This document shows positions 1 through 64,000 of a stretch of 64,000 nucleotides of DNA, in pieces. Made by a program: the position numbers and the translations under genes. Each line of letters starts with the position of its first letter. Position 1 is the first letter of the stretch. Origin of the DNA: Turritopsis dohrnii (Eukaryota > Cnidaria > Hydrozoa > Anthoathecata > Oceaniidae). The stretch spans positions 1,240,001 through 1,304,000 of the forward strand of contig BQMF02000045.1 in assembly GCA_027922465.2 (NCBI GenBank), given 5' to 3'. Below the pieces are notes generated by a model. The model was not told the origin of the DNA and ran no database searches. It saw nothing but the letters and a program-made list of their open reading frames with translations.

Positions 1-245
1 AAGACTGTTATAAGCCTACTATAAGAGAATAATTTACGTCTCAATACAGGATCTAGAATTTTACCAATATGTTTAATCCTCGATTCAAAGCGTACTCTGT
101 CAACAGCAGCCTCTATCCAGTTACTTCTACGAGATTCACAAGCAGAGATATAATGGACCATTACTTTATCATTAAAAGTAACCCTTTTTGTATCTTGATG
201 AGAAAATATAATATCATCATCTGAGGATTCATCATCATCGAACAT
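1..245 (-). CDS. PPP1R15/GADD34-like PP1 regulatory protein, partial (C-terminus beyond window)
   Basis: An ATG at 245-243 on the minus strand opens a frame that stays open for 81 codons to the window edge. The first residues are acidic (Asp/Glu/Ser-rich). Then comes a PP1 docking motif of RVxF type, K-R-V-T-F at residues 20-24, followed directly by a hydrophobic strand (VMVHYI, 28-33). After an Arg pair (39-40) come a conserved Trp (43) and an A-A-x-D-R-x-R-F-x-x-R-I block (46-57). This order (RVxF, hydrophobic strand, Trp, DRxRF) is the signature of the C-terminal PP1/eIF2-alpha module of PPP1R15 (GADD34/CReP) and of compact viral versions in herpes simplex and African swine fever virus. 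The inferred role is to recruit PP1 to dephosphorylate eIF2-alpha and keep translation going under host stress or antiviral shut-off. The gene diverges from the 598 gene across a 352-bp repeat-bearing spacer. The 3' part is not visible. Confidence 0.75.
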   Translation of the reverse strand, partial: MFDDDESSDDDIIFSHQDTKRVTFNDKVMVHYISACESRRSNWIEAAVDRVRFESRIKHIGKILDPVLRRKLFSYSRLITV

Positions 246-323
246 AATTGTTTAAGTAAACAATGTTTATTTATTTAACAATGTTAGAATATATTATTAA
301 ACATCGTCATCCTCTTATAATTA

Positions 324-575
324 TTTTGTCAACAAACTTATAAGAAGATAGCAAACTCTTATACAGCAAATTTCAACAAACTTATAAGAAGATAGCAAAC
401 TCTTATACAACAAATTTCAACATAATTATAAGAGGACAGCAAACTCTTATACAACAAATTTCAACAAAATTATAAGAGGACAGCAAACTCTTATACAACA
501 AATTTCAACAAAATTATAAGAGGACAGCAAACTCTTATACAACAAATTTCAACAAAATTATAAGAGAGTATAAGA
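324..575. repeat. 44-bp direct repeats in divergent promoter region
   Basis: The motif agcaaactcttatac recurs at 350, 394, 438, 482 and 526, exactly 44 bp apart, with partial units on both sides (about 5.7 copies). The three right-hand copies are nearly identical. Each unit carries CTCTTATA and its inverse TATAAGAG, so every unit can fold back, and TATAAG sequences are repeated. The array fills the spacer between the leftward gene starting at 245 and the rightward gene starting at 598. It may be a shared enhancer/promoter or a replication or packaging signal; the sequence does not decide which. Confidence 0.85.
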
Positions 576-597
576 AAATTATAACAAACACAACAAA

Positions 598-1242
598 ATG
601 ATAGAATATGTCAACTTCGTGTTATTAAGCATATTGCTGATCTCGCTATTTTACTTTTATTTTGTGTTAAAAAAATACCTCTCTCTAATAAAAATGGTGG
701 AAACAGCGATCGATAATTTAATCAACCAGAGTTATGATGTTCCGGGTGAATTTCCACCTTCAGATGGTAAAAGACAAAAATTACTCGAGTGTGTCTTAAC
801 CGGTAATAGCAAGCTATACTTAGGGAAAATGTACACGGAAGAGCAAATTAACAAACTCAAAGATGAAGAGGTAGAAAAACTTTTTAGTATCTACGAGGCT
901 AAACTATCAGGTCAAATGGTAAAATCCTTGGGGAAATCACTGATACGTATTTATTCCATGGGGGCTTGTGCAACGTTAGGAATAAACAATCAAGAAGCGC
1001 TAAGCAATGACCTGGAAACTGACCCCTTCTTAAACTCTGCCCTTCAAAGATTTACATGTGACTTATATTATAAATTCGGCTCATTATTAGCACCACTCAG
1101 TGTTGGACTTATTACCGGGAGGCATTATATCAATGAAAGGAATTTAAATAAATCCGATGATAATATAAATACAGTAGATAATAAAAATGTCAGAAGAACA
1201 GACTCCCATTCAAGTGACAACGAAGAACCCAAAAAAGGTTGA
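598..1242 (+). CDS. membrane-anchored element protein, function unknown
   Basis: The predicted protein has 214 residues. A strongly hydrophobic segment at about residues 5-27 looks like a signal anchor. A mostly helical body follows, including a conserved-looking stretch around residues 98-125 (YEAKLSGQMVKSLGKS onwards) and a second hydrophobic patch near 160-175. The C-terminal 35 residues are polar and probably disordered. The ATG at 598 follows a TATA-like ATTATAAC about 20 bp upstream. This is the first of four rightward genes, and its end overlaps the next gene by 56 bp in another frame, a virus-like economy. From memory, similar proteins recur beside this polymerase type in cnidarian genomes; I know no function for them. 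No enzyme motif is visible. A role in a particle or a host membrane is only a guess. Confidence 0.75.
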   Translation: MIEYVNFVLLSILLISLFYFYFVLKKYLSLIKMVETAIDNLINQSYDVPGEFPPSDGKRQKLLECVLTGNSKLYLGKMYTEEQINKLKDEEVEKLFSIYEAKLSGQMVKSLGKSLIRIYSMGACATLGINNQEALSNDLETDPFLNSALQRFTCDLYYKFGSLLAPLSVGLITGRHYINERNLNKSDDNINTVDNKNVRRTDSHSSDNEEPKKG

Positions 1243-1531
1243 AGCGGGTAAGAAGTTGGCGGAATACAACCGTAAAAAACGAGAACAATTAAAACAAGTG
1301 TCACCTCAAAAAGAAATGGAGAAGCCTGAGGCCTCTCTCACCAAACCAAATGAACAACCCATGAACTACACCTATGGTGTAGGTGGAATAATAGCTCTCG
1401 GTTTAGTTGGTGGATTTGCTTATTTTGTGTATAAAAAGAGAGAGCAAATATTACCCCGTGGGTCACCATCCACCCCCCTTCCACAAAAATCTAAAATACC
1501 AGTGAAAATCAATAAACATGAAATGGAATAA
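1187..1531 (+). CDS. small single-pass membrane protein, basic N-terminus
   Basis: The predicted protein has 114 residues. The first 55 are very polar and basic, with a KNPKKVEAGKKLAEYN-type stretch (about residues 13-28) that I remember as a recurrent signature of this element family. A Gly-rich membrane segment at about 62-82 (YGVGGIIALGLVGGFAYFVY) is followed by a short basic tail. The topology is most simply one membrane pass with a long basic domain on one side, which could bind nucleic acid or another element protein. The start codon lies inside the 3' end of the preceding gene, so the two are probably made from one transcript. No catalytic motif is visible and the function is unknown. 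Confidence 0.7.
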   Translation: MSEEQTPIQVTTKNPKKVEAGKKLAEYNRKKREQLKQVSPQKEMEKPEASLTKPNEQPMNYTYGVGGIIALGLVGGFAYFVYKKREQILPRGSPSTPLPQKSKIPVKINKHEME

Positions 1532-1558
1532 AAAGAAAAAAATGTATATATAACAAAC

Positions 1559-1786
1559 ATGGACAAGAAAAGTATTGTCAACGATTTATATCACGCATCA
1601 GTCGTCTGCGTTTTCGCTATCGGCTACTCTATGCTAGGAAAAAAGGTGTTAAAAATGACACCTCCCTCTATTCAAAAGTTCGACTTGGAAGATACGGGAA
1701 AACTAGTTGCCATTATCGCCGCTAGTGAAGTGACAAAGGACTACTTAATCAAACAAAAGATTTTGCCTGAAAATATCAATATCTAA
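1559..1786 (+). CDS. small hydrophobic element protein, function unknown
   Basis: The predicted protein has 75 residues with one hydrophobic segment (about residues 10-30, including ASVVCVFAIGY) and an amphipathic C-terminal half containing the motif FDLEDTGKLVAIIAA. The ATG at 1559 lies directly after TATATATAACAAAC (1545-1558). This is the clearest example of the TATA-like leader seen before several genes here. The stop codon is two bases before the next ATG, so it is tightly coupled to the 1789 gene. I recall short proteins of this pattern beside the same polymerase in cnidarian genomes, but no function is known to me. Confidence 0.7.
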   Translation: MDKKSIVNDLYHASVVCVFAIGYSMLGKKVLKMTPPSIQKFDLEDTGKLVAIIAASEVTKDYLIKQKILPENINI

Positions 1787-1788
1787 AT

Positions 1789-2211
1789 ATGGCTTCTATC
1801 GCAATGATGTTGGGTGGAGCTTTGGCTAACGCTTTGGCTTTCACAGGATCAAGCTATCTGTTTTCAAGTTTATCCAAAGACAGAATCGATAGGGAAAGAA
1901 AACGTCATGATCTGGCCATAGAAAAATTACAAAAAGCACAGATTGAATGGCAGCAAAAACGACAGGAAAGGATCGATTTTATCAATAAGCAGCTCATGCT
2001 CGAAAAGAAGGCTGATTCAAAATTCGTAGAACTAAATGATGCAATGAGAGAGTACAATAGAGTATTTAGTAATCATCTTGAACCGCTACCACGAGAGCCT
2101 GTATTGAGCGACTTTTATACACCGAGTCATGATCAACATGAAAGAGAATTGGCTTTTATAGCTCTGAGTATGCTCGGTATTGGTGGAATTGTGTGGTATT
2201 TTGAAAGATAA
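1789..2211 (+). CDS. coiled-coil protein with hydrophobic ends
   Basis: The predicted protein has 140 residues. The N-terminus (about 3-27) is Ala/Gly-rich and hydrophobic. A long charged helix follows (about 30-80, RERKRHDLAIEKLQKAQIEW and onward), likely a coiled coil. A Pro-containing linker with LSDFYTPS comes next, and a second hydrophobic segment lies near the C-terminus (about 121-137). Two hydrophobic ends around a coiled coil suggest a membrane-bound structural or scaffold protein. It is the last gene of the 598-2211 unit, and a hairpin follows 29 bp after the stop. Function is unknown; a role in membrane remodelling or particle assembly is inference. Confidence 0.7.
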   Translation: MASIAMMLGGALANALAFTGSSYLFSSLSKDRIDRERKRHDLAIEKLQKAQIEWQQKRQERIDFINKQLMLEKKADSKFVELNDAMREYNRVFSNHLEPLPREPVLSDFYTPSHDQHERELAFIALSMLGIGGIVWYFER

Positions 2212-2239
2212 ATGTATATTCAATTTGAGTACAAAAATT

Positions 2240-2262
2240 ATGTTACACGATACGTGTAACAT
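2240..2262. terminator. 3'-end hairpin between convergent units
   Basis: Bases 2240-2249 (ATGTTACACG) pair perfectly with 2253-2262 around a 3-nt loop. The hairpin sits in the 69-bp gap between the convergent ends of the 1789-2211 gene and the 3573-2281 gene, so it could end both transcripts. Similar hairpins follow the other transcription units of this element. Confidence 0.6.
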
Positions 2263-2280
2263 ATATACACACTCAGATGG

Positions 2281-3573
2281 TTACCGTCTAGTCACGAGGT
2301 ACGTATAGATCATCCATCCAACCCCTACAATCAGAGCCCATAAATTTTGACTCAACCAACCTACAACTTCTTTTGCTCTAGTGAGTATCCACGATACGAT
2401 AGACCCAATTATTCCCGGTAAAGCCTCTGCCGCTTTAGACGCCAATCTACCTAGAAGTGATGCTAACGCTTTTAGTTTATTTTTTATCCATTCCTTTCCA
2501 CCGTCCTTTTTATCACCACCTTTGTCAGGATTTTGTGAAGAGCTTCCAGCTGCTGATCCTCCCGGTAACAAAGCTTCCACAAGGACACCGATAGCCATAC
2601 CAAACGCTGTCAGAATGCTAACGATTGTTATACCTTGTTCGCGGAATAGTGTTCGTATCCTTTCACCTAATGTGGTATCTTTGTCGAGGACTTTAGCAAT
2701 GGTTTCTTTGATGCTCGTAACTTGACTGTTTAGTTTGCCTTTGAGAATATTAATGTTCTCTTTCCTAGCTTTCAACTCTTCACGTAATCCCTCCATTCTC
2801 TTTTCAACCTCTTTTCGCTGTTCGTCCGTGTATGTTGCATCATTTTCCATTTCTTCCAACTTGTTTTTCTCCTTATCGATATGCTGTTCTATTCGAACCT
2901 TTTTCGCAACCTCTTCCTGAAGACCTCCTCGTATGTTTCTCAACGCTTTATCCAATCCTAACAGCTCACGCACAGGATATTCAAATAGATCACCGGTCTG
3001 AGTTGTTTCATGATCGACCGATTGTTGTCTAAGCGTTGAAATTAAATCTTCCTGTACTGTTCACCACATCACCAGACATATCTTCCAACTCTACATCGGT
3101 TGCTGTTGTGATTTTAGATGTCGAAGGAAGGTCATTCTGCTATTTTATTAAGTACAGCTGCCTGTCTGGCTGAAAATTTGCTCTTAGGTATATCATACCC
3201 TAAACTACGTAATCTGTTCTTACCCAATATGTCAGCTATAGTACCGGTAGCCCTTAGTCTTCCATTGTTTGTCAATGGTTTGCTACCTGTCTTTGTAGTA
3301 TAATTCACCATCTCTAATTTCAAACAGATCGGTATATAACGTCTCAGGTTTTGGCTGGAATTTTTCGGATAATCTATCATACAGCCCTTCAACTAGTTCT
3401 TTCAAAACTCTAGTATGCAGACTGTGACCACCGAATGATGTTTCTCGTTCACCTGATGTATGTATCTGTGCACCCGTACGGTCACCGGTCGGTATGAGAG
3501 GAAACGTCTCATCGGTTGTTTCATCTGTCGTCATACCTTGTTCTCCAAAAGGATCTATGTCAATGTCTGTCAT
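2281..3573 (-). pseudogene. frameshifted coiled-coil/membrane protein gene (about 430 codons)
   Basis: Three minus-strand pieces in different frames appear to be one gene. Piece 1 runs from the ATG at 3573 to a stop at 3285-3283 and is acidic and Thr-rich. Piece 2 (about 3330 to 3132) carries RLRATGTIADILGKNRLRS and ARQAAVLNKI. A short open run bridges about 3140-3060 in a third frame. The last piece has no ATG at its start and runs to 2281: a long charged coiled coil (about 100 residues), a hydrophobic segment GITIVSILTAFGMAIGVLVE, a Gly/Ser/Lys linker and two amphipathic or membrane helices up to the C-terminus. The frame changes fall near 3290, 3135 and 3055. The long membrane-plus-coiled-coil C-terminus matches, from memory, an uncharacterised protein that recurs next to this polymerase type. 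Function is unknown. Sequencing or assembly error could explain some of the frameshifts. Confidence 0.6.
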
Positions 3574-3633
3574 TTTATTTATTTAGAGGATAAATTATTA
3601 TTAATTATTATATAACATAATCTCTCTCTAAAT
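3574..3633. promoter_or_regulatory. 60-bp divergent promoter
   Basis: This is the entire gap between the start codons of the leftward 3573 gene and the rightward 3634 gene. It is almost pure A/T, with TTATATAAC at 3608-3616 about 18 bp before the rightward ATG and TAAATAAATAAA before the leftward ATG. Both 5' leaders must be very short. Confidence 0.5.
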
Positions 3634-4227
3634 ATGAGTTTTAAAATTTATCCAAAACTACCCACTGCTCCTGAGGATTTGAATGAGCAGGAAAAGTTTA
3701 ACGCAAGCGTAATAAATTCTGAGTTTGAAGAGTTGATAAAACTTAAGAACAAGTTTAGCATCAAGCTCAAGAGATACAACAAGGCGATAGAACGATCGAT
3801 GCTACTAAATGCTAGCTCAAGCGCTATAACCATCGGCTCTGGCATCGGTTCAATTGCAACAGGGGCTACTATTATCGGAATACCTATTTCTGCAGGATTA
3901 GGTGGCGTAGCCTTAGCCGGCTCTATCTGTACCGGACTTACCACAGCTGTCATCAAAAGATATCAAAAGAAAGTAGAAAAAGTGATAAAATTATATGATA
4001 TTGTTACATCCTCAATTTCTGTCTTCGAAACTAACATAAGTCAGGCGCTGACTGATGGAAGGATCAATTACAAAGAATTCCAGGTTTTACAGGGAACATA
4101 TTACAAAGCTTTAGAAAGACTCAGTTCTACAGATAGAAAGATGGAGACTGAAACCCAAAATCAATTTCAAAAAAGTTTGATGGTAGAACTTCAAAACCTG
4201 AAAAAATCCATAAACGAAAATGGTTAG
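3634..4227 (+). CDS. membrane-hairpin protein with coiled-coil flanks
   Basis: The predicted protein has 197 residues. It begins with a Pro-rich YPKLPTAPEDL segment, then a charged helix (about 20-57). A long Gly/Ala/Ile-rich hydrophobic block follows at about 62-108 (AITIGSGIGSIATGATIIGI and onward). It is long enough for a membrane hairpin. A helical C-terminal half contains a DGRINYKEFQVL motif. The pattern (PKLPTAP start, Gly-rich hairpin, DG-I-x-x-x-EF) agrees with a protein family I remember from cnidarian copies of this element. No function is known to me. It is the first gene of a two-gene rightward unit and starts just after a TATATAAC box. Confidence 0.7.
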   Translation: MSFKIYPKLPTAPEDLNEQEKFNASVINSEFEELIKLKNKFSIKLKRYNKAIERSMLLNASSSAITIGSGIGSIATGATIIGIPISAGLGGVALAGSICTGLTTAVIKRYQKKVEKVIKLYDIVTSSISVFETNISQALTDGRINYKEFQVLQGTYYKALERLSSTDRKMETETQNQFQKSLMVELQNLKKSINENG

Positions 4228-4297
4228 TAGGATGTGCTTGTGTGTTCCTAAATTTGAAAAAGTGATATAAAGAAATATGATCACAAGTATATAGACA

Positions 4298-4618
4298 ATG
4301 GAATTCCCAACAGTTGATACATTTGAACAAACAATCAAAAAGCAAAACAAGGAACAAATGGCAGAGATCATAAAGTGGCGAGAGCTACCTGAAAACGTGA
4401 TTTATCATGTTAAATTTTTTTCTACAAAAGCTATGTATGCAGAGTTGAAAGACGGAGCAGGAAATATATATAAGGTGTGGTTGCCTGAAAGACTTTTCAT
4501 TGAATTAAATGATTATGGTTGGAGCTCTAGAGAGGCCTTTGTCAGACCGAAAGGTCTCAAACAATCTCAAAAGAATTCAGAAAGACAATTCTTTGATTAT
4601 GACATTATATGGCGCTAG
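4298..4618 (+). CDS. small soluble element protein, possibly nucleic-acid binding
   Basis: The predicted protein has 106 residues without a membrane segment. After a charged helix come alternating strands (VIYHVKFFSTKAMYAELKD, GNIYKVWLPERLFIEL) and a C-terminal YDIIW. The strand-rich layout and size would suit a small beta-barrel such as an OB or SH3-like fold. This is inferred from pattern only. TATAAAG (about 4267) and TATATAG (about 4289) precede the ATG. A hairpin follows the stop by 18 bp, and the integrase gene ends just beyond on the other strand. An accessory role in replication or integration is possible but not shown. Confidence 0.65.
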   Translation: MEFPTVDTFEQTIKKQNKEQMAEIIKWRELPENVIYHVKFFSTKAMYAELKDGAGNIYKVWLPERLFIELNDYGWSSREAFVRPKGLKQSQKNSERQFFDYDIIWR

Positions 4619-4636
4619 ATAAAATCTCGTCGACTA

Positions 4637-4661
4637 ATCTTTACTTGTTTCTAGTAAAGAT
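4637..4661. terminator. 3'-end hairpin between 4298 gene and integrase gene
   Basis: ATCTTTACT (4637-4645) pairs perfectly with AGTAAAGAT (4653-4661) around a 7-nt loop, inside the 56-bp gap between two converging genes. This is the same arrangement as at 2240-2262. Confidence 0.55.
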
Positions 4662-4674
4662 ACTTTTGTACGAT

Positions 4675-5658
4675 TCACCAACCTTGCACATAATCAGGAG
4701 GTAGCTCTGTATCTTCAGGTATTAATATCAGCTCTTCTTTCACAAAAGCTCGTTCAGGTCCATCTTGAAGGTAATACATTACACGGTTACCAGGTTGCTC
4801 TATTACCTCACTCAATCTATATGTCTTCTTTGACCATATTCTATCTGTTGCTCTTTTTCGATGGTCATCGTGCTCTTCACCCGGTTGCAATAGATATCTA
4901 TACAAACCATCTTGAGGTAATTTTTCTTCAGGTGGATAGCTCTCTCGTTTAGCGAGAGGCACCTCTTTCAATTTGATGGCATCTTTCGGTTTCATACCGA
5001 TCATCTGCGTCTTCGTATCGTTTAATCTACCCACAAGTTTATACAAATATTTGACCCATGTGGATGATACCTTTTCCGAATCATTTAGTTCTTGAGCATC
5101 TTGTATTTTGAATAAATTTTCAGCAAGTATCTTGTTCAATGCTTCAACAAAAGCTGTATGGGTATGCTTATATTTAGTAGTTGCTCTTTTAATTTCAACA
5201 TTATTCTTCTCCAACAGCTTTGTCACATCGGCTTTGAATTCTGAACCCTTATCACATTGAAATACTTTTGGATAGTTTAAGGGTCCAACCTTGTAGATGT
5301 CTTCGATCATAGCGGCAACCTCTTTCGCTCTCTTAGTATTCAAAGGTCGAGCCACCTTATAGCGTGAAGCAACATCGATACCAGACAAAATGTACTTGTA
5401 TTTATTACCATATAGCATATCACTAGGCATATACAATATATCAAATTGATGAATCTCATTCGGTTTAGTTATCTCATAATGTGGACGTTCGATCCTTTTC
5501 GGTGCCGGTAGATGTACTTGCCACAAAGCTTGCTTTGATAGCCACTTCTTAATTTCCTTCAGTTTGAAACCAAATCCTCTTAGATTGCTAACAGCCTTTT
5601 GTCCTTTCCATAAGTTTTGAGGTTGATAATAAATCTCTTGAAGTTTAGTGTCTGACAT
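4675..5658 (-). CDS. retroviral-type DDE integrase of Polinton-like element
   Basis: The predicted protein has 327 residues and the gene is intact. It should insert the element by strand transfer at its ends. The catalytic triad is visible: Asp73 (HQFDILYM), Asp136 (FQCDKGSEF) and Glu172 (AFVEALNKIL), with 35 residues between the last two, i.e. the D,D35E arrangement of retroviral and Polinton integrases. The N-terminal region (1-60) is basic and has no HHCC zinc site. The C-terminal 80 residues hold strands (KKTYRLSEVI, RVMYYLQD, FVKEELILIPED) typical of an SH3-like DNA-binding domain; I do not see a clear chromodomain. The start at 5658 is preceded on its strand by TTTATAAATAAAAA, a TATA-like leader, and it diverges from the 5763 gene across 104 bp. 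Confidence 0.92.
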   Translation of the reverse strand: MSDTKLQEIYYQPQNLWKGQKAVSNLRGFGFKLKEIKKWLSKQALWQVHLPAPKRIERPHYEITKPNEIHQFDILYMPSDMLYGNKYKYILSGIDVASRYKVARPLNTKRAKEVAAMIEDIYKVGPLNYPKVFQCDKGSEFKADVTKLLEKNNVEIKRATTKYKHTHTAFVEALNKILAENLFKIQDAQELNDSEKVSSTWVKYLYKLVGRLNDTKTQMIGMKPKDAIKLKEVPLAKRESYPPEEKLPQDGLYRYLLQPGEEHDDHRKRATDRIWSKKTYRLSEVIEQPGNRVMYYLQDGPERAFVKEELILIPEDTELPPDYVQGW

Positions 5659-5762
5659 TTTTTATTTATAAACAACGTTTTATTTTAGCTCATTTTATTA
5701 AAAAAAAATGACACGAGAAAAGTGGTTTAAAAGTTTTTATTATCTTTATATAAAGAATAAAC
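5659..5762. promoter_or_regulatory. divergent promoter between integrase and SAP-like gene
   Basis: This 104-bp A/T-rich spacer separates two outward-reading start codons. TTTATAAATA lies within 20 bp of the integrase ATG on the minus strand. TATATAAAG (about 5747-5755) lies about 8 bp before the 5763 ATG on the plus strand. Leaders must be very short on both sides. Confidence 0.5.
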
Positions 5763-6065
5763 ATGACCGACAAAACAGAATCAGATTACCAATCAATGAC
5801 TTATGATACATTGATAAACTTATGTGCATCACGAAAAATAAAATATGTTAAGCAAATGAATAAAGCTAAAATGGTTGAGGTACTTGAAAAAAATGATAAG
5901 GATCCATCTTATACTCTCGATCCTGATACGAAACAAGCATTTTATACACGCTATTCAAACTGGATAAATAACAACGAAGAAAAATATCTCAGATATCGAG
6001 AGCATAATAAAGAGCAGAAAAAGATGGTTCGCAAACAAAAAAGATTGGCTCGTTCAACCTCGTAA
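5763..6065 (+). CDS. SAP-like small basic protein
   Basis: The predicted protein has 100 residues. Residues 13-45 (YDTLINLCASRKIKYVKQMN then KAKMVEVLEKND) fit the SAP pattern of two short helices with a K-x-x-M/L-V-E-x-L ending, a DNA-binding motif that favours A/T-rich DNA. The C-terminal half is rich in Lys, Arg, Tyr and Glu and looks like a charged helix. The ATG directly follows a TATATAAAG box, and two hairpins follow the stop codon, so it looks like its own transcription unit. A DNA-binding or terminal-protein-like helper role is plausible but not shown. A SAP domain also begins the next gene. Confidence 0.7.
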   Translation: MTDKTESDYQSMTYDTLINLCASRKIKYVKQMNKAKMVEVLEKNDKDPSYTLDPDTKQAFYTRYSNWINNNEEKYLRYREHNKEQKKMVRKQKRLARSTS

Positions 6066-6077
6066 AGGGTGTTTTTT

Positions 6078-6142
6078 TTGTTACTTAAATCGAGTAACAA
6101 ATGTTAACTAGATGGTCTGAAAAATTGGAAATTTTTACCATC
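6078..6142. terminator. two consecutive 3'-end hairpins
   Basis: TTGTTACT (6078-6085) pairs with AGTAACAA (6093-6100) around a 7-nt loop, 13 bp after the stop of the 5763 gene. A second imperfect hairpin follows at about 6111-6142 (GATGGT...ACCATC with an inner A/T stem). These lie between two rightward genes and agree with the hairpins at other transcript ends in this element. Confidence 0.5.
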
Positions 6143-6186
6143 TTAAACCATCTTAAAGAAAGCTAATCACATTTGTATATCACAAC

Positions 6187-7236
6187 ATGACTTCACGAAA
6201 TACTGTTGTTCAATTAAAAGCTATCGCGAGAGAACGCGGTCTACATGGCTACTCAAAACTCAGAAAAGCTGAGTTGATCGAATTATTAGAAAACACACCT
6301 GTCCGGCCTGTTCCACTACCAAGACCTACTAGGTTTAACCGACCTGTTCCACCACCAAGACCTGTTCCAATTATTCCTACCCAACAAGATATGGATTTGT
6401 TTGAACAGCAAGAAATGGCAAAAAATAGACCTCAGGTGAAAAGTAAGTTGGATGAGTTGAAGGAGTGGTTAGTAAATCACACACCTAAACCTATTCGTGA
6501 GAAAGTGAGTAGCGCTTTTAGAGAGATGAAGAAGAAGATTCTCAATCTCTATAAGAGAAAGAATGATGAAGATGAGGTTATCAATCAGCGAGAGGATGAA
6601 AAAGCGTTTGTTCCTGTTGAAACAGCGTTTGATAATGCATATAGGAGATATAGGATTAGTGGTGTGAGAGAAACGAACACCTCACGAGAGAGGGATAATG
6701 TCGATGCTTTTTTTGAAAAGGTTAAACCAATATTAATTGATACGATAACAAGAGTATTTAATGATCTAAATTCGACAAAGATACAAACAACAACCTGGAT
6801 TAGGTGGAGAAAGGAAGATTTAAGCGATCCTGAAGCGACAATCTATGTTGATAAAGCGTTCAATTCTAAAATGACGGAAGTTTTTCAAGAAAGTGATTTG
6901 AATCAAACGCTTGATGAGATGTTTGCTCATATGAAGACGCAGATTGAAAACCCAAAGCTACCTAACTCTGGTTTTGTTATTGAAAGGATTTTGAATATTG
7001 ATATTGACTTTCATAAGCTAAAATTAACGAGAGGCAGCTCTTATTTACCGCTACCTAAGAATTTCAGTGGTAAGTATTCGATAATCAATCCTAAAAAGAT
7101 GATGAAGAGTGTTTTAGATGGGCTATTATCGCTGCACTTAACCATGAACAGATTAAATATAATCCTGAACGAATCTCAAACCTCAAAAAGCATGATAACT
7201 ATAATTGGGACGATTTATCGTTTCCAATGTCGCTAA
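6187..7236 (+). pseudogene. N-terminal part of the SAP-DNA polymerase gene, frameshifted
   Basis: The frame starts with a SAP motif (residues about 5-40, TVVQLKAIARERGLHGYSKL then RKAELIELLE), followed by a Pro/Arg-rich linker (41-70) and about 230 residues without a recognisable catalytic motif. At 7093-7097 there is a run of five A (codon 303). After it the frame runs into unrelated sequence and stops at 7236. In the frame used by the following polymerase ORF, the bases from about 7095 to 7227 are open and read sensibly (including DDEECFRWAII). The two ORFs are therefore best seen as one gene of about 1,290 codons that has lost one base, equivalent to a -1 shift. Ribosomal slippage here is possible but the heptamer is not canonical. 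Confidence 0.7.
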
Positions 7237-10070
7237 ATAAAATAGATTTGTTTGAGAGGAGGAACCCTGATATCGCTGTGCATGTTTTAACAAAAGACGA
7301 TATAGATGGTATCTATGTGTGCCGTAAATCGAAGTATTTTGATCGTGAGGAGACAGCTATTTTGTTTTTAATATGTGAAGAAGAGAAAAGACATTATATC
7401 GCTGTAAAGAACTTGAGCGGTGTCTTGAGTAAGGTCAACTCGAAGCATGAACATAAAGAGCATTATTGTTTAAATTGTCTCTATGGTTTTTCAAGCGAGC
7501 GAGTTAGAGATGAACACTTTAAATATTGTATAAATAATGATGTGGCTATGATTGAAATGCCTGAAGAGGGTAGTAAAGTTAAATTTCATGATGGACAATA
7601 TCAATTCAAGGTACCTTTTATGATGTATGCAGATTTCGAGTCTGTTCTCGTAAGGTGTGAAGATACGAATAAGAAAGAACAAAATGAATCTTTTATCGAA
7701 AAAGTAACCACTCACGTACCATCAGGTTTTTGTTGTTATTCTAAATTTGCGTATGGTAAAGTATCGAATCCTCTAAAACTGTATCGAGGTGAAGATTGTG
7801 TTGAGGTATTTGTTAATCATGTGGTAGAAGAGGTGAAAAGATTATATAACATGTTTCCTGAAAAAGAGATGGAACCTCTAACAAAACAAGAGTGGAAGAG
7901 TTTTTCAAATGTAGACAAGTGTCATATATGTATGAAAGAATTTGGTGGTGATGAAAACCTTAGGGTAAGAGATCATTGTCACTACACTGGGAAATATAGA
8001 GGAGCTGCTCATAAGAAATGTAACCTTAGATTCAAGATACCGTCATATATTCCTATAGCTTTCCACAATCTGAGCGGTTATGATGCTCATCTATTTATCA
8101 AAGAACTCGCGAGACAATATGGACATGAAACATTGAGAGCGATAGCTGAAAACAAAGAAAAGTATATTTCATTTAGTCTAGACGTAAAGGTTGGTGAATA
8201 CATTGACAAAGATGGAAAAACTAAAGACAAAAAGATACAGTTGAGATTCATCGATTCCGCTAGATTTATGATGAGTAGTTTGGATAATCTATCAAAGAAC
8301 TTGAGTGATAATCAGTGTAAGAATTTTCGAAGATACTTCAAGGATGATGATACTTTTAATCTGATGAGAAGAAAAGGAGTATACCCATATGAATACATGG
8401 ATTCTTTCGAAAGATTTAATGAAGCGAAACTACCACCAAAAGAGGCATTTTATAGTAAGTTAAATTTAGCTGAAATAAACAAGAAAGACTATGAACACGC
8501 TCAAAAGGTATGGAATATGATGAAAGAGAAAACGCTTGGAAAATATCATGACCTTTACTTATTAACTGACGTATTATTACTAACAGATGTGTTTGAGACT
8601 TTTAGAGAGACTTGTCTAGAGAATTATCAATTAGATCCTGCACATTTTTACACTGCTCCTGGTTTATCATGGCAGGCGTGTTTGAAACAAACGGGGATAG
8701 AGTTAGAATTGTTGAGCGATCTAGATATGTTTATATTTATGGAGCAGGGAATTAGAGGAGGTCTTGTTCAAGCTGTTCAGAGATATGCTAAAGCAAATAA
8801 TAAGTATATGGGAGATCGATATGATCCTGCTAAAGAGAGTAGTCATCTTCAATATTTGGATGCGAACAATCTTTATGGTTGGGCGATGACACAAAAGCTG
8901 CCGATAGGTAATTTCAAGTGGGATGATCCTAATAAATTTACATCTGAAAGGATTAGTGAGTTGGTTGAAGAAAATGGTGACAAGGGTTATATATTAGAGG
9001 TTGATGTTAAATATCCTATAGAACTTCATGACTCGCATAATGATCTTCCATTTATGGCTGAAAGGAAAAAGATTAATAAAGTAGAAAAACTTGTTCCATG
9101 TTTATCAGATAAGAAGAATTATATTACACATATTAGAGCTCTTGATCAGGCTTTGAAACACGGATTGATTCTAGAAAAGGTTCATAGAGTAGTAGAATTT
9201 GATCAAATCGCTTGGATGAAACCATACATTGATTTTAATACACAACTAAGAACACGAGCCAAAAACGAGTTCGAGAAAGATTTTTTCAAGTTGATGAATT
9301 GTTCAGTTTTTGGAAAGACAATGGAAAATATTAGAAAACACAAAGATATAAAGTTGGTTACGCGTAAACAGCAATATGAAAAATTAGTTATGAAACCAAA
9401 CTTCAAGTCGGCCACTTATTTTAGTGAATCGTTAATGGGAGTAGAGATGGGTAAGATAAAGGTTGTTTTAAATAAACCGATTTATATGGGACCAGCTATC
9501 TTAGATTTGAGTAAGATAGTAATGTACGAGTTTCATTATGACTATATGAAGTCGAAATATAGAGATAATCTTAAATTATTATATATGGATACGGATTCGT
9601 TAGTCTATCATATTAGAACTGATGACTTTTATAAGGATATTGCGGATGATGTAGAAAAGAGATTTGACACGAGTGGATATAGCGTTGAAGATGGAAGACC
9701 TTTACCAATTGGAAAGAATAAGAAAGTTCTTAAATTAATGAAGGATGAGTTGGGAGGAAAAATCATGACTGAATTTGTAGCGTTGAGACCAAAGACTTAT
9801 GCGTATAAACAAATCGATGAAAAAGAAGGTAAGAGGTGTAAAGGTGTAAAGAAATGTGTTGTTAAAAAGACGATTGGGTTTGATGACTACAAAGAGTGTT
9901 TATTCAAAAATAAGAATGTCTACAGAGAACAAATGATTATTAGATCGATTAAACATGATGTATATACAATAAATCAAAATAAATTGGCTCTTAATGCGGA
10001 TGATGATAAACGAATAATTTTAGATGATGGAATTACGACATTAGCCAGAGGACATTATAAACATATATAA
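7227..10070 (+). CDS. protein-primed family B DNA polymerase with embedded HNH-like module
   Basis: This 947-residue ORF has the complete set of family B motifs. They are Exo I (YADFES, about 134-139), Exo II (FHNLSGYD, about 279-286), Exo III (YHDLYLLTD, about 439-447), motif A (DANNLYG, about 545-551), motif B (NCSVFGKT, about 690-697), motif C (YMDTDS, about 785-790) and the KTYAY block (about 855). Between Exo I and Exo II (about 232-265) lies a Cys/His module, CHICM...RDHCHYTGKYRG...HKKC, resembling an HNH/treble-clef zinc site. The long insertions around motif A are usual for protein-primed polymerases that copy linear genomes of Polintons, adintoviruses and relatives. The ATG at 7227 is probably not the true start: the same frame is open upstream and joins the SAP-bearing frame through a one-base defect at 7093-7097. 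No stop interrupts the polymerase domain. A hairpin lies about 290 bp after the stop. Confidence 0.93.
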   Translation: MSLNKIDLFERRNPDIAVHVLTKDDIDGIYVCRKSKYFDREETAILFLICEEEKRHYIAVKNLSGVLSKVNSKHEHKEHYCLNCLYGFSSERVRDEHFKYCINNDVAMIEMPEEGSKVKFHDGQYQFKVPFMMYADFESVLVRCEDTNKKEQNESFIEKVTTHVPSGFCCYSKFAYGKVSNPLKLYRGEDCVEVFVNHVVEEVKRLYNMFPEKEMEPLTKQEWKSFSNVDKCHICMKEFGGDENLRVRDHCHYTGKYRGAAHKKCNLRFKIPSYIPIAFHNLSGYDAHLFIKELARQYGHETLRAIAENKEKYISFSLDVKVGEYIDKDGKTKDKKIQLRFIDSARFMMSSLDNLSKNLSDNQCKNFRRYFKDDDTFNLMRRKGVYPYEYMDSFERFNEAKLPPKEAFYSKLNLAEINKKDYEHAQKVWNMMKEKTLGKYHDLYLLTDVLLLTDVFETFRETCLENYQLDPAHFYTAPGLSWQACLKQTGIELELLSDLDMFIFMEQGIRGGLVQAVQRYAKANNKYMGDRYDPAKESSHLQYLDANNLYGWAMTQKLPIGNFKWDDPNKFTSERISELVEENGDKGYILEVDVKYPIELHDSHNDLPFMAERKKINKVEKLVPCLSDKKNYITHIRALDQALKHGLILEKVHRVVEFDQIAWMKPYIDFNTQLRTRAKNEFEKDFFKLMNCSVFGKTMENIRKHKDIKLVTRKQQYEKLVMKPNFKSATYFSESLMGVEMGKIKVVLNKPIYMGPAILDLSKIVMYEFHYDYMKSKYRDNLKLLYMDTDSLVYHIRTDDFYKDIADDVEKRFDTSGYSVEDGRPLPIGKNKKVLKLMKDELGGKIMTEFVALRPKTYAYKQIDEKEGKRCKGVKKCVVKKTIGFDDYKECLFKNKNVYREQMIIRSIKHDVYTINQNKLALNADDDKRIILDDGITTLARGHYKHI

Positions 10071-10357
10071 GAGGTAAGAGGTAAAAAAAAAACAAACAAA
10101 ATAAAAACAAGATAAACGAATTATATATGATACCTATTGACTTTGAAGATCTTTTTTTTTGACTGCATCGATGATCTGTGTGTGTCTGTGTGTTATATGT
10201 TTTGTTAGCTCATTTATATTATAAAGTTTAAACTGCTACAAACTGCTTTTTACTACATTTTTATGATATTGTTTACATTTATGAGTAATTTGTGGTTATA
10301 ATAATAAAAAACTGTTATTTGAGAATTTTGTTATGTTATGTAATCAAATATAACACG

Positions 10358-10384
10358 TTTCATAACTCGTATCGCGTTATGAAA
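10358..10384. terminator. hairpin downstream of polymerase gene
   Basis: TTTCATAAC (10358-10366) pairs perfectly with GTTATGAAA (10376-10384) around a 9-nt loop. It could be the 3' end of the polymerase transcript, matching the hairpins after other units. It could also belong to the element terminus, which I could not place. Confidence 0.35.
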
Positions 10385-10421
10385 ACAAAGATCTTATATG
10401 ATGATAATATTAGCTATAGTA

Positions 10422-10460
10422 GGGAAATTCCCGAAATCATATGATTTCTGATGACGTCAT
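10422..10460. promoter_or_regulatory. perfect kappa-B-like and CRE palindromes
   Basis: GGGAAATTCCC at 10422-10432 is a perfect palindrome that fits the NF-kappa-B consensus. ATGACGTCAT at 10451-10460 contains a perfect CRE/ATF site. They are 18 bp apart, just beyond the polymerase gene. The sites are seen directly; any function is unproven and no start codon of a recognised gene follows. Confidence 0.3.
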
Positions 10461-13400
10461 AGTTTTGCCCTAGAATCGGCACTTTCCTATCTCTGTCCTC
10501 AATGAACATCATGAGGTGAATACATTAGTAAACTTTGTCGATTTTTTCATAAACAGTGCGATTTATCAAAAAAAACTTTTAAATTGTTATATAGGTACAC
10601 ATTCTGAATGGTTTGAACATAACTTTTTAAGGGAGGTAAGCTTTAAGGGGAACTAAACTTCAAAAATCGCAAGTTCGCTTTCTTGCAATATATGAAACAG
10701 TTTTAAAAGTGATGAAAGTCAATTTCTGAATTGTGAAACAATCATTTTTCGCTCCTATACCATTTAAAGTTTTTTTCCTAAACATGTCTCCATGGCAACA
10801 TGGCATGGAAACGACATACAAATATGTAAATTACTGAGAGTGATTTAATGATACATTGTTAGAAGCTTGTAGATAGGGTGGTAAATAAATACAGTTGCCA
10901 AAACAGTAAAGGAATTTTGTTGTCATTGTTTCGTCGGCAAGAGTCTAGGTCTCTATTATTATTGTCACTAGGGTGAATTTCGTTTAACCGTACGTCTAGT
11001 AAACAATTCTAAAGTTTCTTTTCTTTTTCTGATCTCCATTTATAGGTTTCTCAGAATGAAACAAAAGAAACCTGTATCAAATGTTTCACGTGTAAAGGAA
11101 CCAATATCTTTTCAAGGAATTAAACGAGAAACTATTAAGCATATAGATAGCTTATTCATCATGTTATCTTGCTTAATTGAATCTGCGTTTCTACAAATGA
11201 ACGTCACTTTCGATCAAAATTATTATTTTCGGCATAAATATTTAATGACTGTGTGAATGAACGAAGCTTGTTTGCAATGAAACTAAAAATGAAATCCAAG
11301 CAATTCAAAAAGTTGTTATCATTTTTCGTCGAAATTGACAAACCTATAATTACTTTCTGTGGAACTCTCATAAAGGTTTCTTATGGTGCCACAGAGAATA
11401 TCAGTTTCGTTTTGTTTTGTTTTCCCATCTACAAAAACTCCTCTTCCTGCCACAAATTAATAGGTTGGTTAGTTGATGCTAACTGAACCAACGGCATGTT
11501 TATTTACTATGCAGACTATCACTTTGTTTTTCTCCTTCATAATCTGCAAAAGCGTGACTATACTAAAGTGAGTAAAACAATAGAACTGACGTAATTCAAT
11601 AGAGAAATTCCATCGCTTTTGAAATGAAAACTCAAACATGTTTGAGTTATCTTTTTTAAATGATGGTTCAAAATGACGGGTACTTTTCGTCTGTTGACGG
11701 ATGAAATACAATAGAATGCCTAGTGGTTTAACTTTTACCTCGATTACTCTTCTCAAAACCCATGATCAATTTAAGATCTAAATTCGTAAATCGAGTTAAT
11801 GTAAACAGATCTTTCGAACAAGAAAGCTTAGGAGTCAAAAAAGGATTGCATTTCTGAAAAAACTGATTCTTTATTACCTTATTACACTTTATGCTGACCT
11901 CAGAACTTATATATTTACTTTCTGAGGTGGATATTGTATCTACGAAGCTACAGAAATACAATTTACTCCCTAACAAATGCTGATTGCGAAAATATTGATA
12001 GATGAACGACTAACGATTCATACATTAAATTTATAATTGTGGTTGACGTTGTTTTTACAAATTTTTTCGTTGTGTTCGTTATTTGTAACGCTCCACAAAA
12101 ACATAATAACTATGAAAAATATTTAACATTAAAAGTATTGAAAATTGCGAAGCAAAATGTTTAGTTCACAAGAAGAATATTCACCAGAAAAAAGGAATAT
12201 GATGACTATGAGACAAGTTTTTTGTATTGATCTAAAATTGCCGAAAAACGTTCGGGATGGTTAAAATTTTAAATTGTAGATAACGAGTTGAGTTTTTACT
12301 TTATTATAAATAGTGAAACTTTTTGTAAATATACTGAAATCTGGCTATAATTTTTAGGTAATCTGGTACCAAGGTTTGGAATGAAAATACATAAATACTT
12401 TCAAATAGCTTTTAATGATGTCATTATACATAATTGAAACACTTTTTAGTCCTTGTAAACCCCATCATGACTAATTTTTTCTAACTGCTGAAGCTACACA
12501 TGATAGCACAACATGTCTGTTTCATTTTCCAAGCGGCCCTATATTTCCACAGAATTGTCTGTAGGATGCTCTCCTATAATTATTGCCATAATTACCACTC
12601 CTAAGGTCTTATGTAAAAGCTTTCACTTTGATATTGAGAAAAAATTTATATTTGTAATAAACAAAGTAATTTTGTGAGAAATGAGAAAAGAGACATTGTG
12701 CTGCATGTTCGCAAGTTGCTGTTTAAACAGAGATCGCTTGCTTCTACCAAAGAAAGTTATTTAATAACTTTCTTTGAAAAAAAAACAGCTGCAAAAATTT
12801 TGAAAATTGAATCTTTTAGTTGTAAATTCGTTTTAATAAATGAAAGATCCGAAATGGATTATGTCTAACCCTATTCCCATATCCTGTCTAGTTCTGATTA
12901 TATTTTTTGTTATGATCACGTGATCATAATATTTACAATTTTCATCCATCAATAGACTCTTTAAATGATCATTTAAAAAATGTCATTTTAAACTGATCGT
13001 GTATTTTAGGCGTAACACTTGAATACAACTAAGTTCTTAAACACTTTTGCAGGGAAGTATGAGACATTTAAAACGAAAACGCCTTTTCTTTGTGCATCTC
13101 GTCTTTTAGTGGCCGGATGATAAAACACTTTTTCATTTCCATTAACGAGTTCGTCTTTCGATAACATTTGGTCCAGAATGATGCACCGCCTCAAATAAAC
13201 CTTTATTGTTCATCCATTTCATCGGATGATACGCTTTGGATTGTTTTTCTTCTCCTATGTTTTTTCTAAGACAAAAACCAAAGCTGATCATTATAAGATG
13301 GAAAGAATTAACACTTCATAAATTTTTAAATCCTAACTTCTAACATAAAATTCTAACGCACGTGCTCTTTTCCTGATGAAGCAACACTAAAACTGTGAAA

Positions 13401-13688
13401 TTTGGATTTGTCCTCTTCTTCATTTCCTTCTTTTTAAAGTGTAATGGTACCTCAAGAATTATTACAAAACTCCGATAATCGACAATTAGTTCTTATTCAC
13501 TCAACTGTACCATTTTACAAACTTTGGTGTAACAAGCAATTATTTTGGAAGAGAGAAAAAGATTTTGAGAAATCATAATTACAGTAACAATAAAATATGT
13601 CGGCTCATAAAGTGACAAACACGGAGAAAACAAAATTAAAACAAAAGCACAGAAACCAGCAAACACATACAATACGGGCATGTGGTGT
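10461..13688. other. no gene recognised
   Basis: A/T-rich sequence with only short chance ORFs. Nothing in it matched a family I know. It holds one striking 20-bp palindrome (12910-12929), listed separately. Confidence 0.5.
12910..12929. repeat. 20-bp perfect palindrome centred on CACGTG
   Basis: TTATGATCACGTGATCATAA reads the same on both strands and contains an E-box (CACGTG) at its centre. No adjacent gene is recognised, so its role is open. Confidence 0.6.
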
Positions 13689-14181
13689 GTTACACCAACA
13701 AATTTAGTACCTCCAACAAACGTAGTAACTCCGATAAATGTATTAAATTTTAAAGGACAAATGTAGTAAAAATCAACGAAAAATGTATTAACGCTAAATG
13801 TAGTAAAAATCAAGGGCTATCAGGTAGCCATATAGTAAAACTGAAAATCGCGCATGCGCAGAAAAAACAGGCTACGCTAAGGCAGAACGCATTAAGGTCT
13901 GTATCAAATAATTCTTCAAATGCTATCAAGTGGCCATATAATAGAACACAAGCGCGAATTCCAGTCTTATGACGCAGCCACCTGATAGCCCAAGAAAAGT
14001 TACTTGGTGAAGACCTTCATGTGTTTGGCCTATTTGTGGCTGATTTCAACCTTAAGGGCGTTTGTTACATTTGTCTGATTTACTCTATTTGCCGTTGATT
14101 TTTACTAAGTTTGTCGGAGTTACTACATTTGTCGTTGAAAATGTACTACATTTGTCGAGGTTAGTACATTTGTCAGTTTAA
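13689..14181. mobile_element. MITE with repeated ACAAATGTAGTA termini
   Basis: The two ends are inverted copies rich in a short motif (ACAAATGTAGTAA and variants, at least three copies per side). Left end about 13689-13810, right end about 14060-14181. There is no coding capacity. The middle is occupied by a second, smaller TIR element at 13814-13991. Boundaries are approximate and no target duplication is clear. Confidence 0.6.
13814..13991. mobile_element. 178-bp MITE nested in another MITE
   Basis: It begins GGGCTATCAGGTAGCC and ends with the inverse of GGGCTATCAGGTGGCT, giving TIRs of about 16 bp with two mismatches. It interrupts the 13689-14181 element. No ORF is present. Confidence 0.65.
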
Positions 14182-15183
14182 CAAGGTGCACAAAGATAAC
14201 ATAGTATTTAACATTCAAAAAGGTTTAACTTAGGGTTTGTGAAGCACTCTTTCAATGTAGATATGCGAAAAGATACTTAAGGAAGTCAGTTTTCAAGAAA
14301 ACTCCACAGTTTCTTGAATTGCTGAAAACTTCCAGTATTCCCGTAATCTCTTAAAACCGAAAACATACCATTTTAACACTTTCTCATTCAGAAAATGTGA
14401 TGTTTTCAAAACATTTTGTCCGAAACATTAACACATGAACGTTTCATTGATTGATGTGAAAATATTATCAAAAATATCATGTTCCTACATTTATGGAATC
14501 TGAAAACACAATGTTTTCATGCATAAAGGCTGAAATACGTCATCATTTAAATGAAACGGACTTGTCCGAGAAAACTCGTTCGGGATTCGCTTTATAAAAT
14601 AAGCCTCATTTTTGGTTAAAATCCAAGTATGAAACGTATGCGCAATGCTTTATTGACTTTATACGTCATTTTTTTGCGAATGGAGTCAACGGGATATGGA
14701 AAGACCATTTTTACCTGGTAATGAAGTGTATTCAAATCTTGGTTTTGTAAATGAATTTCTTTCGTTCAATGATCTACCAAAAACAGTACGTACCGATATG
14801 GGCGCTTGTTATAGAAAAGATTCACGCACGGTTAAATTATCGAAATCAAATGATGCAAGTTCTTATGATAAAGATTCTACTGTATATGTTTTATAGATGG
14901 GACTCGTTAGGCTTAAGTGATCCATCTGCTACTCTGGTGCAAAATATAAAGATTATTTTAGAAACACTATAGGACTAGTTTTACAAAAGGCATAAGGAAA
15001 CAAGCACACATTAACTAAGTAAAAAGGTAAATTAGATGTGACTACATAGCTAACCAAACTGATAAAACTAAATTAAATTACAGTTTCTTGAATGTTTTAA
15101 TTAGTTGGTTTTTGTAACAACACCTAAACATATTTATTACTCGTGTGAATCAACCTTTAAAGAATTACAACTTTCTATTGGTT

Positions 15184-15675
15184 CCGGTGTCACCGGAAAA
15201 AACTACTCCCTTAAAAAAGTACTCCCCAGTACTTATTTACTGGGAAATAATTACTCCACAGTCATTATTTCCCAGTAAAAAAGTACTCCTGGGAGTAATG
15301 ATTTCCTAGGAAATAAGTACTCCTTCAGGAAATAAGTACTCCCTTATCGCAAGGAAGTATCTATACAAACAAGTCCGATCAAATTGAAAAGGAGTTTTTC
15401 AATAAAGTTCTTTTTGTAATCTGTTTTATTGTAACAACAATGGGAATGGTGGGTATAAATAGTAACGAAGTAGACCACAACTAGACAAGAATGAACAAGC
15501 ATACATTCCAAAATGGATTCCAATGTTCAATAGAATGGCTTCACAGGGAGTACTTTTTTCCTGACAGGAGTACATATTTACTAAGTAATAAGTACTGGGG
15601 GAGTAATTATTTCCTAGGAAAAAAGTACTGCGGGAGTACTTTTTCTCGGGGAGTACTTATTTACGGTTACACCGG
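15184..15675. mobile_element. 492-bp MITE with AGTACTCC subterminal repeats
   Basis: The left end starts CCGGTGTCACCGG and the right end is the inverse of CCGGTGTAACCGT. Both ends then carry many copies of AGTACTCC or its inverse GGAGTACT and of TTTCCTAGGAAA-like palindromes. The core (about 15360-15540) is unrelated. There is no ORF of note and no clear target duplication. Confidence 0.65.
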
Positions 15676-17899
15676 CAGCATTAAAAGCCACCGAGTTCGT
15701 GTTTACAAATACGGAACGGTACTATTTTGACCAATTTTCTCAAAAATTTTTACAGAAATTCGTTTTCTTGTTTAGTCACATGTACAACACATGTGAACCG
15801 CATACACATCAAAACTTTGTTGTGTATCACTCATTAACGATGTTCTTTCCGCCCGATGTAACGCCCTCAATACTGCTATGCTTCCAATTCAATTAAAAAT
15901 CTATTAAACTAATTTTTTCATTACTGAAATTTACATGTTATAGAATACAATTATTGAAGTTTCCATTTCGCTACTCCCTTTACTTTAGGACTTTAACTCT
16001 CCAGGCAAGTTTGTTACTTGCTTCTTTTATTAGATAGTAGGTAAACGTTAATCATATTTTTTAATTATTTTCAAATCGGTACTGTTCGACAGATGTCGAG
16101 AAACCAGAAAATCAGAGCAATTCATAGGAGCATGAAAACGAAATATGATGCAAAAAATGACCCTTTCTGATTGTCTTTGGCTGAAAGTATATACTGCATA
16201 TGATTGTTTTATTGAAAATCTACCAATTGAAAATAACAGTTCTTTAGTTCGATGCCGGTAAAATAATTAGTAGTAATTAGTGGAAGGTTTAATAGCCTTA
16301 TATCTTAATTAGCAGAAGGTTTTAATGTGATAAAGCACCACAACACAAAATTAAGCAGCATCGTCTTCCAAATATCTTAGATATTCATCTCCTTTGTCTA
16401 TCTGCATGACTTCATTGGATGTTTGCGAAATAGAAAAATTCAATAAAACTGTCTTTGGTTCTTTTTCTACTTTTCTACTTACTACTTACTGCTCAGAAGT
16501 TTTTTGTATATTTCGTGCGCACGTTTACACAAAATCAAAGCCATGCATGCCATCATATTTTCAAGTCGTTAATGGATTCCTGCTAAAGCAAGAAATACAT
16601 TACAACCAGCTTTGGGTTCTTTCTTACAGTACAAACCTATTCCAGGCACGTGAGAGGATGCTTTTGCTTTCATGGCATAATTTATGCGTATATTTACTGA
16701 AATAATCATTTCCAGGCTTTCTATGGTAAAGCATGGTCGTTCATGTTTGTTTACATTTGGAAATAATGTTGTGAAAACCAAATGAATCAAATATGTGGTA
16801 TTGATGGAATCTTGAAGGGGTTAGAGGCAAATTGGAATTTTAACAACATCTAAAATTTTCCCAGAGCCAAATGAAATAGAAAAGGGCGGAGCACATGCAG
16901 GAACAAAAACTACAAAACACCGGATTGACCTGTATATTTTCTTTCGAAAGTTATTTCCCTGCAGGAAGGTTTCGGAATGTTTTACAAACAATTGCATAGT
17001 GTGTAAAACAGAGTAAATGCATCTGTCATCGAGATAACAGTTTGTACGATAGGAAGTTTTTCACTTCACCCAACATTCTTTTGTTATTTTGAGTATTTTA
17101 AGTCTTTGGGATTAACTCAAAATAATGTTTTCTCAGCAGCTTGCTTCTAACTCCTCAAACGTTTGGTTTTATAGGACATCTGTGATGGATGTTATTATTG
17201 AATTCTGACTGAATTTGATTCCTAAACATGTTCACCATACAGTCCCATACATTCAGTTTATTGAAAATTCCAAATCACGTGATGATCCTCCAAAATCTGC
17301 TCTTTTGGCTTGAAAGTGCTGGCAAGAAATTTTGAGGGAAAATATCAAAACTCACAACAATAATGTCCTTATGAAAAATCCAATGTCATATATTTAAATT
17401 TGAGTGTTATTCTCATTATCGTTTTGGACTTGGCCAGACAAACTCCAAAAACAAACTCCATAACAGCACAGAGTAACTCACAAGTCGCCAAACATGATTA
17501 GTCGTGTTTTGGAAAATGAGTAACAGGAAATAAAAGAATATTTATTTCAATATCATAATATTCGTCATTGGAATTTTATTCATTAAATCTGTGTTCAAGA
17601 TTTAGATCTTACTCCCATGTTAGACTTTATAGTCTGACATTTTTTCCACAGATCTAGTTAAGGAAACATTTAAATCACATGTATTGTATATAAGAAACCA
17701 GTGAAAGAACTAAAACTGAAAAGCTTTTGAAACTTCCTGAATGTTTTCATGATTTTAATACTGAAAGTTTCTGAAATTTGAAAACCTGAAAACTGTTCTT
17801 TGACATAAATTTTCTGTTAACACTTGCTATAAACCCCATTTCTTACATACACGACGTATGCTTTTGAAATTGACACCCAAATTTTATGATTCGACATTT
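15676..17899. other. no gene recognised
   Basis: A/T-rich sequence with only short ORFs lacking recognisable domains. I see no repeat or RNA gene that I can support here. Confidence 0.5.
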
Positions 17900-20549
17900 C
17901 CCAGCCGGCACAAGACGTCTTTTAGACGTCTAAATCCAATCTAAGTTACGTCTTTAGAAAGACGTCTAGCTAAAACGTCTTTTAGACGTCTTTAAGATAT
18001 CTTGAAAAATCTAAGTCGTCTAAAAGACGTCTAAAAATCGTCTTTAAAAGTACGTATTTATTTGGCACTTTCAAGACGTCTTTTAAACGCCTTTAAAAAG
18101 ACATCTTTTTCAAGACATATTAAAGACGTCTTAATTATGTCTTTTTTTATTCTTTCCGTTTTATTAACGATTGGAACGTTAGTGAGAATCGTTATTAAAA
18201 TACCCTTCGTTTTATGGGTGTCCCCAGAAACGGGAAAGTCACGCATGCGTATCGAGCTAATAATTTGCTGACGTTGCTTTTTCCCGTTTCAAAACATGGG
18301 GGCACGGTTGTTGTTGTACTAGAACTTTTTCGTTTATTATTATTGCTTAGACATATTTCATATTAGCTTTTGTGAAATTTTAGTGAAAGGAGTAATGTGG
18401 ATAAAAATGATGTGGATTTAGAAGCACAGCTTGAAATCTTAAATTTTGTAAACCGTTTTTTGTACATATGTTTTTTAGCTAGCTAAATCTTTCATTCAAA
18501 AATGCACTGATTTTTAACGGATTAACTGAAAAAATCCTTTTTTTCAGAAATAGATTTCTGTGTAAGCATAGAATACCCTGTGCAAACTGAAAAACAATCC
18601 TAGTCATAAACAAACATAAACATATTCATTTGACACAATCATTTATACTATACAGGAGTATTCTTTCAAGGTCATACCATATATATATAAATTCATTAAA
18701 CAGGTTTGTTTTCTAGTCCAATATATACAACTGAAAAATATTTTTTCTGGTAAGATAATATAGTGAGATTAATAAGAAGAAATACTGTCAGTGTTCCTAA
18801 TTCTCAACAGTCTTTCTAATTTCGAATGCAAAAAATAAACAAAGTTTCTTGATGTGAAAAATACACATCCATACTTTCCAAATGCGCGATGTATATAACT
18901 AAATTAAGTGAATGTTTTATGAAACAGAGAAAAAGAGAGCTACCAGAAATGCGTTAAAATAGACCATGAAGAATCATGCACATCAAAATAGCCTACTTAT
19001 TTCATTACATCATTTTTTAAAAATGTCCACTGTGAATTGACTTTTATCAAAAATATTTACAGTGATATCATGATATTTTACGTAAGAGACTAAGTTTAAA
19101 TTCAGTTTCTATTTGAAAAACAACTTATATTTTTCTCTTTTCTCTAATATTGTGACTGTTTCTGGTTTGGTTGTGCTGAATGTATGGCTAATACCTTTTC
19201 AGTTTCCACTGATCTCCGCCGATGGCCTTGTTTTGACTTCCCCTCCTATTTTAACGCGACTACTTTATTTAAAAGCTCCGAGATGGAGAAACAGCGCAGA
19301 TTAAATGAACTTCGTCATTGAAAAGAAATATTCAGAAGGATCATTATACGTGTGTTTACACTACCTGTTTATTTTCATTTTTCATTTCATTACTTTATGT
19401 TTTGGCTTTTTCTGGGTCTGGAAACTTAAGATACGAAATCTTTTCCCCTTTTCGTTTGGTTCTGTGTTGCTTATTGTTGTATCCAAAAGCTTGGCAATAA
19501 GCCATTGTAGATAACAACTAAACCAAAGATATCAGAAATACGTCCGAAACAACATGAAGCAACAAAACAAGAATATTATATAACCACTTTGACTGAACAC
19601 ATGTCTCTGTTGTGCTTTCGAAAAGAGTAGTCAGGTTGTGACGTCACTTTTAAGCAAACCTGAAAACTTTCAAAACCTTGTACCTTCTTCGATATTCATC
19701 CAAATGAGCTCAAATTTTTACAAGATGTTTTATTTAATCAATATTTTCGATTTTCTTTGTTTATTTGGATCTATGTTTTTGAAACCGGTCCACAATAAGG
19801 ATATATATTTTTTGCCTTTTTCCAAAAGTATCCATTTATTTTGATTCTATCTATTGCCTTCTATGTTAATTTACCTGTAATTGACAAAGTGAACTCAAAT
19901 CATTTTGTATCCAAGCTAATGAATTTAAATACTACAGCAAGACTGTAAGCTTTCTTTTGTTTCACTTTGAAACTGTTCTTTTAAGATGAAAAAGTTTTGA
20001 AAAGTTTTTTTGTGCCTTAGCACCTGTGAGTGCAGCATTTCCATAAAGGCATCTTTAGGATTTATGGCGTTACAATCGTGTTAGTGCCATAAGGCTCTTG
20101 TTCGATTTTCGAATGTTTGATATTCGATTTCATGACGGGGTGAAACATTTAAGCTAAGGCTAGAGCTTTTTTTCATGCGCATGCAATGCAACATTGCTGC
20201 ATTGCATGCGCATGAAAAATGTTGCACGTGTCCCATATCATTTTTTATTTTTCCGTGGGACAAAAATTACGCAATGGAGCAAAAATTTTGTCCCCGGAGC
20301 AATGGAGCAAAATAGATCTGAATCTATTTTGCTCCATTGCGCCCGGGACAAAATTCGACAATATTTTTGTTGTGGGACATTTTTTCATAGTGGCCCATGC
20401 TTTAGATAATGTTGCGGGACAAAATTTTTATTGTGCCGTCATTTTACATTCGATTTGAAGTTCGATCGAATGCTCTTGAAGTTCCATTGCAGTTAAGAGA
20501 GTAAACAAATCACTTTCTTGTTAAGAAGACAAGCTTGCGCAAAGAAAAG

Positions 20550-21671
20550 ATGTCTGAAAAGAAGTGACTCAACGACAAAGAAAAAATTACATTAATCGAA
20601 TTTTATAAAAACAATTCTGTTTTGTGGGACAGTGATAACGTTTATCACAAAAATGATAAAGCAAAAGAGCCCATAAAGTTGAAGTTACAAGAACTTTTCC
20701 ACCACACGTACACCGTTGAAGCTTTAGAAAAATCATTTCATTCATTACGATCTTCTATGCTGAGAGAAGTTAAGAGAAATGAGGGATCTGATGTACCGTC
20801 TTCAAAATGTAAGTTCTACTCGCACATGGAATTCATCAAAGGTGAATTAACTAAAGAGTAAAAGAAAACCCCCGAGTTTTCCTTCGAGGACATTGAAGAT
20901 ATCATTGATTATTACCGCGAGAACCCCTCTCTGTGGAATTTCAATTCTCATGATTATAGAGATCGTACTTTACGAGAGGCTCTGATGGAGAAACTGGGTG
21001 AGCATTTTTCCGGAAAATTTACCGTTCCTGAGCTGAAGACATGCTGGCATGATATCCTCACCAAATACAAAAGAGAAAAACAACGAGAAGAAGGTTCAAG
21101 AGCTTCCGGATCAGGAACATCAGAGCTGTATTTTTCAACTTGGGAACATTACAATCAAATGGAATTCACAGATATTACAGCTGGAATGGATGAAGCAACC
21201 AGCACGCTAGGAGAAGAAGTCTCAAATCAGCCGCCCCAAAAGAAAAAAAAAGAACCAAAGGTTTCTTAGGAACAAAAAGCTAAAACAGAATTGTGGAAAA
21301 CCCTTGCCACATCGATTACTCAAAAAAGTACAAGCAATGAAATTCCAAGCCAAGATTCGTCAAACCAGATGACACCTCTTGAAAAGCGAGCCCACTTATT
21401 TGGTAAAATGGTAGCTGATAGTTTGATGCAGTGTGATCAAAAAGATTGGCCACTTTTAAAGAAAAAGTTTAAGGACCTTTTTTATGATTATGAAGTGCAT
21501 AAGCAGGAATCAGCATTTTCGCATGCTCCTTCTTTTGGTTATCAAATGGGAACTCGTCAACAAGCACCAAGTAGTAACACATACACTGGCATGTTGCAAA
21601 GCCCATCTTCAACAGTATACACAAGCCAACAATTTTCACCTTCAAGTTCGAACTATTCAAACGAATATTGA
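20550..21671 (+). pseudogene. Harbinger accessory protein with two MADF domains, three in-frame stops
   Basis: A single frame from the ATG at 20550 to the stop at 21671 (374 codons) is interrupted only by TGA at 20565-20567, TAA at 20859-20861 and TAG at 21267-21269; no frameshift is needed. The first MADF/Myb-like domain spans about codons 12-100 (LIEFYKNNSVLWDS... with conserved LWD). The second is at about 112-200 (IIDYYRENPSLWNFNS... with LW and YKREK). A basic tract PPQKKKKEPK may be a nuclear signal, and the C-terminus is Ser/Tyr/Gln-rich. PIF/Harbinger elements usually encode such a DNA-binding partner that brings the transposase to the nucleus and to the element ends. As it stands no full-length product can be made. 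Confidence 0.8.
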
Positions 21672-22004
21672 GTGTTCATACTATATTACCGTAAAAGGAC
21701 TTTACAATGTTCTGAAAAAGACAAAAGACGTTGTCAGATAAGTTCAGAAAAGTTGCCTTAACATGTTTATCAAATACTTTTAATATTTTTCTTCAGACCA
21801 TAGCTCCAAGGTAATATGCTGACTTCAAACAAGTGAATTAAGAACTGAAAAACCGAAAAGATCACCAACTTATTTTGAGTCAGCATAGAATCATTTAACA
21901 ATGTCCATCATCAACGAAAATTTGCGCAAATAACATAAAATTGCAAAGTTGTCCACTATTTCTTCCCTTAAATGTCCTTTGTATTTTGTAAATCATTTTC
22001 CTGT

Positions 22005-23270
22005 TCAAATGTCAACTCGTGCGCTGCGCCATTGCCATGTGACTGCCCCTTCCATATTGAAATACTCAGTAAATTCCTCTCGAATAGCCTTCGCTTGATT
22101 GCTTGATCGATTGCCAAAAATATCATTTGCAATTGGAAACCAGGTATCACTTGTAGTATCGCTCCTCCAAGCTCCTTCTGTGATTTCTCCTCTATCACTT
22201 TCTTGATCAACAAGACCTGGAGGCAAATCAACTTTTCCCACGGAGCTGTTACTCCTTTGCCAGTTATGCAAAGCAATAGCTGCCATTGTTATATTGGTCA
22301 CCTTTTCTGGTTCGAGTGCTATTGGACGTCGAAATACACGCCATCTGTTGGCCAGTATACCAAAACCATTTTCGGATATCCTTCGCATTCTTGACAGGCG
22401 ATAGTTGAAAATGCGTTTTTCTAAAGTTAAACCTTTTTGTGGATATGGTTTCATCAAATATCTTTTAAGCGGAAATGCATCGTCACCAGTTATAACAAAC
22501 GGAACATCATTAGCACGTCCTGGAAGGTTTTGTAGAAATGGCATGTTCAATGTTCCATTTTCCAAGGCTTTCTTTAGCTTACACTGGTCCCATATTCCTC
22601 CATCTGAGTTCCTGCCGTTTACACCTGCTTCAGCATACAAAAATTCATATTCTGGGCCAATTAAAGCCATTAAAACAACGCTGTCGCTCCCTTTATAATT
22701 TCTATGACGTGAACCCGAATTATGAGGTTGTTGAATTACGATGTGTTTTCCGTCAAGTGCACCGCATCCATTTGGAAAATTCCAACGCTCGTTAAATTTG
22801 TGAGATATTTCAATCCACTGAGTCTCAGTTTTTGGTGTCTGTAGGTACTTGAGGCCAAGTTTTTTGATAATGATATCGCATACTTCTGCAACTGCCTCTG
22901 ATATCCGTTTTCGTGATATTCTGAATTGAAATTCCAGCGATCGCAACGTTTCATCCGTGGCTAGGTATCTCAATGTAAGACAAATTAACTCCGGAGGAGA
23001 TACAGATTTTCTCATAAGAGTGTCCTCTTTTTGTAGATCTTCCGAAAGAAGGTCGACTAAAAACATAAACTGCGTGTTGTTCATACGGATAAAATCTCTG
23101 CATTTATTTGGATCGTATCTTACTTCTTGAAAAATTGTGTGATACAATCCAAGATCTTCTCGTTTTAACAGCCATGGCTTAACTCAACATTGTCTCTCTG
23201 TTGACTTTTTTACATTTTCATCTTCCTCTAAAAGAAGCAGAGCTAACACCATTTCTTCGTACGCGGCCAT
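22005..23270 (-). pseudogene. PIF/Harbinger DDE transposase (HARBI1-like), one nonsense codon
   Basis: The frame from the ATG at 23270 to 22005 (422 codons) is broken only by a TGA at 23186-23184 (codon 29), where relatives normally have Trp before the V-x-P-W-L motif, so TGG to TGA is likely. Downstream, about 390 codons are intact. They carry the helix-turn-helix region (ISRKRISEAVAEVCDIIIKK) and the catalytic acids in GALDGKHI, VITGDDAFPL and the RRISENGFG motif. This is the DDE nuclease that cuts and inserts the transposon. The open part has no ATG close to its start, so translation would need a non-AUG or internal start. The partner gene at 20550-21671 points toward it. Confidence 0.88.
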
Positions 23271-23623
23271 CTTCTCATTCAAAACCACGTTCGATTCTAT
23301 CTATATATCGAATGTTCTTTGCAACAATTTACTACCGGCGACACTAACAAGAGTTTCATGCGCATGCTATGGGATATGTTGCATTGCATGCGCATGAACA
23401 AAAGCTCTAGTGGCGCCTTAGCTTAATCTATTTATGTTGTTATGTTTAGTCAAACTACGAGGACAAATGAATTAATGTCATTATAAAAGGTTTCATATGA
23501 TCATATTTGATGCTTAGTTTTTTAAAAGCTGGTTGATTTTCGATATTTATGATATAGTGCTACCTATTTACCACCCCGTGATTATCGTATCTGAACCAAA
23601 TTAATTCTTAAGCAGTTTCAAAA

Positions 23624-24083
23624 ATGTTCCTTCGAAAAGTTCTTGGTCGTGCTTTTTACAAAAATATGTAAGTAAATCTTTTAATCTTCAACTCCCAATA
23701 TTAATGAAATTTCTTAAAATCTTTGGTTGTTTTGCGAAGGTAATAACATGTATATTCAGCGATTTTGTTGATTTGCTCTAGTTTTAATGTTAAATGAAGG
23801 GTGTATTCTTTATGTTTACAGATTCACATACGTGATCATTTGGATTTTCAAACCTTTGATTTGGATTTTCGTAAGTACTTTTTGTTCTCTTTCGATGCTT
23901 TGTTTTGGATGTTAGAGAAAAAAAGTCTCTTGCAAAACGTGTAAATGTATTGGTTTAGTAAATGTTATTTTATACAGAAGCCTTCCCTACATTATTTTTG
24001 TATTTCTTTATTCATTCCAGGGTGATGAGATAATGGAAGAAATAATAAGAGATACGATTCTAAATGCAAGTGCACGAAAATGA
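23624..24083 (+). CDS. candidate three-exon membrane microprotein (51 aa)
   Basis: Three short exons fit together in frame with consensus splice sites. Exon 1 is 23624-23667 (ATG, then donor GTAAGT). Exon 2 is 23822-23870 (acceptor TTTACAG, donor GTAAGT). Exon 3 is 24021-24083 (acceptor TTCCAG, ends TGA). Intron phases are 2 and 0. The predicted product begins with a basic MFLRKVLGRAFYKN, followed by a hydrophobic segment of about 17 residues rich in Ile, Phe and Trp, then an acidic-to-polar tail GDEIMEEIIRDTILNASARK. That is the layout of a single-pass membrane microprotein. It lies between the Harbinger copy and the right end of the 17900-24539 element, so it may belong to that element or be host sequence trapped in it. 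No homologue is known to me. Four consensus sites in a row make chance less likely but do not exclude it. Confidence 0.4.
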
Positions 24084-25755
24084 AGATGCTTTGCTAGCAT
24101 ACCATTAACTAGAGTCTCCTCCAAGTTATGATGAGTTATATCCATAGGGTTTTTCAAACGTTATGTATTTTAGCAAGAAACTTAACTATACTTTAAGTCT
24201 TTTTTTGTGCATATATTTTCTTTTGTTGTTTTGTTGTATTACGTATGAAAAAGTACTGATTCATTCGAAAGAATATAAACATTTTAATTCAACTTAGATG
24301 TTTTATTTTCTCTTTAAAGTTATAAAAGACGTCTAGAAAAGGTCTATTTTGTCAGCTTTCAAGACATCCTTCCTAGGACGTCTTTAAGACGCATTCTTAA
24401 GACGTCTTTTAGATATCTTGACAAGACGTCTAATAGACATCTTAGATTAGACGTCTTAAAAGCGGACAAAATAGACGTTTTTTAGACGTCTTTTAGACGG
24501 CAAATGCGACGTCTTTTAGACGTCTTTGTGCCGGCTGGGTTTATGAATCAACATGCAGCTGCCTCGATTTTCGACAGTCTCTGCGTGTTATTTAATGACA
24601 CACAAGTATCAAATATACTATTCGAGAAAATTGTTTCATGGAAAGATATTGGTTTAATAAGAAGTTTCTTATAATTTTTTTGGCGACGAAAAAATCCGAT
24701 ACTGACACATTCTAGTAAGAAGCCTCTAGTTTCATGTAAACTGGTTTCTTATAAAGGAAATAAGTGTAACATGGTAATCTTTTTCTTGAAAGAAATCAAT
24801 TACCACCGCTGTATGGCCTTTGACAGCTGACTCATTTTAATTGATCTATCTCCATGATCTTCCCCTGCTCCTCTATCTTTAGATGTGCCTCTTTATTACA
24901 GTTGTTTTTATTCAAGTAAATTGGTTTAAAGATATGATGAGTTGGATGATAAACTGACAATACTTTAATCGAATGAAGCATTTCATGAAGATTTACTGAA
25001 AATTCTGAGGAATATAACAGAAGTTTGACTTGCTTACAAAATATCGGCTTTCATATATGACAAGTATTGTAACAGGTAATCCAAAAAGTTCCTCAATATT
25101 TTCATCATCTGTAGTTTCTCTTTCGCAATTTGCTTTCTATGATTAAAGTATGGAAGTTTATTGCTTAAGGTAATCTTAGTGACTGAATATGAGCTTTGTA
25201 AGCTCTTCATATCCCCATGTAACTGCCTTACGACTTTGACTTGTTATTCAGAAAACAACAATATCATCACATGACCCTGCTGTTTTTCGTTATTAGCTGT
25301 GGATATATTAGTTAAATGTACGTAAGCACCAGTTAATGGAAAGAACAATATTTTATAAAGTGTTATTTATGCAAAATTATGTATACATGAATATAAATAA
25401 CCTGTGGTTTTAACATCTGCTAGAAAACTTTCCTTACCATAAAACATTTTGAGAACAATTCAAGAGAACTGCTATTAAATTCCTTCAATTTCTTTTTCAA
25501 AACCAAGGAAACCCATTCTGCTTGTTTCGGGGTGTCTTGTTATTATTTGAGTTGTGAGAATGTTTTTACAATCAAAACAGGCTGCACATACCTGTCAGTA
25601 AAATGTTTTCCACACTTTTAAAAAATAGCAGCATTGATTCTGCAAATTATAGAGAGATGACCATAAAAGGTCACTGGGTCGTTTGCAGCTTTTTCCCAAA
25701 TATTCAGCAAAGTTTTTGCAGGATATTTTCATGTAAGGCATCGGCCATGATGGAA

Positions 25756-25790
25756 TTTTTTTTTTTTTTTTTTTGGGGGGGGGGGGGGGG
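25756..25790. repeat. poly(T) joined to poly(G) tract
   Basis: Nineteen T (25756-25774) are followed directly by sixteen G (25775-25790). The length may be unreliable because homopolymers are prone to sequencing error. Confidence 0.85.
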
Positions 25791-26261
25791 TGGGTCATAA
25801 CAAATGTGGAAATGATAGGTTTTGCTGTGAAACTTTGGAAAGGATGTTTTGACAATTAAGTATGCTGCCACTTTCCCGTGAAAAACAAAGTTCTTTTCAG
25901 AAAATAGCAAAACTTTGTCTTAACCATAATCCTTGGGCAACTACACTTCAGTTGCATTACATTAAAAAACTTTGGAGTTGGTGTCAAGATTATTACAGCT
26001 ACCCTTGTTGTATTGTTTAGAGATTTATCTGACGCCTGCGCGCTTTTGAAAATTTTCAAATGTCGTCCTTTCACTGTAGAGTGAACGAACATGAAATGGA
26101 TTTAAAAGAAGGATATACGTATCCAAAACTGGAGATGAATAAGAAAGTCTCTAGCAGAAACTTATAATTATCTTGAAGTGATTCTGCTGCATTATGATCA
26201 TTCTTTTTATAAAGGGCCGCTCTCAATGTTTTGTAAAGAGACTTTGAATACCGTATTTACT

Positions 26262-26360
26262 CTAGCAAACGCTGCCCTCTGATAAACGCCGCCCTCTATT
26301 AAACGCCACACTTATAACCAAAGAGTTGTAATAAAACTTCTAATAAAACGCCGAATATTT
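26262..26360. repeat. degenerate AAACGCCGCCCTC repeats
   Basis: Units resembling CTAGCAAACGCTGCCCTC, GATAAACGCCGCCCTC and ATTAAACGCCACAC follow one another, preceded by CCGTATTTACTC. The pattern resembles terminal sequence of a dispersed DNA transposon common in invertebrate genomes; this is from memory and unverified. Confidence 0.4.
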
Positions 26361-28136
26361 AAAAGCGATGTTTAGTAGAAAGCAGGTTTAACAAGAAATA
26401 GTTTAAAAATTTTAGCAACTTAACTTGCTTAACTTAAATTGACTTTTAAGAATTTAATGAATCTAATCGTTGAGTTTTTCTTCAATATCTTTTCGAAGAA
26501 CAAATATTTTATCAAACATTTTATAACAATGGATAGGGCATAAGAAGCTCTTTCTTGTGATATAAAATTCACAATACTTTATCAGACATGTAATGAAATA
26601 TATGCCTTGAAAGTTGGTAGATAAGACATTTTGATACACTCCGTATATATTGAACATGTAAATCACATGATTTCCATAAATAATTACTGTAATATCTGAA
26701 AGGATCAATGTGTATAAACTTAATGTTATCCCAAAATAAAAGACGTTATCTGCCATGATTCAGATGTAATATCTACAGGAAAATATTGTGTACTGCAATG
26801 TTAACTATGCTTTCACAATGTTCTAGGGTTATACATAATATTTGAATTTCTTACAGCAAACAGGTCATCAAGATCAAGTCAGATCAAGAATGTTTGTGAA
26901 AAAACAGTATGTACTTGCCACATTTTGAATCAAAATGAAACAAATTTTCAATTCTGAATGTTTATTGTTTACTTCATACATACCGATGTATGAAGTATTT
27001 TGCAAGACCGAATCTGTTTTCCTTTTTATGCTTATGATTTAAGATGCCTGTTAGGAAGATTGATATATCGAATTTTGAAATTCAGAATGTTTTGATTTTA
27101 TGAGTTACAAGCAAATTTCATTTTCAATCTTGCCTTTTCCATACTTCAGCTGATTTCGCAGAAATCGTTCTGCCTGTAAGGTCATTCTGTTTGATGTTTT
27201 CCATTAGCAAAAGCACATAGAATATGAGACATGTGCCATAATTCATAGTTGACCTTTTTCTTTTTACTATCGCGTGTATTCCTTCACCGAGCCTTTATTG
27301 CCGAGAAAGACATTATTCAGATTTTGTAACTGTAAGGTAACTTTTTATCTTCCCCCTAAAAGAAAGTTTCTCAGGCTTTTCAACGTGTCATGACCGACCT
27401 TTCCCAGAGTATGTTTTTCATTGTAAGTTTTTTAGTATTCCTATCAATATCATGTACCTGAAAACTTAGTGAGTAGACTCCCTAAGACATAATTCTCCAG
27501 TAATTCAGAAAACTTACAGGTAATTAACGTAATTAAGTCTTATTTTCCGGTACGGTTTCCTTGTTAATTTACGACCTTCGTATGTACTGCTTTCCTCCAT
27601 CTTCCCTGGTAGCTAATTTAAAAAATTTAATTTCCTTAATTTATTAAGACTCAATGTCACATCAGTTTTAATATTGAACATAAATCATGATAAAGAGACC
27701 TTGAGAATTGCTAAGTTAATTTCAATGAATAAACAACAGAACATGCTACAGATTACTGAAAGACCATGTCCCGCTTCTTGAACTTACAAATGTTCAAGGG
27801 AGTCATTGAAAAGCAGTAACTATTATGTCAAAGAAATCAAAGGAATCCTAACTTCCTGAAATGCTCTAAGTTGCCGGCATTTTTGCAACTAGGGGATTCC
27901 TCAATTTCCATTACATGGGAAGCTTGACATGGTAACAACCGGAAAAGTGCTTAAAACATGACAATAATAAGTCCCTAAAGTAAATTTTTTCCATCATAAC
28001 AAAACACATATTAATATACTATTACAATAACACATTTTAATATACCATTACAATAATTTGATTTTCCGAAAAAAATAATTTTCTTAAACTGCTAATAATG
28101 AAAATTTGCTTCAATTTCAATTGTTTTTCCATCATA

Positions 28137-28960
28137 TTACCGCACATATTTACCACCATCAATCATATCGTCGGTAACTGTAATAAAATATCGTTCAGCT
28201 GGTGACTGTTTATCGAAAGCTACAATCCAATCGGCATAATCAGAAGACAAAATCAACAGCTTTAGAAGGCAGAAGGTATTGTTGTCGACAGATGATGCAT
28301 CTTTTTCAAACAACTGTGTAATAAATCACCGCAATTGTACATTTATGAAGATTATTTTCGAATTGTTGACATGAATAAAAGGTTTTTGTGTGTCGAGTTT
28401 AACTTTGTTTTAAATCTGTTAAAACAGTTTAAGATTCCTGTGATTCGTTTGCATATTGCGACTTTTTCCAATTCAACATCTTTAACAAGGTAACTCTTGC
28501 ACAAGCTAACTCGTGAACAAGTTGCTGCAAGTTCTTCCATTTTGTGTTAACGACCTTTGGCCAAATTGCGTTTACTGATCAGTTTCAACTTTGAATGGTG
28601 TATTTGGTTTTGTTGTGTCTTACAGCTTATTTGTTGGTTGGGTTGAGACGCACATCTAAATTTTGCATCCCAAAACCACTGTCAATATTTTCTAGTTTAC
28701 AATGAGCGTAGAGGCAAATTTGCTTTATGTAGTGATACGGCATTGTAAAGTACCAGGACCAACAACACTGTCGCATATGACACGAAACTGTTATCCAAGA
28801 AGGCCTTTTATCAACAATATTCTTCATAAGGCATTCGTAAGCATCGATTTCAAGTTTTTGATAAATATCTTTGTCTTCTGAACCAGTTATCGAAAATTTC
28901 AAGATCGCACGCCTTGGCGTAATCACAGTTGGGTGGTACCAGTTCTCATGGCTCTTTTAA
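28137..28960 (-). other. cluster of minus-strand ORFs, possible exons of an unrecognised gene
   Basis: Three stretches read more like protein than the surroundings. (1) 28627-28950, open for over 100 codons, including ILKFSITGSEDKDIYQKLEI and WITVSCHM. (2) 28352-28540, 62 codons from an ATG; a second frame is also open there. (3) 28137-28309, about 57 codons ending LSSDYADWIVAFDKQ...GGKYVR, preceded by an acceptor-like TTTATTACACAG. I could not join them with consistent splice sites and recognise no domain. They may be exons, remnants of a gene, or chance. Confidence 0.25.
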
Positions 28961-31431
28961 TATTGTTTTCATTTTCATCAGAATTTTTCAAAAATCTTAC
29001 AAAGTTGATCCTAACAGTACTTTTTTCCATATAAGTAAACTTAAGACAAGAAACCTTTTTTACAATACCATCAAAATCACCGTATAATAAATTCATCAGC
29101 TATTTTTACTAATACGTTTTTGTATGCAACTTTTCCAGGATTAAATACATGAGGATATATTAGAAAACGTTCACAAAAGCAACAAGTGTGGGCGAAAGTA
29201 CATTTAAAGTCTGATTTCATTTCACAAGAAGGATAAAGTTATCCAAAAGACTTTAGTTGGATGGCATAAACCAACTGAAAAATCAACTAGTATGAAATAA
29301 TATATAACAAAGTAATCAATAATCAACAAAATGAAATATCATATTGCTCTATAATAAACATTCTTGTAATACTTTAATACAATTAATATCATACTGGATG
29401 TAATGTGCTAAGAAACAACTCAGTATATAGTTGCAACTCAATCTCAATGAATTCAACCTATCGAAGGGTGACTTTCTGTCTAAAAGATAGCTTCATCTGC
29501 AAGATTCTAAAGTGAAGTTAATTGAAAATACAGACAAAATTTATTTCTGTCCAAAACTTTTGCTTAGTAAGAGTAACTGCGAAATAAAATGGAGCCACTC
29601 TTTACATCCTCACTTCAAATGTCATATTTAACACCACGATAAATTAAAAAATTGCATTATACTGAAAAAAAGTTAGGAAACCAAAATAGTTCTTAAGGGG
29701 AAAGATCACGTAAATACATGTTTTGTTTCATTACTGTCAATTTCTGGCAAATTAGCTGAATGATCATTGAGAAATAAAACACAAACGGTCCTAAAATATT
29801 TGTTTACTTGATAAAACTATTAACTGATTGATATACTATTAACAAAATCTAATTACCGGAAATTAGGTAATTAGGAATTAGGAATTAACTTTGCGTCTTG
29901 TTTAATAAGGAAATTCTGGAAATCTATGAGAAATTGAAAATCCTCGGACTGTCAGTACATCTCATAGATAATTATTACTTCTTTTGTTTTCAGAAATGTA
30001 AAGCTATCTACAGTCAAGTCCTGCCATCTCGAACTCTCAATGGACTGAATAAATAGTTTGCGATTTTCAAGATAGCGCAACAGGAAATGTTTCAGATATC
30101 GGGTTTCAATTTTTTAACGATTAGTTGTAGACATAAAAGAATGTCAAAAGAAGATAAATGATAAGATCCTAAATCTTAAGGATTAAAATGATTTAAAAAG
30201 CATTGGAAGATTCAAAAACTTAAATAGCATGGATCGACTGGATTTTATATAAGCAGGACTTTAGGAAAAAGTTCAAGATAAAGTTTGAAATTTGTCTCTA
30301 AGGACTAAAAATTAGTTCAAGGTAGTGGAAAGTTTCAGATAGCAGAGTTTGTGATAGAGGAACTGACTGTGGTTTTCGAGGATATAAATGTTGATGAGAC
30401 GAAGGCTTTTGTTCGAGAGAGCGCCAAGATTAAGGTAACAAGAGTTGCCTGTAAAGCAACAGAATTTTACCCGGTCATACCATTCATTAACTTTGTCTTG
30501 TAATCATCCAACCATCTTGATTCATTGACCACGTTTCATTTGATTTGCTGACAAAGATAAAAAGTATTTAAAGTGTTGATAACAGAGATATGCAGTAAAA
30601 TTGCGTAAAAAGTTCAATCGTATATTTTAGAACCTCATCATAACATCCCACGGAATATGTTTACAGTGCGCAATATCAACAAAAACTTTCAAATATGTAC
30701 AATTCTTATTATGAGTTGAGATAGCTTTTAAATTACGTTATATTGAATTTAAGGTAAAACCCTTGTCAACGCTAGTAATTTTCATTTTAATGCCATTTTT
30801 CATTGGAAATTGTCTTTTTCTTCGGAAAATCGTAGAGGCTGCCACAATAGTCTATCTAACACACGTCTACAACTGATAAAGTTTCATTTCATATATAATA
30901 TAGTTTTTTTATAGAACGTAGAAAGCTGATAGAAGGGAAAGATTTTAATGAACGCCTCAGTCTTAAATACAAGGATAACACTTATTTCAGACAAAATATA
31001 CAGCCAATATTAGCTAAGTAAATAACAAAATTATTTGGTAACCCAAAAAACTGGAGGACTTTCAACGATTAATTTGTGCTCAATCACAATTCTTACGTGT
31101 TTTTTTGTTTCAACAAAATGAAGCTTACCTACTCCAGAACGTATGCTCATAAGAATTTGAAAGATTATATAACTTTATGCTCTCTATAAATTTGTAACGC
31201 ACGGAAATAACTGAAATCATACATGTTCTTTAATGCAACATATTTCAAAAATAAGAACATTTCATTTTGATTTTATCCTTTAAAAAATACTGATTTAAAA
31301 ACTCTTTGTCATCAACACGAGCAAAAAAGTAATTGAGTCTAAATAACAAAGTAATATTCATCTAGTTGATGTCCATATACAAACCACAAGAAAATTTAAT
31401 TTCAGTCAGGACATTAAACCGCAATAGTTTA
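28961..31431. other. no gene recognised
   Basis: A/T-rich intergenic sequence between the 28-kb ORF cluster and the 3' end of gene A. Only short ORFs are present and I support no feature here. Confidence 0.5.
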
Positions 31432-34400
31432 TCAAATTAACTTCTTCCTCTTCCTTGAAATCAAAATCTCCCGAATCTTCTGCCAGATCTTCAAAAATCC
31501 CTGGAAAGTGAAATATAATATTAGAAACGAGATGGGCGTCAGTATTGCGTCAATTCCATCGTAGATCTTTAACACAGACATAATTGATTCATCGTTATCT
31601 ATTCTGTAGACGTACAAAAATGAACGTAGCGTGTTCACACCTGCAAAAGTAATTAAAAGTGAAAGAGAAACTGATTCAAGTTGATTAACCAATTCGTCTT
31701 TGTATGGTTTTAATTGAAGTTGACCAAGCAAGAACAAAATCAAAAGCGGAAATATAAATGACAGTCGAGAGATAGGGTCGATGCAAAACACTACCACACA
31801 TGCAATGAGTAATCTTTGATAAAGCAACCACGAATGCCAGTACGAGATGTTATTTCTATATGGTTGCTCAAAAATGTAACTGATTGCTGTTTTTAATTTA
31901 TTCTCTTCAATATGGACGTTGCAAACGTCACTGCAGAGTTTCCACACGAAATAGAACGGTACGGTTGCAGGGATAAGCATGAAGATGAGAAATCGTTCAG
32001 AGGATATGTACTGTGAATTTAAGAGATGTAATGATAAAAACAAGGAAAGCGGAAAAGGAACAACCCATAAAGCAAGAAATGAGGATGCAACATATTGCGT
32101 AAATCCCCAACATTTCATTTCACTGAATATGTAAAGGACATCGGCATTGCCGATAGTTATACAGTGAATCATAGTCAAACAAAACGTTGACATGTTTTTA
32201 TATCGCATTGCAAGTATGCGTAACAAGCAAGAGTAACATCGTGTTAGGAATGATATGTTGTCTGGTTGGTGTCGTGACGCGTAAATATCATGGTTTTCAA
32301 GATTATCTGAATTACTTATGTCTTCTGGAACAGCGGGTTGGAGGTTTTCCTGTCCTTCTGCAATCTCTACATTTACCAACGCTCTTTTTGAATTCTTACG
32401 TATGAACATCACATGCACTGATATAGCTAATATAAGGACAGGAACAACCATGCCAATAGTAAAAAATAGATCCTTGACAACGTATTTTTGGAAATCGTTA
32501 AAAGTTGATGACGGGCAAAAATAGCCAGAAAGTTTGATGAAATCTAAATTAAATACATTTTCCAGGAAGGTGCTTATTGATGATTGAGAATACTTGAAGC
32601 TCAAATCAATGGTTATCAACTGTTTCAACTGATAAAAGCCAACCAGTATGTTAAATATTCCACTCCAGCGACATTTATCTTCTTCTGGTTCATGGGAAGG
32701 TGTTACTTCATTTGGCAATAAATGCCCTCTGCTTTCGTCATTAATAGGATTAGTTGAACTGTATCTTTTTAGCTCAATACTTTCAATATTTATTTCCTCT
32801 TTTACTGTGTCTCCTTTGGGGGGGTTGCAACATTTTAAGGCATGAAAGATTTTTTTTAAGAGATCAAATAGTGTTTTCAGTTGATCTAAGTATCCAAGAA
32901 CAAGAACATATAATAAAGAGGTTAAAACGAATAATAGCCAAAAAATGGCTGGGTGTTTACAGCTGAATGCAGGCTTGCAGTTGGGTGAAAAGTAATCTAC
33001 ATAATACCCTTCTTGGCACCTGCTGCATAACATTCCAATGCGGTATGAATTACATGTATTGTAAGATTGACATGCAACAGTAGTTTTGGAGCAACAATAA
33101 CCATCGGGACAATGGTAAAACTTAACGTTTCCAGTGGATACATTAAGTAAGCCCCAATAATTATCGTTGCTTAATATTCTGTCAATACACGTTGCACCAC
33201 TGGGACATTTTTTACAAATTTTTTTTGGAATTCCGTTCATGGTCCATGTCGTTGTACTTCTGGTATTTCGGTATAAGAAATAAACTGGAATCTCTGATGA
33301 AAATTGTCTTTTTTCAAGCAATGTTTCCGTATTATATTTTTTGTTTAATGAAAAATTAGTGTTTCGATCGGTGATGGTGTACGAGTCTTTCTTGCATGGC
33401 TTGCAAAAATACTCAAAACGAAAGATGTCTGTTGTCTTAATATCGTAGTAAGGAATATTGTTTTCTGGGCATGATAAAGTTGAATCAGTAGAGTTAATGT
33501 TGCTTGAAATGTCTGATTTTATTTGAATTTCTATTACAGGTAGTTCCGACATCACTTTCTTCAAATGAATGTTGACATGATGTATTTCGATGTTGGTAAA
33601 TTCATCTCCCTTAATTATGATTGATGGTTGTTTTTTGCTAAAAGAAATTATCTCCGTATTCGTTAAATTGATCGAACTAATGGATTCCCTGAAATTTTGG
33701 AAGTCTATAGCATTTTTAGAAACTTTGAAAAATGAATTTTGAATAGAGATGTTAGAGTTTAGGGCTCTAATGCCTTCGTCGCAGCTGCTACTTAGGGAAA
33801 TAGCTACAGCATCACATTCCTCCAATTGAAGTGCCATTCCAACCTTCGAGTAGCGGATACTTAGTTTCTCTATCCGTATATAAGCATTTCTTGTTTCTAC
33901 TGCAGTGTCAAATAATACATTCCTTAATTCAATGTTTCTTAAAAGTATTATTTGAAAAGTTATTGAGCTTTCTATTGACTTGACCCTATGCATCATGATT
34001 CTTACGTCATCGATCGTTTTAATATTAAACCAATCTCTTTTGTATTTCAAAATGTTTTCAAGTGTTTCGTTCATAATAAACCTTATTCGATCCCTTGTTT
34101 TCGTTACAGCAGAAAATGATTCATCTTCAGTCTGGTTAGTTGTAACTGTGTAGAAATGTGAATCTAGATCATGTAAGGAATCGGGTGAACTAAAAAGAAC
34201 TTTTGTTGTTTCAGAATTCTGAAAATTCACATTAGACATGATGGTTTTCTGAACTTTATAAAGTTTAAACATTTCCTTATTTGATATCATGTTATTTATA
34301 AAAATACCAGACAATGACGCTAACTTTGAATCAACTATCTCTATGCAACCATCACTCTTTGTGTTTGTGATTGAAATTTCCGAAATATTGTTGTTGTCAA

Positions 34401-37020
34401 CTTTAGTTAGATGTATGAAAGCGTTATTTACATTTGTCTCTTTGATGTGGAGCATTGATATAATCAATGACGTAACTGATTCAAAATAAACCGCATGTTT
34501 CCCTGCTGTTCCTTTTTCCAAGTTTATCTCCGTCATAATAATATGTGTTACGTTAAGAAAAAATAGATATGTTGTACGGGTTTTTATGTTTTTGATATAA
34601 AACTTGGATAGAAATACTGATGTTTCTTTAAAAAAACTAACAGCATTCACTCCCACTGATCCATTTGTAAAGCTTATCTCCGTCATATTAGTATTATTTA
34701 CTTGTCTAAAATATAGATATCTGTACTCGGCGTTTATGTTTATAATATGAAACTTGGATAGAACTGCTGATGTTACTTCATAAAAAGCAACAGCATCCAC
34801 TCCCACTGATCCATTTGTAAAACTTATCTCTCTCATATTAGTATTAATTACTTGTTTAAACCATAGATACATGTACCTGGCGTTTATGTTTATAATATGA
34901 AACTTGGATAGAACTGCTGATGTTACTTTAGAAAAATAAACAGCAACCGCTCCCACTGATCCATTTCCAAAGCTTATCTCCGTCATATTAGTATTATTTA
35001 CTTGTTCAAACTGTAGATATCCGTCCCTGGCGTTTATGTTTTTAATATGAAACTTGGATAGAACTGCTGATATTACTTTACCAAAAACAACACCATCAAA
35101 TGTTGTTCCGTTTTCCAAGGTTATCTCCATCAAACTGATATTATTTATTTCCTTAAAATGTAGATACACACTGTTAACTTTTGTGTTTTTGATATGAAAC
35201 CTAGATAGAAATGCTGATGTTACGCGAGCAATTCTAACCCCGCTTTGCCTTACTGAGCAGTTCTCAAAGTTTATCTCAGTCATTTTGAGGTAATTAACAT
35301 TATATAAAAAAATGCCTGAATATACTATCGAATGTTCGATAGTAATGTTTGTTATGGATACTGAGTTCTGATTTTTAGTTTCAATGATTTGATTGCAATT
35401 CACATTTCTAACGGTAACATCCGAAAAAATGAATGTGTCATTTATGGCATGGAACAAATCTAACTTTGCAAGAACATGTCCTATTGTTAAATTGTGAATT
35501 ATACATTTTGAGTTTGTGGCATTAAAAAGTCCTCCACAAGTGACATCGCGGAACAAGACGTCATTAATTTCAATATTGCTCACATTCTCAGCTTCAATTA
35601 TGTATCGTTCCGTGTTCATTTGCCCTTTGAATTGACATCGATTCAAAATAAATTTTTCAGAATTCATGATATTGAATACTGAGTCATTAAAAATTTTGGA
35701 GTCAGTAATTTTTAGAATTGAATTTTTGTGTTTATCAAGACCTGACACTATTATTGCTGCTGAAGTAACAGTAGCATTGTGGATGGAAATGATTACCTGA
35801 TTAAATGATTGTGACTGATCAGTTAGATTCACTTTAAGGAAAACTTTCTGCGTCATGCTCTTAATGTAACAATTAGTAATGTTGATGTCTAATGCTTGAA
35901 ACTTACCCCTTGCTAAAGTTACATTAAAGAAATTGATACTTTCTATAGCGATGTGAATATTCGTTGAATTCTCCTTTACATCAAACACAGGTATTCCTTT
36001 GCTTGCAGTAATTGTTGGCACGCAGCCATTCTTATTCATTCCCTTAATGTGGAAGGTAAAACTAGACAAAAAAATAGTTTCATTAATCTCATACCTATCA
36101 CACCGCTCATTCATAAGAACTATCACATCATTCGTTTCCACTTTTTGGTAGTAGGTATAACCCAACGATCGACAAGGTTCAGTTTTGTTCCCACATTTTT
36201 TGGTATCTGCGCCATTAACTGATACGAAATGAACCTGGAATTCATACACTAGAAAAAAGAATGCGTTAATCTATTTTGTGAAAAAAACATTTTGATAATA
36301 CAACAATGTACTTTGCAGGATTCGTGAAAAATTCAATAATTTAGGTGTTCTTTCCAGACACTGTTATCATACACATTGAAATAAGCTCGGTCACACTCAG
36401 TACTAGCGGACATTCTTATAATCGTTTGCAAATCTTTTTTAGTTTTTTGATAGGAATCTCAAAAGCAGACACATTATTTGCTTTAAGGAATAACTCAGTA
36501 GCGCCTTTTGTGATCCTTGCCACCGCATTCTGAGAAAACCAGAACGTTTTACGTGGTAAAATGGATATTAGATATATTAAGCATATCGGTTATTAACGTG
36601 AATGCTGGTAACCAATACCATACTCCTATCCAGAAATTCATAAATTGTCTCATTGCAGCCCTTGCCTCATTACAGTCTTTATAATTATGACGTAAATCAT
36701 CAATGTAGCAGAATTTCGTAAAATAATTTCCCTGGAGTATCATCATTCTTTGTTAATTCTCAAAATTATCAAAATTATCAAAATGAAAACGTAGAAACTG
36801 AAGAAGTAGAAACTGAGCCACTACTAACTCCAAAGTTGAATTCATTTTTTCCTGATATCGGGAACTACTAAAAAATTCGTTCTATTACGGGAAGGAACAA
36901 TTAGAAATAGCGTCAAAAAAAGCTCTTATTTCAAGAATAGCATGCGACAGTTTACTTACAGTTGATGAATGACAGGAGGATCCATAAAACCAACAGATAA
37001 ACCAAACGAAGTTTAACCAT
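31432..37020 (-). CDS. gene A: giant beta-helix/Cys-rich/multi-membrane surface protein (two exons)
   Basis: Exon 1 is 37020-36960 (ATG, 20 codons plus 1 base), ending in donor GTAAGT. It encodes a signal peptide (MVKLRLVYLLVLWILLSFIN). A 711-bp phase-1 intron ends with TTTTCTAG and exon 2 runs 36248-31432, for about 1,625 residues in total. After an N-terminal CGNKTEPCRSLGY motif, typical of the start of right-handed beta-helix (pectin-lyase-like) domains, about 900 residues of short strand repeats follow, rich in N-x-S/T sites, with a 50-residue tandem array inside. A Cys-rich region (about residues 985-1115: CKKCPSGATC, NDNYWG, CPDGYCC, CNSYRIGMLCSRCQEGYY) precedes about eight membrane helices and a conserved KPYKDELVNQLESVSLSLL block. 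The family is widespread in early animals but functionally uncharacterised to my knowledge; cell-surface recognition or adhesion is inference. Gene B is a paralogue. Confidence 0.85.
34560..35230 (-). repeat. 150-bp (50-residue) tandem repeats inside gene A
   Basis: The motif aacttggatagaa recurs at 34601, 34751, 34901 and 35051, exactly 150 bp apart, with a diverged unit near 35198. The coded unit is about 50 residues (VTSAVLSKFHIKNINAR... then NNTNMTEISFTNGSVG), equal to two beta-helix turns. The middle copies are nearly identical at the DNA level, which implies recent duplication or gene conversion. Confidence 0.85.
36249..36959 (-). other. phase-1 intron of gene A
   Basis: The donor on the minus strand reads T|GTAAGTAA at 36959 and the acceptor reads TTTTCTAG ending at 36249. 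The position relative to the protein is the same as in gene B. A 65-codon ORF on the same strand (36746-36549) lies inside but has no supporting evidence. Confidence 0.75.
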
Positions 37021-39129
37021 GTTAATCATCATTTAACAAATTTTCCGCAATTGAGAATGTCTCTTTAGAGTGAAGATTTGTTCATTTTTTTACATAGCAA
37101 TTTTTCCGCAATCGTATTAACTTTTCTGATGAACTTTATATAGCTACAAAATTTGTACCAACCCTTTTAATTGATTTGCCTAAAGATAAGATTAAAATCA
37201 GCGCGTTTAATTAAAGCTGTCTCTTGATTAGCCGAAGATTCTATAAAGCGTTGGCGCAATGACTAGCTCTTTAAACGATCAAAAATCATGGATTGTGTCG
37301 GTTTTGTTTGAAGATAAGCAGAAGATTGGAACAGCTTTATCCTATATGAAGGTATTATTTGAAGTTCTTAAGACATCGTAATTGCCAATAAACAGATATG
37401 AATTTTATTTCAACCAAATCCATGAGTAATGAAAAATAGAAATAAACAAACAAATGAAAGAAGGCCGATAACAACTGTAAAAACTGTATAAGTATAATGT
37501 AGTAATAGTATAAGACTAGCCGCCAAGGTGGCGTCGCTCGCCGCCCATATCCACCTGCTCTGTATCACTGTATCAATAAACGTCAAATTTCCTTATAAAC
37601 GGCTCGTACAACTTGTGTTCAACCAGAAGCAGATTCGAAGTCACAACCTCTGGTAAAACCAATCTTTTATCAGTGTAACAATACACTCAAAACGTATAGA
37701 GAGAAAATTTCAAATTTTTATTAACTTTTGTTTTAAAAAATGTTACGCGCTCTAACATGGGTGCTATCAAACGTAAGGGGGAAATGGTTTCTCTTCTTAA
37801 AAAGTTCACACGGAGGAGAGAAAAAGGGCACGTGCTAAATGAATAAATACATAGAATAAAAAAACGTTCGATCAGAACGCTTAACAATTAAAAGAAGAAA
37901 TTAATTTATAAAAAGAAAAGCAAAAAAAAAACATTTTGTTTTGATATGATACCCTTTTTTTACCTATCGGCTTTTAAACATTTTGATTGCTCAAAAAAAA
38001 AGTTCACCCGTCTCAGACAGTCAGGCAAGGATACGTTAGGATACACTGGTAAACCGCACATGCTGCCACGTTCTGCCACTGCTGCTTTATGTCCAAAACG
38101 TTTAATCAGTTAGTTTCTTTGTATTTAGTTGATGTATTGTTTTCAAAGCCAAGTCAACATGTAAAACTAACAATAATAATAAAAACAAAACGTTATTCCT
38201 ATTAGTTCATCAGCCAAAAAAGTCACGTTCGATTGGGATTGCAATGTATTTGCTCTGAACTCACGTCGCACACAAAAAAAGAATTAATTTCGCTCGCAAC
38301 TCAATCTACCATTTTGCGTGACTTTCAAACAAACGAACAAACAAACAAACAAACAAACAAACAGACGGAGAATCGGCTATTAATATATAGATGCTTCTCC
38401 TCATGGCCAGTCACTGGATAGTTATAGTCTTTTAAGGATTGTCCTTTCTATCAAGATTTGATCATATCTCTATACCTTAAAGTCATTTCTTTTCATTTTG
38501 AACATAAACGCAGTGTTACACCATTGGTATTTCCTTTAATTAGTTCTTAATATTAGGTATTTTAGCTATCAAGTTAATTGTCAACAAATTGTCCTAAAAT
38601 GAATAAATAAATACACATAACCCATCTGATGAATGTGCTCTAGGAAACCATTAGATGTCATGCGCGTATACGTTAACTACATGCTGATACCGTGTACAAT
38701 CAAAAAGATTGAAGAAAGGAACTACTAACTACTATCATTAATGTAACTACCGAGCGAATGAAGAAGCTGTTCGCTCAGTCGCACGACCGCAGCGATTGAA
38801 CAGAAAACCGGCCTTTTGAAACTTAAAACGTATAGTCTTGTATTTTTCTTGGTAAGTGAGCTAAGGTTTTGACTTTATCTTTGTTATACAAACACATATA
38901 ACTGTTGCAGTTAGGATTTAAGGAGTCGCAAAATGATACATGACTTAAACAAAAGCCTGGTTTCTTTCATTAGTTATCACCCCAATTGGAATTAATTCCG
39001 TTAATTTATTCCGTCGTTAGTATATTTGCACGTTCTAACCAACCGAGACACGATTATTGATTTAAAAAGCTTTCGTCTCGTTGTTTGTTTATCAATTTCT
39101 ATAACAACAATATGTTCTAAAAACGTTCA
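37021..39129. other. intergenic, no gene recognised; simple repeat near 38333
   Basis: This is the upstream side of gene A. It holds a (CAAA)n tract at about 38333-38362 and only short ORFs. No tRNA, rRNA or conserved domain was seen. Confidence 0.5.
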
Positions 39130-39132
39130 TTA

Positions 39133-41980
39133 AGCTTGGTCCCCACTACGGCGATGAATCTTCATCGCTTTCATATTTCGCGGCGATGGTTTTTAATGCC
39201 ATTGGTGGGGATGAAAAGCGACAGGATTTTTAAATTCTTCGCCTAAAAAATGAAGCGATAGCAAAAGCGATGAATATCAAAACTTTTTGATATTTTATCG
39301 CTTTTTCTATCGCCTTATTTTCATTGTTTTTCAATCTCAAAGAAATACCACCTATAAATTCAATGGAGATTAATAACCATTTTAAAATTTAAATGCAAAA
39401 GTATTGTTTTTGAGCACGTGGTACCTGAAGCTCAACATTTTGGTTTTGAGCAATAAAAACATTCTGTATACTTCAGAAGTAAGGATAACTGTAATCATAA
39501 TGAAAAAGAAATTAACACAATCGGTCGTAATTTGCTTTCATCTTTCGCTTTAATATTTCGATTTTCAAGATTTGGATGTATGCGCCACGTTTTTGGTCAG
39601 CGCGGAAAGCAGCTGATCTTTCATTAGCGTGTGTCCGTACTTCCGTCCCAGAGTTTTGTCCACAGTTCTAGCCTGGATTCCTCATAGAAAGTTGATACCG
39701 CTTAAAAATAAGGGTGGAATAGAGGCTATTTGCTAATCGTGGCTTAATTCAGATTTTTCAGATAATTTATAATTACAGCTATTTTATCAGGGTGAGTGCG
39801 GCCTCAAATTAAAACACGAGTCTTACAGTTTGCCTATCACACAGGTATCGTTTTTTGGAGATGGAAGCTGAAGGGAAGGGTTATTTTTCACCAGAGAAGT
39901 AAAGGAATTCGTAATATCATCGTATATCATCATTGAATCTGTTATTATAATACTGTTGAGTTAGCGAGCGCTGATTTTGTGTTCTGTGCCACATTAGTCA
40001 GACCTGGAGATAGAGAGCTCTGCTGCTGCCTCTCCAACAAAGGACCTGTGTATTATCAGATATGTATATGTTATTTTTTAAGTATTCATACAAATGTGTC
40101 CGTCAATATAGGCAAGTTTTAAATGTCACTATAAATAAAAATTAAATAATTATTATGCACACAAAAATAAAATGTGTAGTTGTGGAAATCTATCTATAGT
40201 ATTATAGTCATCAAAAATAATCAGACAACATCTTAAAGTTTATAAAACGTAGGTAAACATTTATCGCGTAACATACTACTTATTGATTTAATTAGAATTT
40301 GAACTTGGAATACAAAGTAATGCTAATTTATTATTGTTACATCACTTCTCTAACTGTTTTGAACTTGATTGAATTACTTTTGTCAAACACAGCAGCTTAA
40401 ATCGTTGGTTTTCTTAAGTACGGCTAAGGTACGGCTTAGGTACGGCTAGCTTTCGGTAAGCAGTGTGTGGTACACATAATCTAAAATGACTCTAACAATG
40501 ATATTCTGTGTTGTTTGTAATGTAATGTTGTAATTAAAGCAAAAGAGCGAAATAAACATGTTCGTAAACTCTACATACATCACTTTATAGAATGAATATT
40601 GTCTATTAAATAAATTACCTATGTGGAGTCATTGTATGTCTCTTCACTTACTTATAGTCTTGTCGTTTTGTTTTTCTTTAATTTTGTCACTTATATATAT
40701 ATTTTTTGTTTGAGGCTGACAATTTTGATACATCGTTTTGTCATATATTCTTGTTCCCCATTTGATTTTGAAGTAATATTCATTGCAAAAATTTTGTACT
40801 TGTATATACGTTTTAAAAATAATGACCTTCGAAAACTGCCCAAATTTGGTTTTCATGATTTACTGGTCCTGTTGCTCCCATTTCATGAAGCCGTAACTCA
40901 GAGCCAAGACGAGTTTAGAGCAAAATATTTGGCACAGTTATCATTCACAACATAGACAAGAAAATATCTCGAAATAAGATAATTTTGAGGTGGTCACTAT
41001 CACTGGTGTCAGCCTCTTACAAAAAGTGGCTCTTAATTAATCGGCAGTTGTTTTGCATGCTTTTTTTTATTTTCAGTGACAAATATGGTGCATTACCACT
41101 CATACAAGCACATGGTATTTTTTAAATATCATCAGTTATTTTTAGTCATTCCTTTGCAAAATTCATCTTTGTAATGTATGTGAGAAGTTTGCTTTTTAAC
41201 TCTTTGTAATCATTAGAATAAAGATCTGCATGAAGTTTTGTGAAGTATACTCTAAAGCTTTTTTAAGGAATTGGTAACTTCTTCTGATTTCAATGCAAAC
41301 GTGTATTCATTCACAATCCATTTTATTGAATTCACTTCAAAGACAATCGTATTTGTTTCATTTGTAAAGATGTCCTTAGATAACATAGATAAAACTGTAC
41401 ACAAAGTCAAATGAAACATTGATAAGTGTTTGATATGCTTTGTATCTTTAAAGAAAACATTTCAAAAACATATAAACATTAAAACATTTTATTGAATTAA
41501 TATGGACACAAGTTTGGTTTTAACATTGAATGTCTTATTACTTCACTATTACTTCATTTATCATTCATGAATTCCTATTTTGACCTTCCTGGAACAAAAA
41601 TGTGATTTTTCCATTTTGCTTCACAGTCAAGCATTTTTCAACTTTGGCGAAAGCGCTGACCTTCAGGCCTCCTGGCCTCTTGTTCACATTGAAAAAAAAA
41701 ATCTTATGAACCCAAAATTTTTCGTTCGTCTTCGAATTTTTCTTAGTAGTAATATCATACGAAGAATCAATAAATTTTTTCTTCTTTCCGACAAGATGTA
41801 TCACTTCAACATACGTATATAACCGTAAAAATTGTGCATAAAAATATTTTTATTTAAAAAAGCGACCGCAGATGGGGATAAAAAGCGACCAAGGAAAGCG
41901 ATGCAAATAAAGCGAAGAACTTTCGAAAATTCGTCGTCGTTTAGGCGATGAACATTTATCGCCGTAGAGGGGACCAAGCT
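39133..41980. mobile_element. 2.85-kb non-autonomous TIR element flanked by TTA
   Basis: The left end starts AGCTTGGTCCCCACTACGGC and the right end is the inverse of AGCTTGGTCCCCTCTACGGC. The match continues for about 36 bp with a few differences (GATGAATCTTCATCGC against GATAAATGTTCATCGC). TTA flanks both sides (39130-39132, 41981-41983). Both termini are followed by many AAGCGAT/AAGCGAC units. The 2.4-kb interior has no transposase. TTA target and AGCT start suggest a PIF/Harbinger-related non-autonomous element; this assignment is inference. Confidence 0.75.
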
Positions 41981-42941
41981 TTAGCTGTTAATCAATCTTG
42001 TTTATTCTTTTTGTTCATGTCGCCGTCCAGCTTGCTGTCGCATTCATTTGCGAGAATGAATCATTGAAGTAATATTTCAAATATTTGAAAAATATATTGC
42101 TCGATAATCACTGTTTTTTTTGCTATATCGTTAAATATTATTAACTGAGTTTCTTTTCCCAAGTAACAGCATGTTCTCAAGAACAATAAGATGTTTTTCT
42201 TTTGATATGACCTAGCACTTATTGTATTTAAATGTATTTAAACACAGTGTCATGAAGGATGTTTGGTTTTTAGTTGTATATTAGCTTGTAATTAAAATCG
42301 GAAAGTCGTTTAAGATACCCATGTAAGAAATTTCATGCCAATTTTCCAACTAAATTTTTTATATAAAGAATATCTACAGTTGATTGACATACGTAATTGC
42401 GATCATCAATAGTTCGCAATCGAAACTTTGTTTTGGTTCACAAGAACAATCATTCGTGTTATCACTTTTCTGCAAACAAAAATAAGTGCCTTACCTAATT
42501 ATTTTATGTTTTGGTATATTGACAGTTTCCTAAATAAAGTTTAAATGTGATGCCGATTCAAATTAAAACTACAAGCCATTAGGCTTCAACAATTTCCGCA
42601 TCAGCCCTTGAGAAAATTGTTTTCGGCTAATTTTCAAGATGTCTGAATGAGTTTATCCATTCTTTTCTTGTTGAAAATGCTTATGTTATGAGAATAGGTC
42701 TATCGCAATTTCGAAAATATGATTTATTGAATAAAATGATATTTGGTAGAAGTGAACCAAAATCATTTGACAAAAGAAGCTGTATGGATTGATGGCTTTC
42801 ACAATTATATTGGCCTCAACTCTATTTTTACGTCTACTATAAACAAATGATTTTATATAGTTTGACAACTTCTTTAAAATTGTAGACTTAGTCTATTGAT
42901 GATCAAATCTGAAAGTGACTGTCACATTCAACATCAGCACG

Positions 42942-43753
42942 CAGTGGCGTAACTGAGTTAAACTTAGGGTAGGTGCGTTTTTGACAAATTTGGGCAATAT
43001 TAAAGCAATAGCACACTTCATACCATAGTAACAAATGCACAAAGCTAATTTATGCAACTTTGTTGACAAATAATTAATTTAAGGGCAGAAAGTTTCGCGG
43101 GCAGAAAGTTTCGCAAGGATGGAAAATCGCGAAATTTCGCGAATTTAACTTTCGCTAATGACAGTTTTAAAATAAATTTTACTGATAAAACTGTCGCGAA
43201 TCCTCCAAAAACTTTACTTTCGGGGGAAAAAACTTTCGTGAATGACAATGAATAAAGAAATTTTTTTTGAATTATTTTAAAAATTCTTAACTTTCTTTCA
43301 AAAAAACGGTATTAGTTCATTTTAGAGCGAGTCATTCATTTCTTCCCACTCCGAATCTTCATTACTACTATCCTCGATAAAATCAGACCTTCTCCCACAC
43401 AAAATCTCGAATTCTTCCAGATCATATGTCGGTGATTGACAATAGATGTTGATTACCAGTGTCGTTTTCTTGTTCAAAATTGGGTGGAGATCATGAAAAG
43501 GGTCGATCGGATTTTTTCTTGTTCAAAAAACTTTAGCTTGACTTTTTCGCGGATTTTGAATTTACTTTCTTACATGGCAGAACTTTCGCGAAAAAAAGGC
43601 AAAAATCGCGAAAGTTTCCGCCCTTAAAGTAATGATTTATATAACTTTATTGAAAAGAATATCATATGAAATATTACTTGGTCAGAAAAAAGGGCAAGCT
43701 AAATCAGAGGGCGGTGCGATCGCACCCAACGCACCCCGCCAGTTACGCCACTG
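42942..43753. mobile_element. MITE with CAGTGGCGTAACT termini, split by a second MITE
   Basis: The left end CAGTGGCGTAACTGAG and right end (inverse of CAGTGGCGTAACTGGC) are inverted, and inner GGTGCG segments also match. GCACG lies directly outside both ends (42937-42941 and 43754-43758), a 5-bp target duplication. CAG start plus GCGTAACT resembles hAT-type ends, but hAT normally makes 8-bp duplications, so the superfamily is open. The element is interrupted by 43078-43628. Confidence 0.7.
43078..43628. mobile_element. 551-bp MITE nested in the preceding one
   Basis: It starts TTTAAGGGCAGAAAGTTTCG and ends with the inverse of TTTAAGGGCGGAAACTTTCG. Both termini carry many TTTCGCGAAA-type palindromes. 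It has no coding capacity. Target duplication is not clear. Confidence 0.65.
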
Positions 43754-46700
43754 GCACGTTGTTCTTTGTGCAAACCTTCCAAATTTGGACTGAACTTTGC
43801 CATAAATGTGGATGTGGTAACATGTTAAGTAAACATTTTATGGAATTGTTCATAACATTGATTAGTAGGAGGACGAGGAGAGACTTGGGTATTCAAAGAA
43901 TTTAATCAACAACAATTATAGAATTACAGTAAGATAGAAATTATATAATTTAAATCAACATATTCAGTATATATATCTATATATATCTATTTCTACTAAA
44001 CCTGCATTTCACCTCTTGAAACTTTTGATGAAGTTTATAAAATACACGAATATGCACATAAAGACAAATGACACAACACAACTTTGCTAGGGTCTGATTA
44101 TTGCCATCCCGTTAAGCTTTGTTCTTTTCAAGCACTATTATCATGAACAGGTTTTGTAATGGATTTATATCGAAAACATATTACACTCCAAATTTTCACA
44201 GGTTTTTGCGATTACATTTTTATGTATATTATATTGCTTAAATAAATTTTCTATAAATGTGTTGTAAATACGTCTTACATTAACATTAGACAACCAAAAT
44301 CTCACTATTCTCATCATCATCAATAGTTTAATGACATTGTGCTTCCATCCAGTGGTTCGTAGTGAAAAAGCCTTGATAATTTTAAACATGTCATCTTTTT
44401 CAATAGAAATGTAACACTAATCTCTCCCACACAGTGATAAATTGACCGAGCATTGCACAATGATTAATAATTTGATACACACTGGAATTCCCCAAAGAAA
44501 TTCCTCCTCTTTAATTTGCTCAACTTAATTTCAACCACTTTTCAATTCACTATAACATTTCGGGGCCAAGAAAACAGTTTTATTGGACATAATCGTTCAG
44601 CAATATCGTTTACCTTTTTTTCAATATATTCAAATTTCAGTGTAACATTTCTTTCAAATGAGTAAGTTTCATGCATTTATTGGTAAGATGGATTTACTGG
44701 TTATCTCGAAACTACATACACTTCTGTGCCTGTGATCTGATGGTGAAAGTTTTCAGCACAGTTTTGTTTATTATGAAATTTTCTTCTTCATCGAGCATAT
44801 TTCTCAAGAACACCAATATTTCCTCTCTGGATCTCTTTGGATTACAATAGTAGGTAGAAACAGGAAAGTAGCCTTTAAATTCTTCCTTAAAAAGTTCTAC
44901 GAAGTTACTTCTACAACTTTCACAAAACATAGTCGAAATCGGTTCACGGTTTGTGTGATGATATGATACAAGATGGCTACAAGATGGCTTCGATAATAAC
45001 AGGCTTACTATTCTGCTATGTGTTGATGATTAAAAATTAATCAACTATCAAAGGCTATTTGATAATTATATATGTTTCTCTGTGTTATTTCTTGGCATAA
45101 AGACGGTAGAAGTTTTGTGTGTTACAAGAGACGTACATGTATTTCTGTTCACGTCTAAATGTCTTGCATTTATGTTTCTTGGCAACTAATGGGGTGAATC
45201 ACAAATTTGTTAGCGACATTAATTGTTTTCGTTGTGTCGTTTATATCGTCGTGTTTGAAGATTGGTGTTTTTGTTATCAACAAATTTGGCAATACTATGA
45301 TTAATTACGGTGGAAATTTGAAAAGCTTTCTCCATTGCGTCACTGAGAACATAAGTTTTGTTTTTTCTATATTCTTCCATTGTGATAATTTTTATGATCA
45401 TATCTTGTTGCATTCTAGGATTATTATAACAATATCATATCAAGGAAATATTTGCGTAAATGCAAAACTGGACAAGGTGAAAGACGCTGAAAAGAGCGCT
45501 CTATTTATGCAAAACTTCTTTTGAAAGTTGGTATATACAAACCACCTTTGAAATTTTCGTTTACAACATTCTGAACCACACTGCACATGCAACTACATAC
45601 GCTTTCCTGTGTTCATGTCAATCACTTCACAAAAATTACTCAATGCGACTCATTGACCGCTGATCTGGTCAATACAAGGAAACACTGACCAAGATTAGTA
45701 TGTCATGCAAGCGACCGATGGAAGCCATTAAGCGTCTGAGTAAACCGTAATTCATGGGTTGGTTTGACAAAGTATTCTCCCGAATTAATTCTGTGCCTTG
45801 ATATCTATAAATTAACTTGAAAAAAGTATTTGTAGCATTGCATTGTGGTAGTTATGGTAGGCATTACCTTATCAGTAAAAAAAAGTCGGCAAAAAGTGAC
45901 TAAATTTTGGCTAGGTGACTAATACTTTTTGCCGACTAAAATTTTTACCGACTTTTTTTTACCGACTAAACTTTTTTGCCGACTTTTTTTACCGACTTTA
46001 CTTTTTTGCCTTTTTTTTTTTTTTTTTTTTTTTTTCCAAAAACCACTTGCCATTGTTTTATTAAAAAGTTAAAAGTTTAAAAAGTTAGTAGAAGACGAGA
46101 AGCTGGACATTAGAACAATTAGTTCAATGAAATAATTATGTAATTTTCTTTTTTAAAATCGATTCTTGTAGTCCCTTTAATCCAATTTTCTCTATCTAGA
46201 CACTTTCCATGACACACCTGGTTTGAGGCGCCATGTTTTTTATCTGTGTTTTGCCATGTGACTCGGCCAGGTTTTTTTTAGCTGTATTGCATTATGGGTA
46301 AACTATAGTCAACATGGCTAATAAGTTTTTGTGAATGTGATGCTGTTTTCATATCTCATAATTTTTTGTTTCAACTAAATGAAATATCTTTCTTTCGAAT
46401 GAGTAAGTCAAAAAAAAATAAAAAAGTGCTCTGATCAATTATTACCAATTGTATTTGTTTCGAATAGAAATACGTTTTTCTAGCGGATCGAATGATATTT
46501 GCGCCAAACCGAATGATGTTTGTGCCGAAAAAAAACTGTTAGCAGCAAAGCAAATGATTTTTCTAGAGAATAAAATAATTTCTTAGCTAAACCGAATGAA
46601 GTTTTTGGATAAGTTAATGATATTTGCGCTGAATCAAATGAAGTTTGTAGCAAATCAAATGGTGTTTGTGGCGATTTGAACGCGTAATTCAGAAGATTTA

Positions 46701-47279
46701 GGTTGGAACTTGATAGTTATGACAGTTTTGGCGTTCCATAAACATAACCTATAATACAAGTTGTTTCATAGCCGTTCATAGACGGATTTAGAACATACTC
46801 AAACTTTCTGGAGGAGAGTTAAGTTGTTAAGAGAAGAAAAGAAAAACATGCAATTAGTAAACAATAAGAAAAGAAAATTCGTGAGAGTGTACTCCTCCAC
46901 AAAGTTTGGCTATGTCTGTATCCGCCTCTGCCGTTTCATTAAATTAGCAGCTCACTTTGTGAATTTATTAAAGGCTGTCTTTTTTGTTTTGAATTCTCCA
47001 CATCTTAACACGCAAATATATACAAAAAAATTTTAGTTCTAAGAGGTGCACCACAAAAGTGCTATTTTTAAGACGATTTTTAATGCTTGGCCAACGGTCA
47101 AACAGGATGCTTAAAGTAATTACGAAACAATTACCCGTTGCCATGGACATGTTCACTAAATAAGAAGCTGTAAAATCCTACTATCAAATTACTTGATAAT
47201 TTGTGGTTGTGTTTGACGATATAAAAAGCTTATTACAACTTTACTTACCTAAAGTTCTCCGATGCATTAAAAATAACGC
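43754..47279. other. intergenic, no gene recognised; low-complexity stretches
   Basis: Mostly A/T-rich unique-looking sequence. At 45875-46035 there are repeated TACCGACTTTTTT units, an inverted AAGTCGGCAAAAAGT and a run of about 25 T. At about 46485-46680, degenerate units of the type AATGATGTTTGTGCCGAA repeat every 20-30 bp. One 72-codon minus-strand ORF at 44930-44712 begins MFCESCRSNFVELFKEEF; its composition is protein-like, but I recognise no family and cannot call it a gene. Confidence 0.4.
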
Positions 47280-47534
47280 TCTGTGTCGCTTATTTCCCTC
47301 TCCTTCTCCTTCCCCTCCCTTTCCATGTTCTGTTCAGCGTCTCTTAGTCACTCCAATGTAAGCCTCGCCACACGAACATTTACCTTTATGAATAGCGCTC
47401 GAATTAGGTGTAAATTTGTATTGCAAGAGAAAGAACGGTCTTAACTTTACGTCTACCTTCATTTGGAGGTAAATTTCGTAAAACTCTCTATGCGGTGCTT
47501 CAACTTGACAATCGATGGTTCTTTTTTCGGACAA
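47280..47534 (-). pseudogene. GIY-YIG endonuclease scrap of a retroelement
   Basis: A minus-strand frame contains SAIHKGKCSCGEAYIGVTKRR, which fits the start of GIY-YIG nuclease domains found at the C-terminus of some retroelement proteins (Penelope-like and related), with the C-x-C-G...YIG-x-T-x-R pattern. A stop follows at once, and the next codons keep only weak similarity. It is a short relic without reverse transcriptase nearby. Confidence 0.5.
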
Positions 47535-47562
47535 TACTTAACATTCAAACAACCAATTTACC

Positions 47563-48279
47563 CATGGAGGTATAAAACAGAAGGAGAACGAACTCTTATT
47601 TTTCTATTATTCAGATAATGACTATTCTATTCATTGCGGTATCACTTTGATGTCATCCGTGATGCGCTTTCGGCTGGTTGTCGGTGAAACGAATACTTTT
47701 TAAAAAATTAACGACAATTTAAAAACCAAATATCATCCATTATAACAACGGATCAACTTGCTGCATAGTGACAAGCAGATTATTAAACCTAAAGCTTCCT
47801 TGAGAAACAAATGAAAATCTATGTTTTTATACAGAGTTGAAGATATCGTGTAATTCATGTATAAGTTCCAATCTACATATCTTCTGACTTAAATGCGCCT
47901 CGATAGTGCCGCGGTACGTGCAAAAACTTAGGATTATTCTCTCTTCAAAAACTGAAGCTCGGCGAAACTGCTTGAGGGGATCACGAGATATATAGACCTA
48001 AAGTTGCAATGTTTTCGTTGCATATTTGTGACGTTTTTGCATAATTCTCCCAATTCCTACAGATTATGCATGCTAAGAACTTTACCCTAACGATCTTTAA
48101 TCACATTGGAGAATTCATATGAACGAAATTTTCACGCAAGAACGCCAAAATTATAAAAGTTATGCAAGATGATAGCAATTATATGTTATTACACACTGAG
48201 GACTTAAACAATGCAGCGCATCACGGATAGTACAATAGCAGATTTTGAGTTCGTTCTCCTTCTGTTTTATACCTCCATG
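47563..48279. mobile_element. 717-bp non-autonomous element with perfect 33-bp TIRs
   Basis: Bases 47563-47595 (starting CATGGAGGTATAAAACAGAA) are the exact inverse of 48247-48279. ATTTACC lies immediately outside both ends (47556-47562 and 48280-48286), a 7-bp target duplication. A second inner inverted pair (ATCCGTGATGCGCT at about 47656 and its inverse near 48217) is also exact. Perfect TIRs and duplication suggest fairly recent insertion. No transposase is encoded and the superfamily is not assigned. Confidence 0.85.
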
Positions 48280-48873
48280 ATTTACCTGACTGTTCAGTGT
48301 AAGAGCTTTGTTCTGGTAACTACTCCAGTGTGTTAGGTTAGTCAGTTCAGAAGTATGGAGCGAAAATTAAATTATAAGTTGCAATTTTGTGTAGGAGAGT
48401 GTTAGGGCCGGCGCAAAAGCATTCATACAACATCAAAACTTTGTCATGTAAGATAAAATCTTGAACGCATCTGAGAAGTTTCAAAATTTATGAAAATTTC
48501 AAAAAGAAGAAAAAAATCGTGTTGGATGATGTTGGATGAAGTTTGATCACCGTCAAACATTTCATCCAACATTTTCGGCATGATCAAAGGAAGCTTCCGA
48601 GCTTCGCTCCCTATTTTTCATGTAGGATGCATTCGAGGCAGTTTTTGTCAAACATATCAAAATTCTCTCTGCGCTGAGTGCAAAAAGCACTAAGAAGGAG
48701 ATTAAGTCACTTATATTTTCTTTAGAATGAACTCGAAATCAGAGACATCCATCATAAACATTTCTCTGAATCCATTTCTATCTTCCAGTTAGTTCAACAA
48801 CAATATTTGTGAAGAAATCCCTTTCTTTTCCTCTTTTTGGTTTTTCGTCTTCTGAATCCACACGTTCATTTAA

Positions 48874-49149
48874 GTAAGTAAGTAAGTAAGTAAGTAACGG
48901 GAGTTTTTAGTCCTTGGGCTTCTATCCGTAATGGTTGGTTCTTCCGCCCGCCGACTTGCAACTATTAGTTGACTTACCGCCAGAGATACGTATAGCATTG
49001 CTCTAACTTGCCCAAAGGCCAGTGTGCAGTCAGTCGATGGCTCCTAATGGGCTGACACGCTGCTTTTAAAGCGCATCCGAGTGGACTCGAACAAGGGTCG
49101 CAGCGGTCGCACTCAAAGGTACTAACCACTACACCATCGCTGCACATCT
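48874..49149 (-). mobile_element. tRNA-derived SINE with (TTAC)n tail
   Basis: Read on the minus strand from 49149, a tRNA-like head contains an A box (TGGTGTAGTGG) and a B box (TGTTCGAGTCC) at the usual spacing. A unique body of about 170 bp follows, with a tail of CTTA/TTAC repeats at 48874-48896. TTCATTTAA is duplicated on both sides (48865-48873 and 49150-49158), a clear LINE-type target duplication. It is a retroposed copy, not a functional tRNA gene. Confidence 0.88.
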
Positions 49150-49158
49150 TTCATTTAA

Positions 49159-50736
49159 TACTATCATGGTTGCAAAGTCCTCTGCTGCTGCCATTTTGAA
49201 CTGTCAAATGAATGCACAATTAGCAATTAGCAATCTAACCATAAAAAAACGTTCAAACAATTCCATTGGTAATGTAAATTGAATTCACAAATTATGTTAT
49301 TGCGCTCCTACACAAACTGCGACTACCTTCTAGAACCTGTGGTGTAATCAAAGTAAAATATTTATCAAGGAAAAACACACTAACAACAAACACAAGTGGC
49401 CACCAGATTTTCGAAGGTTTGAACTGATATCACATGAAAAGCATTTTGTAACGGATAGTCATTGATATTTTTCAAAAGATATTTTTAAAAAGCAGTCACA
49501 TGCTTTCTTTATATTTGAACATATTTTGTGGAGGCTTCCACAGAAGTTCTTATTCTTATTCCTGTAATTATATGGTTGATTACATTTAGCTTAGACTTGT
49601 AAGGAGAGAGCGGGGCGATTAATCTGTAATAACATGATTTTTGTAATGACCCTGATTTTTGTAATCATCCTGATTTTTATACTTAATTAACGAGGAATAA
49701 CATGGTATTCTCGGGATGATAATAGCCCCTCGTTTCATTGAAAAAAACCATGTTATTACTAGTACTAATAGCATATTGCTATAGCGACGTCTCAAAATTC
49801 GCATCAAATACTTTTACATAATACACTCATTAGTTGCCAATCTAGTTGTTTATTTTAAATAATTATATTATGTTGTTGTGTTAAAGATAATGAACTACAG
49901 TGTCTCAGAATGTTTTATCCACTTTCAATGCGTTTTTTTCAAAAATTATTTGTCAAATTTTTGCGATTTATGTACCATATAAAAGCTCTTTTCAAGCTCT
50001 TTCTCAAAATGTAAAATTTGAAGCAAAATTATAATTCTTCCGAAAGTTATTGAGGAAAATATCATGGTTTCAAATCATTAATTTGCTAAAGAGACACACA
50101 GTAGACACACGGTATCATAAGGTCGAGGAAAAAATTGTGTCAGCAGTTTTCTTGTGAGGTAATCTCCACGAGAGAGCCAATCATTTTTTTACTTTGCTAA
50201 AGTGATTTGTTAACAATAAACAGATGCTCGTTCCCTGACCATTCCTCAATTGCTCTATTTCTACTGACATCAGCGTAGTGCATCCCTCAGTTATACATGT
50301 AATAGTTCATTATCTTTAATTGAGTTCATATTTACGTATAACTAGCTCATAATAGCTGTTGTCATATCTCAGGCATCAAATTTCTTCTATCTTATCTTTA
50401 CCGACGCTCTGTTTGATCTATTAAGACCAAATTAGCTTTAATTTCTTAGTCAAATGTTTGAATAAACTCCTAATCTATACGTTTGATAAGAAACCTTGAC
50501 GTGATTTCTGACAGATATGATTACTTGTAGGTCTCCCTTCTAACAACATTAACCGTAAGCTTATACAATCTCGTACCCAATGTTCTCTATTTTTCTTTCC
50601 TCTGTATCACTGGCAAACGACTGTTAACTAGGTTAATCTAGACTAATTATTTTCTCCTTCTGTCATATGTTTACTTGTTTGTGAAAAGCCATGTTTGTGT
50701 TTGTGTATTATTTGCATGCATTAAAACGTGAAGATA
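49159..50736. other. upstream region of gene B, no other gene seen
   Basis: A/T-rich sequence with short ORFs only. It should include the promoter of gene B; no single convincing core promoter could be picked. Confidence 0.45.
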
Positions 50737-53700
50737 ATGTCAAAAATATTTCAAAACGTCTTCGTTTATTTCATTATTGTCTTGTCAATCTTCTTTTCAG
50801 TTCTGAATGGTAAGTAAACATACTTTTCCTTGTTTGTATTTTTATTTGTTTGTTTTGTTAGGTTTCAACGTAACAACAAAGACTTTGAAACCGTTTGTTT
50901 ATTTCTCCTTTCTGTCCCCAAACCTAGCGTGACCACTGAAACTTTTCAAAATTAGGATTGCTCAATGTCATCTTTTTAAGATTTCGTTTTTAATTATTTA
51001 ATCATTTATTTTCTCATTAGACCTTAGCACACTGAGTATCAAAATGGTCGTTGTTTTTTTTGCTTTTGTTGTTTTTTTAGACAGTGTGAACTTTCTCCCT
51101 AATATTGTTTATCTCCTTAACAATTTTCGCCGACTGCTGTCAGTTAATTTCGCTTAGAATATGATTATTCCGTGTCAGTGCGGGCCTTTCCCACAAGTTT
51201 GAGCTGAAAATTTCTTAATAATTAAAATAGCAGGGAAGTGTCATATGTGTTTACTTTTAATAAAAATGTCTAAAATCAAAGTTTAATATTGCTTTGAAGT
51301 TTTCTTAGATGCATCAAGTAGCATAGGTAGTCAAAGAACTTTTACTAATGTTAATACTCAGCAGCTCTTTGGAAATCGGCAACCAATCAAATTGGAGAAA
51401 AAATAATTTCTTGCGTTTTGATTGGTTTAAAAAATTATAAAGTCACACTTAGATTAGGGTTAGGGTTAGGTTCAAAGCCACCTCATTGTTTACTTTCAGT
51501 AAATAATTTTAACGCGAATTTGGGAAAGATTTTTTTCATTTATGGCATGAAATTTACGCAGTTTTTGAATGTCTTTCGTTACGTTCACGATAACAAACAT
51601 AATATATACGTCATACATGGAATTCTTTACATCTGCTGACTGTCCTCAGTTGCCATAGAAGCTCTCAATCAGCGTGCAGCCGCATTCCAGCCTTTCAAAG
51701 TGACATCCTTTCCCTTGAAAACACAGTTTTTGATTTATAAAGTGGTCTACATCAGCGTGGGTTGCAAACGTTGTCAAGCTGCGATTTGCTTGGAGCAATA
51801 ACGTATTTTAAATTACCGTCTCATGAAATCAATGCAGACAAAATTAACGACACAGAATTTTAAAAACTCGCGTTAATTTTCAGGGGCGTTAATTTCCTAC
51901 AATAACGTAACAATAAGTTTCATAATTGACAATTTTGATATTGCTTGTTTGAAAACTTGTATTGTAGGTGCTAAAGGATATTTGAAACACGTCATGCATT
52001 GTTCAGGTTGTAAAATTATGCGTCATTTTTTCTTTTCTTTAACAAGGACATGAACGATATCTGCGATACGCACTGAGTTATGCATTAACTGTATTTGCTT
52101 ACTTCAAACTTTATTCTTGATAATTGAGCCAAAGTACTCTTTCATGTGGTAGATTCCTTGTATTGCCATTGTTTTGGAATGGTTCGACCATATCTGTGGA
52201 TAGTATCCAAAACGCGAAGCAAGAAATGCTTTTATCGTAACTTTCATTATAGAAATTATAGAAACGTTTTGCTGAATGTCGTTTTTTGTTATAATGCTGC
52301 AAAAGTAAAATGCTTGCCTTACTTACTTTTTATAGGTTGTAAATGTCATACATACTATGCAGCTGTCAATGGCTCAGATGAAAGAAGTTGTGGAAATATA
52401 TCATATCCTTGCCAGTCTATAGGTTATGCACTTCATGAAAAGGTAAAATCTAACGACACACTTGTCTTGTTAAATTATAATTGCGATGAATACTTAGTTA
52501 ACGGCACAATTGTTCTGTCTGTCTCATCAGTGACAATTTCAGGAGCAATTAAAAACGGTTGTCTACCGACAGTTAAAGGAGAACAGGTCCACAATTTGTT
52601 TGATTTTGACGAAAGTTTAAGTACGGTAAATCTATCAATAAGTAATATCAATATTCTAGAAATGAGTATTCTTTCTATTAATGCAGTATCTCATCAAACA
52701 GTTACTGTAAATATCACAAACAGTAAAAGTGAATTTACAAAACGAATTGGCTTTTATGGCTTACGTGTCACTGATGACAAGGTGTTAAGTACAAAAGACA
52801 TTGACAATGAGAATATAAACATCTTTGTAGACAACTGTACATTTATATCTAGTGGCATTCTAATAGCCAACAATAACTCTAACAGACGAGTTAAATTGAA
52901 CATTAATAATTCCTTATTTTTAAAATTTACAGCACTAAAAATAACTAGTGTCTTTTCAATAACCCTCCTAAAATGCCATTTCACTGGTATCCGAAACTTT
53001 ACTGGTACTAACTATATTGTTTCATTGATAAATGTACCTTCTGTTGAAATAACTGATTCTCTCATAGAAGATGTCTCCAGTGTAGGCTTCATGATGACGA
53101 GAAAATCACGATGTTTGATTCGTAATGTAACAGCAACGAATTTCAGATTCATATTTGTTTTTTTCTCTTTCTTTGGAGGTAAACACAACGTATCATTTTT
53201 CAATATTGATAATGGGACGTGTCTCCACCTCATTGAAATGCGTGATTCCAGCTTACTTAACCTGGATATGCCAGAAAGTCGTATTGTGAATATGTCTTAT
53301 TTAAACACATTTGAGTTTAGCAACTCAACTTCAGTAGTAATATCAAACATATCTGTTGAAAGCACAAAATTTCAATCGAGCATATTTCATTTAAAAAATA
53401 TCCATAATGTTGATGTGTCATCAGTTAATATGGAAAATAGTTCCTGCATCAATATGTTTGATATCATAAATGTCAGCGTAATATCGGTGTCAAACTCAAA
53501 CATCCAAAATGTCAGATTAGTGAAATACATGTCACACATGTTTTCTATTCATACTGCGAAAATGTTGAAATTGTCAGATATAACAGTCAAATGTATATTA
53601 TTCCCTAACGTTGCACCAAATTGCTATCCAATATGTTATAATGTTATAATCTATCTCGGAGTCCTTTTTAATTTAGGAAACTTTGTTAATCTTAGCATGT

Positions 53701-56700
53701 CAGACGTTAGTGTTGAAAATATATCTTCTATGAGGATATTTGATTTTAACAACGCAACTTCAATATCATTATTTAATTTATCTACAAAAAACACAAACTT
53801 TCAAACCGAATTATTTCATTTCAGAAATATCAAAAACGTGCATGTGTCAAGAGTTAATATGGTAAATGGAACCTGCATCAAAATCTTTGATTTTAGAAAT
53901 GTCAGTGTAATAACCATGTCAAATTCCAACACCAACAACTACAGATTAGATATGCACATGTTTTCTGTTCATACTGTGGATATTCTGATGCTGTTGGATA
54001 TAACAGCCAAAAACATCTTATTTCCTAATAATATACGGTATGAAAAATACAAGAAACAATTACCAGAAATTTTTCATATACAAAAACTTGATTTTTTGAA
54101 AATAATAAGAATGAAAGCAGAAAATATATCAAACCTTTTCAGGCTCCTTTTTGTCGATTCTTCTAATTTACTAGTACTGTCACATTTGTCTGTCGTTAAT
54201 GTGGATGTTAGAGATAAAATATTTGATTTAAACTGTAATCATCTGAATATAACGAAGTTAAAAATTCACAAGGCGTTTGCCAATGCAATTCTTCAAGTGA
54301 ATAATGTAACGTCTGTGTCACTACTTCGTATACACATTGAAAATATCACAGCAACATCTAACATTATTGAATTTTATAATTCACATTTTGTTACCCTTGT
54401 TGAAATGAATGTTGTTGGATGTACAACAAGTTGCGTCATCTGCAGCTCAAATATTAGATACTCCATAAGTATTTCTAAAGTAATCATTGAGGAAGTAACT
54501 GCAGAATATATTTTATACTTTGACCCTAGGGTCAATGTTCCATCTAAAACCTATGAGACCAAAGTAAGGTACACTGAAAACGCATTAATTGTAGAAAAAA
54601 TTACAACATTACGAAGACCTTTGGACAATTATGATATCTACAATGAAGGCCCTATTTCGGGCATGGCATTTGTGAAAGACATAATGATTAGACATACGAC
54701 AGCACTTCGGGTGTTAAAGTCGAAAAACTTCAATGTTTTTGTAGTAAATTTCCATACTAGCAATTCTAACATTTTTCAAGTATTCCATTTTGAAGAAGGA
54801 TCAGCATCACTTACAAATGTCACTCTTAATGGCGATAAAGATGGCGTTTTATCAATAAATTCAAACTTGAAAATAAAAAGCTCTTTATTCAATCTATCTG
54901 AAACTGCTATTTATTGTAATATTTTCAATGTGACAGGTTTGGAAATCGTCTTAAGTGATCTTAAAGTCATTTCTTCGAGCAAGCAAAAGCCGGTCATTAA
55001 AATTATGAGTGACATAAAAATCTTTTTAAAAGTAAATGAAGTGGACGTTATTTTGACTCAAATCACAAAATTGGATCTTCTCATCATCGAAGTAGTATCG
55101 TGTCAAAAATGTCGCATTTCTGAATTTAGAACAACTGTAACTTGTCCTAGGAACAGCGAGTTATATTACACTGTCGCTGCTGATGATATTACAAGTTTTA
55201 AGTACAGTTGCATAGCATGTGAAAAAGGATCCTATGCAGTTACAACCACAAAAACAAATTTATCATTGAGAACTACATTGAAAGGGACATGTTCTCTAGT
55301 ATTTCCATTTTCTATGTGTTTTGAGTCTAGAAAATGGATTTTAGAAGGACCCAAGAATACAAAACGCTGCAAAGAATGCCCAGTTGAAGCAACATGCGAC
55401 GGAGACATTATTAGTAATGATAATTTTTGGGGACATTTCAATCCTACAAATGGAGATGTAACATTTTTCCCCTGCCCAAACGGTTATTGCTGTGCAAGTA
55501 AAAAGATTTCCAAACCAGCAGCTGAAACTTGTAATTCCTACAACACGTGTAACTATCACCGAACGGGAACATTATGTGGCAAATGTACTGAGGGGTACTT
55601 TGTTGACTTATATTCAAGCAACTGCATACCTGTCTCTAGTTGTAAACATTCTATATATTTTTGGGCGTACTTCATGCTTTCTGCTACGGTTTATATAATT
55701 ATAATCGCATATTTAGATAAACTAAAAGCAATCAAATGCTTATTAATGAGAATTTTTAATATTCTTAGGTGCCTTAATTGCTTCGCAATTAAAAGAAGAT
55801 CCAATGAAGAAGAGTCAAACATGGCAGAAATTCAAATGAAAAAATTCAATTCTGATGCAATCCACAATAAAAGCAATGAAGTGGATAATGATATACAAGT
55901 GTTCCCAAATGAAATAACGACATCACATACTGAGGAGGATACATGTCGAACCTCTGGGATTTTTAATGTTTTTTTGGGCTTCTATCAGTTAAAACAACTG
56001 ATAAGTGTTGAGTTGGATTCCAGCTTAAGTTGTGATGGACTGTTAGTAGATGTTTTTAACTTAAATCTTGTTCGTATATCTTCAAATATATGTCCATTCT
56101 TAACTTTAGACGATTTTGAAAAGATCGTAGTTAAAGATCTCATTTTCGCTTGTTTGATCATCTTTCCACCTATTGCATTAGCATCTTTACTTTTGATCAG
56201 AGTTATGTCAGAAACATATTGCAGGCAAAACGATATCCAAAGGCTATTAGAAATTAATGAAAACATCGAAGGAGACGGTGAAATTCCAGAAGAGGAGCTA
56301 CCAGCACGAAGAACACAGGCACATCACTATCAAGACCCGTACGCATCGATAACTCAATCGAAGGAATTATCACTGCTTGGTCGCTCTTTCATATGTTTCC
56401 TACGCCTATTAACGATGCAATACAAAACTCTGGCAACGTTCTCACTTATAACTCTCAACTGCATCACCATTGGAGAAGACAATGTGTTATTCATCAATGG
56501 AGAAATCAAATGCTGGACATATTGGCAATACTTTTCAGCTGTGTTTCTTTCATTATGGGTTGTCCCTTTCCCTATTTCCCTTTTATATACTTTAAAACTG
56601 TTAAAAGCCAACATAATCACAGTTGAAAGATTTATTTGCTTTTCGATATTTCCTGCAGTTGTACCTGTCCAATATATTATTAACTGCGGCACAAAATTCG

Positions 56701-57179
56701 GCTATGTTGCTGCTGAACCAAATAGGTTAAAACTAGCGATTCTGGAACATTTTGAGCAACCATTTAGACACAATAGTAACGGAAACGTCATATGTTGGCA
56801 AACTTGGATGCTACTCCAAAGATTAGTTATCGCATGCGTGACCGTCCTCTTAATTAACCCTCTCTTTCGCTTAGCTTTGGTATCTCCATTAATGATTTTG
56901 TTTGCAGCAATCCAGTTAAAGGTAAAACCATACAAAGACCATCTTGTAAACCATCTTGAAGCATCTTCCTTGCTTATGTTATCTATTTTAGCAATATTTA
57001 ATTTGTTTCGATCGTTTCTATACGTACACAGTCCCAATAAGACAAGGGAGATAATACATATTTTGTACATCTATAATATCATGGAACAAATGCTTAACCC
57101 TTTGCTTGTTCTAGTTCTCTATTTTGTTTATGCAATATGTGAATTAATGTTCCACAAAGTGCAGAGGATTTTTCATTGA
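50737..57179 (+). CDS. gene B: giant beta-helix/Cys-rich/multi-membrane surface protein (two exons)
   Basis: Exon 1 is 50737-50809 (24 codons plus 1 base) and encodes a signal peptide (MSKIFQNVFVYFIIVLSIFF...). Donor GTAAGT is at 50810. The acceptor TTTTTATAG ends at 52335, and exon 2 runs 52336-57179, giving about 1,638 residues. The open frame extends upstream of 52336, but the splice site and the match to gene A show where the exon begins. The N-terminal CGNISYPCQSIGYAL motif starts a pectin-lyase-like beta-helix ectodomain of about 950 residues with many N-glycosylation sites. A Cys-rich segment follows (about 1035-1135: CKECPVEATC, NDNFWG, CPNGYCC, CNYHRTGTLCGKCTEGYF). About eight membrane helices come next, with KPYKDHLVNHLEASSLLML near the end, a block reminiscent of TRP-like and GCC2/GCC3-associated membrane regions. 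Role unknown; surface receptor or adhesion is inference. Confidence 0.87.
50810..52335 (+). other. phase-1 intron of gene B
   Basis: GTAAGT donor at 50810 and TTTTTATAG acceptor at 52335 give a 1,526-bp intron in the same position and phase as in gene A. It contains a short interstitial telomere-like run, TTAGGGTTAGGGTTAGG, near 51452-51470. Confidence 0.78.
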
Positions 57180-57511
57180 ATTGCTATTTGTGTCAGGTGG
57201 TTATTCAAGAGATTTCGTAATAGCGATGATTACATGAAGTACAACTAAAGTGGATTGGTTAATGATAGAAGTTCATTTTATTAGAACAATTTAATGTCAT
57301 ATTGAATTAAATTTTATTTCCATTGACACATCTTTCAATTTTTTACATAGACAAAGACCGATCAATATTTCAATTATTATTAGTACAGCAAAATGAAATA
57401 AAGAAAGCTTATGTGTAAAAACAAGAAAATTATTGCAACTTAAGAACTTTCAGATTTCAGGAGACAAAATGAACAATGATATAGAAAAATGAGATATTAC
57501 TTCTCCTTCTG

Positions 57512-58795
57512 GTTATGTGTCGTTCCTGATCCGTCATGGTAATGTGATGCTTTCCTGTTTACATACCATTCCTATTCCAACATGGCATCTTAATGTGTCC
57601 TTGCTGACGTATGATTCCTGTATCGTTATATGACAACGTGGTATGTTCCTGTTGACGTGTCTCTCCTGTTCGCTCATGGTAACGTTATGTGTTCCTGTTG
57701 ACGTGTCGTTCCTGCTCCGTCATGGTAACGTGATGTGTTCCTGTTGACGTGTCATTCCGGTCTGTCATGGTCACGTTATGTGTTCCTGTTGACGTGTCGT
57801 TCCGGTCCGTCATGGTAGCGTGATGTGTTCTTGTTGACGTGTCGTTCCTGTTCCGTCATGGCCACGTTATGTGTTCCTGTTGACGTTCCTTTCCTGTTCC
57901 GTCATGGTAACGTGATGTGTTCCTGTTGACGTGTGGTTCCTGTTCCGTCATGGTAGCGTTATGTGTTCCTGTTGACGTGTCGTTCCGGTTCCGTCATGGT
58001 AACGTTATGTGTTCCTGTTGACGTGTCCTTCCTGTTCCGTCATGGTCACGTTATGTGTTCCTGTTGACGTGTCTTTCCTGTTCCGTCATGGTAACCTTAT
58101 GTGTTCCTGTTGACGTGTTTTTCCTGCTCCGTCATGGTAGCGTTATGTGTTCCTGTTGACGTGTCGTTCCTGCTCCGTCATGGTCACGTTATGTGTTCCT
58201 GTTGACGTGTCGTTCCTGTTCCGTCATGGTAACGTTATGTGTTCCTGTTGACGTGTCCTTCCTGTTCCGTCATGGTCACGTTATGTGTTCCTGTTGACGT
58301 GTCTTTCCTGTTCCGTCATGGTAACCTTATGTGTTCCTGTTGACGTGTTTTTCCTGTTCCGTCATGGTAACGTTATGTGTTCCTGTTGACGTGTCGTTCC
58401 TGTTCCTTCATGACCACGTTATGTGTTCCTGTTGACGTGTCTTTCCTGTTCTGTCATGGTCACGTTATGTGTTCCTGTTGACGTGTCTTTCCTGTTCCGT
58501 CATGGTAATGCTATGTGTTCCTGTTGACGTGTCGTTCCTGTTCCGTCATGCCAACGTGGTATGTTCGTTTTAACGTGTCTTTCCTGTTCCGCCATGGTAA
58601 CATGATGTATTCCTCCTGATCTATGAATCCTGTTTGTTCATGTTGACTTTTATCTGTTCATGCTGACGTGTTTTTACTATTCCATCATGGTAGCGCTATA
58701 TGTTTCTTTTTAGTTAACATTCCTGTTCAATGAACGAAACTTGACGTTTTCCGTCTGACGTGTCATGGGCGGTCCGTCGTGGTAGCGTGATGTGC
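57512..58795. repeat. 46-bp minisatellite downstream of gene B
   Basis: About 25 copies of a 46-bp unit built from TGTTCCTGTTGACGTGTC followed by TTCC-TGTTCCGTCATGG and TAACGTTATG. The core (about 57636-58600) is well conserved and the edges degrade. Some adjacent copies repeat in larger blocks (the 58021-58120 and 58250-58350 stretches are almost the same), so expansion also involved multi-unit blocks. The unit is not a multiple of three and codes for nothing. Each copy contains TGACGTGT, a bZIP-type site. Confidence 0.9.
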
Positions 58796-59472
58796 TTACT
58801 GCTGCGCAACTTTCCAGTTCGTGTTTGAAGAAAATGAAGTTAATTGTAGATTCTGAACCATCAAACTTTTGCTGAAGTGTTTCTCCTGATTCATTAAGAA
58901 ATTGCTAGCCATAGCTGACGGCGTTGCGACTACATGGAAGATTTGCTTGCTGTTTTGTGACTATAGCTGCAAGAATGATAGAGACTGTACATAAATCATA
59001 AAACGTTGAAACAATTCATTTTTGAACGTATCAAAATGTATGAAGAGACATACGTAGAATTTCCTTGTCACTATAATTGTAAAAAAAACTTTTCCGTTTA
59101 TGTATAAATCTTTATAAAATAACATAATAAACCAATATTGCATTTTTTGTTTAGCGCAAATGACAACTGATCTTTCATTAGCGTTTGACTGTTAATCCAA
59201 AGTCTTCTCTCGACCGTGGTTTGTTAATAAGTAATATATTAAAAGATATATGAAGCAATTTATCTATTTTCAGTGCGACCTCGAGTGTACTAAAATGCAA
59301 CTGCAACTTTTGTAATTCCCAGGTACTCTCCTATGAGACTACAAGCTGCACAATCGTTTATAGCGCGTTATATTTACTATAAATATACCTTCTTTCAGTT
59401 TTTTATCAATCAGTTGTTATTAACTCGTTACATACAGAAGTAATTTGCGACAAGTGAGGTAATGTTTATGTT

Positions 59473-59645
59473 CTGTAGTAGAATATAAGGACCCCTTAGA
59501 ATACTTTTAACCCTCCGTGGTTTACGCTTATGACTAACCCTAACCCTAACTGTAACAATAACAATAACAAAGAAAATCTAACAAGTCATAAGCATAAACC
59601 ACGGGGAGTGAAAATATTCTAAGGGGTCATTATTCTCTACCACAG
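59473..59645. mobile_element. 173-bp MITE/hairpin with telomere-like loop
   Basis: Left arm (from CTGTAGTAGAATATAAGGAC to about 59534) and right arm (about 59584-59645, ending GTAGAG-like inverse CTACCACAG) are inverted copies with roughly 85 percent match, sharing ACCCCTTAGAATA and CGTGGTTTA-GCTTATGACT. The loop contains CTAACCCTAACCCTAACT and (AACAAT)n. There is no ORF. Confidence 0.75.
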
Positions 59646-62600
59646 TTCCCATTTTTAAGAAGTTATAGCTGATGCCAGATATATTATAGCTAAAATATTT
59701 CCTGACTTTCCTGACAAAGTTTGATTAAATTTTTTGATGTTTTGAGTCGTTTATATTACCCTAACAGTTTGATGCTGTAAAAATTCATTTTTTTTGAAGT
59801 CCTTACTGAAAATGGAAAAGAAACACAATAAGTACACAATAAGCAATCAAATATGTATGAAAGGTATCAAATATGAAAACTGACAAATTGTAGCTAATGC
59901 CAATACCAATATATTAGTCAAGACATGCAAGACAATAAATAGGTTGTTTTTAATCACAAATTTATTCATAACTTCACATAAAGATAAAAGACTACACTTT
60001 CTATATTTGGGTATCAAATTGTGCCATGATTGTTTGGAATCTATATCAATATTGCCATTTCTGTGTTTCACATGGAAACACAAAGGGAGATGCTCTCTGA
60101 TCTATTCGTTAATTTTGCTTATCACTGTGAAGCTGTCCTTTTTTTCACTACTTTTGAAAAGGAGTGACAGGATTTTTCGAACAATGTTTTAAATTTTATA
60201 AGGTTCATGACACATATGAAACAGAATTAAAGTGTTAGGAATGATTTCTAATGCAGAAAGAGTTAGGTAGCTTTACCTAACACCTAAATGAATTAATGAA
60301 TAGAATTACTCAGATCTTGTACCTAAATTAAATTCATGACAAAGGAGTTAATTCTGTTACTAACAAACTAAAAGGAAATTCCTAAAATAAGGAAATCGTC
60401 AGAACGGAATTGATTATTTCTCCGAATAGAAATCATTTAAACAAAAGTTCTTTCATATGCAACTTAAAAGATACGATCGAATCGAAATAAGGTTTTAAAT
60501 ACAATTTCGAAAACAAAAATATGTGGACATTAGGGCAACTAAAATGAATTAGTTCTCCACATCTCCAAACCTAAGCTGGATCTATAAACCTGAAATCAAA
60601 ATTCAATTCCGAAAGTTGGTAAAGACTGATACTATCTGGTGGCAACAGAAATAGTTACATCCCAATTAAATTTGGAAACAAAGTCTCGGAAAAATTTTAA
60701 AAAATGTTTAGAAGACATAATTAAATACACTTACATAAATCTAGAAACACAAAATCAAGGCACCAGTATCAAGTCGATATTTTAAATACTAAATTGAAGA
60801 CATTACCTGAAATTTTCAATTGTATAAATGCTTTGAGAGCCCTTAAAAATCGTAAAATTAGACTAACTTATAAATAAGGATGAGAAGAAGAGCGAAAAGA
60901 AGAGGAAAAGATTTGACTCTGTCTGAAAGTTTATATGTTGCTGTCCTTTACAATTTTTAGTATGAAACAAGTTGCAAAAATATGTCTGTTTAAAGTGTTC
61001 AAAGATAATTTCAGAAATCAATTTGCCAAATGAGCTGAAAATTCAAAATTTCACAAATTCTGAGAAAAAATGATATTTTTCTCCCTACTTTTGGAATGTT
61101 TTTGCAGTGATGGAGCTCAGAGCTTAAAGCCTCAAACTCCAACTTGTCCCAGGCAGGAGAAGTGGTGCTTTCAAAGAACAGCAGGTTGCATGGACATCCA
61201 ACATGGGGGCAAGTCCGTCCACACTACTTGTAAGGAAATCCAAAGCAGCAAAAACATGTAAAACTACCAACGACTAACAAAAACCAACGAGTTTTTGCAT
61301 GCATTTCATAAGAAGAATGCCGTCAGTCAGCCACCAAACATAAAACGTTAGTGCAAGCCTCTTCTCGTCGTTCGAATTATTTTTTGCGTAAGTTTTAAAC
61401 TGGCGTTAATCTGGATCTACACTGTCTCTTTTTACGATATCAACTAATTATTGTACTTTTATATATTTTGAAGAACAGGATTTATATTTTTTTCGTTGAA
61501 TCATAAATAACCTTTATTGACAAAGGTTCAACGGATTCGCTGTTTCTTTTGTGGATAGTCTTCGATAGTCACGATACGAAATTTATACTGATGTTTTTTA
61601 TAAACAGTGACTTTCTTGTAGTGTCAGGGTTAATGTTATTTCGGATATTTTATTTTGATTATATAAACTTACTGCAAGAAGTTCTCGGTCTTTCACTTCA
61701 ATAATCCTGTTATCACACCATACTACTAGCTAATATAAAATCATTAAATCATACTTTGGTCCATCAGATCAGGAAAAGACAGTTCAACCATCTCTCTCAC
61801 ACCTGACTATCATTTTTGCATATGGAGCTTAAACATTCTGAAACATTCATTCTTAAAAATTCTCTGTGATACCAAAAATAGGCAGGTGGTTGGTATGAGA
61901 GTTTTTTTAAGATTAATATTTGTGCATTGACATGAGTTTGATGAAAACAATGTTTCCTCGATTTGTCAGAAAGAAAGGAAACGTATTTTCAATCTGTGAA
62001 GACTCGTCCCTCCTCTTGTGACTATGGAAAATATTGCTGTGTCCCTGGTTGTTCACGCAAAATGATTTGGGAATGGTGAATTGATTTGCTTTTTGCACGT
62101 GAATAAGAAAGACATTTTCATTGGTGGGCGAAACAAACTTCTCTCTGTTTGTTTAGTACTCCTCCCAGGCTTGAATATAGAGGCATTCTTTGTGTTTCGA
62201 AACAGAAAATACACGTAAAGACTCGAGTATAAACCGTGTTGATTAAGTTAGCTTCTGTGAAGCAAAATTTCGGCCTCTAGCTTCATAACATTGTGGAAAG
62301 AACTAACCAGAGATTCTTCCAACACAGATATCCACAGATTATGTGCCGTTTGTCAAATAAGTATTAAACGTGTGTGGGTTTGGTCTTGCCTTACTTCAAA
62401 GTCAAAACATCATCGGTTTTTGATACTATACTAAACCTGAATATAAGAACCAAAGAAAACCCTGTGTAAAAGCATTCACACGCTCTGTACGTCCAAGCTT
62501 GACCCCCAGAGGTACGCTCGTCATGAATAAGATACATCTAGTGAAAACATTATACAAACACATGTTTGGCATAATGGAGAAATGTCGCATGGAACTTTGA

Positions 62601-63687
62601 TCATATTACATTAGGATTTCTTATTGACTGGCTTGAATTGTAAATTTGAATTATGTTTTGCCTGACTTCTGAAACTGCGTTGCTGCAGAATGAGGGAGTT
62701 GGGAAAGAGTGTCAAAAATCTTGAAGAAATAGTTGAAATCGTTTTCAGGGACGTAGCAAGACGTTTTGAGTTGGGGGGACTCAATAAATCTCTGGTATCG
62801 AAAGAGGCCCCATCATGGTTGGGGCCGATGCGCCAAGAAAATTTTTGAAAAATACTACCTCTAGATTGCCTGTAAAAGCACTCAAAATCTATAATTTCAA
62901 CATGATTTTCAATTATTAGGAAAGGCAAAAACAAATTTCTCATAATTGACAAAAAAGTTTGGGGGGCTCAAGCGACAGGGATTAGAAAGTGAGACGTTAC
63001 AACCAGTATTTTTTACGTCTTTTATGTATTGTTGTTCTCTTTCCTACAAAAACATTGTTCACACAGACTTTTACCATCGCTTTGTGATCCCAGTGAGATC
63101 TTACCTTTCCACATTTTTATGACTTTCATTCAAAAGAGGGAACTGATTAAACACGCCAGTGACTTAAGTGACAGTGACTGAAGTGAAGTAACCGAAAAAT
63201 TAACATTTTTATGTTATGGCTACATTTCCTTTAGTACTTTTCGACATCAATAGCAACTGCAACTTTAAAGGCTTCGCAAAGTTTGTTTGTACCTATTTTT
63301 ATTGGCTAGTCATTACCAAAGATTCCTTGCTTTCTCAGAATGCAGAACCTTGTATTATTATTATTATTATTATTATTAACGAATATTAATTCAGGATAAA
63401 AGTTTCAGTTTACAAAATGTACAATATATACATATAAAACTGTTTTCCTTACTTGTCCTGATCAAATAAACTAAAATAAAAGATAAAATATAATATAGAA
63501 ATTTTAATGATAAGGTGTACAATAAAAATAAATAATAAGATATAGGTAAAATTTCAGGTAGTGCAAGATCAGAAAACTAAATAAAGATTGAAACCACCAG
63601 CAAAATAGCACGAATTTGCGACAGAAGAATGATGTACTACGAACAATAGACGTATTTGCTAGAATAGAAAGAGCCTTATCGGTAATT
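59646..63687. other. intergenic, no gene recognised
   Basis: A/T-rich sequence with short ORFs. A stretch at about 62745-62960 (CAGGGACGTAGCAAGACG and two GGGGG-rich segments) looks like part of a dispersed element but I found no matching second end. An (ATT)n tract is at about 63354-63377. Confidence 0.45.
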
Positions 63688-63939
63688 CTATGTATCTAAA
63701 AATTCTCTTTTAGAGATATCTAATTCGTTAAAAATTTTAGCAGCACCAAAGTAAAAACTACTTCTTGAGGTTTCCAGTTTTATGGACGGAAGTTTTAAAG
63801 ATCTGAGTCTGAGATTTCTCGAAATAAACTTGACAAAAAACGCAAGATAATTTTTTTTCAATTCTGATAAAAGCGACAAAAGCGATGCAAAATGTTTTTT
63901 AAGGCGAGTCGTGGATTCATGAAGGGAAAGATAGATCAA
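63688..63939 (-). pseudogene. possible 3' relic of a non-LTR retrotransposon reverse transcriptase
   Basis: An 83-codon minus-strand frame ends in SLKLPSIKLETSRSSFYFGA then AKIFNELD. This resembles the tail of LINE polyproteins after the reverse transcriptase, where a basic stretch is followed by a Y/F-x-G-A/P-x-I/L-F/W-N-x-L motif. The flanking sequence has stops in all frames. Family and completeness cannot be judged; chance similarity is possible. Confidence 0.35.
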
Positions 63940-64000
63940 AATTCCTCAATGTTCGAACCGAATTCAAGAAGTGTTCCTCGTTTATATCTCGTTTGTTTCA

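Follow-up and report, generated by a model that had tools for sequence, protein, structure and literature searches.

The window analysed here is a 64,000-nucleotide stretch of Turritopsis dohrnii DNA (positions 1240001 to 1304000 of contig C45 in the 436-Mb assembly G000), and its left edge cuts through a leftward gene that we call R15a. Within the window, R15a is a single open frame on the minus strand (positions 3-245, with an ATG start at 245) in which the motifs KRVTF, HYIS, W43 and AAVDRVRFESRI follow one another in that order. Working from this fragment, the earlier note had recognized an RVxF motif (KRVTF), a hydrophobic strand, a Trp and a C-terminal block in the order of the PPP1R15 core. 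Extending the contig leftward completed the gene, which ends 4 bases past the window edge and encodes 82 amino acids, and the assignment held: the full-length protein is PPP1R15-like across the core, matching Pfam family PF10488 (PP1c_bdg) with an E value of 3.1e-7 (30.8 bits, cut-off 26.1; 3e-7 with the windowed fragment alone). A phmmer comparison with PDB sequences aligned it with human PPP1R15B (8e-6), ASFV DP71L (1.6e-4) and human PPP1R15A (0.18), and the PPP1R15B and DP71L matches are well beyond chance. The protein also has an acidic N-terminus.

R15a lies inside an element of ~14.9 kb bounded by terminal inverted repeats (TIRs) of 305 and 310 bp, the termini of which begin AGAGATAGG (Table 1). 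Read from the left, the element carries a 379-aa ORF on the minus strand, a 186-aa ORF (tentatively labelled penton, by position only), a 438-aa capsid-like ORF (MCP), an A32-type ATPase, R15a on the minus strand and a set of 44-nt repeats, followed to the right by TM214, TM114, small ORFs, an integrase on the minus strand, a Rho_N/SAP ORF and a PolB-like ORF. The capsid-like ORF matched PF16903 at an E value of 0.075, below the cut-off, and had no match among PDB sequences.

Table 1. Features of the element and of the remainder of the window (window coordinates unless another locus is named)
Feature	Position	Strand	Basis or remark
Left TIR	L017:5197-5501, from C45:1235596, outside the window		Repeat comparison
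A32-type ATPase	L017:8941-9543		PF04665, 2.1e-8
R15a, PPP1R15/GADD34-like, 82 aa	1..245 plus 4 bases to the left; L017:9598-9846 (9846 = window 245)	-	ORF, Pfam, PDB phmmer
44-nt tandem repeats	329..566		Between the divergent R15a and TM214 starts
TM214, N-terminal hydrophobic stretch (by eye)	598..1242	+	Conserved R15a neighbour; no Pfam match
TM114, hydrophobic stretch (by eye)	1187..1531	+	ORF; no Pfam match above cut-off
75-aa ORF	1559..1786	+	ORF; no Pfam match
140-aa ORF	1789..2211	+	ORF
189-aa ORF	2281..2850	-	ORF; Pfam, just weak coiled-coil-type matches
197-aa ORF	3634..4227	+	DUF4461, 27.8 bits (cut-off 24); RTX N-terminal match below cut-off
g106, 106-aa ORF	4298..4618	+	Relative adjoins R15b in the rearranged subtype
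rve-type integrase, 327 aa	4675..5658	-	PF00665, 7.5e-10
Rho_N/SAP-domain ORF	6187..7236	+	Fused with PolB in many listed relatives
PolB-like protein, 947 aa, endonuclease-VII-like region	7227..10070	+	120 listed relatives, 44-68% identical
Right TIR	10185..10494		88% identical to left TIR
Transposase ORF	22005-23147	-	DDE_Tnp_4, E 2.3e-27
Very long host ORF containing 150-nt repeats	31432-36249	-	
Very long host ORF	52146-57179	+	
Tandem array	57517-58614		46-nt unit, ~24 copies

Outside the element, the two very long host ORFs of the window look like members of a single family, with cysteine-rich regions and a membrane-like C-terminal part, and the transposase ORF is presumably of Harbinger type. 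Within the element, the 197-aa ORF may encode a membrane-active protein. Of 68 copies, 33 have 13-79 nt between the R15a and TM214 starts and the other 35 have 177-618 nt, often in 44-nt steps; the 44-nt array may be a variable-number region that holds the promoters of both genes.

The Rho_N/SAP ORF overlaps the PolB ORF in another frame, and because many listed relatives have Rho_N and PolB in one ORF, the two ORFs of this element look split. Identity as a family B polymerase comes by way of two relatives, P0060 and P0072, which match PF03175, the window protein itself being without a PolB Pfam match. Of 8000 candidates scored in the search for PolB relatives, 6873 reached E <= 1e-5, and the named relatives among the 120 listed included Hydractinia symbiolongicarpus (a hydrozoan, the nearest named), Chrysoperla carnea and one archaeal MAG. 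No adenain-type protease was matched among the element ORFs scanned, which included part of the small ORFs, and the one copy checked, that of the window, has no 6-bp target-site duplication (flanks ACTTTA and GTCCTC). The earlier note had called the carrier a Polinton/adintovirus-like element. Its TIRs, rve integrase, A32-type ATPase and PolB relatives bear out the first half of that name; as for the second, the definition passage of PMC11071296 describes an adintovirus by a PolB with an OTU-like domain and an integrase with a C-terminal chromodomain, and neither domain had a Pfam match in the element proteins. By that definition, the element is Polinton-like and not an adintovirus.

R15a recurs throughout the genome in the same setting. 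A search with the R15a protein (P0001) gave at least 150 matches (all scored, from 446 first-look candidates) that were 91-100% identical, without an internal stop, in frames of 83-98 aa, and a PF10488 search put 150 of 150 scored matches (413 candidates) over the cut-off; both lists favour intact copies and may include haplotype duplicates. In all 38 loci read from the R15 lists, including the window copy, R15a is flanked by the ATPase and TM214, with MCP in 37 and TM114 in 37 of the same loci, some of which lie at contig ends, and the same flanking was found in 14 of 14 further places from the PF10488 list, several of them picked for odd frame lengths. Since these 52 loci were chosen by R15 match, they are evidence of the position of R15a and not of its presence rate. 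It could be argued that the window, which holds just the edge of R15a, shows a host gene or an assembly artefact that stands beside the element by chance. This is already contradicted by the position of R15a between the ATPase and TM214 in 52 of 52 places and by a separate host candidate on contig C11, where no element genes were matched in its 3 kb, and we give it next to no weight.

For presence, we turned to the ATPase list (150 scored, 937 candidates) and picked by eye 20 copies that neither R15 list contained, passing over at least one more of this kind. The R15a core was uninterrupted in 17 (two pairs among these are alike in R15a); of the exceptions, L064 is without R15a, L067 has it partly replaced and L080 has it split between frames. 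The earlier note had called for the gene to be sought in sister copies, and there it proved to be recurrent. One locus, L011, was at first taken for a divergent subfamily on the basis of its ATPase (62%); this was dropped, as L011 has MCP, R15a and TM214 pieces that are nearly the same as in other loci, and an ATPase stretch near a contig end that contains stops.

Residue roles described in passages of PMC4394352, PMC8500838 and PMC5346070 were transferred to R15a through PDB and sequence alignments. On the predicted PP1 side are R21, V22 and F24 (RVxF), Y32 and I33, and R39, which corresponds to R15B R658; W43 corresponds to R15B W662 and R15A W582. On the predicted actin/eIF2-alpha side are R52 (R15A R591), F53 (R15B F672/R15A F592), R56 (R15A R595) and I57 (R15B I676), and LDPVL at 64-68 aligns with LSAVL of DP71L; actin or eIF2-alpha roles in PPP1R15/DP71L are attributed to R591, F592, R595 and LSAVL in passages of PMC8500838 and PMC5346070. 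The sole mapped contact that is changed is the counterpart of R15A Arg594, described as an eIF2-alpha contact in a passage of PMC8500838, which is Ser55 in the window copy; the counterpart of R612 is not placeable by alignment.

To follow these residues among copies, we took 72 loci and left out four in which R15a was absent, short or disrupted (L049, L064, L067 and L080). Across the 68 filtered copies, R21, V22, F24, Y32, I33 and R39 are identical in all, as are W43, F53, R56 and I57; R52 is present in 67, L64 in 63 (Ile in the other 5) and L68 in 66 (Ile in 2). K20, E37, R40, A47, D49 and R50 are also invariant, many positions outside the contacts are variable, and there are three stop codons within codons 61-79. 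Because the contact residues are kept, the mechanism of recruiting PP1 and G-actin and dephosphorylating eIF2-alpha is strongly suggested for R15a. KRVTF, Y32-I33 and R39 would dock PP1, and the C-terminal half (W43 onwards, with R52, F53, R56 and LDPVL) would bind G-actin and present PP1 to phospho-Ser51 of eIF2-alpha; dephosphorylation would then restore translation once replication of the element or particle production had triggered an eIF2-alpha kinase.

The same residues bear on whether R15a might recruit PP1, and perhaps actin, to a substrate other than eIF2-alpha, such as a virion, nuclear or signalling protein. The unchanged PP1 side in 68 of 68 copies, the Ser in place of the mapped eIF2-alpha contact R594 in the window copy and the many variable positions outside the contacts would all suit such a protein, but the counterparts of R591, F592, R595 and LSAVL, on the actin/eIF2-alpha side, are also largely kept, and we regard another substrate as unlikely.

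We also looked at how variation is distributed along R15a. Amino-acid variants avoid the 13 contact residues in the 68 copies (3 of 51 variants against 9.9 expected, P 0.006), residues that were taken from the papers after the per-position variation had already been seen, in a sample biased toward kept motifs by the 51 copies picked by R15 similarity. Taken separately, the 17 ATPase-picked copies gave 1 of 19 against 3.7 expected (P 0.09, not significant) and the other 51 copies 2 of 41 against 7.9 expected (P 0.009). After removal of rows with stops, more than 2 gaps or less than 85% identity, the dN/dS of R15a was 1.09 (0.42-4.05) in 65 rows with a synonymous diversity of 0.037, a value that replaces our first estimate of 0.87 and has too wide an interval to establish purifying selection on the whole protein; for comparison, the ratio was 0.17 (0.12-0.25) for the ATPase, 0.12 (0.07-0.21) for MCP codons 271-438, 0.26 for TM214 and 0.58 for TM114. 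By variant-frequency class, dN/dS was 1.17, 1.51 and 1.07 for R15a, common variants being no lower, whereas that of the ATPase falls from 0.79 through 0.28 to 0.15. We concluded that the R15a motif is held and that the remainder changes freely, possibly through an arms race, relaxation or recent spread. The divergence of R15a correlates with that of the ATPase at just 0.08, and recombination between copies may account for this.

These figures also invite the reading that R15a is relaxed cargo, a captured gene that was once useful, is now drifting and is still present since the copies are young and recombining. A dN/dS near 1 with a wide interval, the synonymous diversity of 0.037, the near-absent correlation with the ATPase, the 3 of 20 ATPase-picked copies in which R15a is missing, partly replaced or broken in frame and the P of 0.09 in the other 17 would each be expected of it. 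The deficit of changes at contact residues across all 68 copies, a sample weighted toward R15, and the invariance of KRV.F, W43 and R56 in 68 filtered rows argue the other way, as do two contigs, described below, in which an empty R15a slot is accompanied by a second R15 gene ~4 kb off. Drifting cargo seems to us improbable, rather more so than a different substrate.

Outside this genome, the R15a protein as a lone query for homologues returned none. A search of proteins with an R15 profile gave 36 matches among 859 candidates, 18 of which were read: 15 look by eye like vertebrate R15 exons (core identity to R15a of 35-43%), and P0155, P0158 and P0159 are short and unlike them (47%, 53% and 39%), all three below the PF10488 cut-off. 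P0155 (68 aa) and P0158 (78 aa), from ENA, are stand-alone R15-like cores like R15a, although they lie on short contigs and, unlike R15a, fall below that cut-off. Searches of viral contigs with PolB, the integrase, MCP, the R15 forms and a 21-nt repeat piece gave no confirmed match, and PolB had none among phage records. Against GTDB contigs, PolB matched eight loci titled as MAG contigs (L001-L008, in bacterial or archaeal bins), three of which (L003, L004 and L006) also had an integrase match; these contigs are probably eukaryotic contamination. The R15 profile did no better than noise on the eight loci, six of which, at less than 7 kb, leave hardly any room for R15.

Used as a genome query (150 scored of 418 candidates), P0155 had as its top matches a place on contig C105, a set of 12 places whose match contains a single TAA, and C11. 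Each of the four TAA places read, L085-L088, contains an integrase stretch, a relative of g106, an R15 gene, TIR-like pieces and the 379-aa gene, and they are a rearranged subtype of the element in which a second form, R15b, occupies another site. All four read through the R15b core without interruption. In three, the region ahead of it is either in another frame (L085 and L088) or separated from the core by a stop (L086); L087 alone has pre-core and core in one frame, a 147-aa ORF that matches PF10488 at 2e-6 (28.1 bits). Contigs C811 and C773 are the two with the empty slot: matches to the ATPase and to R15b lie ~4 kb apart, the ATPase-TM214 stretch has no R15a match, and the ATPase and R15b likely sit in one element copy. 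On C105 (L084), R15a is in its usual place and has an extra loop, AWDYAYRKSR. A similar loop occurs in R15b and in the host candidate, and in none of the other R15a copies read; the L084 protein scores 15.3 bits against PF10488, below the cut-off.

The candidate on C11 (L083), a frame of 345 aa from stop to stop, carries the core at its C-terminus, preceded by an acidic run. It had no Pfam match and weak matches to PDB sequences (R15A 0.0072, DP71L 0.017), and the PF10488 genome search, which listed element copies at the places read, brought up no recognizable host PPP1R15; with moderate confidence, we identify C11 as the PPP1R15 of the host. Its alignment with R15b spans 81 residues at 41% and takes in a pre-core SKYHxxCC. 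Core identity to P0155 is 0.53 for R15b and 0.46 for R15a; to the host candidate it is 0.43 and 0.40, respectively. In a rough unrooted tree built from 63 columns, R15a groups with R15b (88/73) and L084 falls beside R15a (96.6/86), the placement of the host candidate and P0155 being unsupported (53.9/60). Capture from some animal followed by movement between sites fits these observations best, and the SKYHxxCC stretch makes the Turritopsis host candidate a possible source. The R15b core is nearer to P0155, but its pre-core is common with the host candidate; the source may have been this host or another animal, and there may have been one capture or two.

Taken together, these results suggest, with a probability of roughly 0.76, that a high-copy Polinton-like element with a putative capsid gene has, among its regular genes, an animal-derived PPP1R15 core that counters eIF2-alpha phosphorylation. 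More tentatively, at somewhat less than even odds, an integrating Polinton lineage may have captured an animal PPP1R15, moved it between two sites and kept either form in response to an eIF2-alpha kinase defence set off by its productive phase. If so, R15a would be genomic evidence of Polintons as infectious viruses fighting the integrated stress response. A transposon-only element would have little evident use for a counter-defence gene, so its presence bears on whether Polintons make infectious particles; the PKR/PERK-type response and the infectious phase that the earlier note had proposed are possible and would be the boldest readings. Because a single genome holds many copies together with a candidate host gene, the capture can be dated and tested.

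In the open-licence literature searched, with subscription journals mostly outside it, none of the papers listed links PPP1R15, GADD34 or eIF2 with Polintons or adintoviruses. A term search of PMC11071296 gave no mention of GADD34, PPP1R15, eIF2, phosphatase, ICP34 or DP71L, and section 7 and the accessory-gene passages of PMC8097293 mention neither eIF2 nor a phosphatase.

The element resembles Polintons/Mavericks in its rve integrase, PolB relatives, A32-type ATPase and capsid-like ORF, and its TIRs fall in the size range given for vertebrate Mavericks in a passage of PMC8097293; it differs in having no protease match, no target-site duplication in this copy, a PolB with Rho_N and endonuclease-VII-like parts, and the added R15. 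R15a shares with PPP1R15A/GADD34 and PPP1R15B/CReP the RVxF motif, hydrophobic pair, Arg site, Trp, RxRF..RI helix and LxxxL in the same order, as well as PF10488. Those proteins exceed 600 aa, and the 82 aa of R15a, which is carried on a mobile element and has Ser as its R594 counterpart, leave no space for the eIF2-gamma-binding repeats or membrane segment of PPP1R15A/B. The short form of DP71L (70-72 aa) from ASFV, another virus with a captured core, is likewise a stand-alone core of nearly equal size, its PDB alignment with R15a running over residues 17-71, but it belongs to another virus lineage and has low identity, and the acidic N-terminus is R15a's. Captured PPP1R15 cores are also described, in a passage of PMC4394352, from herpesvirus (Herpes simplex ICP34.5) and a granulovirus (coGV-gp036); likened to R15a by description, without alignment, these too are PPP1R15 cores in DNA viruses, in exogenous carriers where that of R15a is Polinton-like.
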